Shown: one piece after another, positions 1-64,000 of the stretch
Position numbering within the stretch: position 1 is the stretch's first letter
Layout of the letters: every line of letters begins with the position of its first letter
Assembly (NCBI GenBank): GCA_963971225.1
Contig: OZ020270.1
Location: 66,160,932 to 66,224,931, forward strand
DNA length: 64,000 nucleotides
DNA from: Melieria omissa
Lineage: Eukaryota > Arthropoda > Insecta > Diptera > Ulidiidae
Direction: 5' to 3'
Translations under genes and position numbers: made by a program
Notes under the pieces: model-generated
The model's input: the letters and a program-made list of their open reading frames with translations, nothing else
Databases searched by the model: none
What the model was told of the DNA's origin: nothing

Positions 1-25
1 GGTTTGGAGGAGGATTTTTGCCAGC

Positions 26-131
26 CAATTGTGAACTTAGCAGTAATAGCTTAAGTCTAACATAGCCATGGTGAATGACATTAAATGGTAACAGATTGAT
101 TCAAATAACATAAGTTCTAAATAGTACTACA
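26..131 (-). repeat. 3' LTR of gypsy-A (partial)
   Basis: Bases 26-81 repeat at 5740-5793, and bases about 72-131 repeat at 7449-7508, so together they match the two halves of the split 5' LTR. The LTR starts on the minus strand with TGTAGTACTATTTAG at 131. Bases 1-25 do not match the other LTR. Confidence 0.8.
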
Positions 132-197
132 ACTCGGCCGTCCTGACTCATAGAATCTCCTGATTCTACGTTGTTTATCTGTTAATATTTTATTAAG

Positions 198-1571
198 TTA
201 ATTTGGTTTATTTTGGTTCATGCTTCTTGTTGTAACGCCAGACGTACATGAACTATTTCTAACTTGCCTTTTGTAATTGTACCAAGGTTTTAAATTTGTA
301 ATTGACCAAGTCCCTTTGTATGGTATTTGTGTCCGCTGAAACCCTTCGACATCCTCTACTACATAGCGATCATGTTGTAAAACATTTGTTACCATGTACG
401 GTCCCTTGAATTTTGGAATTAGCTTACTCGACATGCCTGTTTGTGTATTTACATTTGCAATAACTACGTAATCGTCTATGCTAAACTTGCGTGGTTCTTG
501 TCTTTTATTGTTCGCGTACTGTTGATTATAGTCTTGCGACTTTTGTTGTGCTTCTTGCGCTTTTTCTCGTACCTCTTGTACGTTTCTAACTTTTTCCCGT
601 TCTATTAACTCTAAAATGTTTTCTTTCAGTGTATCTACGATTTTCCCTTTTTGCTGGACTCCAAATAACATGATACTCGGGTGTTCTTTTACTGATTTTT
701 GTTTGGTGTTATTCATTGCATACTCAACTGACTCTAATACTTTATCCCAACTTATTTTCGTCTCTGAACACAGCATTTTTCCTATCATTGGTCCTAAACT
801 CTTATTTATAATTTCAACTTGGCCATTTGCCTGTGGAGAATTTGTCGCAACCTTAATGTGCTGCACATTCTTTGTTTCTAAAAATTCTTCGAATTCGTGT
901 GAGGTGAAACAAGTCCCTCTGTCTGATACAATACATTTTGGTCTACTATATGCTCTAAAGTAATCTGTCAGTGCTATGATCGCTTCTTTTGACGCAGTAG
1001 TTTTTGCCGGGTACAACCGAACGAACTTTGTGAATGCGTCTATTATAACTAATATATGTCTGTATTTTGTGTCTTTGCTACAAATTGGTCCGTAATGGTC
1101 AATGTGTATCATTTCGAAAGGTTTATCTCCTTTCGGAATCATATGCAACAGTCCTTCTTTTTTTCCAGTTTTGGCTGAAAACGCGATACACTTCAAACAG
1201 TTCTCTATGTGTGTCGACGTTTTCTTTCTAATATTTGGAAACCAGTAACTTTTTTCTATTGCATCAATTACTTTGTCTGTTCCCATATGTCCCGTTTCGT
1301 CATGATATTTGTACAATACATGCTGTTCCATTGCTTCCGGTACGAAAAACAAGAAGTTATCACCCCTTTTTTTGTATACTAACCCGTTTCTCATTTCATA
1401 TTGGTTGCTTTCTGTCCTTTGTAACTGTTCTTTGATTTTTTCTATCTTTCCATCTCTATTTTGACATATAATCAAATTTTGTTCGAAGGTATTCGTTTCA
1501 ACTGTTAGAATGTTATTTCCTCTGCTTAGTGCATCTACATTTTTGCATTTTCTTTCCCTCTCTATGTTCAA
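198..1571 (-). pseudogene. gypsy-A integrase region
   Basis: This frame carries an HHCC-type zinc-binding region (HDETGHMG ... CLKC), then the DDE core with IHIDHYGP, VSDRGTCF and the glutamate in QANGQVEIINKSL, and a GPY/F-like module (KFKGPYMV) near the C terminus. In the family the product inserts the cDNA into chromosomes. The start is not a real start: the frame is the downstream part of pol, put out of register with RNase H by a small indel near 1570 in an A-rich stretch. The catalytic residues are all still visible. It runs to a stop just inside the 3' LTR side. Confidence 0.88.
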
Positions 1572-1933
1572 GTTCGTAGTTGTAGTTTTGCAGCTCTAAC
1601 GCCCACCTTGCGATTCTTGGGTTAATATCTTTCTTGTTAAGGGTTAGCTTCAACGAATTGCAATCGGTTACTATCTTGAACTTAATACCCTGTATATATA
1701 TCCTAAATCTTTTCAAAGCGTATATGATTGCTAGTGTCTCCAGCTCGAAACTATGGTACCTAGATTCAACATCCGTCGTACGTTTGGAAAAATAAAATAC
1801 TGGATGTAGCATTTTGTCTTTTTTCTTTTGAAATAATATTGCTCCGAATCCTAATGCGCTTGCATCACAATGCAATTCTGTAGGATCGTTTGGGTCGTTC
1901 GCTAACACTGGGGACTGTATCAGTTTTTGCTTA
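1565..1933 (-). pseudogene. gypsy-A RNase H region
   Basis: The segment has the RNase H motifs LHCDASALGFGAIL, FELETLAIIYALKRF and IVTDCNSL, as in Ty3/gypsy pol. The family enzyme degrades the RNA strand of the RNA-DNA hybrid. The N-terminal end is interrupted by the inverted-repeat insertion ending at 1934, so any frame reading through starts with unrelated transposon sequence. The C-terminal end is separated from integrase by a frameshift. Confidence 0.85.
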
Positions 1934-2687
1934 AGGGGAGGTTCTCCTCTTTTCGGCCGAAAATAAAGCGAAATTCTTTCATTTACTGTCGGATAATGAA
2001 ACGACTCACGAATAGACGGTTTTGATGATTTATTAAGCCATCTTTCTAAAATACAAGAAAAAAATTTTTTTTTACAAAATCCAATATGGCGGCCCAAAAA
2101 TGGCGGGTCTTGTCAACCTCTGCAAGCGAGACATTGTTCGGAAACGTCAAGGCTGTAGCCACTTGTAGTGAACTGAAATCAAAAATTTTTTTTTATAGTA
2201 AAGAATATTAAATTCCCTATGACTTATACCTATTTTTGAAGAATTTTTATAAAAAATCATCTAATTTATGCATAATCATAGAAAAAGTTCAATTTTTACC
2301 ATCTTTTTTTCGACTTTTCTTTTGTTAAAAGACTATTATTACACATTTGTTTATATTTGTTTTAGGTATAAGTCATATAAAAAATCATACCCTTTAAGAA
2401 ATGCTATAGATGAAGTATCTCGGATAAGTAGATCTTGAGTTACGCTTGACGTTAGGATGAAAAAAATGGTTTTGAGATAAACGCGTTTAAAGTCTTTGGC
2501 CGCGCAGTAAAATAGCACCAGAGCGTTCCTCCGCGCGCGAAAGTTCGACGCATCAGAGACGCTCCTATGCGATAAATATGCTGCGGATCGAAAAATCCTT
2601 TTGCACACATATTCTCGACATTCATACATTTCATTTCATCAAAAAAAAAATTATTGATTTTTTGAAAAAAAGAGGAGAACCTCCCCT
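1934..2687. mobile_element. 754-bp inverted-repeat element inserted in gypsy-A pol
   Basis: The ends are perfect 20-bp inverted repeats, AGGGGAGGTTCTCCTCTTTT at 1934-1953 and its reverse complement at 2668-2687. The terminal repeat is itself partly palindromic (GGAG-GTT-CTCC). The interior is AT-rich with no coding frame of its own. It separates the reverse transcriptase from RNase H of gypsy-A, which proves it is an insertion. A clean target duplication is not seen: flanks are TTAA on the left and TGAG on the right. The superfamily is not recognised. Confidence 0.75.
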
Positions 2688-5553
2688 GAGCGTTGAAAGT
2701 TTCTATCTCGACTTCGCTGAACTGAAATTTTTGGTCTTTTCTTAACAAGTCATACAGTGGTTTCGCTATTGTAGAAAAATCTTTTATAAACCTACGAAAA
2801 TATGAACATAAACCGATGAAACTGTGAACTTCATGAACTTTAGTTGGTAATGGGAAATTCTCTATTGCTTTCAAACCTTTTTTATCAGCTCTTATGCCTT
2901 CGCCTGTAATTACGTACCCTAAATATGAAACTTCAGACTGCAAAAACTCACACTTGTCTAACCGCAACTCTAGCTTATTCTCTACCAATCGTTCAAAAAC
3001 TTTGTCTAAAATTTCAAAATGCTGGTCCATATTCTCTGTCGCAATCATAACGTCATCTAAGTATATAATAACTTCTCCAGCACGAATCATATCTGCAAAG
3101 ATTTTATTGACAAACTTCTGAAATGTTGCTGGTGCATTTCTTAGCCCGAACGGCATTCGCGTAAACTCGTATTGTCCCATTGGTGTTGTGAAAGAAGTAT
3201 ATTTAACTGAATCTTCGTTAACAAAAACATGGTAGAACCCATTCCGTAGATCTAGCTTCGAGAATATTTTCTTGTTAACTAATCTGTCTAATAAATCGTC
3301 TATTAGAGGCATGGGATAGTTGTCTTTGGCAGTGACTTTGTTTAACTTTCTATAATCAATGCACATTCGTAATTCACCCGTTTTTTTCTTTACCAACACT
3401 ATTGGTGAAACAAATTCTGATTCACTGGGCTGTATGTAACCTAATGCTAAATATTCATCGATTATTTTCTGCAATTCAATTTTTTCACTATACGACAACC
3501 TTCTTGGGGCGCAACTAAACGGTTTCGGATCGACTAATACCAATTTTAATTCCTTACGAATCTTTGGTTGGTCGGGCCTTTGTGGGGAAATGTATTTCTC
3601 ATAAAATAATTTCTCGAAACGCTTCTTATCAATATGTGAAGCTTTATCATCTATTTTATATTCAACTTCATTTCCGTCATGTACGTCAAGCGCTAAAATT
3701 TGATTTATAGCCTGATATATATCCTCACTTTCTTTGAAGTAAGTTTTGCTTTCATCGGCCGAATCGTTTACATTATGAAAAAAATTTGTCCCTTTGACAT
3801 CGCTTATATTACTTTTAAGAACTTCGTTTTCATCTTCTTCACTAGATATAATGTCTAGGAATTCAATATTATCGATTTGCAGTTTCGCATTACTTGCATT
3901 AATAAAATTTCTACCTAGTATCATCGGACAAGAAATTGATAAATTCGGAACTACCATAAGTTCAATTAACACGGTTTTATTCAAGACTTTAACATAAGCA
4001 TTCACTTTTCCAAGAATGTTTAATTTGGTTTTATTTAATCCATAAAACGAACTTTCGATACTTTCTGTCTTAACACGACCTGGTACCAGTACTTGTTTAA
4101 TTAAACTTATGGGGCTTCCGGAATCAACTAGGGTTTCTATAAAAATATTTACATTAGGTTTTGCTATAATACTTATCTCAAAGTAACTTACAAAATCGGT
4201 TTTGTCTGATGGCTTTTTGTATTTGCCGCACTCTACCGCAACATGTCCTTGTTCTCCACATGCATAGCAGGAACCAGCTTCGCGTCTGGGTTTTCTGCAC
4301 TCCTTAGCATAATGCCCCGTGCAGTTACAATTATAGCAGCGCAATCTCTCTCCAACACCCGTTTCTACGTTACGCCTTGCAGTTGATTGTCGCGGTAATT
4401 CGATGGTTCGAAAGGCTTTTAGCAAATCGTAAGTTGATGAAAAATTTTGAAGCTTAGCCTGTACTTGTAGTTGTTTGTCCGGTATCCCATCGACTACGTA
4501 CTCTATGAATTCCCCGTCGCTTAAATTCAGCCCGCTGCTTAGCATCAACTTTTCTTTGTGGTAGACTCCAAAATTTTCATTGGGATGCCAGACACGCGCC
4601 TCGAATTTGCGACGCGTTTCAAGTTTTCCGACATTTGTTGCGAACACCGTTTTCATCTCGGAAAGCAACTCGTCGGCACTTTTTGGGAACGTTGTTTTTG
4701 CGTTGTACCATGTTAGGGCGATATCCCTTAATTTTAGTGGTAAAACTACACATAATGTGGCATCGGGGATGGCTAATACGTTGCGATAGTGTAGCACCTG
4801 GGTTTGCCACAGGTCAAAGCCATCACCACCGTCGTAAAAAGGGATAACTTCTTTAATCGAGTCGAATGGAATCTGATTGCCCTTTGTTGTGGTTTCGTTG
4901 ACTTTTCCCGCTAACATTGACTTTTCCTTTTCGAGTAAACGTTTTTCCAGCTTTAATATTTCTACTTGTTTCTGTAGTAAGTCGGCTTCAAGGCGTCTGA
5001 CTTCGACGCTTTGTGCTATCATATCGTTGCCGTCGCTTTGTTGCTTGTTTGTTCCGCTCCTTTGTATACCCATTACGTCGTTGTCTTTACGTTGCTTTTC
5101 CTGATCGCTACTTTGTGCTGCACCGTCGTCGCTCCGTTGTTCATTACTTTGTGTCCCTACTATACTGTTGTCGCTGCATTGCTCAATTGTTCCGTTATTT
5201 TGTGCGGTTGCTGCGCCGTTGTCGCTACTTTGCTCTGCTGCCTCGCCGTTGTCGCTGCGTTGACCGCTACTTTGCGTTGTTGTCTCGCCGCCGCCGCTGC
5301 GCTGCTCGCCGCTTCGTTCGGGTGCTCCGACGCCGTCCACACCTTTTTGGAGCTCCTCGCCGCTTCCAGGAACCGCTTCATCACTACTGGAGGAGGACCT
5401 CTCCAAATTGGGGCACAGACCCCGCACCTCCTCGGAAAGGGCGCCAAGCCTCAGCGCCAGTGCAGCTTTCGCGCCGCTTGTGCTTACTCCTGCAGCCGTG
5501 CACCATTGCTTTAGCTGCATGAGGGTGTATTTGTCAACGTCTATGCTGCTCAT
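2688..5553 (-). pseudogene. gypsy-A gag-protease-reverse transcriptase
   Basis: The start at 5553 gives a protein whose first 35 residues look like a SAP DNA-binding motif (YTLMQLKQWCTAAG ... ALRLG). A low-complexity stretch rich in S, Q, N and E follows, then a capsid-like region, two CCHC knuckles (CYNCNCTGHYAKEC and CYACGEQGHVAVEC, about 4219-4330), an aspartic protease site (LVDSGSP, about 4115) and a reverse transcriptase with the FSKLDLRNGF and YLDDVM motifs (YLDD near 3055). Gag and pol lie in one frame. The open frame is long and clean up to the inverted-repeat insertion at 2687, after which it reads into transposon sequence and stops at 2452. Confidence 0.9.
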
Positions 5554-5796
5554 GGTCCAGCGCGTTAAGGTTCAAAAAAGACCACTTCTGATGTAATTGC
5601 GACTGCTTATTTTAAAATAACGTCTACTCACGCCGCTGTCTGTTCTTGTAATGTCTCTTTATTCTCTTTTTCTGAAGCTCTGGATCATCCACGCTCAGCT
5701 GAATGGCTGAATGACACAGTAATAGCTTATGTCTATGTACAATTGTGAACTTAGCAGTAATAGCTTAAGTCTAACATAGCCATGGTGAATGACATT

Positions 5797-7448
5797 TTTT
5801 TTTTTTTTTTTTTAAACAGGAACAAACGCGCAGGGGATGACCCCTATTAATGCGAAGCATTGCGTTGGTTCAGGAAGGATATAAAGGTTAGGAGATAGGG
5901 TTATGAGTGAAGTGTTTATGGACTCTTGCCTTGAACCCATCGAGATCATAAGTGCTGGGGAAAATATCCGCAGGGAGACCATTCCACAGCCGTGCTGTAC
6001 GGGCCAGAAACGAACTTTCCCTGTAGTGCGTAGTGCGTTGGAACATCGTTTCGACGTGGAATGCATGGGCGCCAGTGTTCAAACGGGTTGTCCGGGGGAA
6101 TACCCGAAGTGATGGTATCAAGCTGCTCATCTCCACTGAGCAGTTACCAAAAAAGTATCGGTAAAATAACACCACACAAGCCACGTTTCGACGATGTTCC
6201 AAGGAGTCAATAGAGCTGGATGCCCCACTGTCCCCTATAAGTTTAATCGCACGGTTTTGCACCCGATCGAGGAGCTCCAAATGGGTTTTTGAAGCCCCCG
6301 CCCAGAGGTGCGAGTTAAACTCCATTTTAGGTCGGATATAGGTGGTGTAAATAATGCGGAGATCAGACGGAGTGAAATATTTTTTGCACCGCTTTAGGAA
6401 GCCGAGGCACTTGGCTGCTTCTTTCGACACGCCAAAAATATGATCGTTCCAACGAAGATCGTTCTTAATGGACATGCCCAGAACATCAAGAGCTGCCGAT
6501 TCCGCAATACCCACACCACCCATAACCAGGGATGTGTTGGGATGTGGGGAGACTCGTTTGTGGGATAACAGGCAACATTGGGTCTTGCGGGGATTAAAAT
6601 CGACCCTGTTCGCTTGACCCCACTTGGAGATTGTTTGTAGGTCGCTATTAAGTGTGTCATTCATACGGCGCCGTTCTCTCTCAATCTCCACAGAGCTGGG
6701 ACGCTTTGTGAAAGAGTATGAATGACAAATGGTGCTGTCATCCGCAAACGAGTAGATGGGATTCTTCGTCGACGACAACAGGTCGTTGATGAAGATCAGG
6801 AAGAGGGTTGGAGAAAGGACCGAACCCTGCGGCACTCCCGCGCTAAGGGAATGTTTTTCCGAGGCTATGCCGTCTACTACAACACGAATAGAGCGATCAT
6901 AGAGGAAGCTCGTAATCCAACGAGAGAAGATACTACCGACACCATAGGCAATCAATTTTGACACGAGTGCTTTATGCCACACCCGGTCAAAGGCCTTGGA
7001 AATATCCAATGCAACAACCTTGCTTTCACCGAGGTTTAGAATGCTATGGTTCCATTTCTCGGTGAGGACCGCCATAAGGTCTCCCGTTGATCGTTGTCTT
7101 CGGAAGCCGTATTGGCGGTCACTTGACAGTCTATTGTGCTCCAGATACTTCACAAGGTTGAAGTTTACAATGCTTTCCATTACTTTGGAAAGCACCGAAC
7201 AGATTGCTATAGGTCGGTAGTTCGCAGGGTCAGTAGTCTTGCCTTTTTTAGGAACTGGTTGAACATTTGCTACCTTCCAACATGTCGGAAATACTCCTGT
7301 GGTGTATGACATGTTGCAAAGTTTGCGTAATGGACAAGACAGCGAAGTAGCGCACTTTTGCAAAACAAGGGCTGGAATGCCGTCCGGCCCTGAAGCCTTA
7401 TTTACATCGAGATTTGCAAGCACTCTTTTAACTACCCGTGTCCGAAAA
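5797..7448 (-). mobile_element. 5'-truncated CR1/jockey-like LINE in the gypsy-A LTR
   Basis: A poly-T run at 5795-5812 is the minus-strand poly-A tail. The insert is flanked by an 11-bp direct repeat TGAATGACATT at 5786-5796 and 7449-7459, a target-site duplication. The body is the 3' half of a LINE: reverse transcriptase from its fingers to the C-terminal end. It is 5' truncated, which is usual for target-primed reverse transcription. Confidence 0.92.
5888..7448 (-). pseudogene. LINE reverse transcriptase (5' truncated, frame open)
   Basis: The frame is open for about 511 codons. It has the RT motifs NKASGPDGIP, PANYRPIAI, YGFRRQRST, VALDISKAFDRVWH, SAGVPQGSVLSPTLF and FADDSTI (near 6740), then the thumb and C-terminal region ending SFLARTARLWNGLP. 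These are the features of the CR1/jockey group of insect LINEs. The endonuclease and ORF1 are absent because the copy is truncated. The clean frame suggests a fairly young insertion, younger than gypsy-A. There is no true start codon; the frame opens at the insertion junction. Confidence 0.88.
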
Positions 7449-7508
7449 TGAATGACATTAAATGGTAACAGATTGATTCAAATAACATAAGTTCTAAATA
7501 GTACTACA

Positions 7509-8191
7509 GAGGCAATAATCAACGCATCTGGCCTGGGCCTAATCTCTCGGCGCTTCTCGAGGGCGGTTGCTTCCTTCTTTTTACCCACCACCGTCCATTC
7601 GCCTCTTGGCAGAGCTTGCACTTGGCCGTTTGCGTGTTGATGCTGCTGTTGAGCCTTTTTTTGCTGATCTGCTACTGCGTTGCGGCTTGCTCTCGCCCCA
7701 TTAACGTCTTGTTGTTGTTGCTGCTGCTGCTGTTGCCCTTTGCTTGTAGCCGCCTTCTGGTTCGGCGACATCACCCTCGAGCGCTTTTGTTTTGGCAGCG
7801 GTGAAAATTCGGGTGTATCTTCCACCTCATCGTTGTTTGTTGCCCTTAGCCTTTTGCCTTGCCTATCCCCGGGCTGCGCTGCCGCTGGTTTGGCTGTCTG
7901 CGTGTATTGCTCTGCTGTTGTTGTTGCCTTAGTGGCGCTAGCTTTGCCAACCGCTTGCTTTTGAAGTATTCAAAACGCCCAGCGTTCATGCAAAATTGCC
8001 GTTTTCCCATTGCTTGAAGGAGGAGTGCAGCTTATCTCAGGCTGTAGGCCAAGTGGCAAAGAGTTTGACCTCTCCTCACGACGGATTGGCGATCGCGCCA
8101 GTTTCGCATATGTTTTGAACGGATTTGCAGCCGACATGTCGTTTGCCGCCATCCTATTGGTCCGTTCAGTTGTGCGCGCATTTTTCGGCAA
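7509..8191 (-). pseudogene. R1/LOA-like LINE ORF1 remnant
   Basis: Minus-strand coding sequence with a nine-residue glutamine tract, then GEWTVVGKKK and RPRPDALIIAS, which resembles the segment before the zinc knuckles in R1-clade ORF1 proteins (compare RPEAIIIA in the copy at 57733). An upstream frame from 8191 appears to be the same ORF1 in another register, so there is a frameshift near 7970. The downstream part was displaced by gypsy-A, which joins at 7508; the rest of this LINE would lie beyond the left edge. The assignment rests on short motifs. Confidence 0.55.
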
Positions 8192-8896
8192 TGAAGAACC
8201 GCTACCTAGTTTAGCACCAATGATCGGAGTTTAAATTCCGCCATTGTCCGTGCTTCGCCCCGATTGGGGCGAACGATTAACGCTCATTTACCCCAGATAA
8301 AAACCTGCGAATCGCAATCGCCTCCTGATTGGCTGTTATTCGGTTGCGACATAAAAACAAAGAAAAACAATAAGTAAGGCAATATAAAATTCGTCGCCTT
8401 AAAGTAGGGAACAGACTGTGCTTGCCGAAAGCGGTTTGTTGCCCCACTACCACAAGTGCACCGAAGGCTTTATGTTGGTGTGAGCCCTTGCTAACCGTGT
8501 ACCCGGCACTAAGCTTTTTGTGTCTTTGCCTTTCCTATGTTCTTCCTTATGATCTATTACTTGCGTGATTCCGTTTCACTCTAGCTACCGATCTGTCAGT
8601 GGTGTTTTGCTGTTTTCCTCCCGCTCTTTTTTGTGTACGGCAAAAATCGCGAAAAGGCGAATACGTCGACCAAACAAAGTTTTGCACCAAGGAAAATAAT
8701 TATCCACTTTCTGCACCAATCACCGCAGCTTGTCACGCCAATGTGTAGGGATATTGAGCGCACTGCTTTCATCTGTTGGTTCACCGATACTTTATCTCAC
8801 TTGCACTTTTTAATCGCTTGTTTTGGAAATGTTTTGTAGAGCCACTGCGAAACACGTCTGCTTCTCTCGATTTCGAGTTCTCTCATATACACAAAT
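8192..8896. other. Non-coding stretch, probably LINE 5' leader
   Basis: No coding frame of substance. By position it is upstream of the R1-like ORF1 on the minus strand and is plausibly its 5' untranslated region. A small palindrome CGCCCCGATTGGGGCG lies near 8257. Confidence 0.3.
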
Positions 8897-8906
8897 ACAC
8901 AGGGGT

Positions 8907-10245
8907 TTTTTTTTTTTTTTTGTTTTCTGACGGAGGTGGAAAATCTTCGGAAGATGCCTGAACTCCAGTTCGTCGGCATGCCGGATTCCTACCGACTAAA
9001 AACCACCCCCCACTATCTCCCCCTGCGGAACCGCCTTCCAGCATCTCTTCACAGGGGAGGACATAGCCTTATCCTGGCTCTTCCACAACAAGACGTTCAT
9101 AGGCACGTCTGCCCCTCTCGATCTCGCGTTGCCTTGTCATGATTTCCGCCGCATATCGCGCTACTGCATCCCAGCAGAACCTGGACTCCACCATTTTTCC
9201 GACTAGTGACTGCACTGTGGGCATACCACCGATTTTATTCGCTAGGCGGCGACGTTCACTAGTGTACCTTGCACAGCTAAAAACAATGTGCTCAGCGTCC
9301 TCGATTGACCCGCTACAGTAGTCACAGAAGGGGTTCTGCTCATACCCCCACCTATGTAGGTATGCCTTAAAGCAGCCATGGCCTGTCATTATCTGCGTGA
9401 GATAGTGATCCACCACCCCATGCGCACGGTCCATCCACATGTGGAGGTCGCTTATTAGGGCGAACGTCCACCTTCCCTTGCTGGACTCGTTCCATCGCTG
9501 TTGCCACTTCTGCAGGGTCAGCTCCCGATACGTCTTCCTGTGCTGCGGAGCATCTTCCTCCTCGTATTTAGCGCGTGCCTCTTCCGCTAAGATGTGTCCC
9601 TAAGATGCGGGCCATTCCCGCCACCACGCAGGCGGCATCATACGACGTCGTTCGGAATGCGCAGCTCACCCTGATTGCGCTGATGCGGTACACCGATTCT
9701 ATGTGGCTCCGGTACGACTTGACCCTCATCGCCGGAGCCCATATTTGTGACGCATACAGCATCGTGGCGGCTGCTACTTTCATAAGCAATAGCCGTCTCG
9801 GCTGTTTCGGGCCGCCAATATTTGGCATAAGCCGCGATAATGCGGCCACTGTCTTCGATGCCTTGTTGCCAACGTACTTCAAGTGGTGTTTGAAGCTAAG
9901 CCTTGCATCTAGCATGACTCCTAGGTACCTGATCGCCGGTTTGGAGTGCACGGTAACGCCGCCAACCTGGATATGGGCTGTCTCTACTGACTTCCTACTG
10001 GATATCAGGAGTGCCTCCGTCTTCTGTTCCGCAAGCTGCAGTCCAACCGAGGACAGCCAGTCCTGTACCAGTTTGACGGTGCTGTTGCCGGTCGCCTCCA
10101 CGTCGCTAAGGAATTTTCCAGTGATTACCACTGCGATGTCATCCGCAAAGCCCACAATTTGGGCGTTTCTTGGTACCGCCAGCCGCAGCACTCCGTCGTA
10201 CATCACGTTCCACAGCGTCGGACCTAGTACCGACCCCTGTGGAAC
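8907..10245 (-). mobile_element. 5'-truncated R1-clade LINE with 10-bp target duplication
   Basis: A poly-T run begins at 8906 (minus-strand poly-A tail). The direct repeat ACACAGGGGT at 8897-8906 and 10246-10255 brackets the copy. The 5' truncation falls inside the RT motif VPQGSVLGP, so only the palm from that motif onward is present. Sequence outside both repeats is unrelated to the LINE. Confidence 0.9.
9069..10245 (-). pseudogene. R1-clade reverse transcriptase C-terminal part
   Basis: The frame begins at VPQGSVLGPTLWN, then carries GFADDIAVV (near 10140), IRYLGVMLD, LMPNIGGPKQPRR and an R1-type thumb. Near 9600 the register changes, and a second segment down to 9069 holds the C-terminal zinc-binding motif (CDYC ... 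H ... C: FCDYCSGSIEDAEHIVFSC). In R1-clade proteins that tail follows the RT. The copy is truncated and frameshifted and cannot act alone. Confidence 0.88.
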
Positions 10246-10255
10246 ACACAGGGGT

Positions 10256-10646
10256 AAATTTTTACCTATGCCAAGCAGAATGACACTATTTTTTTTGGCG
10301 ACTCCCACCCACCACCACACAAACATTTTTTTCTTTTTTCCTCCAAAATCCATGTTTATTTCTCCGTGGAGGTACATCTGTACCTATCCGAACACTTTAG
10401 TGTTAAACTTTGTCGGAGTCAGTCAAATTTACAGTTATTATTATTATTATTTTTTTTACCCTTACAAAACGATCCGTTGAAATAACATGTGAATAACATT
10501 TCACCAAAAAATTTCGTATTTAAAAAAAAATGTAGAAAGTGAATGTTCCTTTAATTTTGTTAACTGTTAGTAACTTGCTGATATGTTGAAATCGTAGACA
10601 TTTTTTTCTTCTTAGAATTTGAATTTTTATGTTAATATGTGTTTTA
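10256..10646. other. AT-rich spacer with (TTA)n run
   Basis: No gene is visible. It contains a TTA trinucleotide run at about 10435-10452 and short poly-T runs. It may be older flank of the R1-like LINE or unique sequence. Confidence 0.3.
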
Positions 10647-10782
10647 ACCCTTTCAGTCGTGAAAATCAGCCGTTCGAGATAAAAATCTGAGTACTTTAAT
10701 ATAAACTAATATCACTCTACTGAACACGAATCTGCAAAAAAAAAATATATATAGTGTGTCATTTGACTAGTTCGTAGGTAAT

Positions 10783-10798
10783 GTCCAATATATTGGAC
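10783..10798. repeat. Left subterminal palindrome of piggyBac-1
   Basis: GTCCAATATATTGGAC is a perfect 16-bp palindrome about 135 bp inside the left end. It pairs with GTCCATTATAATGGAC at 22280-22295 on the other side of the transposase pieces. piggyBac elements commonly have subterminal repeats near both ends. Confidence 0.55.
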
Positions 10799-10948
10799 AA
10801 TGTGACTCGGAGGATACACATTTTAGCATATGCATTGTATTATTTCTAAGTGAATGAAAGCAGCTTTTATATAATACTTCACTTTTTATTTCAGATAAGA
10901 TATATAAACTGAGGTTTATATTGAAAAATTAAGTAGGTGTTATTTAAG

Positions 10949-11393
10949 TTTCGTGATATTCGGCGAAACAGTTCTTATTTCGCTTCGCACATAAATACAC
11001 ATTGCATTTTTGGCACATAATGAATGATTTTGTAGTACATCCCGTCATTTTACAACGCCCAGAATTCTTTTCTTGTACAAAAACAGGAATGTGTAAAATC
11101 GAGTCCTTGCGCACCTCCTCAGGTGGGCCTTTTGCAGTGATCGCTTACGTTTTACCGGTGGAGATGGCAAACAGATAACCTCTTCACTAGAATGATTATA
11201 GTCCTCAAATACTTGTGAAGTTGTCGGGGCTTCAGAGTCTGGATTGGATCGTCGTAGCGCGGCTTTAGTTCGTATTGGTCTTCCTCGACGTCGAGAAGTT
11301 CCCATATCTGGCTGTGTGTTTATCTTTTGAACTTGGATTAGGCTATTCGCCACTTCAGCGCGAAAATACAAGGAATCTACAATTTGTTTTTTC
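10949..11393 (-). pseudogene. piggyBac-1 transposase C-terminal domain
   Basis: The minus-strand sequence reads through a basic linker (GTSRRRGRP, PPVKRKRSLQ) into a cysteine-rich end whose last part, in a shifted register, is FIMCQKCNVYLCAKRNKNC followed by F-x2-YH. This is the cross-brace zinc-finger pattern at the C terminus of piggyBac transposases, which binds the transposon ends. One frameshift lies near 11045. The upstream end is cut at about 11394 by the PHD-type LINE. Confidence 0.75.
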
Positions 11394-11460
11394 AGTATTG
11401 CATTTTATTTATTTTTTTATTTTTTATTATTTATTTATTTAGCCAATGAACATTTTGTTC

Positions 11461-14330
11461 TTACTGACTACAGGAACAATAAAGGAACACAAGTAAAGAG
11501 GTTCGACTTAATTTAAACAATATTAAATTTAACAATGTCTCTTTGGGAAACGAAATGTCAAAGTCGGTTACACTATTTAGTTCCGCAAGGGCTCTACTCA
11601 GAGGCGCATTCCTCGCATAGTTCGACCTGTAAAAGCTGAGGTAGAAAGCCCCTATGTGCCGTGGGTTACGTGTAGGGACATTGAAAGCCACTTTACTCAA
11701 AAGGGGCGGGCAATTAATAGACCCCTTTAATAACCCAACAATGAAAGAACACGCAAGATAGGTTCGCCTAGCGTTTAGACTTAATAAGTTTATAAGGCGA
11801 CAGCGGGAAAGATATGAAGGCAACGGTTCGGTAAAGTTCAGCGACCTTAGGGCGAACCGCATAAAAACCTTCTGGATGCGCTCAATGCGATTAATGTGAG
11901 TCATTTGATATGGCCTCCATATAAATGAAGCATATTCCAGCCTTGATCTGACGAAAGCCGTGAACAACAGTTTGAACGTATATGGGTCAGAGAATGACGT
12001 ACTATTCCGACGAACGAACCCCAACATGGCATATGCTTTGGAAATAATGAAATCGATATGGCTAGAGAAACAAAGTTTTGTGTCGAAAAACACACCTAAA
12101 TATTTGATTTCTTGGACTGACTGCAACAGTGAGCCCGACAGGAAGTAAGACAAGTGCAGAGGGCTGTGTTTCCTAGAAAGAGATACATGAAAACACTTAC
12201 TTATATTTAAGAAAAGGTGATTTCTCGTACACCACGATTGAACTCTATCTAGGTCAGCCTGGAGTGCCAGGGAGTCAGCCGTAGTATTAATCGCAGCATA
12301 AATCTTCAGATCATCCGCATATAGAAGAAAGTTTGCAAACGAAAAACAGGAGCCAATGTCATTAATAAATAAAACAAACAACAGAGGACCAAGTATGCTA
12401 CCTTGAGGAACGCCGGAACTAGCAACAAACGGCTGAGAAAGGTGATTATCAACAGTCACAACACACTGTCTATTGGAAAGGTATGATTTCACCCAATCAA
12501 GAAATTATGAGTGAAAGCCCATGCAATTTAGTTTAGAAATCAGAATTGCATGACAAACTCTGTCAAAGGCTTTAGCAAAATCCGTGTAGATAGTATCTTC
12601 TTGACTTCCTTCCTGAAAAGCAGACAGACAATCTTCGACAAAAATCGCGAGATTGGAGACAGTTGATCTGCCCCTAACAAAACCGTGCTGGTTTTGACAA
12701 ATTGCACTGTTGACGCAAAACTTTAGTTTTTCATTGACTATGCATTCAAAAAGTTTAGACACCGACGTGAGTTTCGAGATGGGTCTATAATTTGCGATAT
12801 CATTTTTGTTGCCACTCTTGAATATTGGAGTTATTCTTGCTTTTTTCCACTCATCTATAAAAATACCAGAATAAAGGGATTTGTTAAAGATCAGTAGTAG
12901 CGGCTCAACAAGAGAGCTACAATTCTTTAAGAGCACAGAGGAAAGCCCATCTGTATCCGTACGCATTGAAAATTTAAGATTGTTGATGCCCCATTTGACA
13001 TCGTCGGCGGTTAAAGTCATCGAGCCAAAGGAAAAAAAGGAGTCGGGATAGAAGGTGTCAGCCAAAACAGCGTTTGTATCCGTCACAAAATTTGAGCTGA
13101 AAAACTGTGCGAATAAGTTAGCGGCATCATCCGCGGTTTCGGCGACTTTGTCCTTGAAAAATACCGAGGACGGAATATCGGAAACCAATTTTTTTGACTT
13201 AACAAAATTCCAAAAGAGTTTTGGATTACTTTTGATGCCAAGTTCATAGTTACGAATGTAACTGTTGTACAGCGACTTAGCCAACTTGTTGTAACTTTTA
13301 AGATGTGATTTATAGTAACTGAAGTAGATGGGACACTTAGTTGCCTTGAACTTTTTATAATATTTATTTCTTAAATTTTTCAGTTTCTTAAGTTCCTTTG
13401 TAACCCACGGCAGTTTATGAACTTTCCCAGGGAAGATAGGGATCGACTTCAGGCAAAGGTCAAAATCTAGAGGTTTAAAGGTAGAAAAACAAGTAGCAAT
13501 GTCGCCATTGGACAGTATTTCCTCCCAATGCACGTCAAGGAACAAATTGTTCAATGCATCGAAATCACAGAGCTTGTAATTAAAAGAAATAGGCCTTGAA
13601 CTTGAAGGGGCATTACCGAACTCATAGAATTCAAGATTGATAACAAGCGATGTGTGATGCAAACATGCCTGCGAAATAGGCAAACTGCATTCGACAATAT
13701 TTGAGTTAAGGTTACTCGTGATAAAAACCAAATCCAAAAAACGATTAAGTTTATTAGGATGGGCATTGATCTGGAGCAACCCAAAGCTAAGAAAACTATC
13801 AATTAAGCAAATTTCGTGCACGCAGTGAACATTTGAGGGAGTCAGAGCAACAGAGTAACCCATATGGGACCATGTAATACTACCAAGATTGAAATCACCT
13901 AAAACGCACAGCTGGGTTTCACCAATCCGAGCTTGCAATGCCGAAACATTGTCGACATGTAATTTGTATAAAGTATCACTACTATTCGGAGGAATATACG
14001 ATACGCAAATGAAGAGCAGGCCGGTCGCTCCCCTGACTTGAACACAAAGTTGATCCAACAGGGAATCATTGTTCACAAGTGGCAGCAATGCTGATAGCAA
14101 TCAAAAACCACCACCCCCATTAAGGCCCGTTTTGAGAGAGTCTCTATCCCTCCTGAACACATTGCGGGTGCGGGTCAAAAAATTCCGAATAAAAAAATGT
14201 AGAATTAAGCCAAGACTCAGTGATTACAAAGACATCGTAGTCCAGTGAAGAGCTCATCAATCGCACTTGATCAGCCTTTGTTCTCATACCGGATACATTT
14301 TGATAATAGATATTTAAATGATTACTTAAA
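11461..14330 (-). pseudogene. LINE ORF2: endonuclease and reverse transcriptase
   Basis: The endonuclease N terminus is visible near 14320-14200 (IYYQNVSGMRTK, VITESW-like), followed by VLGDFNLGSITW near 13900. The RT has NYRPISKLTSVSKLFE, QNQHGFVRGRST, TDFAKAFDRVCH, SSGVPQGSILGPLLF and LLYADDLKIY (near 12310). An in-frame stop at 12505-12507 falls inside the RT just before the palm, and coding resumes in the same frame. Register changes also occur near 14100. The family protein nicks DNA and copies its own RNA; this copy is inactivated by the stop. Confidence 0.87.
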
Positions 14331-14438
14331 CTACCAGGCTTATCAAATAACTGTGAGCTACCATTGACTGGGTTAGCAATTACAGGAAAATTGTACCTTA
14401 ACGTTAGCTGGCCAAACTGCGGGATTGAGAAGCTTAGT

Positions 14439-14905
14439 CTAAAAAGATGAAGTAACGCCTAATTTAAAATTTATGCGTTTAAGCGAGTCTGAAGGCACAC
14501 CATTCTTAACTAATTTATAGCAAGAGAGATGCTGCCTGTCAATACAGGTCTGACAAGTCACATAATCAATTAGGTTCTTTTCTGTGACTGATGGTAAAAA
14601 TGATGACAAATGCAGCCACTTCTTCCTCACGGCAACCTCAAGGCCTGATTTCTCATTGGATCCAACAACAACCACCATTTGTTTATTCCGCTTTTTGTCG
14701 CGCACAGTGACCCAAGCATTAGCGTCATTGGGCGGCTCAGCAACCGAAGCGAGCGACGAACGAGCATGTAAAGGTGGACCGTCAGTAATAAGAGAGGCAG
14801 CAGATGATGGTTGAGGCGGCGAGTTAGCGGCTGAAGAATGGGCAACAGCGTTGGAAAAGAGAGAAGCAGCATTAGTACAGAAAATAGAGACAAATAAATC
14901 ACATT
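14439..14905 (-). pseudogene. LINE ORF1 C-terminal part
   Basis: The segment reads ANAWVTVRDKKRNKQ, then KKWLHLSSFLPSVTEKNLI and ends FKLGVTSSF. This is the kind of C-terminal domain that follows the zinc finger in CR1-group ORF1 proteins. It lies between the hairpin insertion and ORF2. Together with 15893-16726 it would form one ORF1. Confidence 0.65.
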
Positions 14906-14909
14906 TACT

Positions 14910-15876
14910 AAAAAAAAATACTTAATGGCTGAAATTTTGAGGGTGTGTTCGGGGGCATGTCCTGAGTCTAAAACTGAGTTTTCGTATTCGAGGGGGTGGG
15001 GGAAGATACTACCCCCTGCTTATTTAGGGGTGAGTTCGTTTTAATTCCTTATCTCCGGTGCTATTGCTCGTACCGACAAGTCCGAGGGATCAAATTTGTG
15101 GGGAATAAAATTATCTATCTAATGATAATAAAATCGAGGTCATAGGTCGATTAGGTGAATCACAATGGCCGGTCAAAGGTCAAAAGTGAGGGATAGTTTT
15201 CGTTTTTCGTGAATACCGTGAAACCGGTAGGTTTTTTCGCATACTGCTTCGATACCATTTTAAAGTACTTGAAATTACCTACAAAATGAGTGCTCGAACA
15301 CTCATCTACTATAAATAGTTTGCCGTCAATCCAACGACCAAGTTGACCGCGCGCGCTGTACGTGCGAACACGTAGAGAGTGCAATGTATGCGCAATGAGT
15401 ACTTCTCGCGCCGTGCGTGGCTCAACATCGGCGCGCGCGGTCAACTTGGTCGTTGGATTGACGGCAAACTATTTATAGTAGATGAGTGTTCGAGCACTCA
15501 TTTTGTAGGTAATTTCAAGTACTTTAAAATGGTATTGAAATAGTATGCGAAAAAACCTACCGGTTTCACGGTATTCACGAAAAACAAAAACTATCCCTCA
15601 CTTTTGACCTTTGACCGGCCATTGTGATTCACCTAATCGACCTATGACCTCGGTTTTATTATCATCAGAAAGATAATTGTATTCCCCACAAATTTGATCC
15701 CTCGGACTTGTCGGTACGAGCAATAGCACCGGAGATATGGAATTAAAACGAACTCACCCCTAAATAAGCAGGCAGTAGTATCTCCCCCACCCCCTCGAAT
15801 ACGAAAACTCAGTTTTAGACTCAGGACATGCCCCCGAACATACCCTCAAAATTTCAGCCATTAAGTATTTTTTTTT
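14910..15876. mobile_element. Foldback element with about 447-bp inverted arms
   Basis: The left arm 14910-15356 and right arm 15431-15876 are nearly perfect inverted copies, differing at a few bases. A 74-bp loop (15357-15430) separates them. The arms begin with A9/T9 next to TACTTAATGGCTGAA and end in a GCGCGCGC block at the loop. Each arm has TATAAATAG about 40 bp from the loop. It interrupts ORF1 of the PHD LINE. There is no coding frame that is not a by-product of the palindrome. A target duplication was not found. Confidence 0.85.
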
Positions 15877-15892
15877 AGGCAAATATACCTAT

Positions 15893-16726
15893 TTACGGTA
15901 CTACATCAGGAACCACACATACTACTGGGGATGCGGGTGCAACTGCACTTATAGCAGCGCTAGCAATAGCGTCAGCAGCAGTGGCTTCTTTAGCAAGCAC
16001 AGCAGCGCTCGTAGCAGCGATCATATTACCAGCAGCGTTCTTGTTAGCAGGAGCGTTCACATCAGCGTTAACATCAGCAGGCGCAGCATAAGCAGATGCA
16101 GTAGAAGTCGTAGCAGTGATAACAGAGACTGCAGCGTTTACATTGGCGGCGGCGTTCTTGACGGCAGGAGCGTTAACATTAGCAGCAGTGGCGTTTACAG
16201 TGGCGGTACCAACTTTGACAGCAGCGGCTGCGCTAGTAGTAGCAGAATTAGCAGCGAGAGTAGTGTTAGGTGAAGGCGGCAAAGTTCTCCCAGTTTTCTT
16301 GTTAGAAGTTCTCAGCAAAGGCGAGCGCGCGACATCAACAGTCAAGTTTGATGCCGCGATGCGAGCGTCCGCAGCTTTAGAGCGAGCGAGGCGAGAGAAG
16401 GCTGGTGTCGGCTTGATCGCAGTCGTTGACTTGGTACTCAAGTTGTCGGCACAAATCTTTCCCGATTGGGGTACCGCTAGCGAGTCAATGAGAGCACGAA
16501 CTCCACTCAGCTTCTCCAGCAGCAACGGCACAACGGATGGGCAGGCAGATCTTGATTTACCGAAGCACAACTCACAGCAGAAAATTATATGGTGATTTAT
16601 GTTGATAATCTCTGCAGCCTCCCTACTGACGTTTGCACATTTAAGGTGCCACTCAGAGCAACAGGTGCCACACGACACCAAGTCAATAGCACTGCAATGC
16701 AGCTTGCACTTAGAGCAAAATGTCAT
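15893..16726 (-). pseudogene. LINE ORF1 N-terminal part with PHD finger
   Basis: The natural ATG is at 16726; codons farther upstream belong to piggyBac-1. Near the N terminus the cysteine/histidine pattern CSKC ... CGTC ... EWHLKC ... CCELC fits a PHD (C4HC3) finger. After it comes a basic, then very alanine-rich tract (15900-16260) with tandem A-x-A-x-V-N-A units. The frame stops at 15893, just before the hairpin insertion. PHD fingers occur in ORF1 of some CR1-group LINEs; a nucleic-acid or chromatin-binding role is inference. Confidence 0.75.
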
Positions 16727-16756
16727 AGCGGAGCACAAAAGAAAACGTCCGTTCCG

Positions 16757-17193
16757 GACGACAGTTGACTGATTTGACATACAGTCATTCCGGTATTCCA
16801 TCCAAGTTGCATTTAATGCTAAGTCAGCAAAGTGCATGATAATACGCACGGTCCACTTATTAGTGCGAATATTGATACGATAATATTGAATCATTTGATC
16901 TAAAAGATCTACCCCAACCATGCTTTCGTTATAAAGGCGTACAACTTCTGGTCAAGAAACTTCAATGTACTCCTTCAAGTGTAGGCGACTTTTTATTTTT
17001 GAAATTATAAGTCTCACCTTGTAGAGTCGATCTGTGCATCCGCTTGGTCGAGCCATATTGTCAGTAATATGCAAATGTTGCCTCAAAGAAAATAAGCGAT
17101 TGAGTGTCATATTATTAAAAAAAAAATGGCATACCCCAACGCCTATTAAAGTACATACGAACTCTTGGTAACTTATAGCAACACATCATAATA
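16757..17193 (-). pseudogene. piggyBac-1 transposase, middle part (core deleted)
   Basis: The minus-strand sequence reads KLPRVRMYFNRRWG, then TLNRLFSLRQHLHITDN and CTDRLYKVR, typical of the N-terminal part of the piggyBac domain. It then runs directly into LKEYIEVS-stop-PEVVRLYNES and MVGVDLLDQMIQYYRI, which lies late in the domain. The roughly 200+ residues with the catalytic aspartates that should lie between are absent, so an internal deletion occurred near 17000. A TGA stop (near 16952) and a register change in a poly-T run (about 17127) add to the decay. Confidence 0.8.
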
Positions 17194-17603
17194 TCGAGCC
17201 CTTCCCGCGTTTTTATCGTATGAGCCAAAAACCAAATTTTACAGGAGACGTTTTTTTTTGGTTTTCTCTGCATTGGCGCAACAAAGCTGCATGATTTTTG
17301 GCATACACACTTTATTTAGGATTACACACTTGGAATAGGTTATTTTAATAACTTCAGCAAAGCGCAACGGTGTTATTTTAGACATACGATAATTTGTGCG
17401 GGCACTATTATGAGCGATTCAAATATTGCAGTGGCACATACGATAAACTCGTTTCTAAGTAAAAAATAATGTTTTCCTTGGTATAATCTATTTTCATTTA
17501 TTGAATACAAAGAATTGTTACTTTCAGATTGACGTAGTGTAATTCATAGTGATATAGTGTAGTTTTATATAAAAAATAAAAAAATTTCAGAAAAAATTAA
17601 ATA

Positions 17604-18505
17604 CAGTGGACGTCCAATATAAAGAATCTTATCGAAATTTAGAATCGATCGAAATTTTTTTTGTTTTAAACCACCCTTCTTAAAGAAATAAATCTCACAT
17701 ATTCAGTTTTTAACCTTCTGCCTGTCCCTTGGGGTCTATTTGACCCCAGGCGGAATTAAAAATACGGTTGAGCGGCTTTGTGTACTTGTGTCATTAAGTG
17801 TTAATCGCGCTTACAACCCAATAAAAAATCAAGAAAAACAATATTCGAGGCCTTTCTCTTTTCTTTTGTGATTTATGTGTACGATTTCTTCATGTTATGT
17901 CAGTAAATTATATAACGGTTTGATTGGGGTCATCCTGACCCCAAAGGACAGCGAAAGCAATTTTGAGCAAAGGACAGACGGAAGGTTAAAAAATATCATG
18001 TTTTATTCCAGCATTTTCAAAATACAAAATGGCTATGTGTGTACAGTGAAAAGTCTTCGATGCGGATTGCTTCTTTACCGCAAGTAATATTTTCTGTCTC
18101 GACATTTTTCTTGATTGGTTATTGAAATTTTAATTTTTAAAAGAAAAACGCCGACCGAACGCAAAACAAATCCTGTGAAAATGATCAGCAATGCATACAA
18201 ACTTTGCATACATACTTTTTTGGATAGTTTGATTTTAGGGAGCGTACGCTAGCTTACTCTCCTGATATTTTTTACTGGATAATTTTTACTGGAAATCTGG
18301 CCAAACGGACCTATTGTAAAGAATGTGAATGCTCAAACAAAAACAATTGGAAGGGTGAAAAACAGCATAAATATTCGTTATATCGAATAGCAAATTTCAC
18401 TTTTGTTCTTAATAGTATATGTAGAACCAGCAATGGAGAAAATTGTGCCGTACGTTAAATCCATAATTCGTTAAATGAAAAGTTCGCTATACTGGACGTC
18501 CACTG
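17604..18505. mobile_element. pogo-like miniature element
   Basis: The ends are inverted repeats starting CAGTGGACGTCCA (left, 17604; right, ending 18505), extended by a looser TATA-GAA match. TA flanks both ends (17602-17603 and 18506-18507). The CAG start and TA target are usual for pogo-like elements. It contains the TTAA miniature at 17714-17985, so its own length is about 626 bp. No coding capacity. Confidence 0.75.
17714..17985. mobile_element. 272-bp TTAA-flanked miniature element
   Basis: The inverted ends CCTTCTGCCTGTCC and (reverse complement of the right end) CCTTCCGTCTGTCC are flanked by TTAA at 17710-17713 and 17986-17989. A second inner repeat, GGGGTCNNNNTGACCCC, occurs near each end. 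A TTAA target is the signature of piggyBac mobilisation. It lies inside the pogo-like element. Confidence 0.75.
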
Positions 18506-18810
18506 TACTGTATTCGTCATATGTTTTTACTAGCACATCTTTTATCATTCCATCAAATTTTAAATCTAAATATTCGTGAGCCAACTCCGCTGTTCGCCTG
18601 ATTTTCAACTCTTTTTGGCAAATTCTTATTTCTCCTTCCCCGCTTTCCTACACAAATTTCTTCTTTACTTTTTTTATTATCAAAGCATTAACTTAATTAT
18701 TATTTTTTAATTTATCATCAAATTACTGCACCTCAATTTACTCAATACGTAACTACGAACAACTGCACACCTATTGTTTATAACACGCACGTCACACTGC
18801 AAAGAATAAA

Positions 18811-19331
18811 CCCTTTCCTTCCCGAATTATGAAATAGCCATAGAAACAAATTGGAAGTTGGTTATTTGAAACGAAGGAAACTATTTAAAAGTATTTTGCA
18901 TCATATTTAAAATGGTTTCGACTTTCCAGTGGGAGGTGCGAGGGGGAGGTAGCCATACTACACTAGACTACACTGGGCTTTTATGAAGCAAAATTAAAAC
19001 ATATTTTATATGAAAACAAAATGTCCCTTATTTACAAGTTTTTAGAGTTATTTGTTAGAATTTTAGAGTAATTTGGTGTCCTTTGTTAAACATAGAGCAA
19101 TATTACATTTTTGTCATTTAATTCTGCTGCCCTGTCGAGCGGGAACCGTTGCACAAATGTTAACCATTTTCAATGTTCCCATAAAAACAAACTACATATT
19201 TTGCTGAAAAAGCTCAGAACAATGTTTCTTTTAAGCGACACAATTCATAGAACGGGGAAAAATCGAAAATTATACATCGAAATTCCAAATTTGAATTTGG
19301 TAGCCATATGGCTACCATGGGAAGGAAAGGG
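18811..19331. mobile_element. 521-bp TTAA-type miniature element
   Basis: CCCTTTCCTTCCC at 18811 is mirrored by GGGAAGGAAAGGG ending at 19331. The right flank is TTAA (19332-19335); the left is TAAA, one base off. The CCCTTT start resembles piggyBac ends. No coding frame of note. It lies inside the 3-kb inverted-repeat element. Confidence 0.65.
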
Positions 19332-19464
19332 TTAAGAAAAAAACCTTTTCCTGCAAATAGGCCATAGGCATAGGCAATTATGTAATATTCACTTTTCACT
19401 ATTAAAATATTTTCAATTTCACACTTTTGCAATAAAGTTAAAAATTTACTTTTTGTAACTAGAG

Positions 19465-19955
19465 GGAAGGAAGGGAGCGGACATATAAGGTAAAGTCTCT
19501 GATTGCGTTCAACCTGGCGAACGCCAGAACGATCCTTGTCCCTGTCCAATCCAAGCTGATGCACAGCCTCCGCGCGGCCCTTCTGGATAGCTATTTGGCA
19601 TCCGCTGAATAGTGAACTAATGTGTGCAGCGAGTCCTATCCCCAGGACTTAAAATTTGGGTTGTGCGCAGGGTTTGGTGCCCGCCACGGAAAACCAAATA
19701 CCAATGAAAGCCAAAAAGCAAGCCTCGGAAGGAACCCACAATGTTGACGACCACAGCAAACGATTCAAGGACCATTGGAGCTCGACGGCGAAGAGGGAGG
19801 CAGTGTCTCCGGTGGAAGGACCAAGTGGAAGAGGCCCTGGTATCTCTTGGTGTGACCAACTGGAGAAGGCGCGCGCGAAGCAGAGGCGCCTGGAGAGAAG
19901 TTTTGCGGCAGGCCGTAACCCGATAACGGGTTGTTATGGCCAGTTAAGTAAGTAA
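19465..19955 (+). mobile_element. RTE-like LINE 3' fragment with 10-bp target duplication
   Basis: The direct repeat GTAACTAGAG at 19455-19464 and 19956-19965 brackets the fragment. It ends in short TAAG repeats, the kind of microsatellite tail seen on RTE-group LINEs. The coding remnant reads RRRGRQCLRWKDQVEEAL and NWRRRARSRGAWREVL, resembling the C-terminal end of RTE-like ORF2 proteins. The rest is lost by 5' truncation. Confidence 0.82.
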
Positions 19956-20186
19956 GTAACTAGAGCAATTTTATCGTATCGCATAGCTAGTCTCGGGCAC
20001 AAAAAATGAAGGAAAAATGTGAAGTGGACATACGATAAAATTGTTTTTTCTCTAACTTCATAACGGTTCATCGTAGAGAAGTGAGCTTTTAGGAACTGAT
20101 GGTTAGTTTATAGTGCTATCGCTTTCGGTAAAAAAAAAAATTTCGGTAAAAATGGCTCATACGATAAAATCGCGGGAAGGGCTCGA

Positions 20187-20246
20187 TATGTTGAGCAAAG
20201 AAGACGCGAATTTCATCCACTGTACATGATTTAAAAATTGTATGTC
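20187..20246 (-). pseudogene. piggyBac-1 transposase, start of exon 2
   Basis: Minus-strand codons read HTIFKSCTVDEIRVFFAQHI, matching the opening of the piggyBac transposase domain. A pyrimidine-rich TTTATTTGTTTAG lies directly upstream and acts as a plausible 3' splice site at 20247/20246. The segment is cut at 20187 by the 3-kb inverted-repeat element and resumes at 17193. Confidence 0.75.
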
Positions 20247-20298
20247 CTAAACAAATAAAAGGAAAACAAATGTTAGAAACTACAATAAAATAGATTAA

Positions 20299-21783
20299 CC
20301 GTAGATCGAGCTTTGTATCAAAAATGATACATTTGGTTTTTTGTTTTATTATAACGTCTTTCAGGATATAATTATTTGAACCACTCTTTGTGACTTTGTT
20401 TGTGTTGGGATTATGCTTGTTTAGAACCATCTTTCACACTTTTTTAAGAAAAAGGGCGTGAGAAAATTTAAAAGTTTATAATTCTATCCTTTGTATCACT
20501 TTTGATACATATGGAATTTCGAACATTTCTATGCCATGGTGAATGTTATTGGCGTTCTGTTTCTTCATATGGCATGTGAAATTATTTGCTGATAGACGTG
20601 TAAAAACAATTCTGGTTTATGTATATTGGAATATATCGATTTATGTGTAATTTTGTGGATTGTTGAAATAATGTTGCGTCCACGATTTTTGACGTTGGAA
20701 GAACTAGTAAACGAGATCTTGGATAAGAGTTCAGAGGATGAAAAATGAAAACATTTCCAATATGGACATCGAAATAGACAGTGAAAGTGATTCATCTGAG
20801 CCTGATGGGAAAATTGGCACTAACTCTGGTGTTGACTCGAAAGACGAGACTATTTGGAGCGACAAACCATACACTAGTGGTGGGTTGAAGAAGAAAAATG
20901 TCACAAATTTGCGCCGATTCGTAATCTTTGGGATGAATGGGTTGAGCTACTTTCAATATTCTACAATCCGCACGATTCAGTGATCTTTGATGAAAAATTA
21001 CTGGTATTTCATGGCCGCTGCAAATTCCGGCAGTACGCTCTCTCTGAACCTGAAATATATGGCTTATTGTTGATTCAAATACGTGCTATGTATGGAAAAT
21101 ACAGCACGATGCCTCACGGGCCTAATATTGTCAACAATTCAAAGATATTGCCGGAAATTATTTATTTTCATAACACAACGAAAAGAGGTGTTAATACAGT
21201 TGACAAAATTTTGGACTGCTACAGATGTAAATGGCTGTGTTTTTTAATATAATCGATATTGCGGCGCCAAATGCTTACAGTGTTTACAATGAAATCAATC
21301 CTAAATGAAAACAGACCAAAAAGAATCAGAAACTAAGCGATTCTTGCATGAGCTTGCAATTTCGTTGGCTTCACCCTATATCTAGAACAGAAAGCAACTT
21401 CCAAGGAACGACGCATCTAAGGAGTTGCTTTCGAAACTTTTACATTGCAATTTTTCAAACTCTGAAAATAATGAGACTGGCTTCTATAACAATTAACAAC
21501 TGATAAATCATCCAAGAAGAACCGAGCAAGGTGTCCTAAATGCTACTATTCTGGAATGGGCAAACATAAATAGACCTCCTTATTCCACTACCTATCTGAA
21601 AAACCATATTGTAAAGACAAAAATATTTGCACTGATTGCACTAATAAATGCTTACTTTAAAAAGAAACCCCATTTGTAACACAATTTCCTACATTTTTTC
21701 ATTTTTCCATATGAATTTCAGTATGTATCAAAAATGATACAAAGAATAATATTCCTAATTTTTTTTTTAAGCTCGATCTACGG
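20299..21783 (+). mobile_element. piggyBac-2, 1.5-kb degenerate piggyBac
   Basis: TTAA flanks both ends (20295-20298 and 21784-21787). The terminal inverted repeat is CCGTAGATCGAGCTT, perfect over 15 bp. A subterminal palindrome GTATCAAAAATGATAC lies just inside each end (20315 and 21725), with a third variant near 20490. The body holds plus-strand transposase remnants. It is inserted in the intron of piggyBac-1. Confidence 0.9.
20671..21252 (+). pseudogene. piggyBac-2 transposase remnant
   Basis: From an ATG at 20671 an acidic N-terminal region follows (EELVNEILDKSSEDE; then, after a register change, DIEIDSESDSSEPDG). It jumps to MIFDEKLLVFHGRCKFRQYA, EPEIYGLLLIQIRAMYGKYS and NTTKRGVNTVDKILDCYR, which correspond to the catalytic core and the GVDxxDQ region of piggyBac transposases. 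The glycine-valine-aspartate motif is altered to GVN. The N-terminal half of the transposase domain and the C-terminal zinc finger are missing. The gene is dead. Confidence 0.78.
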
Positions 21784-21800
21784 TTAAAGAGAAACTAGAC

Positions 21801-22211
21801 CTTTTTGTACAGCGTAAACGTTTGTGAAATATAAAGCTTTAATAAAAAAATCGTCGTCCAAATACTTCATGAAGTATGAATATGGTGTCCTAACCAAAAC
21901 ATCTTCTTGCATAGTTTCCCGCTAAAGTCTTGCTGTCCACTTTATGTCTTTTTTTTTTTGAAGAGCAAAGTGGGAATTTCTGAATTTTCGACGGATACCT
22001 CTTCCAATTCTAGCTCCTCAATATCAACAGCGTTGGTCTCATTCTCCTCATCTCCTGGCTCTCTTTGAATAATACACGATTCAGCACATCGTACACCTTC
22101 CACTGCAATGTCTATCGCATCGTCATCGTCGTAGTCATTTTAAATTTCTGAATCTCTTTCTAGAGCTTTCAGCATTCGCTCTTCTTCAATTACAGCACTT
22201 TGCGAATACAT
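21801..22211 (-). pseudogene. piggyBac-1 transposase, exon 1
   Basis: The ATG at 22211 opens an acidic N-terminal region (YDDDDAIDIAVEG, REPGDEENETNAVDIEELEL), typical before a piggyBac domain. After a register change in a poly-A run it reads TPYSYFMKYLDDDFFIKAL and TNVYAVQKG, the start of the domain. Two in-frame stops are present. It ends at a 5' splice site at 21801/21800. Confidence 0.72.
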
Positions 22212-22359
22212 TTCTTTATGAAAACATATAATAAGTACTAAAGCAAGTTATGTGAAAACAACAACCTCTGAAAACTTTTGTCCATTATAATGGACAAGTT
22301 TCTTTTTTAGGGAGTGGCTGAGCCAAAATATTATTTTCACTTTTTTTTCTTGAAAGTAA

Positions 22360-22731
22360 TTATATGATTGCTAACAAGATACATACCAATTTTTATAAGA
22401 CCGTATTTGAATTTAAAATAAGACACTTTTTTTAAAAGATAAGATAAGTACGAAAGGTATTTTTCATACCTTTCTTTTGATGTGCAACATTAGATACGTA
22501 AGTAAGTAAGATGTACTAATAAAAAGTTTTACGCGAAAAAACATTTTTTTATAAAAACTTTTTTCTCGAAAAAATCCATTACTAAGGTACAATAAGTACT
22601 TTTACAATGAAATATAAAAATGTATACTTTTGTTTTTTCTGAATATATTTTTAAAATTTTTTTCTAACTTGACTCTGGGTCCAAAGCCATTTCATATTCA
22701 CCTTCACAATCAATTTAATGTTAAAAAATAT
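22360..22731. other. AT-rich spacer
   Basis: No gene is seen. It includes a hairpin GAAAGGTAT-TTTTC-ATACCTTTC near 22453 and a short AAGTAAGTAAG run near 22499. Confidence 0.3.
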
Positions 22732-22917
22732 TGTTACGAAACTCCACAGTTCGTTATCGACGGTTCGTTTTGATTGTATTTGAAAATAAAACAACTTCAA
22801 TTACTCAGCAAAAATCAACAATCACTTTATTTACAGATTTACACTTCGCTCGTATCTACACTTGTTACCACTTTGCTTGCTCAACACAGACTCGACCCAT
22901 TGCGCTGCACACTGCTG

Positions 22918-22925
22918 CTTTTATA
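22918..22925 (-). promoter_or_regulatory. TATA box of the gypsy-B LTR
   Basis: Minus-strand TATAAAAG in GGTATAAAAGCAGCAG, about 90 bp upstream of a minus-strand AATAAA. Position and order suit an LTR promoter. Confidence 0.55.
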
Positions 22926-23044
22926 CCAGTTTTCTTATTGCGCCGAAGTTTCTTGCAACTTCCAATTGGAAAGCGCTCGACCATTCTCGCACAGCCTATG
23001 TATTTCTTCGAGAACCATTCTTGGCATATTGGACTATACCAAGC

Positions 23045-23276
23045 TGGCTAAATGAGTGCTGTCTCAAGTGATCTGTCGATCCCACCTCTAATCCCTTCCT
23101 TTCCTTGTCCCTTTGTACTCATGTTTCCCCCTATTTTCTGCTCCCCGGCTTCGGCCGTTTGTGTCGTTTAATGTTTATTGTAATTCACTTGTCATTCGAA
23201 CGTCGACAAATATACACCCCATAAACCGAAACCAACCGCATTTTATTTCCACCGCTCCGCCGCGCTCGATTTTACA
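23045..23276 (+). repeat. Solo BEL LTR with 5-bp target duplication
   Basis: It starts TGGCTAAATGAGTGCTGT and ends CGATTTTACA, and aligns with the BEL-2 LTRs at 46675 and 51588 but with many differences. CAAGC flanks both sides (23040-23044 and 23277-23281). No internal BEL sequence remains, as expected after LTR-LTR recombination. Confidence 0.9.
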
Positions 23277-23407
23277 CAAGCGAATTATACCAAATTTGTC
23301 GTACTTCAAAGTGCATGCCTAAAAGTATGCTTGGAAAACATTCGTGCGGAGAAAAGCATTCCTGTACAGTGCGGCACGGAATTTCTCATCGTATCACTGC
23401 CCATCAC

Positions 23408-24015
23408 TTAGACTTGTTCGTCCCGAACAAGTACAGAGGCTCCGCCGGAGTAAGACGCCAGGCGCTCCAAATGGACTACCTTCAGCCTGGCGTTTCCGCT
23501 GCAGCAGCGTTGAACCCTGTACACCACGTCATTAATCCTGGTCACGACCTTGTACGGTCCTTCCCATGACGGTTGAAGCTTTGGAGACAAACCTTTCCTG
23601 CGCTGCGGGTTGTAAAGCATTACCAGATCGCCTTCTTGGAACCCCGCTGTGTTAGCTCGTAGATCATATCTGGCTTTCATCTTATCGCTGACCAGTTGGA
23701 TACGGTCCCTTATAAACTGGTGGATTCCTTCCAGATCCGATCGCTTATTAACTGCGTAATCAGTCTTAGTGCCTTCCTTCGTGCTGACCACTCCGAACTT
23801 CAAGTCAGCAGGCAATCTCAGTTCTGTGCCGAACACTGCTCGGGCTCTAGTGAGTGATGTTATATCGTGCGGGGCTGACCTATACGCCATCAAGAACAGC
23901 GGAATATGCGTGTCCCAATCCTTTTGATTCCTGCGTACTACTTTCCGCAGATATTCCTCCAGTGTTCGATTGAATCGTTCGTGGGGATGCAAAGGACAGG
24001 TGCGAGTTTTCCTTA
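23408..24015 (-). pseudogene. gypsy-B integrase C-terminal part
   Basis: The frame starts, at the cut edge, with GIRKTRTCPLHPHERFNRTL, which contains the last catalytic region of Ty3/gypsy integrases but lacks the usual residues between the proline and the ERF. It continues through VVRRNQKDWDTHIPLFLMAY and a GPYKVVTRINDVVYRVQR module. The N-terminal part with zinc finger and first two acidic residues is absent from this window side. It ends at 23408 and leads into the LTR. Confidence 0.82.
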
Positions 24016-24019
24016 TTCC

Positions 24020-24420
24020 TACACTAAGAGAAAAATCGCAATCTACAAAAATCTTGTTTTAAGATGGTGAAATCTAATCGAGTTAAATTTAATTTTAAGA
24101 TTACACAGACTTAAAATAAAATCGGCGTGCTTAATTTAAGATTGACAAGTTAAAGTCAAGATTTTAAATTTTAAATTGAAGTTGAATGTTGTCAATCTGA
24201 GATTTACATTCTTGAACAAAAATCAGCTCAATCTTAAAACAAGAATTCAATTTTATATCAAACCCAAACAATTTTAAAATCAGACCAACATCGTATACGC
24301 TTTGACTTTTGTAACGGTTTGGTTTATTTTGGCATTTCATTGCAATTTTGGCTTCGAGTTGCGCGCACACGTTTTGAGTGAAGTGAAGTAAAGTGAAGTG
24401 ATAAATATTTGTTAAAAAAA
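24020..24420 (+). repeat. Left terminal region with repeated TTTAAGATT motifs
   Basis: About eight imperfect copies of a TTTAAGATT or AATCTTAAA motif lie between 24055 and 24290, mostly spaced 20-40 bp. Dense subterminal repeats like this are typical transposase-binding regions of large DNA transposons. The role is inference. Confidence 0.5.
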
Positions 24421-26260
24421 TGGATAATGAAAATTTCAACAATTGGGTTTTTTTAACAAATGAGTCAGTTAATCCAGAGTTGCAATTAATTTCAAGTGGG
24501 ACAAGTTCGACTCAACCTATAGCGGAACCAGTGGACGAGGATGAACAAAAACTTATAAAACTGCTGAAGGAATTCAATTTGGAATGCATCTTTAAATACT
24601 TGAAGGGTAAGTGTAATTTCTTAAAAAGATGTTATTACGATAACTTAAGTCTTATATTAGCTGCACATGTTTCGTTCAAATGTTTGCAATACATGCAAAA
24701 GGAGGATCTCAAGGAAGCAGTTCCTCCATTAGGGCTCCGCATTGAGTTTCGCGAAAAACTATTTGCATGGAAAAAGAGAGAGGTATAATCGGAACATGGT
24801 AAAGTTGTTAATTTCAGAAAATATTATTAACAAAACGTGTTTAAAGTTCGGTATTGACGATGATACAATTTCGATGCAATCAAAAGTCGGAGACTGGTTA
24901 AGGAACGTTGAAACTCCAATAAGCTCGTCCTCCGAATCATCGCCAAAAAGCTTTTCATATTGCGGAAGATTTCTAAAAGAGGTACCTACATATTTCAATA
25001 TTATAATTAAGTATTTTATTATCGCAGACTTTCGACATTTAAAAGGGCTTAAATGGTTTATTTTTAGAAACTACAAAAGGAAAAGCAATTTTGGACTTTT
25101 ACAAACAAAATCAAAGCTTGACAAGTGCTTTAAGGGATGACATAATTAACATTATTGTAGAAGCAATCATTTTTAATAATGTAGCTCTTAAAGAGCAGGA
25201 CTTTCCAGCTTTAGTTAATGACATTTGTTCAATTTTTTCAAGAGAAGTTGGTGCTCAGGTAATTTCGAAAAGTCTTTGCTATATTTTGATTTCAAAATTT
25301 GCCCAAGATTTATATTTTACATTTGTATTTTTTTACTTTCTTCTCATAGGATTACTATTTCATACCAAGGAAAGGGAGAAACAATCCAAGCGGAAAGTTG
25401 TACTCAAAATACAAAAACAAGAAAACCCAGAAACGCAAACTAGAGTCTTCAATCCACAACATTAGCACCTTGGGAGGAGAAATCTCTGCTACACAAAAAA
25501 ATAAAATACAAAAAACTGACATTCCGCTCTCTACTCAGCAAACACAAACCTCAGAAATTGACGAGTCGGTTGCTGCGGCATTAAAAACAGCTCTAAACAG
25601 AGACTGTGCCGGTTGGAATGAAGTTTGCGATCGATGGAGAAAAACGTTTAACATGCGGAAAAGAGATTTAAAAGAACTAGGAAGTACCGAATTTCTTCAA
25701 TCTTGGTCAAAATTAGCAGATGCACGAGGTCCAGACTTGGTAAAACTGAATAACAGCATCCTATCCGAATAGTACCAAATGTGAATAGTGAATATTTTTT
25801 AAAGTTTGCTTAAACATTTTTAGATCAAAATCGGCTTTGATATAATGTACCCCGCGAAGCAACATTTGCTACTATCAAAATGGGAAACATCCAAAAAGAA
25901 AATACAGATGTATTACGAAATAAATACTCATAACGATTATTGCAGACAATTGTTGTCCGGAGCTAAATCGTCAACAAATAAAGGTAAAATGAAAAATTTA
26001 GAGATTATAGTCAAATAATTTTAAACTAATTTTTTACGCTTTATTTTCGTTCTTTAGATGCACAAGATTATATATACAGCGTACTACTGAATGCAGTAAT
26101 ACCTTCCTCGGCAAGATTTTGCAACACGAACGGCAAGCGCAGCAAAAAGGCAACTATAGTTGACGCACAGGAAAGCTTCATTTTACATTTGGCATCCATC
26201 AACGATTGCAAAAAGCAAATTGACAGTATTGTTACCAAATATTATTCTGCTGGATTAACA
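24421..26260 (+). pseudogene. SAM-domain companion gene of the KDZ-like element, 5' part
   Basis: The ATG at 24421 opens MDNENFNNWVFLTNES. With a small intron removed (donor GGGTAAGTG at about 24606, acceptor TATTAG at about 24659) the protein gives a SAM-like domain: EFNLECIFKYLK ... FKCLQYMQKEDLKEAVPPLG ... LRIEFREKLFAWKK. Further exons are bounded by AGAG|GTATAA, TTTCAG|AAAA, AGAG|GTACCT, TTTTTAG|AAAC, CTCAG|GTAATT and CATAG|GATT. The last part before the BEL-1 insertion reads YYSAGLTI. SAM domains mediate protein contacts. I know no defined function; the gene could help the transposase or be a captured host gene. Confidence 0.55.
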
Positions 26261-26264
26261 ATAC

Positions 26265-26647
26265 TGTTTAGACCAGATCTCTTTCAATGTCTCCGCTAAA
26301 GCTGCACATATTATAACACCTCTGAGCCTTTTTGTAAGCCGTTAGCAACAAGAGCTTTCGTTCTCTTGTTGCGCGGCAATCCAGGCCTCGGCCTTTTTTC
26401 TTTTCTCTTGCTTCGACACTTGATCTTCCGACGTCAGCGAGGCAGCAGCATAAGTCAAACCCTACAATAAAGAGCATCGTTATCCGAAGACATTGTGTTC
26501 TTTTTTTTCTTCATCCTCTTGCCCGAGGTAACTTCCGACCTGTGTACGTGAGTATCGAGCCATAATATCGGTTGGCTATTTATTGCAATCTTTCTAATTA
26601 TATTTCGTTTTCATTTTTCTTTAACATCGTGCTGACAACTCCCAACA
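26265..26647 (+). repeat. BEL-1 5' LTR
   Basis: It starts TGTTTAGACCAGATC and ends GACAACTCCCAACA. An AATAAA signal lies at about 26466. The LTR is 383 bp and matches the 3' LTR except at one position. Confidence 0.95.
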
Positions 26648-26650
26648 TTT

Positions 26651-26666
26651 TGGTCCTTCGAGCCGG
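26651..26666 (+). other. BEL-1 primer-binding site, tRNA-Tyr-like
   Basis: TGGTCCTTCGAGCCGG starts four bases after the LTR. It is complementary to a tRNA ending CCGGCTCGAAGGACCA, which matches the 3' end of insect tRNA-Tyr as I recall it. BEL-2 shares the first 13 bases. Confidence 0.7.
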
Positions 26667-27695
26667 ATCTTCGTACCTGCACTCCGGATCTTCGTCCACG
26701 CACTTGGGATTTTGTCCATACACTGCTGTTCCGCCTTTACCATACACTGCTGTCTGCACTCCTGCGTTCATCCTCAACATCTTCTGCTATCACAGGTGCG
26801 TTGAACCGATTTCTTTATAGTTGATTTATTGAGCATATTGTGTATACTAGTGTATTTTGTTTTACCGGCTGTAAAGTTCGCGTGTTGATTTAATTTTTCT
26901 AAAAAACAAAAAAAAACCGAAAATCGCGAGTGTAAAAAAAAAAAGGCTTTTCTTATGTGTCGAAAATACATAAGAAAATAGCAACAACGTTTTTGACTAA
27001 ATTTGGTGCAGAATTAATTATATACTTTTAGTTCTCTCAGGTTCCGTTAACGAACCAGCTAGTTATATATATATATATATATACGGTTATATATCTATAC
27101 ATATATACATACATTTACATATCGGTTAACGGAGTCAAACCACCTTTTATATAAAATACCATTTAGCACCGCGCATATCACGCGACGTGCGTTTTCGCGA
27201 CTTTGCTTTTTTTTTCTATTTTCTATTGTACGTGCACATCCGTAGTGCAACAACAACCACTAGTGCATACGTACATAGCTGCCAAGCACTAAAAATTGCT
27301 GGTACGTACATACAAAAGTAAATGCACAAGTAGGCCTTGCGGAAATAAATTTTTTTTGCATTTCGGCATTCGTTTCTGCATTGTGCACCTTCTACTGAGG
27401 TACGAGGTGACACATAAAACTATAAATTTTTGAATTCAATTCTTTGCGTATCCGAAATTATTTGTGCTACCTATTAACTGCATTTACATTTTTGAAGTGC
27501 ATAAGCGGAATATTGTAACGATACATAATAAAGCAAGCGTTGAGTTAATTTTCTATTGTTTTCTTTTTTTTATATCTCGTGTCGCACATTTTTGACTGTT
27601 CTCTTTCACATCTCACCTTTGTTGCGCTAAGGTGAAAAAGTTTGGGCTTCTTCGATTTTACTTTTTTGATTTTGTTTCCTCCTATTCAAATCGAA
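26667..27695 (+). other. BEL-1 leader
   Basis: About 1 kb without a coding frame. It has a pure TA dinucleotide run at 27063-27083, several poly-A and poly-T runs, and a possible splice donor CACAG|GTGCGTTG near 26796. Such long leaders are usual in BEL elements. Confidence 0.5.
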
Positions 27696-30600
27696 ATGTC
27701 GAAACTTGATGATTTCACCCGTGCTTCTGATCGCGTTTTCAAATTTGATATTGCCTTTACGGAAACTCCCTCTAATAGCCATACTAAATTTTCTTTGGAA
27801 ATTCAAAGCTCCGAGCTAAAGGAGTTGTGGGCTACCGTAAAAGCCCAGTATGAAAAGTGTCAAATTCAATTCGAATCACAAACTAAACGAAGTGCTGCAG
27901 ATGATATCGCTGTCGTTGATACGAAATACACCAGCACTTATCGGACTTATGTTTCATGCTTAGCGAAGATTAATGAGAGAATTCATGACTTCGACCTCGC
28001 TTCCTCCGGTCTTCGCCATACTTCTACTCTTGATGGTTCTGCCTTTTCAGAGCCTACTTCATCCCATAATATCTCACTTCCGCCTTGTGATATTGAAGTT
28101 TTTAAAGGTGACTACACGTCTTGGCCAACTTTCCGCGATTTATTTACAGCCATATATATAAGAAACAGTCGGTTGAGTAATGTCGAAAAATTGTATCACC
28201 TCATTCAGAAAACGAGCGGAGAAGCGAGAGAAATAGTTCGAAAGTCCCCTCTTACCAATGAAGGTTTCGAGCTCGCTTGGAATACTTTAAACGAAGTCTT
28301 TAATAATAAACGGATTTTGGTTAATGCTCAAATTAAACTTCTTTTTGACTTACCAGCTCTTTCTTCTGAAACTGGTTCTGGGCTTAAGAATTTGCAACGC
28401 GGCATTAATAATTGTTTGAATTCGCTAAAATTATACGAGGTTAGTACTTCCGATTGGGATCCAATCATTGTTTATATGTGTATGCAGCGTTTACCTCAAC
28501 GCACTATTGCCTTTTGGGAGCAAGGTGTTAAAGACAAATCTGCTCTACCAAAGTGGTGCGAACTTGATGAGTTTCTTACTACGCGATACCGAACTCTCGA
28601 ATGCGTCGATGAGTTAAAGACTTCTACTTCCAACAAATCAAATTCGAATAAGCCGGCATCTAGCGAGATTAGCGGCTCTAAACGATTTACTCATACTTTT
28701 CACGCGAATATGGTTGATTCAAGCTGTGTGCTTTGCAAGCAACCACACATCTTGCGCAATTGCAAACGTTTTCTTAACATGCAAGTTGGCGAGCGGTTTT
28801 CCAGCGTTAAGCGTTTTCAATGTTGTTTAAATTGCCTATCGAAAGGCCATCAGTTAAAGGATTGTAAGAGTGCCTACAATTGTTCCGTGTGTCATCAACG
28901 CCATCACACGTTGTTACATCGCGAATTACCGTCTTCTACGAAGACTCAGTCGGGATTACGTCCCACTAACACCACTTCTACTTCTTCTAGAGTGCCTGCG
29001 TCGTCCGAGTTACGCTCCACCGCGCCAGGATTTCAACCTTCGGGTGCTTCTTCGGGGCTTCGCTCCAATCAGCCTTCTACTTCTTCCGTAGCTCAAACGA
29101 GTGAGCATCATAGCTTCCATCAAAAAATACAGTCCACTACTAATACTTCTTCGAATAGTGATTCTCCGAATCTTGCGTTTCCTCGAAACCAACGTGTACT
29201 TTTAGGCACAGCTCAAATCTATATTTGCCATTTGAATACCAATTATTCTGCTAGGGCTTTAATTGATCCAGGATCAGAAGCATCTTTCATTTCGGATCGC
29301 CTTCGTAAATTGATTAATTTGCCTACGTTTGCTACACAAGCCAGCATATCTGGGGTTAATCAATCGTTTTCTGCAAGCGCTAATCGACTTAGCTCATTTG
29401 TTCTCGGATCACCTACGGATCCAAACGTGAAAATCGAAGCCTTCGCTTTCGTACTTCCGCAAATCACCGGAAATTTGCCATCCTGTACAGTCGATTCAGG
29501 ACTACGTCATAAACTACCGAACCTTAATTGGGCAGACGGAGACTTTTGGAGGACTTCCGCCATAGACGTACTTATCGGCGCCGACTTGTACCCACAGGTG
29601 GTGCTTCATGGACTTCATCGCAAACTACTTGGAAGTCTGACAGCTCAGCAAACCGTTTTCGGATGGACCCTTACTGGCCCCATTCCGGATTCCGAAGTCA
29701 GGTGTTTTACAACGAAGGTGGACATCTCAACGGATTCTAGGTTGGACACACTTCTTTCTCGCTTTTGGGAAATTGAGGAACCCCCTAGGAAAAGGATTCT
29801 ATCGGATGCTGATCAATGGTGTGAGGACAATTACATGGCTACTACTCGGCGGAATGAAGATGGGAGATACATTGTCTCTCTTCCTTTTAAAGTTCATTAT
29901 CCTAACGAATTTTGCTTAGGAGATTCTCGAAATAGTGCTTTACGGCAGTTCCTTCGGAACGAAGCTTCGCTTCTTAAAAAACCTGAATTCAAAGTTATAT
30001 ATGACCAGGTCGTTGACGAATACTTGCAGTTATCGCATATGAAGTTAGTCGGTCCTCCTTCAAATCAGAGTTTGGGCACATATTGTTATCTTCCGCATCA
30101 TGCTGTCATTAAACCAGAAAGTCTTACAACAAAACTTCGTGTTGTTTTTAACGCTTCAAATAAAACTTCCAATGGTAATAGTTTGAATGATGTATTGTAC
30201 GTCGGTCCGGTGCTACAGTCTGACTTAGTTTTACTTCTCCTAAGATGGAGACTTGTTCGATTTGTTTTCAATAGTGATATTCAAAAAATGTATCGACAAA
30301 TTCTTGTCGACCCAAGGCATCGTCCTTTTCAACGCATTCTACATCGCTCTTCTACCGATGTGGAAGTTTCGGATTACGAATTACAAACGGTAACCTTTGG
30401 TGTCAACTGCGCACCATATCTTGCGATTCGCACTCTCCTTCAACTTGCAGCCGATTCTCAAGACACTTATCCCCTTGCCGCACATATACTCCGACGATCC
30501 ATGTATGTTGACGATGTTCTCGCCGGTGCGCATGATTTGCCTTCCGCTATAAAGGCCCGGAATGAACTCATCGACACTTTACATGGTGCTGGATTTTCCT

Positions 30601-33062
30601 TAAGAAAATGGACTTCAAATCGCAAAGAAATTCTAGTGGACCTTCCGAAAGAGCACCTATTAAAGGAAGACTTCTTAAGCTTTGAAGATTCCAGTTCTAC
30701 AAAGGCTTTAGGGGTACGTTGGAACGCTTGTACTGACAATTTCTATTTCAAGGTTCCTGCTATTGAGCGAAAGGATTCGCACACCAAAAGAGAACTTCTC
30801 TCCATGATTGCCAAATTGTTTGACCCTGTAGGATGGCTTGCACCTGTAGTTATTGTTGCTAAAAATTTAATGCAACTGGTCTGGCTTGAGAATATAGGTT
30901 GGGACGATTGTATTTCTAAACCCATTGAACAGAAATGGCAACAGTTTTTAGATGGATATATGGATATAAACCTGATTAAGTTACCGAGATGGGTGAACTA
31001 TTCTTTACAAGATGAAGTTCAAATTCATGCTTTCTCCGATGCTTCCGAGGAAGCATACGGGGCGGCGATTTTCATACGTATCCGTAAATCATCTACTACT
31101 TTCTACTCCCACTTACTTACATCGAAAACAAAAGTAGCTCCTGTCAAAACTGTTTCGTTGCCAAGATTAGAACTATGCGGTGCAGTACTCCTATGTGATA
31201 TTCTCGATTCACTCCTACCCGAACTTGATATTAAAGTCCACGATGTCTTCTGCTGGACTGATTCAACAATTGTTTTGTCATGGCTTCGAAAAACACCATC
31301 TACATGGACTACCTTTGTTGCTAATCGTGTTAGCAAAATTCAAGAGAAACCGTACGCTAGAAATTGGTATCACGTCGATTCAGCTAATAACCCTGCTGAT
31401 TTATGTAGCCGCGGCCTTACTCCCCAGGCCTTAAGTATGAATTCGTTATGGTGGCATGGCCCATCCTGGCTTGTTAAGGATAGGTCCGAGTGGCCTTCTT
31501 CTAGCCCTACTCATCTTGAAACTTCAATCGAAGCAAAAAAGGTTGCAGTACACAACTTGCTGGTAAATGTTGAGGAAGACATTCTCTCTAGATTTTCGTC
31601 ATTTTCGAGAGCTCTTCGAGTGGTCTCATATATGCTTCGGTTCTACTATCGCACTCACCGTCCTGCAGAAAATTCTAAGGGCTATACATCCATAGTGTTG
31701 TCTAACGCAGAACTCCATAATACCAGAAAATTCTTGACAATTCTCTCTCAGAAAACGCACTTTCAATCTGAATATAGTTGTCTTCTAAGTCAAAAGCCAC
31801 TTAATTCTAAGAGCGGCATATTGACTCTAAATCCCTTTTTGGATAAAGAACAAGTTATGCGTATTAATGGTCGCTTAGCTAACGCACCCACTCTTTCCTT
31901 TAGTGAACAGCACCCAATTATCCTTCCGTATGGTTCTCAGTTTTCAAAACTTTTAGTTGCTTTTATACATAAAATCACGCTTCACGGTGGCAATTCACTT
32001 CTACTTCGATTGCTTCGTCAGGAATATTGGATTCCGAAGGCGAAAAATCTTTTTAGCGCTACTATTCATCGATGTAAAACTTGTCTGTTGGATAAGAAAC
32101 GAAAGGCCTCTCAGATCATGGCCGCTTTACCCCCCGAACGGACTACTCTCGGTCGTGTGTTCTCCATTACTGGTGTCGACTTTGCAGGCCCTTTTGACAT
32201 AAAGAATTTTACAGGTAGAGCGTGCCTTATAACGAAAGGTTATGTTTGTATTTTTGTATGTTTCTCTACAAAGGCAATCCATTTGGAGGCAGTCAGTGAT
32301 CTTTCGACACCTGCTTTTCTCGCTGCTTTTATTCGATTCGTTTCTCGTCGTGGTTGCCCAAAAACCATTTTCTCCGATAATGGTACTAACTTTGTCGGTG
32401 CGTCTAAAGCTTTCAAAAAGGATTTTGAAGCATTTCTAAAGCAGTTTCGTGACTCATTTTCCAATCACTTTTCCCATCAGCCTGTTGAATGGAATTTTAT
32501 TCCTGCTGGGTCGCCTCATATGGGTGGCTTATGGGAAGCGGGAGTTAAAAGTTTCAAACTCCATTTTCGTAAAATGGCTCTTCCTCATAAATACACCTTC
32601 GAGGAATTATCAACAGTTTTATCTCGTATTGAAGCGTGTTTAAATTCTCGACCTATTAGTCCTATGTCAGAAAACCCTGCGGATGTATCTGCCTTGACTC
32701 CGGGTCACTTCCTTATTGGGTCTCCACTTCTGGGTCCCCCAGAGCCAGTTATTTCTGATATAAGCGCGAGAAATAGATGGGAAAAAATGAAAGCTTTGGG
32801 TCAACAGATCGCCTTAAGATGGAAAGAAGAGTATCTTAAAGAAATGCATAGGCGATACAAATGGAAATATCCATCGCGCGATCTTGCGGTTGACGATTTA
32901 GTTGTTGTTAGTCAAGAAAATCTTCCCCCTACTTCGTGGCGGTTGGGAAGAATTCTTCGAGTATATCCCGGTAGCGATAAACGCGTCCGCGTCGCCGATA
33001 TTAAAACCGAACGAGGAATAATTACGCGGTCCATTACGAAATTAATCGTCTTATCTGACTAG
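27696..33062 (+). CDS. BEL-1 Gag-Pol polyprotein
   Basis: I choose the ATG at 27696 (MSKLDDFTRAS); an upstream in-frame stretch has only a TTG. The protein of 1,788 residues holds a capsid-like gag (FKGDYTSWPTFRDLF, NEVFNNKRILVNAQIK), three zinc motifs (CVLCKQPHILRNC, CLNCLSKGHQLKDC, CSVCHQRHHTLLH; about 28720-28920), a protease (ALIDPGSEASFIS, near 29263), reverse transcriptase (FNSDIQKMYRQI, MYVDDVLAGA near 30505), RNase H (FSDASEEAYGAAIF) and integrase (ITGVDFAGPFD, FSDNGTNFVGA, GGLWEAGVKSFKLH). All catalytic acidic residues are visible and there is no stop or frameshift. It makes the virus-like particle and enzymes for retrotransposition. Confidence 0.95.
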   Translation: MSKLDDFTRASDRVFKFDIAFTETPSNSHTKFSLEIQSSELKELWATVKAQYEKCQIQFESQTKRSAADDIAVVDTKYTSTYRTYVSCLAKINERIHDFDLASSGLRHTSTLDGSAFSEPTSSHNISLPPCDIEVFKGDYTSWPTFRDLFTAIYIRNSRLSNVEKLYHLIQKTSGEAREIVRKSPLTNEGFELAWNTLNEVFNNKRILVNAQIKLLFDLPALSSETGSGLKNLQRGINNCLNSLKLYEVSTSDWDPIIVYMCMQRLPQRTIAFWEQGVKDKSALPKWCELDEFLTTRYRTLECVDELKTSTSNKSNSNKPASSEISGSKRFTHTFHANMVDSSCVLCKQPHILRNCKRFLNMQVGERFSSVKRFQCCLNCLSKGHQLKDCKSAYNCSVCHQRHHTLLHRELPSSTKTQSGLRPTNTTSTSSRVPASSELRSTAPGFQPSGASSGLRSNQPSTSSVAQTSEHHSFHQKIQSTTNTSSNSDSPNLAFPRNQRVLLGTAQIYICHLNTNYSARALIDPGSEASFISDRLRKLINLPTFATQASISGVNQSFSASANRLSSFVLGSPTDPNVKIEAFAFVLPQITGNLPSCTVDSGLRHKLPNLNWADGDFWRTSAIDVLIGADLYPQVVLHGLHRKLLGSLTAQQTVFGWTLTGPIPDSEVRCFTTKVDISTDSRLDTLLSRFWEIEEPPRKRILSDADQWCEDNYMATTRRNEDGRYIVSLPFKVHYPNEFCLGDSRNSALRQFLRNEASLLKKPEFKVIYDQVVDEYLQLSHMKLVGPPSNQSLGTYCYLPHHAVIKPESLTTKLRVVFNASNKTSNGNSLNDVLYVGPVLQSDLVLLLLRWRLVRFVFNSDIQKMYRQILVDPRHRPFQRILHRSSTDVEVSDYELQTVTFGVNCAPYLAIRTLLQLAADSQDTYPLAAHILRRSMYVDDVLAGAHDLPSAIKARNELIDTLHGAGFSLRKWTSNRKEILVDLPKEHLLKEDFLSFEDSSSTKALGVRWNACTDNFYFKVPAIERKDSHTKRELLSMIAKLFDPVGWLAPVVIVAKNLMQLVWLENIGWDDCISKPIEQKWQQFLDGYMDINLIKLPRWVNYSLQDEVQIHAFSDASEEAYGAAIFIRIRKSSTTFYSHLLTSKTKVAPVKTVSLPRLELCGAVLLCDILDSLLPELDIKVHDVFCWTDSTIVLSWLRKTPSTWTTFVANRVSKIQEKPYARNWYHVDSANNPADLCSRGLTPQALSMNSLWWHGPSWLVKDRSEWPSSSPTHLETSIEAKKVAVHNLLVNVEEDILSRFSSFSRALRVVSYMLRFYYRTHRPAENSKGYTSIVLSNAELHNTRKFLTILSQKTHFQSEYSCLLSQKPLNSKSGILTLNPFLDKEQVMRINGRLANAPTLSFSEQHPIILPYGSQFSKLLVAFIHKITLHGGNSLLLRLLRQEYWIPKAKNLFSATIHRCKTCLLDKKRKASQIMAALPPERTTLGRVFSITGVDFAGPFDIKNFTGRACLITKGYVCIFVCFSTKAIHLEAVSDLSTPAFLAAFIRFVSRRGCPKTIFSDNGTNFVGASKAFKKDFEAFLKQFRDSFSNHFSHQPVEWNFIPAGSPHMGGLWEAGVKSFKLHFRKMALPHKYTFEELSTVLSRIEACLNSRPISPMSENPADVSALTPGHFLIGSPLLGPPEPVISDISARNRWEKMKALGQQIALRWKEEYLKEMHRRYKWKYPSRDLAVDDLVVVSQENLPPTSWRLGRILRVYPGSDKRVRVADIKTERGIITRSITKLIVLSD

Positions 33063-33110
33063 CCCTTCCACCATTTTTTAACAAATTTGTTATCCTAATC
33101 ATAGGTCGCC

Positions 33111-33872
33111 ATGAGTGATAACGCTTCATCGACTCCTCTCGATAACAACAAGAAATGCAGATTATGCCAACGCACTCATCCTCTACGCTTCTGTAAAAAG
33201 TTCCTTTCGATGAACTTAGAAAGGCGATTACGGGCCATATTGTTACATCGTTATTGCTCTAGATGTTTGGCACATTCACACATCGCGAAATACTGCACTA
33301 GCAAGATGGTTTGCAAATATTGTCGGCGTCATCATAATACGCTTCTCCATGCGAATGAACGTCTAATTATTCAACGCGAAGCTCGTCCTTTCGCTACGAG
33401 TGCTTCCGTTCAACGCGTCACCGTCCTTTTTCCGACGGCCTCCGTCTTCATACGCGTCCGTGCCGCCAGCTGTCCTGCTCGAATCCTTATAGATTCTTGC
33501 AACCACACAAGTCGCATCTCGTCGTCAATGGTACGTCAGCTACATCTTCCAGTTTCCAAGGTTGATCTTCATCACTTTTGCCGAGTCACCTTGGTCTCGC
33601 GTCATGATTCATCTCAGCGCATCGACGTGCATGCCAAGATCGAACAAACGCTCGCCTTTAAAACTCCTCTGGAAGACATTGACGGACGAGTAGCGGAACG
33701 TTTTTCGAATTTTCGCCTTGCGGATCCTTACTTTTATCGATCCACCGCCGTCTCGCTCATCCTTGGCTCAGAGATCTACCACAAGATCATCCGATCTGGA
33801 TTAATTTGTAACCCTGGCCAACCTCTGGCACAGGATTCTATTTTTGGATGGGTCCTTTCAGGCCCATGTTAA
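33111..33872 (+). CDS. BEL-1 second ORF: zinc-knuckle/protease-like accessory protein
   Basis: An open frame of 253 codons with its own ATG starts 48 bp after gag-pol, where an env gene would sit. It has no signal peptide or membrane segment. It repeats the zinc-knuckle and protease segment of the same element: CRLCQRTHPLRFC, CSRCLAHSHIAKYC and CKYCRRHHNTLLH match the three gag motifs in spacing. RILIDSCNHTS stands at the protease site (DSC where gag-pol has DPG). It ends at DSIFGWVLSGPC, matching the last protease segment before RT. Codon use is more GC-rich than in gag-pol. Whether the protease works is open; BEL/Pao proteases vary at this triplet. A sequence resembling a 3' splice site (ATCATAG at 33098-33104) lies just before the ATG. 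Function unknown. Confidence 0.8.
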   Translation: MSDNASSTPLDNNKKCRLCQRTHPLRFCKKFLSMNLERRLRAILLHRYCSRCLAHSHIAKYCTSKMVCKYCRRHHNTLLHANERLIIQREARPFATSASVQRVTVLFPTASVFIRVRAASCPARILIDSCNHTSRISSSMVRQLHLPVSKVDLHHFCRVTLVSRHDSSQRIDVHAKIEQTLAFKTPLEDIDGRVAERFSNFRLADPYFYRSTAVSLILGSEIYHKIIRSGLICNPGQPLAQDSIFGWVLSGPC

Positions 33873-34102
33873 CACACCTTTTATATGGATCCTTTTTGAT
33901 CCTGATTTTAGAAAATTACTTACAATCAAACATTTATAATTTGAAATGCTCAATGAATTAACTCTTATATCGGTTATCAACGCCTAGTTATTAAGTTAAT
34001 ATGTATGAATTTGAAATTGAACTGAAATGTATTCCATCAACGAATTATTATTTCTTGTTTTTCGTAATTTTGCAGCGCGAGACACTGCAAGAGTGGCGGC
34101 AA
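33873..34102 (+). other. BEL-1 3' untranslated region and polypurine tract
   Basis: AT-rich and non-coding. The purine-rich AAGAGTGGCGGCAA directly before the 3' LTR at 34103 is a plausible polypurine tract for plus-strand priming. Confidence 0.55.
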
Positions 34103-34485
34103 TGTTTAGACCAGATCTCTTTCAATGTCTCCGCTAAAGCTGCACATATTATAACACCTCTGAGCCTTTTTGTAAGCCGTTAGCAACAAGAGCTTTCGTT
34201 CTCTTGTTGCGCGGCAATCCAGGCCTCGGCCTTTTTTCTTTTCTCTTGCTTCGACACTTGATCTTCCGACGTCAGCGAGGCAGCAGCATAAGTCAAACCC
34301 TACAATAAAGAGCATCGTTATCCGAAGACATTGTGTTCTTTTTTTTCTTCATCCTCTTGCCCGTGGTAACTTCCGACCTGTGTACGTGAGTATCGAGCCA
34401 TAATATCGGTTGGCTATTTATTGCAATCTTTCTAATTATATTTCGTTTTCATTTTTCTTTAACATCGTGCTGACAACTCCCAACA
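34103..34485 (+). repeat. BEL-1 3' LTR
   Basis: A 383-bp copy of the 5' LTR, followed by the AATAC target duplication at 34486-34490. Confidence 0.95.
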
Positions 34486-34755
34486 AATACAACCATTCAT
34501 TATAGTGAGGGTATATCCGACACGGACATAAAGGGTTTTTACATTTTTTTTGATAATACTTTATATAAGTTCAACTCGTTTCTTGAGAGTTTAGACACGT
34601 GCTTTAAAATTGTTCAAGTTCTTTCTTTAAAATATCCACAAGCTTGTCAATTGTCTTGGGTTTTCATTCAGCAATTGTTTTTTGAAATCAATACCTGTTT
34701 TGATGCTAAATCGGCAAATATTACCAAACTGATTGATTACATAAAAAGCAATTAG
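34486..34755 (+). pseudogene. SAM-domain companion gene, 3' part after BEL-1
   Basis: The sequence continues the gene broken at 26264 and, after one register change, reads KFNSFLESLDTCFKIVQVL and SLKYPQACQLSWVFIQQLF, ending at a stop just before the KDZ transposase ATG. The continuity across BEL-1 supports one gene. The interruption by 8.2 kb and the register change make it a pseudogene here. Confidence 0.5.
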
Positions 34756-34766
34756 TTGATCGCAAA

Positions 34767-36161
34767 ATGTATATATGTTTTAAGTGCCTTCAATCATTTT
34801 CAGAAGTTAATCTTTTAATATGTCACTTCAAAGTTGTCCATTTACTTTCAACAAAACTTCTTAAACTACGTTGTGTACAAGACAAATGTAACCTTACATT
34901 TTCAAATTTCACGTCTTTTCGAAAACACTTAGAAAATCAACACAAAATTAATAAATGTACAAACGAAACAAATGTATTTAATAACTCTTCATCTAAATTA
35001 TCTTTGCCAGAAACTTATGACAACTTAGCAACTCCTAACGAATCTACTTTCAATGTTACATTCGATAAAAGCGACAATACCTTGCAAATAGTAAATAAAT
35101 TGAAAAGAAAAGCATTAAAACTGACTTTAAGTTTACATCAACACAATTTTATGCCTAGAAAACAAGTTCTCGAAATTCAAAGTATTATTTCCTCCTTACT
35201 TACACCTATATGTTCAGCTATAGAAGGCCTGTTTAATGCCGATGAAATTAGAGAAGATTTGAAGTGCTTATTGAGTTTCTGTAAAGATCCGTTTCAGGAA
35301 ATAAAGTCAGAGTATAGGCTATTTAAAATACTAAAAGATTTGAAGTTGTATGAATATCCTAAGTCGATTAATATTACCAATTTAATATCTGAGATTACTT
35401 CTAATCGTAATCCTACTTTAGGTCCAAAGTCAGATGATATTTATATCATGCCATTGCAATTTACTTTCAAAGCAATTTTTAAAATTCCAAAATTGTTAGA
35501 TCACACTTTGAAAAATACAGAAAAATATTTTAAAGATTTTAAAGAAATTTTGCAAGTGGAGAAATATTTAAAATAAAAAAGCAAAATTTTCAATCTGATT
35601 TTGTTGTTCCATATATCCTTTACTTTGATGATTTGATGACACACTTATTCCATTTGTGGATGCTATTTAAGCTTTCCTACAATGCCGCAGCATTTGCTTT
35701 CGAAATTAGAATATATTTTCCACGCGGCTTTCATATCAAGTGCGGATTTAAAAACCAGTGGAAATGAAAAATCATTTTATCATTTAGTAGAAGAGCTAAA
35801 AAAGTTAGAAGAAGGTTTGGAAATTGTGACGGAAAACCAAACACGTAAAATCCATTTTGTTTTGGGTTTAATAGTAGGAGATAATTTAGCTGTAAATAGT
35901 GTGTTAGGCTTTGTTCAGTCATTTAACTCAAAAAAATATTGCCGTGCTTGCACAAGAACAAAGGCGCAAATGCAATGTGATGCTTTGGAAAATAAAGAAT
36001 TTTTAAGGAATGAGAATAACTATAAAAAAGACTTACTAGAAAATAACTTTCAGGAAACTGGAATAAAAAGCAGTTGTATTTTCGATAATTTAAGCAGTTT
36101 CAACGTTATGGACAACTTTTGCTTTGACTTTATGCACGATATATATGAGGGAGTCTGTTAT
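34767..36161 (+). pseudogene. KDZ-like transposase, truncated
   Basis: The ATG at 34767 starts two C2H2 zinc fingers (CFKCLQSFSEVNLLICHFKV; CNLTFSNFTSFRKHLENQH). Then comes a long linker and, after a register break near 35577-35680, the KDZ-like core: PYILYFDDLM, KLEYIFHAAFISSAD, HFVLGLIVGDNLAVNSVLGF, YCRACTRTKAQ and NFCFDFMHDIYEGVC. Such motifs (YFDD, GDN, DxMHDxxEG) characterise KDZ-superfamily transposases of arthropods and fish; this is from recall. The frame then leaves the family at 36161, so the C-terminal catalytic part is missing. Confidence 0.62.
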
Positions 36162-36255
36162 CGGTCGGCTATCAATCATACTATTATTAGTTTGGTTGAA
36201 GTTACCAATCACACATACATTTTCATGATTTTCATGAAAGCGAGATCAGCTTTCA

Positions 36256-36560
36256 GCCGCCGTAGCTCAGCTGGCTAGTGCGTCGGGCCGCGAGTCAAGA
36301 CTCCGCGAGTTCAATACTCCGTTGCGTTAACACAGAAAAAAAAGAAAAACAACACTTTTTTCGGCGGCTGTCCTCTCAGCAGGAAACGGCAAACCTCTGA
36401 GAGTAAAAATTGCCTATGAAAAAGCTCCCAACTCGCCGTTCGGAATTGGCATAAAAGTGTAGGTGCCTTCCAACCTTGTAAAAACATTCGCACGCACAAC
36501 ACGGTTGGTTGCGGGTAGCTAGGCCTTAGTCTCGTAATCGGGCTGTCGTGCCAGTCAAGA
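36256..36560 (+). mobile_element. tRNA-derived SINE
   Basis: The head has an A box (TAGCTCAGCTGG, 36263-36274) and a B box (GAGTTCAATACTCC, 36307-36320) at normal spacing for an internal RNA polymerase III promoter. The tRNA-unrelated body follows: CTCTCAGCAGGAAACGGC, AAACCTCTGAGAGTAAAAAT, GAAAAAGCTCCCAACTCG, CCGTTCGGAATTGGC. I associate very similar body sequence with tephritid genomes. The 3' end and target duplication are not certain. Confidence 0.72.
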
Positions 36561-36919
36561 AAAAGAAGAACAGAATTAGATACCGAACCTAAGGCCTCTG
36601 GCAGTGACGCATTCGCGTGACGCGTGATTTCAGTTTTGGGGGGATTTGCGTACAACTTTTGAGCCAAATATTATTTGCAACCATATTTTTCATCAGCAGT
36701 TTTTAAGTTTTAGGGGGTTTGAACCCCCTAATCCTTTCCCCTTTGTGCGCCACTCTCCTCTGGTCTGAAAAGCAATCGCCTTACCCAGTGGGCTTATATT
36801 AACGATGATTCACCGCGCTGTCTCCTGACAGGGGTACCCAAGTTAGTTAGGCCGGTTGAGGGGAACAACTAAGTTTGCGTCTGTTCCCCAGGTTAGGGGC
36901 GGCATACAACGACGGCTGT
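36561..36919. other. Spacer before Pao-3
   Basis: No gene is seen. A short inverted repeat AGGGGGTTTGAACCCCCT lies at about 36711-36728. Confidence 0.3.
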
Positions 36920-37235
36920 TGTAAATCGCCGAAACATGCCTCACGCATGCAGCCCTGGGCTACGCGTGTTGCACATGCAGCCCTGCAGAGACGAACCGCG
37001 GCCAACTTACTTGACGACCGACAGCGTACTGGAGCGCACCAATTTTCAAACAGAGTCAGGGCAACAGAGCCAAGTCGCAAGAAGCGAATTAAACCAAGTC
37101 AAATTTAAAAGTGTTCTAATTCTATTAGTTAAGAGTTTATGTTGAACTATTGCAGTGTACAATATTAATCATTAAAGAATCAAAATTTATATGTGTTCGT
37201 AAGTTTATTCGCCTAAACGACAAATTGCGGCGACA
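36920..37235 (+). repeat. Pao-3 5' LTR
   Basis: It starts TGTAAATCGCCGAAAC and is inferred to end GCGGCGACA. The first 246 bp match 46420-46665. The end is inferred from the CA rule because the other LTR is truncated. Confidence 0.8.
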
Positions 37236-37958
37236 AGTTTTGAAAATTGGCTCGTACGCTGTACGCAACGCCAGTCATCGTCGAAGCGTTCGTGGATTGA
37301 AACCCTAGCGCTCCGGTGAACATTACCGCCATATTGCCGTCACGCAATCACGAGGACGTCCATTGCCGTCACGCAATCACGAGGACGTCCATTCCCGCCA
37401 GTGCCGAGTCACGCCACCACATTGCCGCCACGCACCACAGTGCCGAGTCACGCCGCTACATTGCTGCCACGCATAACCAGTGCCGAGTCACGCCGCTACA
37501 TTGCTGCCACGCATAACCAGTGCCGAGTCACACCGCTACATTGTTGCCACGTATAACCAGTGCCTCAACTGCGCCGCCGCGCGAGTTACGTCACAGGTAA
37601 TGTCCAGCGATAAGATTCGATCCTCGACATTGCCAGCTCCTAAACAAACAGATAACGTGGCAATAAATTGGGCAACATAAAGAAATGTAACCCGAGCAGT
37701 CCAGATGTTCTAAACCATCTAAGCAATCCTAAACCAAATGATAAGAATTGTTTGGATGAGTCGTAAAAGAAGGGACCGCATCAAATAGAGATAAGAAAAA
37801 TATTTTAAGATAAACAAAAATTTAAACTAGTATTTAAGAGGATATTTTTGAAAAATAAATGAGAACATATTTAGACTCCGAAGAGTTCAGTTGTTTTCCA
37901 TTTAAAAACGTAATTCGCGCTTCATTTATAAACACATTTTCTTGAACGAGGCCGCAGT
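37236..37958 (+). other. Pao-3 leader with minisatellites
   Basis: No convincing coding frame. It contains two direct copies of a 29-bp unit (37333-37390) and four copies of a 40-bp unit (37399-37557). Confidence 0.7.
37399..37557. repeat. 40-bp tandem repeat, four units
   Basis: Each unit starts CAGTGCCGAGTCACGCCGCT and continues ACATTGCTGCCACGCATAAC, with small changes (first unit 39 bp, last unit with T for C). A fifth partial unit starts at 37558. It sits in the Pao-3 leader. Confidence 0.9.
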
Positions 37959-39880
37959 ATGGAAGCACAAGGTGCTGCCGCCGCATCACAGCCAGTAGAT
38001 AGGACGGATGCAATCCTGGCTAATTTTGCGTCCATCCAGCAGGCAATTCAGGAGTTCAGAGAGGAGTCGGCGCGCAGTCGCACCGAGTTGCAGGAGCTGC
38101 GCGGCCGACTCGAACTCGTCACTACAACCGTGTCCAATCAGGCGTCACATAACGGGCCGCCACACGAACCGCCATTTTCGACGCCGCAGTCAGTGTCTCA
38201 ACTGCCGCCGAGACCGTTACCGGCGCCGGCGCCGTACGTAGAAGACGCCGCCGTACGACTGTACCCGTTGCCGCAGTTCAACGGCAAGCCGGAAGACTGG
38301 CCGTTATTTATCGCAAACTATCGCGATTCGACGAACGAGTGCGGCTACAACAACAAGCAGAATTTAATACGCCTACATAAAGCATTGCAGGGAGAATTTA
38401 ATTTTAATTTAATTTTAATTTAATTTAATTTTTTAGTTCAATTTTTCCAGATGATATTCCGAAGGCCATCGATGAACTGTATTTTAACTTCGGAAGGCCG
38501 GAATCGTTGGTGCGCTCGCAGCTGGAAAAGATTTGGTCATTCCAAATGATTTACGGGAGCCGGCTGGAGTAGGTGTTGACCTTTGCGAACCATTTAAGAA
38601 ACATCGTGGCGCTATTTAAGTCAGCGGGCTGCCAACATCAGCTAGTCAATTTTAGCCTCCTCGAGCAGCTAGTCGTGAAGTTGCCGCCATCGAAACAATA
38701 CGACTGGTCGAAGTATGCGGCTAGCATTCTACCATACCCGACGGTGGAACATCTGGCGGACTGGGTTGGTGAACTCGCCAGAGTGGTTGGCCTGATGCCG
38801 CGTGCCAGCCAAACACGTTCCAGCAATAACATAAGCCGACAGCCAGTCCCAACGACATCCGGGCGCAGAGTGTTACATGCCCAGGAGAATCAGTCAGCCA
38901 GCCCTTCATGTGAGTATTGTCAGAGTGACCAATGGCTCGCCCGCCGGTTTCCTGCTGCCAGCAGCAAGGAGAAGTGGGACACAATCAAGCGTCATCGTCT
39001 TTGCTTTGCGTGTTTGAGGAAGGGACACAATTTAGCGAAGTGTAGGAAGCGACAGGCATGTGGGGTAAACAATTGCCAACGTTTGCATCAGCCCGTTCTC
39101 CATGACGATACAAGCGCACACAAGCAGCTGCCTCCTGTTGAGGAGCCAGCGCACGTGCTTAGCTGTCGTCAGCACAGGCAACCAAGGTACCTGTTCAAAA
39201 TCTTGCCAGTGGTGTTGTCCGGTCCTGCTGGAAGACTTGAAGTCTACGCCATGGTAGATGAGGGGTCATCCGTTTCGCTATTGCAAGAGGAGGTCGCCAA
39301 CAAGTTGGGCCTGAAGGGACGCACCATGCCATTGACACTACAGTGGTATGGGCAGGAAAAAACGACGGAAAATTCACGAAAGGTCGCCCTAACACTAAAG
39401 GGTCTTGAGGCAGAATTCGCGTTAAAAAATTTACGCACTGTGCGTCATCTTAATTTGCCTGTTCAGTCGCTGCGCACGGAACTATTCCGTCATTTGAAGT
39501 CACTACCAATTACTGAGTATACAGAAGCCAAACCAGTCCTGTTACTAGGGCTGGACCACAGCTACTTGAGCGTAGGAAACAACATAGTTCAGAACGGGCC
39601 CGACCAGCCAATCGCCGCCGAAACGAAACTGGGTTGGGTGGTCTATGCACCCCTCAGCCATAAAGGTCACACGGAACCAAGGCTTCTTCATGTGACTGAA
39701 GCTCATACGTTGAAACGGCTCAACAAAATAGTTGATGATTTTTTGTCGATCGAAAATTTCGGAGTACACAGCACGAGTGTCATCATGGAGTCCGATAAGG
39801 ACAAACGTGCACGCCACATTCTGGCAAGCACCACAAAGGATGTTGGGCGGCGGTTTGAAGTGGAACTATTGTGGCGCTAG
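37959..39880 (+). pseudogene. Pao-3 gag and protease
   Basis: The ATG at 37959 (MEAQGAAAASQPVD) opens a gag with a coiled-coil-like start and LPQFNGKPEDWPLFIANYRD. At 38396-38445 an array of TTTAATT units interrupts the frame. Coding resumes at about 38450 with DDIPKAIDELYFNFGRPES, then zinc motifs (CEYCQSDQWLARRF, altered; CFACLRKGHNLAKC) and a protease site (AMVDEGSSVSLLQ). The frame ends at a stop at 39880 where RT should begin. The first zinc motif lacks its usual histidine spacing. Confidence 0.8.
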
Positions 39881-42433
39881 GACAAGGTTGAGCTGCCCGA
39901 TAGTTATGCCATGGCCCATCAACGTCTTCATGGTATTGAGGGAAAGATGAGGAAAGACGCTAAATTTGGTGCGGCCTATCAAGCCGAAATGGCCAAATAC
40001 ATCAACGAAGGCTACGCACGGCTACTCTCTCCGGAAGAGGCAGATAAACGGAAACATCCGATATGATATCTTCCGCACTTCGGGGTTGTCAACCCGCATA
40101 AACCACAAAAACTGCGCATTGTGTTTGACGGGGCTGCAAAGGCATCGGATATGTCGCAAAATTCGGCGCTACTTAAAGGGCCAGAACACGCTCAGCCACT
40201 GTTGGCTATAATGCACAAATTTCGACAAGGTCAAATCGCCGTGCGGATATTAAGGAAATGTTTTCGCAGGTCAAAATAAGACCCGCCGACCAAAATGCTC
40301 AGCGTTTTCTGTGGAGAGACGGGAATTCAGAGAAGCCGGTTCGAGTGTACGTTATGACGTCTATGATATTTGGGGCAGCCTGCTCCCCGTGTTGTGGCGA
40401 GTACATCAAAAATTGGAACGCGTCGCAGCTGGCTTCACTAATGCCGGCAGGGGCGAAGGCCGTTATCGAAAAAACGTACGTTGACGACTTGGTCATCAGT
40501 TTCGACAGCGCAGCAGAGGCTGAAACTGTCTCAACTAAAGCCGTAAAAATCAACGCAGCGGCGGGGTTCACTCTGCGAAGATTTGTGTCTAATTGCAAAG
40601 AATTGCAGCTGAAATTAAATGGAGATAGTCAGGTGCAGGCAGACGTCATCAGTATGGAGTATCAGAACTCTACAGATAAGGTATTGGGGTTGTACTGGAA
40701 CTCCAACAGCGACACATTTGGATTTCTGTTCAAATTCCACAAGATTCCCCAGGACGTTCTGGTGGGAAAGCGATCGCCGACCAAAAGAGAGATGCTGGGC
40801 ATCGTTATGTATATCTACGACCCATTTGGATTCCTCGCAAATGTGACACTATTCACGAAGTTACTGGTGCAAGTGACCTGGAAACGGCAGAAGCAATGGT
40901 TCATCTGGTGGAATGAGTTTCAACGTGTCAACATGTTACCGTGTCCCGATGCTATTCGAAAAATTTCCCGATTGCTAACGAAATTCAACTACACGTATTT
41001 GTAGACGCTAGTTCCAAGGCATACGCAGATGCAGCGTATTTGCGCATAACGGCGAACGATCAAGTTGACGTCGCATTTGTCGCCGCTAAAACAATATGCG
41101 CCCCCATTAAAGGCATGACCATTCCAAGGCTTGAGTTGCAGGCTGCAGTATTGGGGAGCCGATTGAGTGCATCAATTAGAAAATGTCACGAGTTCCGCAT
41201 CGATAAAGTCACCTATTGGAGCGATTCCCAGACAGTGTTGCTTTGGGTCCGCTCCAAAACACGCCAGTACAAACAATTTGTTGCCTGCAGAATTGCCGAG
41301 CTGCTAGCAGCTGCAGAACCAGCAGAGTGGCGTTGGATACCAAACGCTTAATGCTGCGGATGAGGCTACGAGGGCGAAACTACCCCTAGACGTTGATTCG
41401 GTTTCCTGTTGGTTAATGGGCCCTACATTCTTGCATCTTGGAGAGGAGCAATGGCCCCAAGAACCTACACAGCTACAGTCAGAACATTGCGGTGACGAGG
41501 AGACGCAATTCGTTCTAATAGCAACGAAGGGTGCGTTTTGTATTGAATTTACGAAATTGTCTTCTTATTTGAAGGTGCTAAGAGTTGTGGCCGGGTGCGG
41601 AGGTTCATCAATAACACAAGGTCTACACTACACGTTCCCTACAAAAGAGAGTTGACATCAGCTGAAATTGGTGCCGCTGAAAAGCTGATATGCCGCCGAT
41701 GTCAAGAGGAAGCATGGTAGTGGCAGCTCTCATATGACAGCTCACTTAGGCCAAGCTAGGCCCATTGTGATAAGAGGAAGCATACGCGGGTGAGATCCGT
41801 TCCATTCAGTCCAATGGGCGGGTGTCGAAATCGAGCAGTTTGTACCCGCTTTCACCATTCCTCGACGATGATGGTTTGCTGAAGCTCCGGGGAAGGATTG
41901 ACGCTGCGTATTGTTTGCCAATCACAGCCCGACAACCGATCATCTTACCGCAACATCATCGAGTTTCTGGGATGATAATGGAGCATTATCATCAAAAACG
42001 TCATCACCAGAACGATTGTCTTATCATTAATGAAATGCGCCAAAAATTCTGGGTCCCTCGGGCTCGCTGAACGATGTCAAGGAAAGGTGTCCTGTTTGTA
42101 TTATGGCCAGGGCTCGACCTTCCACGCTGTTGATGGGCCAGTTGCCATCGGATCGTTTGACGCCATTCGTCCGTCCGTTCACATATGCTGGTGTGGATTA
42201 CTGTGCTCCTTTCTCGGTGGCTGTCGGACGCCGGCGGGAAAAGCGCTGGATAGCACTCTTCACGTGCTTAACAACGCGAGCCGTTCATTTGGAAATTGCC
42301 GATGAACTCTCAACAAGTGCGTTTCTACTTTGCTTTCGAAACTTCATGAACCGGCGTGGTACGCCGGCACGTATACGTAGCGACAACGGCACGAATTTTG
42401 TTGGTGCACAAAAAGAGCTAACTAAGGAAAACC
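39881..42433 (+). pseudogene. Pao-3 reverse transcriptase, RNase H and integrase N-terminal part
   Basis: Broken frames show RT pieces (KLRIVFDGAAKAS in register-shifted form, YVDDLVISF at 40480, LGLYWNSNSDTFGF), RNase H (HVFVDASSKAYADAAYL, TIPRLELQAAVLGSRL), and integrase (VDYCAPFSVAV, LTTRAVHLEIADELSTSAF, RSDNGTNFVGAQ). At least five stops or frameshifts occur, including one caused by the 56-bp insertion at 41716. LOA-like copy A interrupts the integrase at 42434. Confidence 0.8.
41716..41771. mobile_element. 56-bp insertion with 12-bp target duplication
   Basis: AAGAGGAAGCAT occurs at 41704-41715 and 41772-41783. The 56 bp between start GGTAGTGGCAGCTCTC and end GCCCATTGTGAT. Removing insert and one repeat restores the Pao-3 integrase frame. 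The size fits an extreme 5' truncation of a LINE or SINE without a poly-A tail; the family is unknown. Confidence 0.7.
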
Positions 42434-42688
42434 GTGGGGATCAGGGTTTGGATCCACAAGGCAAAGCACCTGACTGCACGGATGTAGACGTGGTCCACAT
42501 CTTCGGCTGCGATCCTTGTGGGTACCAGGCCAAGTGGACTCAACGCCTTCACGAAGGTTGCTTCTGGTGACCGGGCGGTCCCCGGGCGGCTGTTGAAGCT
42601 TGTCTTCTCAGCTGGCGAAGTTTGAGATGCGGAAATCCAGGAGCGTCTGACCCACAGTGGGCGGCTCCCTGGTCAGCGTCTGATCTCC

Positions 42689-43790
42689 ATGTTAGGAGCG
42701 GCTGTTTTCTTATCATCTTTTGGTGGCGTGATAGATGTCAAAGAAACGCCACAGGGGAAGGCGACCCCCTTCATCAAAACCATTCTGGAGGGCTGCAATA
42801 AGGACTCTTTTACGGTGCAGGGAGTCGGATCCCCAGTACCGGCGGTAGACAGTGGGCGAGCGGGCTGTCTGGCGTCGTTATCCAATGACCGCTTAGGCTG
42901 CGCAGCGGGACCCCGGGCTGCGCGGTCTACTAACGCTACTGGGAAGCAGGAGGCGCCCAAACCTGCCTTATGCAGGCAAGGAGCGCAGGACACCACCGCT
43001 CAGGCCAGTCCCTCAATTTCCGGGGTGGTGCCTCAGTTTCAGGGTCTTCGGCTCGACGTTGCTATAGAAGAGGGATCGACGATTCTCTCGCAAAATAGCG
43101 GCGTCGAGTCTGCTGACTCTGACATGGAGGCGGCACTCCTAGAGGAGACGGACGAACCTGCGGCCACCGGTTCCACTCCTGGAACGTCCTTGGCGGGGGA
43201 AAGTAAGGCGAGCAGTGCTGTGAAAAAAGCCAGAAATGGCTACCGGCGCTCACTTGCTTTCCTTCGCAAAGTGAACAAAGGTTCAGTACCCTTGTGGACC
43301 GGAGCGATCCCGATGGGAAAATTCGTCCGGAAAACTGGCTCTCTGTTGAGGCGCGCATTCTGCGAGCGATGCTCGGGGCGGCGGACGACGAGATCGACTT
43401 CGACGGCGCTGGCTGGCAGAGGGGCGTAAAGATCGTCGGTTGTGGCAACAGGCAGTCACTTGACTTCCTGGTGCGCACGATCGGCGGTCTTGAGCCTCTC
43501 TGGCAGGGGGCAAAACTCGAGGTTTTACCTCGCGACCGATTGCCTCTCCGACCTATCGTAACACTGTGGGTCCCCCCTTCAGTCATGGAGGATGCCGACA
43601 CGTTGAAGCTGATAGGTCGGCAGAACAGCGGCCTTAACACTGGAGAGTGGAGAGTAATTTCCTCCACTACTAGCAAAAACGAGACGGGTAAGGACCTCGT
43701 GGTCGCTGTTGACCAACCGTCCTTTAGTCATCTACGAGACTCCTCTGGTATTGTCAAGTTCGGTTTGGGTTCCTTGAAAGCTATAATCAA
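42689..43790 (+). pseudogene. LOA-like copy A ORF1 (DUF4780-like)
   Basis: An ATG at 42689 opens a low-complexity N-terminal region (KARNGYRRSLAFLRKVNKG at about 43210-43270). After a register change near 43290 it reads LRAMLGAADDEIDFDGAGW, QRGVKIVGCGNRQSLDFL, RPIVTLWVPPSVMEDADTLK and LNTGEWRVISSTTS, then DLVVAVDQPSF and IVKFGLG. This resembles DUF4780, a domain found in ORF1 of LOA-type LINEs. The frame then runs straight into the RT palm because the intervening ORF2 start is deleted. Confidence 0.72.
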
Positions 43791-45640
43791 CGCACTTAGA
43801 AAGTTCGAAGTTCATGAGAAGGTGGTAAAGTGGACCAGTGACATGCTCAGTAGCAGAAGGGTCCACTCTAACCTATGCCTGTGCTCAGTGAGGAAACTTA
43901 CTACAAGGGGCACACCACAAGGGGGTGTTCTTTCGCCTCTGCTGTGGCTCCTTGTAGTAAATAGCATCCTCGACATCTTCGAAACCAGGAGGCTACGAGT
44001 AGTAGCATATGCAGACGACGTCACTATCCTGATGCCTGGAAGATTCCTGTCCACAATCAGTGATCTCATGGAGTCTGCTCTAAAGGAACTTTCCAGGTGG
44101 GCAGAGCTTAACGGTCTAGGGGTTAATCCCTCTAAGACTGTTTTGGTACTGTTCACCCGGAAATACAAAATACCGAAGTTTGAGCTGCCTAAACTTGGCG
44201 GCACTACTCTCACCCTATCACCCGAGGCTAAATACCTTGGCACCATACTTGACTCCAAGCTCTCTTGGGGGCGCAATGTGGAAGAGCGGGTGAAAAAGAG
44301 CCTGAATGCTTTTTACATTTGTAAAAGGACTTTCGGAAAAAAGTGGGGATTGCAGCCGACTATCGTTCATTGGATGTACACTGCGATTATACGGCCGATC
44401 CTAAGTTACGGAGCCATTGCCTGTAGCCGGCCACCAAGACCCTGGTAACGAAACTGACGAAGGTGCAGAGACAAGCGGCTATGGGAATAGCAGGCACTGT
44501 CAAAAGCACCCCCCAGGCCGGGCTGGAGGTGATCTTGCACCTCCACCCGATTGAGCAGTTCATTAAGTGTTGCGCTGCTAAAGGCGCTCTTAGATTGAGG
44601 GAAGCCAACTTGTGGAGGCAACACGCTTATGGGCACACTGGAATTCTAAAGTCTTTCGCGAAGCCGGATATCGGTTATCAGGTGGATTCCTGCACGGACT
44701 ATCTGATCCCATAACTGGATTTCGACACGCGAGCACTAGCCTCATGTCCCACAAGGGAGGAATGGGAGGTGACAGGTGCGATGAGAGACGCTTCTATCAC
44801 CGTTTTCACCGACGGCTCCAAAATGGAGGAAGGTACTGGAGCTGGTCTCTACTCCGATGTACTGCAGACACGCATGTCATTCAGACTGCCGGACCTCTGC
44901 AGTATTTTCCAAGCAGAGATCTATGCAATTTGGAAGGCTGCCGAACTTATCCGTGACAGTGGGTTACCACCCACAGATGTCACAATTTTCGTGGAGAGTC
45001 AGGCGGCGCTTAGGGCGCTGGAATCAGTTATTGTGAAATCAAAGGTAGTGCAGAGGTGTCGTACCGCACTTCAAGGCATTGGGCACCACCAGGTCACTCT
45101 CTGTTGGGTTCCGGGCCACTCAGGAGTGGCAGGGAACGAAGCAGCGGACGAGATGGCAAGAAAAGGGGTGGCTTTGTCTGCCACCGAAGTGGATACCTTT
45201 GTGTTTCCTCCGATATCTGCCCTGTACATGTATATTGACAGGTTGACCAAAAAGGAAATTGAGTCGTCATGGCGTACCAGGACCGACTGCGCACCTGCCG
45301 GGCACTGTGGCCCTCCCTCTCTTTGACGAAAACACGATTCGTACTGTCCCTGAGTCGTACCTCTATTCGACAGCTCGTTGGAGTCATCACCGGACACTGC
45401 GCTATTGGATCTATGCTTACCAAATGGCGCCTCTCGTCCGGTGATGTCTGCCGTAGCTGTGGAGATGAAGAAGAAGTAGAAACGATACAACACTTCCTGT
45501 GCCACTGCCCGGCTCTGCAGGAACGCCGCCTCCGCACCTTGGGGTCAAGGTTCCTGAGAGACCTGGCTTGCGCAGCGAAAGTCGAAATCTCGAATCTGCT
45601 CTCCTTCATTAAGAGGTCGAACTGGTTTCCCCTTGACTGA
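43791..45640 (+). pseudogene. LOA-like copy A reverse transcriptase and RNase H
   Basis: RT begins inside the palm (INALRKFEVHEKVVKWTSDM), then has RGTPQGGVLSPLLWLL, VVAYADDVTILMPG (44010) and AKYLGTILDSKLSW. After a stop near 44448 and a register change the RNase H follows (SITVFTDGSKMEEGTGAG, FQAEIYAIWKAAELI, VTLCWVPGHSGVAGNEAADE) and then the zinc motif CRSCGDEEEVETIQHFLCHC. RNase H after RT is a trait of the I/LOA/R1 assemblage. The copy is inactive. Confidence 0.87.
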
Positions 45641-45760
45641 GACTATTGGTTGGCTCCAGAACACCATAAGAAGGGATTCACAATGGGCCATTATGGCCTC
45701 CGAGTGGAAGGCGGTCCTGCCGCACACACCCTTCCCTACCTAACCTAACCTAACCTAACC

Positions 45761-46424
45761 TAAGGAAACCCGTTTATTTGACGTCGAGGAGCTGTCGCGT
45801 TACATGGCAAAGGAGAGGATTGAGTGGGTCTTTAACTGTCCCGCCAGTCCAAGTAGTGGAGGTTGCTGGGAGCGTTTGGTACAATGCGTTAAGCGTGTGC
45901 TGAACAGAGTCCTGAAAGTAGAAGCACCAAAGCTGGAGACTTTCCGGAGCGTAGTGATCGAGGCGGAAAATATTATAAACAGCCCGGATCTGCCGATGAC
46001 GCTCGAAGACGAGGAGCCATTAACACCCAATAATTTCCTGTTGGGGTCCTTAAATTCAACGCGAACGCCGGCGCTACCTGAAAATGAAATATGCTTGCGC
46101 AAACAGTGGCGAATCGCGCAGAACTTAAAAGATAGATTTTGGAAAAGATGGACTGTGAAATACTTGCCACAACTGTTAAGGCGTACGAAGTGGAGGCATG
46201 AGGTCAGACCGTTACAGCTTGGACAGTTGGTGGTTATTTGCGATCCGAGCCTTCCGAGAAGCCGCTGGGAGAAGGGAAGGATTGTGGAAGTATTCACAGC
46301 CAAAAACGGGAAAGTCCGTAGCGCAAATGTTCTCACCAAGCATGGTCGCATAAGGCGCCCTGCCAGCAAGCTAGCCGCTTTATGTTTTGCGGATCCCAAG
46401 GATCCACCAGGGGAGAGAGTGTAA
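45761..46424 (+). pseudogene. Pao-3 integrase C-terminal part
   Basis: The frame resumes after LOA-like copy A with RIEWVFNCPASPSSGGCWER, which holds the last catalytic glutamate position region of BEL/Pao integrases, then EAENIINSPDLPMTLEDEEP, LTPNNFLLGSLNSTRTPALP and a C-terminal domain (LGQLVVICDPSLPRSRWEKG). It stops at 46424 just inside the 3' LTR. Confidence 0.85.
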
Positions 46425-46667
46425 ATCGCCGAAACATGCCTCACGCATGCAGCCCTGGGCTACGCGTGTTGCACATGCAGCCCTGCAGAGACGAACCGCG
46501 GCCAACTTACTTGACGACCGACAGCGTACCGGAGCGCACCAATTTTCAAACAGAGTCAGGGCAACAGAGCCAAGTCGCAAGAAGCGAATTAAACCAAGTC
46601 AAATTTAAAAGTGTTCAAATTCTATTAGTTAAGAGTTTATGTTGAACTATTGCAGTGTACAATATAA
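46420..46667 (+). repeat. Pao-3 3' LTR, truncated
   Basis: The first 246 bases match the 5' LTR with two differences. After ACAATAT the sequence differs (AAACCCTCC) and BEL-2 begins at 46675. The missing LTR end was not found beyond BEL-2. Confidence 0.8.
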
Positions 46668-46674
46668 ACCCTCC

Positions 46675-46913
46675 TGGCTAAATGAGTGCTGTGATTGTTC
46701 AATGATCTGTCGATCCCACCTCTAATCCCTTCCTTTCCTTTTCCTTTTGTGCTCATATTTCCCCCTATTTTCTGCTCCCGGCTTCGGCCGTTTGTCTCGT
46801 TCAATGTTTCATGTATTCTTTTGTACATTCGTGTTTTTACCTTGCGAATAAACACCACGCACACTCGTAACACCCGCGTTTTCTTTCACCGCTCCGCCGA
46901 AGCGATATTTTCA
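46675..46913 (+). repeat. BEL-2 5' LTR
   Basis: Starts TGGCTAAATGAGTGCTGT, ends GCGATATTTTCA. An AATAAA (GCGAATAAACACC) lies near 46846. Confidence 0.93.
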
Positions 46914-46926
46914 TGGTCCTTCGAGC
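46914..46926 (+). other. BEL-2 primer-binding site
   Basis: TGGTCCTTCGAGC begins directly after the LTR and is shared with BEL-1; it pairs with the proposed tRNA-Tyr 3' end. Confidence 0.7.
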
Positions 46927-48597
46927 TAACCGCGAACTCGCGCCGCGGAAACACAAACTTTAACAAAAAATTTAAATAATAAAACTTTTAAAAACAAAAA
47001 TGTACAAAACAAAGACAGTGCAGTGAAGTGTTGTGCACAAATCCACACAGTGTTACATATAAACACGTAACAACACCAAACATTAAGAGTGACAACTCAA
47101 CAAACAGTGAAACAAACACGAAGGTGAAACACACAACAAAACTAAACAGTGCACAAATTCCAAAAATTAAAAACAAAAAAATAAAAACAGTGCTAAACTT
47201 TGAACAGTATAGTGACAAATAAAAGAAGGGCAGCAGACTACATAAGCACATACCAACAACAAACCCACTACAGAAGAACTCATAACAACAACAAACACAC
47301 CCACAACAGACGCAAAGGAGACGAAAAGGGCAGCAACAACCGCCAACAACATAAAAGCGCACAGTGCCGCACAGGAGCGGACACACTTGACTACAGAGGA
47401 GATCCCCATTTACGGGCACTGCGCCCACGAAGATAAGCCCACAATTTTTATTAAAAATTAACAAATATCTACAATCACATACACTAACAAAAACATATAT
47501 TGTTTTTAAAATAATATTCCCATTCCCAAAAATCCAGTAAAAAAAATTATTTACTGGTTCCCCGCCACTTTCGTGCACATTTCTCTGTGCACATACAAAA
47601 TCGCGCAGTGCAGTAAGCATTCCCGCTACTGCACAAAATTTTGCGCTTCTTGCACATTTCCTCTTGTGCGATCACCGCTGGCAAAGCAGCAAAACTCCCG
47701 CTGCAGCCAGCATCCAACAGCACGCACTTGCCCTCTTCTTTCGGCTGCATTGCACTTTCCCGCTTGCGTACATTTTCGCGTTTCGCTTTGTGCGATATAC
47801 GCTAGCACCAGCAGCACGCTCTCCCGCTGCTGCCTCCCAGTGCACTCAAATTTTCATATTTCTGCCTAAGCAATTCCCCTCCTTCGCTAGCAGAAGTAAA
47901 AAAAACTCAAGCACAGTGGGACGAGTCGCATTTTTTCTGCAGCACATTGAACAATTTTCTAGGACTTAGAAAATTCTCAATAGTGCTGCATATACTCATA
48001 CACTGCACATCTGCTGCCACCCCAAGTGCATACAGTGGGACAAATTACCCCTTTTGCACACAAAAATTGTTTGCACACAAAATTATTCTCACACTTTTTT
48101 ACGTTCACTGACAATAATACAAAGAATCACATACACATATACATATATATATACAAATATATATATATACACACCCAATTTTATCCACATACATACGTGT
48201 ATATTCACACAAATTCACATTCACATTCCCATACAAAATAAAATTCACTTTTTCACGAATAAAAACACATTTAATACACAATTGACTACACATTTAATTT
48301 ATATTTATATTATAATAATTTTACATACATTCTCAATTCCCATATTCACATTTATATTTATTACCCATACATATATATTTCCCTACACATTTACACACAC
48401 AAGTGTACAACTTTTTATTTATTTATTTATTTGTTGCTCGACAAGTGTTCAAATTCGTTTGAACGAGTTTTCACATTCCCAACTCTTCCCATTTTCAAAT
48501 ATCGTTCGCGCGGACGCGGTTAGACTTCACGTCTATTTTACAATACCCTACATATATTTATTTAAACTTTTACCCCTGTCGAGCTTTTTTAAACAAA
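46927..48597 (+). other. BEL-2 leader
   Basis: About 1.7 kb without a convincing gene. It is strongly A/C-rich on the plus strand up to about 47500 and later includes TA/CA dinucleotide runs (48130-48175) and a TTTA run (48416-48430). Long frames here are low in complexity and not supported. Confidence 0.55.
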
Positions 48598-51027
48598 ATG
48601 CCTGTTGAGCGATCCCCTAAACGCCAACTTGTCACAATGGAGACTCCTTCCTCCAGATACACAAAGTCACCCAGTGCACGTTTGACAGTTCCTGTCACTC
48701 GGGAGCCACCCAACACACGCTCCAAACTTACTACCCCCAAAGCAACCGATCCCAGTGTTGCAAAATTCATTTTCGAGTCCGATAGACTCGTGCAATTATG
48801 CACAAAATTTTCATCAGTTCCCGTTGAGGATTTGACCAAATCCCTGGTCCAAATTAAGCAAAAAAATTTGCAAACCCAATGGGAGAGGCTTATGTGCGCA
48901 CATGAGGCAGTCTTCATTGCTGAAGACAACAGCCAGCCCGACGGTTTCAAAGAGTCGGCTAGGCAAAAAATCCACGCCTGCACAGACCAGTATGAGTTGT
49001 GCATGGCTCAGATGTCGGACATCATTGAGATGCTCCAAATTCAGTCCCCCCAGCCCGCTGCGCATATGGAACCGGTTCGACCCCTAGAACCAGCAAATAC
49101 CCCTTACATTTGTTTACAAGTTCCACCTTGCGATACCGAAACATTTTTCGGGGGCTATGAGCAGTGGCCGTCCTTTCGGGACATGTTTACGGCGGTTTAC
49201 ATCAACCACCCCCAGCTCACTCCAGCCCAAAAGTTGTATCACCTCCGATACAAGACGCAAGGTAAAGCCGGTGCTATTGTAAAGCAATATGCATTAACCG
49301 ATGAGAATTTCGGACTCGCGTGGGAAGCCCTAAGATCCCGCTTTGAAAATAAACGCATACTCATTGATTCACAAATTAGATCCCTCCTAAATATCGCTCC
49401 TGCCCACACTGAAGATAGTGAGGCACTTCAGCGGATCCAAAACACAATAAACAATTGTCTGTCTGTTCTCAATACTCAGGCCGTAGACACTGACAATTGG
49501 GATCCGCTATTGGTTTACATATGTTGTACCAAATTGCCCCAAGAGACACTCGCTCTATGGGAGCAATCACTGACATCCCGGAAGGATCTGCCACCCTGGT
49601 CGCAAATGGATGAGTTCCTGACCGGCAGATATGAGGTACTTGAACGGCTTCAAAGTATTCGCCCTCCTAAGCCGAAACCGTCTCAACCTTCGACTTCCAA
49701 TGTCCTCCCAAATCGGCCACACAAATCCCTTAACTATCACACTCAAGTGAAAAGGGACTTCGCGTGCAAACTCTGCAACGCAAATCATCCCATACGGACT
49801 TGCCAGAACTTCAAAGGACTCACCCCCCAGAGTCGATTAAAATACGTTCAGAAGCACAATCTCTGCGTAAATTGTCTTGCTACCTCGCATCTCACTAAAG
49901 ATTGTACAAGCAATTTTACGTGCGTATATTGCCAAAAGAAGCACCATTCTATGCTTCATTTCCCTAAAGGCAATGCGCAACCCTCTCATACTCCTAACTG
50001 GTCACATTCGACCACTCCACAGGTCGCAACAGCTCCAAAACGATCGCATAACAATTCCGTTACTCATTCCCCCCTTTCGGATGCCCAACCCCGCACATCT
50101 TCCAGGCAAAGTACGCCCAAAGTACAAGCCCTACACTCTAATAATGGCACCCAATCCCTTCTGCCTACGGCACTGGTGTCTATCGAGCACGCAGGAATGT
50201 TGTTTAAAGTTCGAGCGTTGATCGACCAAGCCTCTCAGCGTACCTTCATTTCCTCGAAGGTCCAGAAACGCCTCAAATTGCCAATCGAGAAAACTCCCTT
50301 CCAAATCTCGGGCATGGGCGGTCAGATTGTGCAAAATGCCAATCATACATGCTTCTTTACATTGGCAGTCCCCCAATCGAGCACGAAACTCCCCGTGCAA
50401 GCAATCGTGCTCCAAGAGCTTACGAATTCGCTCCCATCTTCCCACATAAACGCTCCCAATATGAAACATTTCGCCATGCTAGAACTCGCTGATCCAAATC
50501 CCTTCGAGACAGCGCAGATTGATATAGTGATTGGCAGTGATCTCATCCCGCAGATCATGCTCGAAGGTATCCACCGGAATGTATGTGGCAGCTTACTTGC
50601 TCAGCATACAGTATTCGGTTGGGTATTAAGCGGTCCAGTACCCCCTTCTTCGCATTTGACATGTGCCCTAAAGGAAGCTCTTTCACAAGTGATTGCCGCC
50701 CTCAATCCCGCAGGGTTTTCACCTCAGGAAATAATGGAAAATCACTTCGAGCCCACCACTCCTGCCAACTCATACTCAAACCGGCAAATTTCCCCCTTCG
50801 TTGCCAAACGTTTCGGCCCCGCAGGATGGCTTTCGCCTCGAATGAGGTCCCCCAAAAGGGTTCGACAACAACGGCCCACATTCACAGCAACTGACGGAAA
50901 TTGCATTCCCTGGCAGTTCCTCATTGCACCAACTCCAACCCGGGTCCAAAAAGAGGACAGTCGCCACTCCAGTGCGAGATGCTCCAAGAGCTGCAAATCC
51001 CGCAGACGTCGGACTGATCGGGTATAG
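48598..51027 (+). pseudogene. BEL-2 gag-protease with truncated pol
   Basis: The ATG at 48598 (MPVERSPKRQL) opens an 809-codon frame: gag (FFGGYEQWPSFRDMFTAVYI, RFENKRILIDSQIRSLL), three zinc motifs (CKLCNANHPIRTC, CVNCLATSHLTKDC, CVYCQKKHHSMLH), and a protease with ALIDQASQRTFIS and FGWVLSGPVP. After about residue 720 it jumps to a KRFGPAGWLSP segment that belongs after the RT, so the polymerase is deleted. It then runs out of frame and stops at 51027. Gag and protease look complete. Confidence 0.88.
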
Positions 51028-51587
51028 ACTCCAAGATCTATAAGATCTCATTCTCTGGTGGAAAGGCTCCAGTAATTCTCATGCTCAAAAAGTTCCAATT
51101 CCGGATCAAAGAGCTGTTGACAGCCACCACCCTCTCGAAGAGCAAACCGACATTCTCGTTCGGTTCTCCTGCTTCTCTCGAGCCCTATGTGCAGCCGAGC
51201 GGAATTGGCTTATTTTCTAAACAGCCTTTAAGCCCTTTGGCAATGCAGCCAATTCAAATGTATTTTCTCATATTCCCTCAGCTATAGCTTTCGCAAACCC
51301 TGCAGCTTAGCCACTATTTCCCATTCACACGATGTCCACAGCATAATTTCAAGCCTCTGACATCTCACCTTCTTTGCAGATCAGCCGACTACCGCAGCAG
51401 GTACCCCTTGGACTGCCCCGCACGGCCGGATGGATCACCCCCCGCAAGAGAGGTCATCGGCGCACCCCTAAGCGCACCCACAGCCAGCCAGCCGTGAGCC
51501 GCACCGCCACCAGCCAGACCTCAGCCGCGTCTCGGCAACCATCCACCCGGACACTTTCCTAATTGCACTCTGCAATGGCGGCCGCGA
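51028..51587 (+). other. BEL-2 pol remnants and 3' region
   Basis: Short coding remnants of the RNase H/integrase region in broken frames, ending near HPDTFLIALCNGG (51530-51580), then a GC-rich polypurine-like AATGGCGGCCGCGA just before the 3' LTR. Confidence 0.45.
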
Positions 51588-51827
51588 TGGCTAAATGAGT
51601 GCTGTGATTGTTCAATGATCTGTCGATCCCACCTCTAATCCCTTCCTTTCCTTTTCCTTTTGTGCTCATATTTCCCCCTATTTTCTGCTCCCCGGCTTCG
51701 GCCGTTTGTCTCGTTCAATGTTTCATGTATTCTTTTGTACATTCGTGTTTTTACCTTGCGAATAAACACCACGCACACTCGTAACACCCGCGTTTTCTTT
51801 CACCGCTCCGCCGAAGCGATATTTTCA
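51588..51827 (+). repeat. BEL-2 3' LTR
   Basis: 240-bp copy of the 5' LTR, followed by the CCTCC target duplication. Confidence 0.93.
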
Positions 51828-52123
51828 CCTCCGATTAGTGAGTCGCCCGTTGGCCTTAGCGTCGTGAAAAGGTCCCTAGGGACCTATAATGCATTGTATA
51901 GCATTCTGCTTCATAGGGTGTTTTTTTTTAATTTGATTTACGTAGGAAGGTTGGAATCTTCGAAAGAAACTGCCTTGTCCGTACAAGATAGCCTGCACGA
52001 TTCACTGGCAGTGAAAAGCTACCAGCGCCTACGTACTAAACCAACCTCCCTGGTATCCTCCTCCTGTGAGACCCTGCGGCACCACCTGATCAGGTATTCC
52101 TTCGCAGGGCAGGCTTTGGTCAG

Positions 52124-54614
52124 TTACCGCATCATGTTGGCATTAAGCCGTTCGTCTGATCTGACTCGTTTCATCATCGTCGTTATTACGTCCATACAAG
52201 CGTTCCACGCGTCCTCGGTTGTCATCATGAGTTGAACTATCAACTTTGCCGTCAGAGGTTCAGATTCTATCCGCATTCGTCGTCTTAAGTTATTTCTCGC
52301 GTCGGTAAATCTACTGCAGTTCGTCATTACGTGGTCCGCGCATTCCTCCTCTCCGTTGTAGTATAGGCAGAAAGGATGGTCAACGTGTTTGTATTTGTAC
52401 AAATATCGTCTAAAGCACCCATGGTCAGTTAAAACTTGCGTCAGGTAGTAATTTAATTCTCCGTGTTTGCGGGAGGTCCAAGTCTCTATGTCAGGAATGA
52501 GCTGGTGTGTCCATCGTCCTTTTGTCGAGTTATTCCAGCGAGTTTGCTAATCTATCATGCTTTGCGTCCTTAATGCCACTTTGTCTGCTCTGTTTTGCCT
52601 AAGTTTTGCAGATTCTTTGGCCTGAATGTCGACCGGAATTTGTCCACTAATTACGCAGGCCGCGTCAGCAGAGACAGTGCGAAAGGCACTGCAAACTCTT
52701 AGTGCCATTAGTCGGTGGGCAGAGTTTATGGCCCGCATATAGGACTTGATGGCCGTAGCGTGGGCCCATATTGGAGCTGCATATAGGACAGTAGAGCCGA
52801 AGACTGTGGCTAGTAGTTGTCTGCTTCGTTGTCTTGGGCCGCCAATGTTTGGCAGTAGTCGCGTCATAGCTGCGCTCACCCGTGCCGCCTTGTCTGATGC
52901 ATGGACAAGGTGGCTTTTGAAATTCAATCGGTGGTCCAAGAGCAGGCCTAGGTATTTAAGAGAAGGTGCAGATGGAACCAGGTGCTGCCCTACTCGTACC
53001 TTGATCCGCTCCACTTTCTTCCGACTGGACATCAGGACAACTTCTGTTTTGTGATCAACTAAGTCTAGGCCCGCATTCTTAAGCCACGTCGTAATCTTAA
53101 ATATTGTTTCGTCACATTTGGTCGTCAATTCTGTCAATTGCTTTGCTACCACAACTAAAGCGTTGTCATCCGCATATCCAATTATATGTGCGCCTTCAGG
53201 TTTTTGTATCCTTATGGCTCCGTCATACATAGTATTCAACAGGACTGGCCTTAGAACCGAACCCTGTGGGACTCCGGCTGTGACTACGTACTCTTGTGGG
53301 CCGTCGTCAGTATCATACCAGAGTCTTCTGTCCTTAAAGTAATTAGCCACAATTCTAATAATGTAGTCAGGTGCGCGCATGTCGAAAAGCGAGTCCAACA
53401 CCCGCTGCCAATTTGCGCTGTTAAATGCATTTTTTACGTCCAAAGTGACCACCGCACAGTATTGTTTTTTGCCATCACGCCATCTTGTACCAGCTAGGGC
53501 TTCCTTGGCTATTTTATAAACCGCGTCAATTGCGTCCAGTGTTGATCGGTTTTTCCTAAAACCGTATTGGTGTTTAGAGAGTCCAGTCGGGCCTTCTGTA
53601 AAAGCGGTGAGCCTACGGCATATGACCTTCTCCAGTATTTTCCCTACCGTGTCAAGCATACATAGAGGCCTGTAGGAGGACGGGAGGCCTGGCGGCTTAT
53701 CGCCTTTTGGGAGTAGGACCAACCGTTGGCGCTTCCATATTTTTGGAAATATACCCTCACGCAGGCATGAGTTGAAAATATTTTTAAAGACATCGGGCTT
53801 CCTTCATCGCCATCTTAACCTTCACACTGTCACTATTAACATATGTTAATATTTTTCTTTTCATCCGTTTTATAAAGACAGTTTTCATTTTTTGAGCTAA
53901 GTTGGTAAGCAAAAACGTAAAATGGACTGTGCTTAAGAGATTTTAGGTTCAAATGTTGAAGGGGAAAAAGGGATGAATGGGGTTTCAGCCCCAACAATGT
54001 GGGCGAATTTGTTGCTTTTTTTAAAGAAATGCCAGAAGAAGTGTATTTTCAAAGATATTCTCACAAAATTTTGTATTTAACATTGTTAGGTAATTCCACA
54101 TCACATATCCAAATTTGAACATTGAATTTTGAATATGTTAATTGTAACCAAAATAGGGGTAGAAATTTTCATTTGTAAAAAAAAAGATGGAAAAAATAAA
54201 ATTTTTAGTTTTCTGATTACATATTTAGAAAGAGCTTGATAAAATGGCCACTGAGCCGAAGCCGCATGAGAATCGGACTTAAAACTAAAAAGTTATAGAA
54301 AAATCAAAATTTGAAATATTAACATATGTTAATGATGACAGTGTGAAGGTTAATGACGCTATTAGGAATACCATCGATTCCTGGCGCTTTTTTCTTTTTA
54401 ATCTGCGCCGCGTCGTCTAGAACTTCGTCCACACTAACCAACGGAATTGTGTCGTTATCGTCATTTGGAGCACATGCTATTGAGCCCATGTCATTGCAGA
54501 ATGGAAAGAGCACTTCCACAATTTTAGTCATTAGTTTCGGACAGCTCGGCGCTTTAGAGGGGCTTGTCTTTAGTTTATTGAATGCGATTTTGTACGCTCT
54601 ACCCCAGGGGCGCC
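52124..54614 (-). pseudogene. R1-clade LINE reverse transcriptase
   Basis: From high to low coordinates: KKKKAPGIDGIPNSVI (54400), then after the TTAA miniature KGDKPPGLPSSYRPLCMLD, KHQYGFRKNRSTLDAI, VVTLDVKNAFNSANW, TAGVPQGSVLRPVLLNTMYD, IIGYADDNALVV (53170) and LMPNIGG-like LLPNIGGPRQRSR. A stop at 52547 and a register change precede the C-terminal zinc motif (FCLYYNGEEECADHVMTNC). In that motif one cysteine is replaced by tyrosine. The LGP of the usual VLGP motif is LRP here. Confidence 0.87.
53819..54349. mobile_element. 531-bp TTAA-flanked miniature element
   Basis: TTAA flanks both ends (53815-53818 and 54350-54353). The terminal inverted repeat starts CCTTCACACTGTCA and continues through a perfect palindrome ATTAACATATGTTAAT near each end (53834 and 54318). 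Removing the element restores the LINE reverse transcriptase frame. Interior is AT-rich with no coding frame. TTAA target suggests piggyBac mobilisation. Confidence 0.9.
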
Positions 54615-54673
54615 TATGAAACCGGTAATTATTTTTGAAAAAACACGTTTATTGTGAGGAAATGATTACAATT

Positions 54674-56066
54674 TTAGTCTTCAAAGTAATGGCCATCGCT
54701 AGCTACACATTTTTCCCATCTCTCAGGCAATTTATGGATGCCTCGCCAAAAAAATGTTTCGTCTTTTGCCTGAAACCAATCATCGATCCATTTTTTGACT
54801 TCTGCGTGAGAATTGAAGCGCCGTTCCGTTAATGCGTGGCCCATCGATGCGAACATGTGATAATCCGAAGGCGCCAAGTCTGGTGAGTAAGCCGCATGAG
54901 CAAGAGCTTGTACGATGCAACCAATTCTTTGGTGGCTCTAGTGCGGTGTGGTGGTGCGTTGTCATCGAGAAAAATCACTTTGTGTTGCCTGGCTTCATAT
55001 TCTGGGCGTTTTTGGCGTATAGCACGGTTCAAATCGGCCAATTGTTGTTGGTAACGTTCACCGTTAACCGTTTCACCAGGTTTTAGAAGGTCATACCATA
55101 TGACACCACGCTGGTCCCAGAAAACACATAGCATGGCCTTCTTTCCGAAGCGATCTGGGGGGCTACTCTCTAATGCGATGCGAACATAAAATGTATCGCA
55201 TTCGCACACTTAGTACTCTGAAATCCGACAATCGCATAGAAATTTTCTACTTTCGCATTTCGATTTTCCCCTTTCGCATTTGTAGCACTCCGTATTTCGA
55301 TTTTAAGTTTCAAAAATATGCGATTGTTTACTTTTTTTTTAATTTTGTTTGAATTTTATGACACTCGACGCTAGTAATGCCAACATACTCTCGACACAAA
55401 ATAAGGGCCGTTTTTCAATGATGCGAAAGCGATACAGAGTACCGATTGACTTTCGCATCGCAACTCACTTTCGCATCGCTTTCGCTTTCGCATCGCATTA
55501 CAGAGTAGCCCCCCTGGCCTTGCGGTCGATTGCGCACTTTCGCCGCGGTTAACATACGATCTTTTTCGTTTGGGATTCTTGAAATAGACCCACTTTTCAT
55601 CACCAGTTACGATTCGATGCAAAAACGACTTTCTTTTGTACCGGGCGAGCAGCATTTCACAAGTGGTTTTTCGGTTTTCTTGCTGCCTTTCAGTCAGTTC
55701 ATGTGGCACCCATCTACCGACCTTTAAAATTTTTCCCATTGCTTTTAAACGTTTTCCGACGGTCCGACGGTCAACACCCAATTGTTCTGCGAGCTGTTCT
55801 TGCGTTTGGCCATCATCTTCATCGAGCAATGCTTGCAATTCGGCGTCTTCAAACTTTTTTGGTGGCCGGCCACGCTCATCGTTTCTCACATCAAAATCAC
55901 CACTTTTAAATTTATTGAACCACTCGTTACACTGTGTGCGACCAAGAGCATGCTCGCCGTAAGCTTCCACAAACATTCGATGCGATTCAGAAGCGTTTTT
56001 TTTCAAATGGTAACACAAAATTAACTGTGTCCGCAAATCGTAATTTGTAGGCACGTAATCCGACAT
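54674..56066 (-). pseudogene. mariner transposase, interrupted
   Basis: The ATG at 56066 (MSDYVPTNYDL) opens helix-turn-helix modules (ALGRTQCNEWFNKFKSGDFD, EQLAEQLGVDRRTVGKRLKA). The first catalytic aspartate is in VTGDEKWVYF, the second in VIFLDDNAPPH and the third in APSDYHMFASMGHAL. The 356-bp insert lies between first and second, and a frameshift near 54860 separates second and third. The sequence around RFGKKAMLCVFWDQRG and LPERWEKCVASDGHY is close to the Mos1/mauritiana group as I recall it. Confidence 0.9.
55159..55514. mobile_element. 356-bp inverted-repeat element rich in CGCAT motifs
   Basis: Ends are GGGGGGCTACTCT and its reverse complement, then AATGCGATGCGAA, about 27 bp in all with one or two mismatches. 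Motifs TTTCGCAT / ATGCGAAA recur about ten times inside. Inserted in the mariner transposase. No target duplication is obvious. The superfamily is not recognised. Confidence 0.75.
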
Positions 56067-56221
56067 TTTCCGGAGCGTCAAACAATGCGTTGTTGGATGA
56101 AGCTTGACAAATTGTGAACTGAATATTGTTGACATATGACAGAAGAAGTAAACATGACATTTGGTACGGTTCCGAAGTTTATAAATATTCGGCTATTTAC
56201 CGCTAGATGTCGTTACCGGTT

Positions 56222-58516
56222 TCATAGGCACATACCTGGTAGATCATCTCTGATTTCGTCAAAAGCGGCGGCTTTGCTTGTCTTAATTGCTTTATGGAAT
56301 TCTTTACGTTTCTTTTTAAATTCTTCCTGCAGTGATATATATTGAGGTCGCCCCCTCGCTCTCTGGTGTTTTCTTCTGAGCTTATGACATTCAGTGCGCA
56401 GCTTTGCAATTTCGTCATTCCACCAAAAAACAGGCATTTTACCAGCCTTGTGTCCTTTTCTTGTCATTGATGCGGCACATGCTGCAGTTAGCTTTCGGGT
56501 TAGGGTTTCGGCCTGGGTATCTGGGTCACTGTTCTGGGTCTTTATGTCGTCAATCATGTACGCAAGCATGTCTATGTCCATTGAGTCTTCCCGCCATTTG
56601 ATTTGTTGCACCTTACTTCGCCGACTTCCTCCGCAGGAGGAGCGTTTCGCTAACACGTCAAAAATGATAGCGTTGTGGTCACTGTGTGTGTAGATGTCCG
56701 TCACTTTCCAGTTTGCGCCTCTTACTAACGAGCAACTTACAAACGTCAAGTCGATTTTAGAGACACGTCCGCCTTTATTGTAAGTATGTTTTACTCCGTC
56801 ATTCAATAGCACTAGGCTGGTCTTGGAAAACGCTTCGGTCAAAGCTACGCCTCTCTGATTAGTTCTACGGCAGCCCCATTCTCCTGACCACGCATTAAAG
56901 TCACCAGCAACTACGACTGGGGATTTTCCTATCACGTCATTTGTCAGTAAGTCCAGCATTTCGTTGAAGTCATCCATGTGAGCGCTGGGAGGGGCGTAAC
57001 AGCTGTAAAAATTGATGCCAAGAACCTCTTGGTATAATGGGCACTTCCAGCTATTTAGGGCATGGTTCGTTTCGGCCAGAGACCGTCTCTTGCACAGAAC
57101 ACAGCAAGCGTCATTTTCCAAACAAACCTTTGCTAAGTGTCCAGGTTTTCCACATTTCATGCAGCATTTGCTTAGATCGTCGTTGCTTTTGCAATGTTTG
57201 GAAATATGCCCATAATCCATGCATTTATAGCACCGTTTTATCAATTTCCGCTCGCGCACTCTGCAGTTCACCCAGCCAATTTTCACTTTTCCTAGTGTGA
57301 GAAGTCTGCTTGCTATACGTGCAGGCAGGTTGAGCAGCGCTACTTGTGTGCCTGCATACGCTGTCCTCAAAGTTTTAAGCGCCCCCAATTCGACGCGCTC
57401 ACCGTCTTGAAGCTGCAAGTTTATTGCTTCAACTACGTCTTCTTTCGTTGTTATTTTGTCCAGATCCTTTACTTCAACTTGCGTTACGTCCATCATAGCT
57501 TTCACTTCTACGTCTGGTCCCAGCACTCTGCAGATCTCATTCCTGACAGATTCTGCACACTTATTTTCACCCCTGGTAAGTTGTATTAATAATTCACCTT
57601 TTGCCGTCTTTCTAATTTTCGTCACTTTTTCTCCTAGGTATTTTAACTCGTCGGATTGCTTAACAGACTTCAGGATGTCACTATAAGACTTTTCCCCTTT
57701 TTTGGCAATTATAATTGCTTCAGGTCTCGACATAGGTTTCCTGACTTATTTCTTGCTAGCTACTTTCGTCCAGCCTTCTGAGCTCTGCAGTCCATTTGCA
57801 TCACTAATTTGCGGGCGGTTTGTCACAGCTTGGTTAGTTGCGTTGCCGGGTTCGAGGTTGCTGTCTACATTTTTTGCCTTTTTGGGTGGTGATAGGCGTC
57901 CAGACGACTTTTCGTCTCTTAGCCGCTTGGGAATTTCCGGTCGTGGCTTGAGCATTGGCGAAGTTTGTACGCTTTTATTCCACCTGCTGGTTCTGCCTGG
58001 CGGCTGCTGCCTTTGCTGAGCCGCTTGCTCATGGAGGTCACTAATCACTGCGATCAAGTTCCGCATCGGAGCATGTACGGTGCGTCTGCCACCGCTAAGC
58101 ATCTTAATCAGTTCCTTAATTTTGTGTCCTAGCCTTGCAAAGGCATCCTCAGGCATAGCGCTTTGGTCGTCAACTTGAAGGAGAGGGGGAGATGAGCTCG
58201 CTCTGATAGCTCTATCTGGTGAGCGGGTGATTTTTGAGCACCTGCGAAAAGGATCTGTGGGCTCAAGGATGCTCATCGCCCTGTTCAGAAAAGCGTCAGT
58301 CCCATTAGGTTTGGCAGGCACAGTTTGGCCGCCCAAAGGTGATTGTAAGTCACCAGCTGTTGCAGCGACTGGCCCCCCTATAGGCGGCTTGTGGAGGCTC
58401 ATGATCCGCCCCCGTTCGATGTACGCTGCCTTATCGACGGCTACTGGAAATTTTCCCTTCCAGCAGGCGTCGGTAACGTAGGGTCGGTAATGCAGTTCAG
58501 CCTTGGCACTAAACAC
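56222..58516 (-). pseudogene. R1-clade LINE ORF1 fused to endonuclease
   Basis: ORF1 starts at 58516 (MFSAKAELHYRPYVTDACW). It has one in-frame stop at about 57746, after EGWTKVASKK, and continues in the same frame with MSRPEAIIIAKKGEKSYSDI. Zinc knuckles CYKCMDYGHISKHC, CMKCGKPGHLAKVC and CVLCKRRSLAETNH follow (57050-57230). Directly after the third comes endonuclease sequence from its middle (FYSCYAPPSAHMDDF, VVVAGDFNAWSGEWG, IDLTFVS, THSDHNAIIFDV), so the end of ORF1 and start of the endonuclease are deleted. The frame ends where the mariner begins. Confidence 0.85.
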
Positions 58517-58844
58517 GGCCTTGAAACAGCTGATTTTGGTTTATCCGCTGATAAGCTTATAGCCTCTCGCGGGATGATAAACAGAAAATAAGAATAAAGG
58601 AGACAACTCACTGATCTGCCTCTATGGGATTTGGGAAGAAAGCACCAGAAATTTATCGTGTCCAAGGAAGCACTCGCACGCTTTCGGTAAACCGCGAGTC
58701 GCCACTCTATCGCACACACTTCTGTCGCACTTAGCACAAATTTTAGGTAATTAAACCACTTGAAAAAAGATTTTTCGCGGAGCCGAAATAAAACACAGTC
58801 TATCTCTGTTAAAGATTCAACTCTCATCATGCTTCATAGGGTGT

Positions 58845-61501
58845 GTTTTGATGGTTTTGGCTGTTAATTTTAGGTTATATATAGTAGTAATACCCCTAGC
58901 AGCATTAGGAAATCTGACGGCTCGTGGACAGAATCGAGGGAGGAGCTTCTAGAGACTCTCATGAACACCCACTTTCCCGGTTGCACGAGTGTTGTTGAGA
59001 CGACCACGCCTCATAGACAGCACTCGTCACGACCGGATGCTTTAGTTCAGGGGGTTATCGATGAGGTCAAAGTGGCATGGGCGGTAGACACCTTCAACCC
59101 GTACAAATCTCCGGGTCCCGATGGTGTCATCCCGGCTATGCTGCAATGGTCTAAGGAGGCAGTGGTCAAAGTCTTGGTGCGAATCTTTCGGGAATCTCTC
59201 CAACAGGGTTATGTACCACGCGCCTGGAAAGAGGTTAAGCTGGTGTTCATCCCCAAGGCGGGGAAGTCAAACCACATCACTGCAAAAGACTACAGACCGA
59301 TCAGCCTGTCATCGTTCTTTCTTAAGACTTTGGAGAGGCTGGTGGATGTCTATGTCAGAGGAGTGGCACAGTCTAGGGGACTAGGACTAGGACGCAACAT
59401 GCGTATTGCAGGGGAAAATCTGTAGACAGCGCCTTGCATGAGGTCGTTCAGACGATCGAAAAATCGCTGAGCGTCAAGGAGTATACGTTAGCCGCTTTCC
59501 TCGATATTGAGGGGGCCTTTAATAACGTCACTCTAGAGGCAATAACCAGTGCACTTAGAAAATTCGAAGTGGACGAGAAAGTGGTGAGGTGGACCAGCGA
59601 TATGCTTAGTAGCAGAAGGGTTCACTCCAGCCTAGGCTCGTGCTCGGTGAGGAGGTAAACCACAAGGGGCACACCTCAGGGGGGCATCCTTTCGCCTCTG
59701 CTGTGGCTGCTTGTGATAAACAACATCCTCGAGATCTTCGAATCCAGGAGGCTGCGAGTAGTAGCATATGAGGATGACGTCACTATCCTGATCCCTGGAA
59801 AATTTCTTTCCACCATCAGTGATCTCATGGAGTCTGCTTTAGGAGAACTCTCTAGGTGGGCAGAGCATAACGGTCTAGGAGTTAACCCCTCAAAGATACA
59901 AAATACCGGAGTTTAGGCTGCCGAAACTCAGCGGCATCACTAGCACCTTCTCACCCGAGGTGAAATACCTTAGCACCACACTCGACTCCAAGCTTTCTTG
60001 GAGACGCAACGTGGAAGAGCGGGTGAAGAAGAGCCTGAATGCCTTCTACGTCTGTCAGAAGGCCTTTGGGAAAAAGTGGGGATTGCGGCCGAGCATTGTC
60101 CACAGGATGTATACAGCGATCATTCGGCCGATCTTATGTTACGGAGCCATTGTCTGGTGGCCAGCCACGGACACCAGGTCCTTGGCGACGCAACTGATGA
60201 AGGTGCAGAGACTGGCGGCTATGGGAATAGCAGGAACCGTCAAAAGCACCCCCCAGGCAGGCCTAGAGATGATTCTACATCTCCACCCAATACACCAGTT
60301 CATTAAGTGCTGTGCCGCTAAAGGCGCTTTCAGGCTGAGAGAGGCCAACTTTTGGAAAGAGCACGCTTATGGACACTCTGGGATTCTAAGGTCATTTACG
60401 AGGCCAGGTACGGAACATCAATTAGATTCCTGCACGGACTATTTGATTCCATACCTAGATTTTGATTCGCGTGCACTTACCTCCTTTCCCTCAAGGGAAG
60501 AATGGGGACTTACAAGTGTGACAAGAGACGCCTCTATCACCATCTTCACAGATGGTTCTAAGATGGAGGAAGGTACAGGAGCTGGTCTCCACTCAGATGT
60601 ACTAGGGGCTCAACGGTCTTTCAGACTCCCGGACCTCTGTAGCATCTTTCAGGCGGAGATTTATGCAATCTGGAAAGCTGCTGAATTAATCCGCGACAGC
60701 GGATTATCACCCACGGATATCACAATCTGTGTGGATAGTCAGGCAGCCCTTAAAGCGCTGGAATCAGCGACTGTGAAATCAAAGGTAGTGCAGAGTTGTC
60801 GCACTGCACTTCGCGGCATCGGACATCACCGAGTCACTCTCTGCTGGGTTCCGGGCCACTCTGGAGTGGCAGGAAACGAGGCAGCGGATGAGATGGCAAG
60901 AAAGGGGGTCGCCCTGCCTCTCACGGAAGTGGATAACTCTGTGCTCCCTCCGATATCTGCCCTGTATTTGCGTATTGACAGGTTGAGCAAAACTTACATC
61001 GAGTCCTCATGGCGGAGCAGAACTGATTGCAGTACCTGCCGGGCAATATGGCCTTCCCTTTCCGTGAGGAAAACACGATATGTACTGTCCCTGAGTCGAA
61101 CCTCTATTAGGCAGCTTGTTGGAGTCATTACTGGACACTGCGCCATTGGATCTATGCTGGTCAAATGGTGCCTCTCGTTCAGTGATGTCTGCAGAAGCTG
61201 TGGAGATGAGGAAGAAGTGGAAACGATCCAACACTACCTGTGCCACTGCCCGGCTCTGCAGGAACGCCGACTCCGTACCTTGGGGTCAAGGTTCCTGGTA
61301 GACTTGGCCTGCGCTGCAGTAGTTGAAATATCGGATCTACTCTCCTTCATCAAGAGGTCGAATTGGTTTGCCCCGAACTGAGAGCCACTGGTTAGCTCCA
61401 GAATCTTCCATGAAGGGATTCACAATGGGCCATTTTGGCCTCCGAGTGGAAGTGCTGCCCTTGGGACGCACACACCCTTCCCTACCTAACCTAACCTAAC
61501 C
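58845..61501 (+). mobile_element. LOA-like LINE copy B
   Basis: It is the same family as copy A at 42434, with RT, RNase H and zinc motif, and ends in the same CCTAA repeat tail (61484-61501). The R1-clade LINE inserted at its upstream part. The 5' end could not be placed. Copy B retains the RT fingers that copy A lacks. Confidence 0.82.
58919..61381 (+). pseudogene. LOA-like copy B reverse transcriptase and RNase H
   Basis: RT motifs: FNPYKSPGPDGVIPAML, KAGKSNHITAKDYRPISLSS, LAAFLDIEGAFNNV, GTPQGGILSPLLWLLV, and VVAYEDDVTILIPG near 59767 (E replaces the usual A of YADD; both aspartates are kept). Stops at 59425 and 59658 and a deletion near 59900 break the frame. From 59960 one open frame covers the RT thumb, RNase H (TIFTDGSKMEEGTGAG, FQAEIYAIWKAAELI, CWVPGHSGVAGNEAADE) and the zinc motif CRSCGDEEEVETIQHYLCHC. 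Confidence 0.88.
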
Positions 61502-61557
61502 TTTTACTACTAAAGGGCACAATAATGATTGATTGATAATTAAATTTTTGTTAAATA

Positions 61558-62298
61558 TCAGGTGTACAACTTTGCTTCCGCCGCTTTTTTCCAAAATTAA
61601 AAGCTTTGTTGCGAAAAAGTGCTTACAGATGTATTATTCAAAGTATTGTCCGTCGCTAGCGACAACTTTCTCCCATCTTTCCGGCAATTTTCGGATCCCG
61701 GCTCGAAAAAAGGAGTCCTCTTTTGACGCTATCCATGAAGCAATCCATTTTTCCAATTCTTCGAAGGATTGAAAATGTTGATCTGCCAGGCCGTGTGCCA
61801 TCGAACGGAATAGGTGGAAGTCAGAAGGGGCGACATCTGGGGAATACGGCGGGTGGGGCAAGACTTCCCATTTCAGCGTTTCCAGGTACTTTTTGACCAC
61901 TTTTGCGACGTGAGGCCGAGCATTGTCGTGTTGGAGGATGACTTTGTCATGTCGCTCTTCCATTTTTAAAACGTTGAAACCACTCCCGACACGTTCTTTC
62001 ACTCAGAGCAGCATCACCGTAAGTTTCTGAGAGCATTCGATGCGCTTCAGCTGCATTTTTTTTCGAATTGTAACAGAAAAGTAAAACTTCCCGCAAATGG
62101 CGAGAATTGGGCACATAAACCGACATTTTCGAGCGTGAATAATACGAAAACAAGAACAACTGTCACTGAAACGGCGATGACAATTCGTTAGGCACTGTGC
62201 ACACTCACTTTAAAGGCATTACCATCTATGTATTTCAACCAGCCTCAGCCGGTACAGCCACCTATCGGAAAACGGTGGAAGCAAAGTTGTACACCTGA
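61558..62298 (-). mobile_element. Internally deleted mariner
   Basis: Inverted ends TCAGGTGTACAACTTTGCTT (61558) and its complement ending 62298, flanked by TA (61556-61557 and 62299-62300). Length 741 bp, about half a full mariner. Confidence 0.92.
61634..62126 (-). pseudogene. mariner transposase, internally deleted
   Basis: The N terminus (MSVYVPNSRHLREVLLFCYN ... CREWFQRFKNG) is followed after a frameshift by VILQHDNARPH and APSDFHLFRSMAHGL with 34 residues between the two aspartates, then LPERWEKVVASDGQYFE. The second helix-turn-helix and the first catalytic aspartate (TGDE motif) are gone. It belongs to a different mariner lineage from the copy at 54617, since the ends and residues differ. 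Confidence 0.9.
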
Positions 62299-62300
62299 TA

Positions 62301-62565
62301 TAATTTTTTCTTATGTAGAAGAAAATACAGTGTTTCGAAAAAAAAAATTGCCTAAACTTTTTACCGTGTATGATAATGGTACGAGTCAAACGGTAAATTT
62401 TAAAATACATATACATATTTACTGCGCGGTGTCATAAGCATTTTATTTTTGTGCTTGATTTCGAAATAGGAGCACTTTACAAACCGCTATTGACTGACAC
62501 TCATATCCAAAAATTACTAGTTTGGGAAAAGGAAAACGAATATCTGGAGGAATGCTTGGATTGCT
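62301..62565 (+). other. Possible exon remnants of an unknown gene
   Basis: After a splice-acceptor-like TTTTTTCTTATGTAG the sequence reads EENTVFRKKKLPKLFTVYDN to a donor-like ACG|GTAAAT. After CGAAATAG comes ALYKPLLTDTHIQKLLVW and ENEYLEECLDC then a stop. The two do not join in phase at those sites, so the structure is unproven. I do not recognise the protein. Confidence 0.2.
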
Positions 62566-62794
62566 AAAGGCCAAAAATTTGTTCAGCGGGTGTTTGTTAA
62601 GCACCCTACAAAAGTCCATGCTTTAAAAAAAAAGGATTTGGGACTTTGACTATCTTTACACAATATCAAAGAATATGAAGTAATATAGAACGCGCATGTG
62701 GGCGCAAAAGTGTTTTCGGTTGCTATGATGCGAGCGGGAAGAGCGAAGCGTAGGCATTTGAAAATGTTCATAACATTTTCTGTTAGATTTGCGT

Positions 62795-63265
62795 CATGGC
62801 ACAATAAACAAGGTAGTGACAGGAAGGAGCGAAAAAATGCACGTGTATTTTGTTAGTGCTTTTGTTCGGTTCATTGTCAAATCGGACGGACGGTTCTCTT
62901 CCCAACAGTATTGCCAGCATCGAATAGACCACTTGGTCTATTCGAAAACGTAAAAATACACCAAATAACAGCAAAAGTACATAGCTTCTTTGTTTTAATT
63001 TTTTGTTTTACAATTAAGGGCAAAAGTGCTAAGTCCATAGTTCGCCGATTTTGCGTTAATTCATAAAAGTTAACGAAAATTGGAAAAATAATATTCTTTC
63101 GTCATTGCAAAAATGCTTAAAATTTCACAGAAAAAGAGTTGACTGGCAATGCTGTTCGCCGAATGTAAACAAAACAGACAAAATTTTCTGACAACTTACC
63201 GAACTCTGACGAGAAAAAAAATAAAATTCGCTCCTTCCTGCCACTACCTTGTTTATTGTGCCATG
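62795..63265. mobile_element. P-element-like miniature with 8-bp target duplication
   Basis: The terminal inverted repeat of about 38 bp begins CATGGCACAATAAACAAGGT. ATTTGCGT flanks both ends (62787-62794 and 63266-63273). An 8-bp duplication and a CATG...AATAA...AAGGT start resemble the P element end (CATGATGAAATAACATAAGG). hAT elements also make 8-bp duplications, so hAT is the alternative. 471 bp, no coding frame. Confidence 0.8.
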
Positions 63266-63273
63266 ATTTGCGT

Positions 63274-63616
63274 AGGACAACAGCAAAAAGCTATGTTATT
63301 GTTCTCAACGGCTTCACTCGTGTACATTGAAGTGGTGGTTGTTGCAGCGTAGTGTTCGCTCAATCATTTTTTGCATGCATGTTTCTTGATCTTGTTTGCC
63401 GAAGCGCAAGCAAAAAACAAACAACGAACGAAGGCATCGTCATCATCGTTTCAACGAAGATGACTCGGGATTTGCTAATGTTTTTGTTGTTGTCGTTTAT
63501 TGTGTGTATGCTTTTTTGGTTTTGCTGTAATGTCACTATCAATCGAAGCTTTGTGGTGTATGGCTGTTTGCTCAAATGCTGCGCTTTGATTGATTTTTAA
63601 AACCTGCAAATATTTA
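63274..63616. other. Spacer between the P-like miniature and tandem repeats
   Basis: No gene is supported. A short open frame here has no recognisable motif. Confidence 0.25.
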
Positions 63617-63864
63617 GACGTGGTTGAATCCAATTTGAAATTTTCACAAATATTTTTACGTGGCGAGTTCCAAGTAAAATCATTTGTTTATATTTTGACG
63701 TGGTTGAAACCAATTTTGAACCTTTTGCAGCGGTTTTTTTGACGTGGTTGAATCCAATTTGAAATTTCTAAAAATATTTTTACGTGGCGCATTCCAAGTA
63801 AAATAATTTGTTTATATTTTGACGGGGTTGATACCAATTTTGAATTTTTTAAGAAGTATTTTAA
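63617..63864. repeat. Two 124-bp tandem units with ACGTGG boxes
   Basis: Units at 63617-63740 and 63741-63864 align with few changes. Each has GACGTGGTTGAAWCCAATTT twice (63617, 63697, 63741, 63821; spacing 80, 44, 80) and TTTTTACGTGGCG once (63654 and 63778). The last box has GACGGGG. The block ends 50 bp before the THAP-like ATG. Confidence 0.85.
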
Positions 63865-63914
63865 CGCCATTGTCCAACATTGTAATTCTATTTTGTGTTT
63901 CGGCTTGTTACAAT

Positions 63915-64000
63915 ATGGCTACAAATATAAAGACAAATAGAAATTCCTCAAAGTCAGGAATTCAATGTTGTGTTCGCAGTTGCAAAAAATCGAGACGACA
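63915..64000 (+). CDS. Start of a THAP-like zinc-finger protein (partial)
   Basis: The ATG at 63915 opens MATNIKTNRNSSKSGIQCCV, then RSCKKSRRQ at the window edge. A C-x3-C pair followed by a basic stretch near the N terminus is how THAP domains begin. THAP domains bind DNA and occur in P-element transposases and in host proteins. Only 28 codons are visible, so the assignment is tentative. Tandem ACGTGG repeats lie upstream and could be its promoter region. Confidence 0.4.
   Translation, partial: MATNIKTNRNSSKSGIQCCVRSCKKSRR

What the first reader, a model, noticed from the sequence alone, without database searches (positions are those of the whole stretch)
33111..33872. A BEL retrotransposon carries a second ORF that duplicates its own zinc-knuckle/protease segment
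The sequence shows an open 253-codon frame right after gag-pol, inside an element with near-identical LTRs. It matches gag-pol from the first zinc motif through the last protease segment (three zinc motifs with identical spacing, then FGWVLSGP), has no envelope features, and is more GC-rich than gag-pol. Being open in a young element suggests selection. By analogy with Ty1, where a Gag-derived fragment (p22) limits copy number, it might regulate particles, or chaperone RNA; that is speculation. I do not know of such an ORF described in BEL elements.
Basis: partly seen in the sequence, partly recalled or inferred. Interest (0 to 1): 0.75.

Follow-up and report, generated by a model that had tools for sequence, protein, structure and literature searches.

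The report
Conserved accessory gene in fly retrotransposons
A family of fly jumping genes of the BEL type carries an extra gene, made of zinc knuckles joined to a protease-like domain that has lost key parts of its active site, and natural selection has kept that gene intact, so it probably does a job for the element that has yet to be tested.

Summary
The ORF at 33111-33872 is real and is a gene. It lies between gag-pol and the 3' LTR of a young BEL element (LTRs 382/383 identical, 5-bp TSD). In this genome 84 of 90 near-complete gag zinc-protease matches have it 3-9 kb downstream. Of 84 listed matches spanning the whole ORF, 82 hold no stop (best candidates only). Against a diverged copy (dS 0.59-0.73) dN/dS is 0.165-0.217. 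Twelve stand-alone relatives (34-47% identical) come from Eurosta, Calliphora, Musca and unnamed read sets.

It is not a recent copy of its own gag-pol: ORF2s form one clade (support 100), and grouping it with its own gag-pol is rejected (AU p 1e-7). All 13 ORF2s lack 13 residues at the retropepsin flap, and 12 of 13 read D-x-C at the active site. The fold is retropepsin-like. So this is an old accessory gene: zinc knuckles plus a flapless, probably inactive protease. The likeliest role is an RNA-binding particle or maturation regulator, perhaps made from a spliced RNA. Function is inferred. Ty1 p22 is a poor model, because ORF2 has no capsid domain.

The parts
26260..26264 (.). Left target-site duplication AATAC; right copy at 34486-34490
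   Evidence: sequence display
26265..26647 (+). 5' LTR, 383 bp
   Evidence: one mismatch to the 3' LTR
26651..26668 (+). Putative primer-binding site TGGTCCTTCGAGCCGGAT
   Evidence: Sequence right after the 5' LTR; tRNA not tested
26796..26797 (+). Best 5' splice-donor candidate CAG|GTGCGT in the leader
   Evidence: rough recalled matrix: top score between 26265 and 27760; same 9 bases in 15 of 20 fetched copies (8 of 11 A-type, 7 of 9 B-type; no matching site found in L031, L037, L041, L043, L049)
27696..33062 (+). gag-pol ORF, 1788 aa, open in this copy
   Evidence: DUF1759 by Pfam
28716..29681 (+). gag-pol zinc-knuckle and protease segment homologous to ORF2; active site D-P-G, flap present
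33103..33104 (+). 3' splice-acceptor candidate ATCATAG|G, 6 nt before the ORF2 ATG
   Evidence: CATAG|GT present in 30 of 30 fetched copies, the window's included; rough score ranks only 24 of 326 AGs
33111..33872 (+). ORF2, 253 aa: the accessory gene
33156..33350 (+). Three zinc motifs (C-x2-C-x3-H-x4-C, C-x2-C-x4-H-x4-C, C-x2-C-x3-H-x4-H), residues 16-80
   Evidence: dN 0.076 against 0.156 in the protease-like part
33423..33869 (+). Retropepsin-like domain, residues 105-253, D-S-C at 128-130, no flap, ends FGWVLSGPC-stop
33873..34102 (+). Non-coding tail before the 3' LTR
34103..34485 (+). 3' LTR, 383 bp

Best explanation
ORF2 is an old accessory gene of a lineage of fly BEL retrotransposons. 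Shown here: in this genome it lies downstream of most gag copies, is under purifying selection, forms one clade with relatives from other flies, has three zinc motifs, and carries a retropepsin-like domain that has lost the flap and the active-site glycine. Inferred: it is translated from a spliced subgenomic RNA (donor near 26796, acceptor 33104), which would make its ATG the first in the message. The basic zinc array binds the element's RNA, and the dead protease-like domain is a protein-protein module that pairs with the Gag-Pol protease or precursor, so that ORF2 tunes packaging, assembly or proteolytic maturation in trans. Probabilities: conserved functional gene 0.95; no proteolysis by ORF2 on its own 0.85; action on the element's own particle or RNA rather than on the host 0.6; the specific pairing with Gag-Pol protease 0.25.
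For: Linkage: 84 of 90 gag zinc-protease matches have ORF2 3-9 kb downstream on the same strand, 69 at 4.30-4.48 kb, the window's spacing. Open frames: 76 of 78 A/B matches and 6 of 6 C matches spanning the whole ORF hold no stop (hand count, recounted; 150 of 2691 candidates were scored). Selection: A and B copies against one C copy, dN/dS 0.165-0.217, bootstrap 95% 0.147-0.306 for the window's copy. One clade, support 100. The same 13 flap columns missing in 13 of 13; D-x-C in 12 of 13. Fold: Ddi1 and retroviral proteases are the top matches. Zinc segment net charge +14. No ATG from 26400 to 26795.
Against: No RNA or protein evidence of expression. The acceptor is mediocre by a rough matrix (24th of 326 AGs) and the donor was not found in 5 of 20 copies, in L037 although its leader is complete. 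At the small A-B distance ORF2 looks less constrained (dN/dS 0.29-0.61, seven pairs) than the gag zinc-protease segment (0.175-0.207, six copies). The zinc array was modelled poorly (pLDDT 46-48 for residues 51-80) and the second model is weak (45.5). Loss of the active-site glycine does not alone prove inactivity: 16 related fly gag-pols carry D-x-A and three more distant ones D-x-C. P0013 keeps D-A-G. Nothing here bears on pairing with the Gag-Pol protease. In other species only proteins were seen, so ORF2 was not shown to lie inside a BEL element there.
Confidence: 0.5

Rival explanations
1. Transcription regulator: like the regulatory proteins of complex retroviruses, ORF2 goes to the nucleus, binds element DNA or RNA by its zinc knuckles and raises or lowers LTR transcription or RNA export.
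For: Seven relatives (P0005-P0011) begin with an acidic, aromatic stretch (in P0008 FFDDDLEDFDELMEL), followed by low-complexity sequence, which by recall looks like an acidic activation domain. Zinc segments are basic in all 13. A message spliced like that of retroviral regulators is possible.
Against: The window protein has only 15 residues before the first zinc motif and no acidic stretch; P0001, P0002 and P0013 also lack it. No nuclear or DNA-binding feature was tested.
Confidence: 0.2
2. RNA chaperone or packaging helper: an extra nucleocapsid supplied separately from Gag-Pol, the protease-like domain serving only as a stable scaffold.
For: Eleven of the twelve zinc residues are invariant in all 14 aligned members and the twelfth in all but the truncated P0014; the zinc region has low dN, 0.076.
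Against: The C-terminal FGW-SG end of the protease-like part is conserved too (last 24 codons dN 0.040), so it is not just filler.
Confidence: 0.25
3. Host-directed counter-defence protein, for example acting on piRNA or antiviral RNA-binding proteins.
For: In four C-type elements ORF2 is 76-78% identical to the window's while gag is 93-96% identical, so ORF2 is exchanged or evolves separately from gag.
Against: Clear overall constraint rather than rapid change; no host-interaction motif was looked for or seen.
Confidence: 0.12
4. Ty1 p22-like copy-number control: a Gag-derived fragment poisons particle assembly.
For: It is related to Gag-Pol and encoded by the element itself.
Against: p18m is the capsid C-terminal domain, identical to Gag (PMC8458377, passages); ORF2 has no DUF1759 or capsid match and is 31% identical to Gag-Pol.
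Confidence: 0.1
5. Chance tandem fragment or decaying remnant without function.
For: This copy is young, so openness here alone would prove little; A-B dN/dS reaches 0.61 in one pair.
Against: dN/dS 0.165-0.217 at dS 0.59-0.73, relatives in other flies, linkage 84 of 90.
Confidence: 0.02

Closest known systems
BEL/Pao (Belpaoviridae) gag-pol nucleocapsid-protease segment
   Same: Same order: three zinc motifs, then a retropepsin-like domain ending in FGW-L-GP
   Different: Stand-alone ORF after pol, stops just after FGWVLSGP, lacks the flap, D-x-C active site, own clade
env-like third genes of BEL/Pao elements
   Same: Third gene after pol (ICTV profile PMC8742986, whole text)
   Different: No transmembrane-like stretch; homologous to gag-pol
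Ty1 p22/p18 restriction factor
   Same: Gag-related protein made separately by the element
   Different: [quoted passage not shown] ORF2 is a separate diverged gene without capsid
sORF1/sORF2 of MDG1-group Gypsy elements
   Same: Selected accessory ORFs of insect LTR elements, in some Lepidoptera downstream of pol (PMC11952523, passages)
   Different: About 110 aa; sORF2 is a FAST-like membrane protein; no relation to gag-pol is described in the passages seen
Achilles, a BEL-Pao element of the olive fly
   Same: BEL element with three Cys motifs (PMC4580426, passages)
   Different: [quoted passage not shown]

Membership tests
BEL/Pao LTR retrotransposon | Paired LTRs with short direct target repeat | tested here: met
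   383-bp LTRs, TSD AATAC
BEL/Pao LTR retrotransposon | gag-pol with DUF1759 and relatives bearing BEL-type domains | tested here: met
   (DUF1759 E 4.8e-25); many relatives carry PF03564, PF05380, PF18701
Retropepsin family (active aspartic protease) | Retropepsin fold | tested here: met
   [not shown]
Retropepsin family (active aspartic protease) | D-[ST]-G active site | tested here: not met
   Window D-S-C; 12 of 13 ORF2s D-x-C, P0013 D-A-G
Retropepsin family (active aspartic protease) | Flap loop | tested here: not met
   The same 13 columns are empty in 13 of 13 ORF2s; that they are the flap is read from the sequence
Ty1 p22-type restriction factor | Contains capsid C-terminal domain | tested here: not met
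   No DUF1759 or capsid match; homology starts at the zinc motifs
Ty1 p22-type restriction factor | Lowers transposition in trans | not testable with these tools
   Needs a mobility assay
Envelope gene | Transmembrane segment | tested here: not met
   Highest 19-residue hydropathy mean 1.32
Spliced accessory gene | Subgenomic spliced message | tested here: inconclusive
   Candidate sites only; no RNA data

The most novel reading that the evidence does not exclude
A retrotransposon-encoded pseudo-protease: ORF2 forms a mixed dimer with the Gag-Pol protease through the shared retropepsin fold, giving one normal and one flapless half, while its zinc knuckles hold it on the RNA, so protease activation is timed by a separate gene. 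The shift of many gag-pol proteases of related fly BEL elements from D-x-G to D-x-A (16) would then be co-adaptation to this partner, although the window's own gag-pol keeps D-P-G.
Probability: 0.2. Interest if true: 0.88.

Novelty: new variant of a known kind. Interest (0 to 1): 0.7.

Why it matters
Apart from retroviruses, the accessory genes of LTR retrotransposons that I met in this search are env-like genes and small membrane or nuclear ORFs. An old, selected accessory gene built from the element's own class of zinc-knuckle and protease domains, with the protease made flapless, points to a layer of self-regulation in BEL elements, whose replication ICTV calls poorly understood. It gives a directly testable case of a pseudo-enzyme working beside its active relative.

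Tried and rejected
Recent duplication of the own gag-pol: rejected, AU p 1.2e-7. Origin from the other BEL gag in the window (48598-51024), which BLAST finds closer to ORF2 than its own gag-pol: neither shown nor rejected, p 0.446. ORF2 together with all fly-core gag-pols is one side of a branch with support 85; together with only the gag-pols of ORF2-bearing fly groups, p 0.12. So the donor lineage is open; branches are long and roots are midpoint only.

Known Pfam family: no match above cut-off for any of 14 family members; the window's protein has RVP_2 at E 0.007 and 3HBD at E 0.02, both under cut-off. PDB by sequence: only matches at E 0.025 and above. Viral contigs: two scans with ORF2 alignments found no relative. 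Two stand-alone open frames of 322 and 337 aa at C2:6708033 and C3:51230303 (31-34% identical) may be further ORF2 types; they were not read. A second structure model, of P0009, was poor.

Literature: ten searches of open-licence PMC papers (two gave no paper, 93 was on Ty1). No listing named such an ORF in a BEL element; I saw titles and starts of abstracts, and opened only PMC8742986 (whole) and passages of PMC3118150, PMC11952523, PMC4580426 and PMC8458377. Repbase and supplementary files were not searched.

Rows dropped before counts: one search used 67 of 87 full gag-pol segments plus the window (20 near-duplicates and very distant rows left out by hand); searches used smaller subsets (54 and 60 rows). 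P0014 (truncated) was left out of trees and of the 13. Of 126 listed gag matches (124 of 3357 candidates scored) the 90 covering residues 1 to 321 or 322 are counted; one search held 89 of them, and the one I had missed, C4:66025850, has ORF2 pieces 10.6 kb away and counts as without. The six without are C1:96196730, C4:18047247, C6:13470, C3:38501068, C4:77289900 and C4:66025850; three of these have ORF2 sequence more than 9 kb downstream.

Full report
Observation. The ORF, its place and its surroundings are as described. The element runs from 26265 to 34485: 383-bp LTRs with one mismatch, target repeat AATAC, gag-pol 27696-33062 and ORF2 33111-33872. ORF2 aligns over nearly its whole length with the gag-pol segment from residue 341 on, far beyond shuffles.

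Is it unique to this copy? No. DNA search of the genome in which the window lies gave 40 matches (40 of 133 candidates scored): 13 copies at 99-100%, the window's included (type A), and 27 at 96-97% (type B). In all 30 fetched copies, the window's included, ORF2 is open from ATG to stop, while the last 483 codons of pol are open in 19 of those 30; the 30 were chosen by similarity to ORF2, so this contrast is biased. LTR sequence lies downstream in 30 of 30, only in part in L015. Upstream, LTR sequence was found in 16 of 20 fetched 5' pieces. Protein search gave 152 matches (150 of 2691 candidates scored): by hand count 78 A/B matches span residues 1-253, of which 2 hold a stop, and 6 matches of a third type C, 76-78% identical, hold none. 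From the other side, 84 of 90 near-complete gag zinc-protease matches have ORF2 3-9 kb downstream on the same strand, 69 of them at 4.30-4.48 kb (the window: 4.40).

Selection. Between five A/B copies and the one C copy that could be read (L081), with two transition weights, dS is 0.59-0.73, dN 0.118-0.128 and dN/dS 0.165-0.217; bootstrap 95% interval 0.147-0.306 for the window's copy. A against B has few changes (26-27) and dN/dS 0.29-0.61 over seven pairs. The gag zinc-protease segment between A and B gives 0.175-0.207 in six copies, and the end of pol 0.14-0.22 in the three pairs that align without indels. So at the larger distance ORF2 is about as constrained as gag-pol is at the smaller one, while at the smaller distance ORF2 looks less constrained; gag-pol was not measured against a C copy. 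In four C-type elements the gag segment is 93-96% identical in protein to the window while ORF2 is only 76-78% identical, so these look like mosaics in which ORF2, or the 3' region, was exchanged. Of the other two C copies one (L081's) has a partial gag match, 90% identical with two stops, and for one none was listed.

Relatives. One sequence search and one profile search of 5.8 billion proteins gave 12 near-complete stand-alone relatives of 275-426 aa and one fragment, 34-47% identical by BLASTP for the 12, named ones from Eurosta solidaginis, Calliphora vicina and Musca autumnalis. The window's protein stops two residues after FGWVLSG, each of the 12 relatives four residues after FGW[VI]-SG. 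In trees of the zinc-protease region the 13 ORF2s are one side of a branch with support 100 against 68 gag-pols or 41. Holding the window's ORF2 with its own gag-pol is rejected (AU p 1.2e-7). In one search the window's gag-pol groups, with support 94, with gag-pols from Rhagoletis, Eurosta, Calliphora, Musca and Haematobia, much the same groups that yield ORF2; that grouping is unresolved. This suggests an ORF2-bearing BEL lineage, but linkage in those species was not seen.

Expression. There is no ATG from 26400 to 26795, and none between the pol stop and ORF2's own. The best donor-like site of the LTR and leader, CAG|GTGCGT at 26796, is unchanged in 15 of 20 copies; of the five without it, four (L031, L041, L043, L049) show only part of the leader and L037 shows a complete one. 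The acceptor-like CATAG|GT at 33104 is present in 30 of 30 but scores only moderately. A spliced message would put ORF2's ATG first. Reinitiation after pol cannot be excluded. No RNA was examined.

Mechanism. The combination of basic zinc knuckles with a fold that in retroviral proteases dimerises (recalled), in a probably enzyme-dead form and carried by the same element, suggests a regulator acting in trans on the element's own RNA, Gag or protease. Rivals are a nuclear regulator, a nucleocapsid helper and a counter-defence protein. A capsid-poisoning mechanism like Ty1 p22 is disfavoured, as there is no capsid part.

Known or new. The ICTV profile lists gag, pol and env-like genes only (PMC8742986, whole text). 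The survey PMC3118150 (passages) describes LTR elements as having one or two ORFs, with env in a small fraction. My ten literature searches brought up no such ORF, within open-licence papers and mostly from listings. I rate it a new variant of a known kind: an accessory gene of an LTR element, of unusual make-up.

Noticed in passing
gag-pol relatives P0028-P0030, P0034, P0040, P0048-P0054, P0056, P0060, P0065, P0066: Protease active site reads D-x-A instead of D-x-G in these 16 of 87 gag-pol segments, from Rhagoletis, Eurosta, Musca, Haematobia and one unnamed set; the flap is present in the six of them shown.
   Followed up: partly
C-type copies, e.g. G000 C1:36910486-36915638 and C4:78584238-78589400: Mosaic-looking elements: gag 93-96% identical to the window, ORF2 only 76-78%.
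   Followed up: partly
window 48598-51024: 809-aa gag of another BEL element (DUF1759; DUF1758 below cut-off), whose zinc-protease part is BLAST-closer to ORF2 than that of ORF2's own element.
   Followed up: partly
G000 C2:6708033-6708800 and C3:51230303-51231061: Open frames of 322 and 337 aa, 31-34% identical to ORF2s, perhaps further stand-alone ORF2 types.
   Followed up: no
window 2452-7312, 12505-13863, 38795-44448, 48598-61381: The rest of the window is rich in other retroelement pieces: 9 of 10 ORFs scanned match reverse transcriptase, RNase H, endonuclease, gag or protease families, one of them below cut-off.
   Followed up: no
proteins P0005-P0011, residues 1-25: Acidic aromatic N-terminus (in P0008 FFDDDLEDFDELMEL), by recall like an acidic activation domain.
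   Followed up: no
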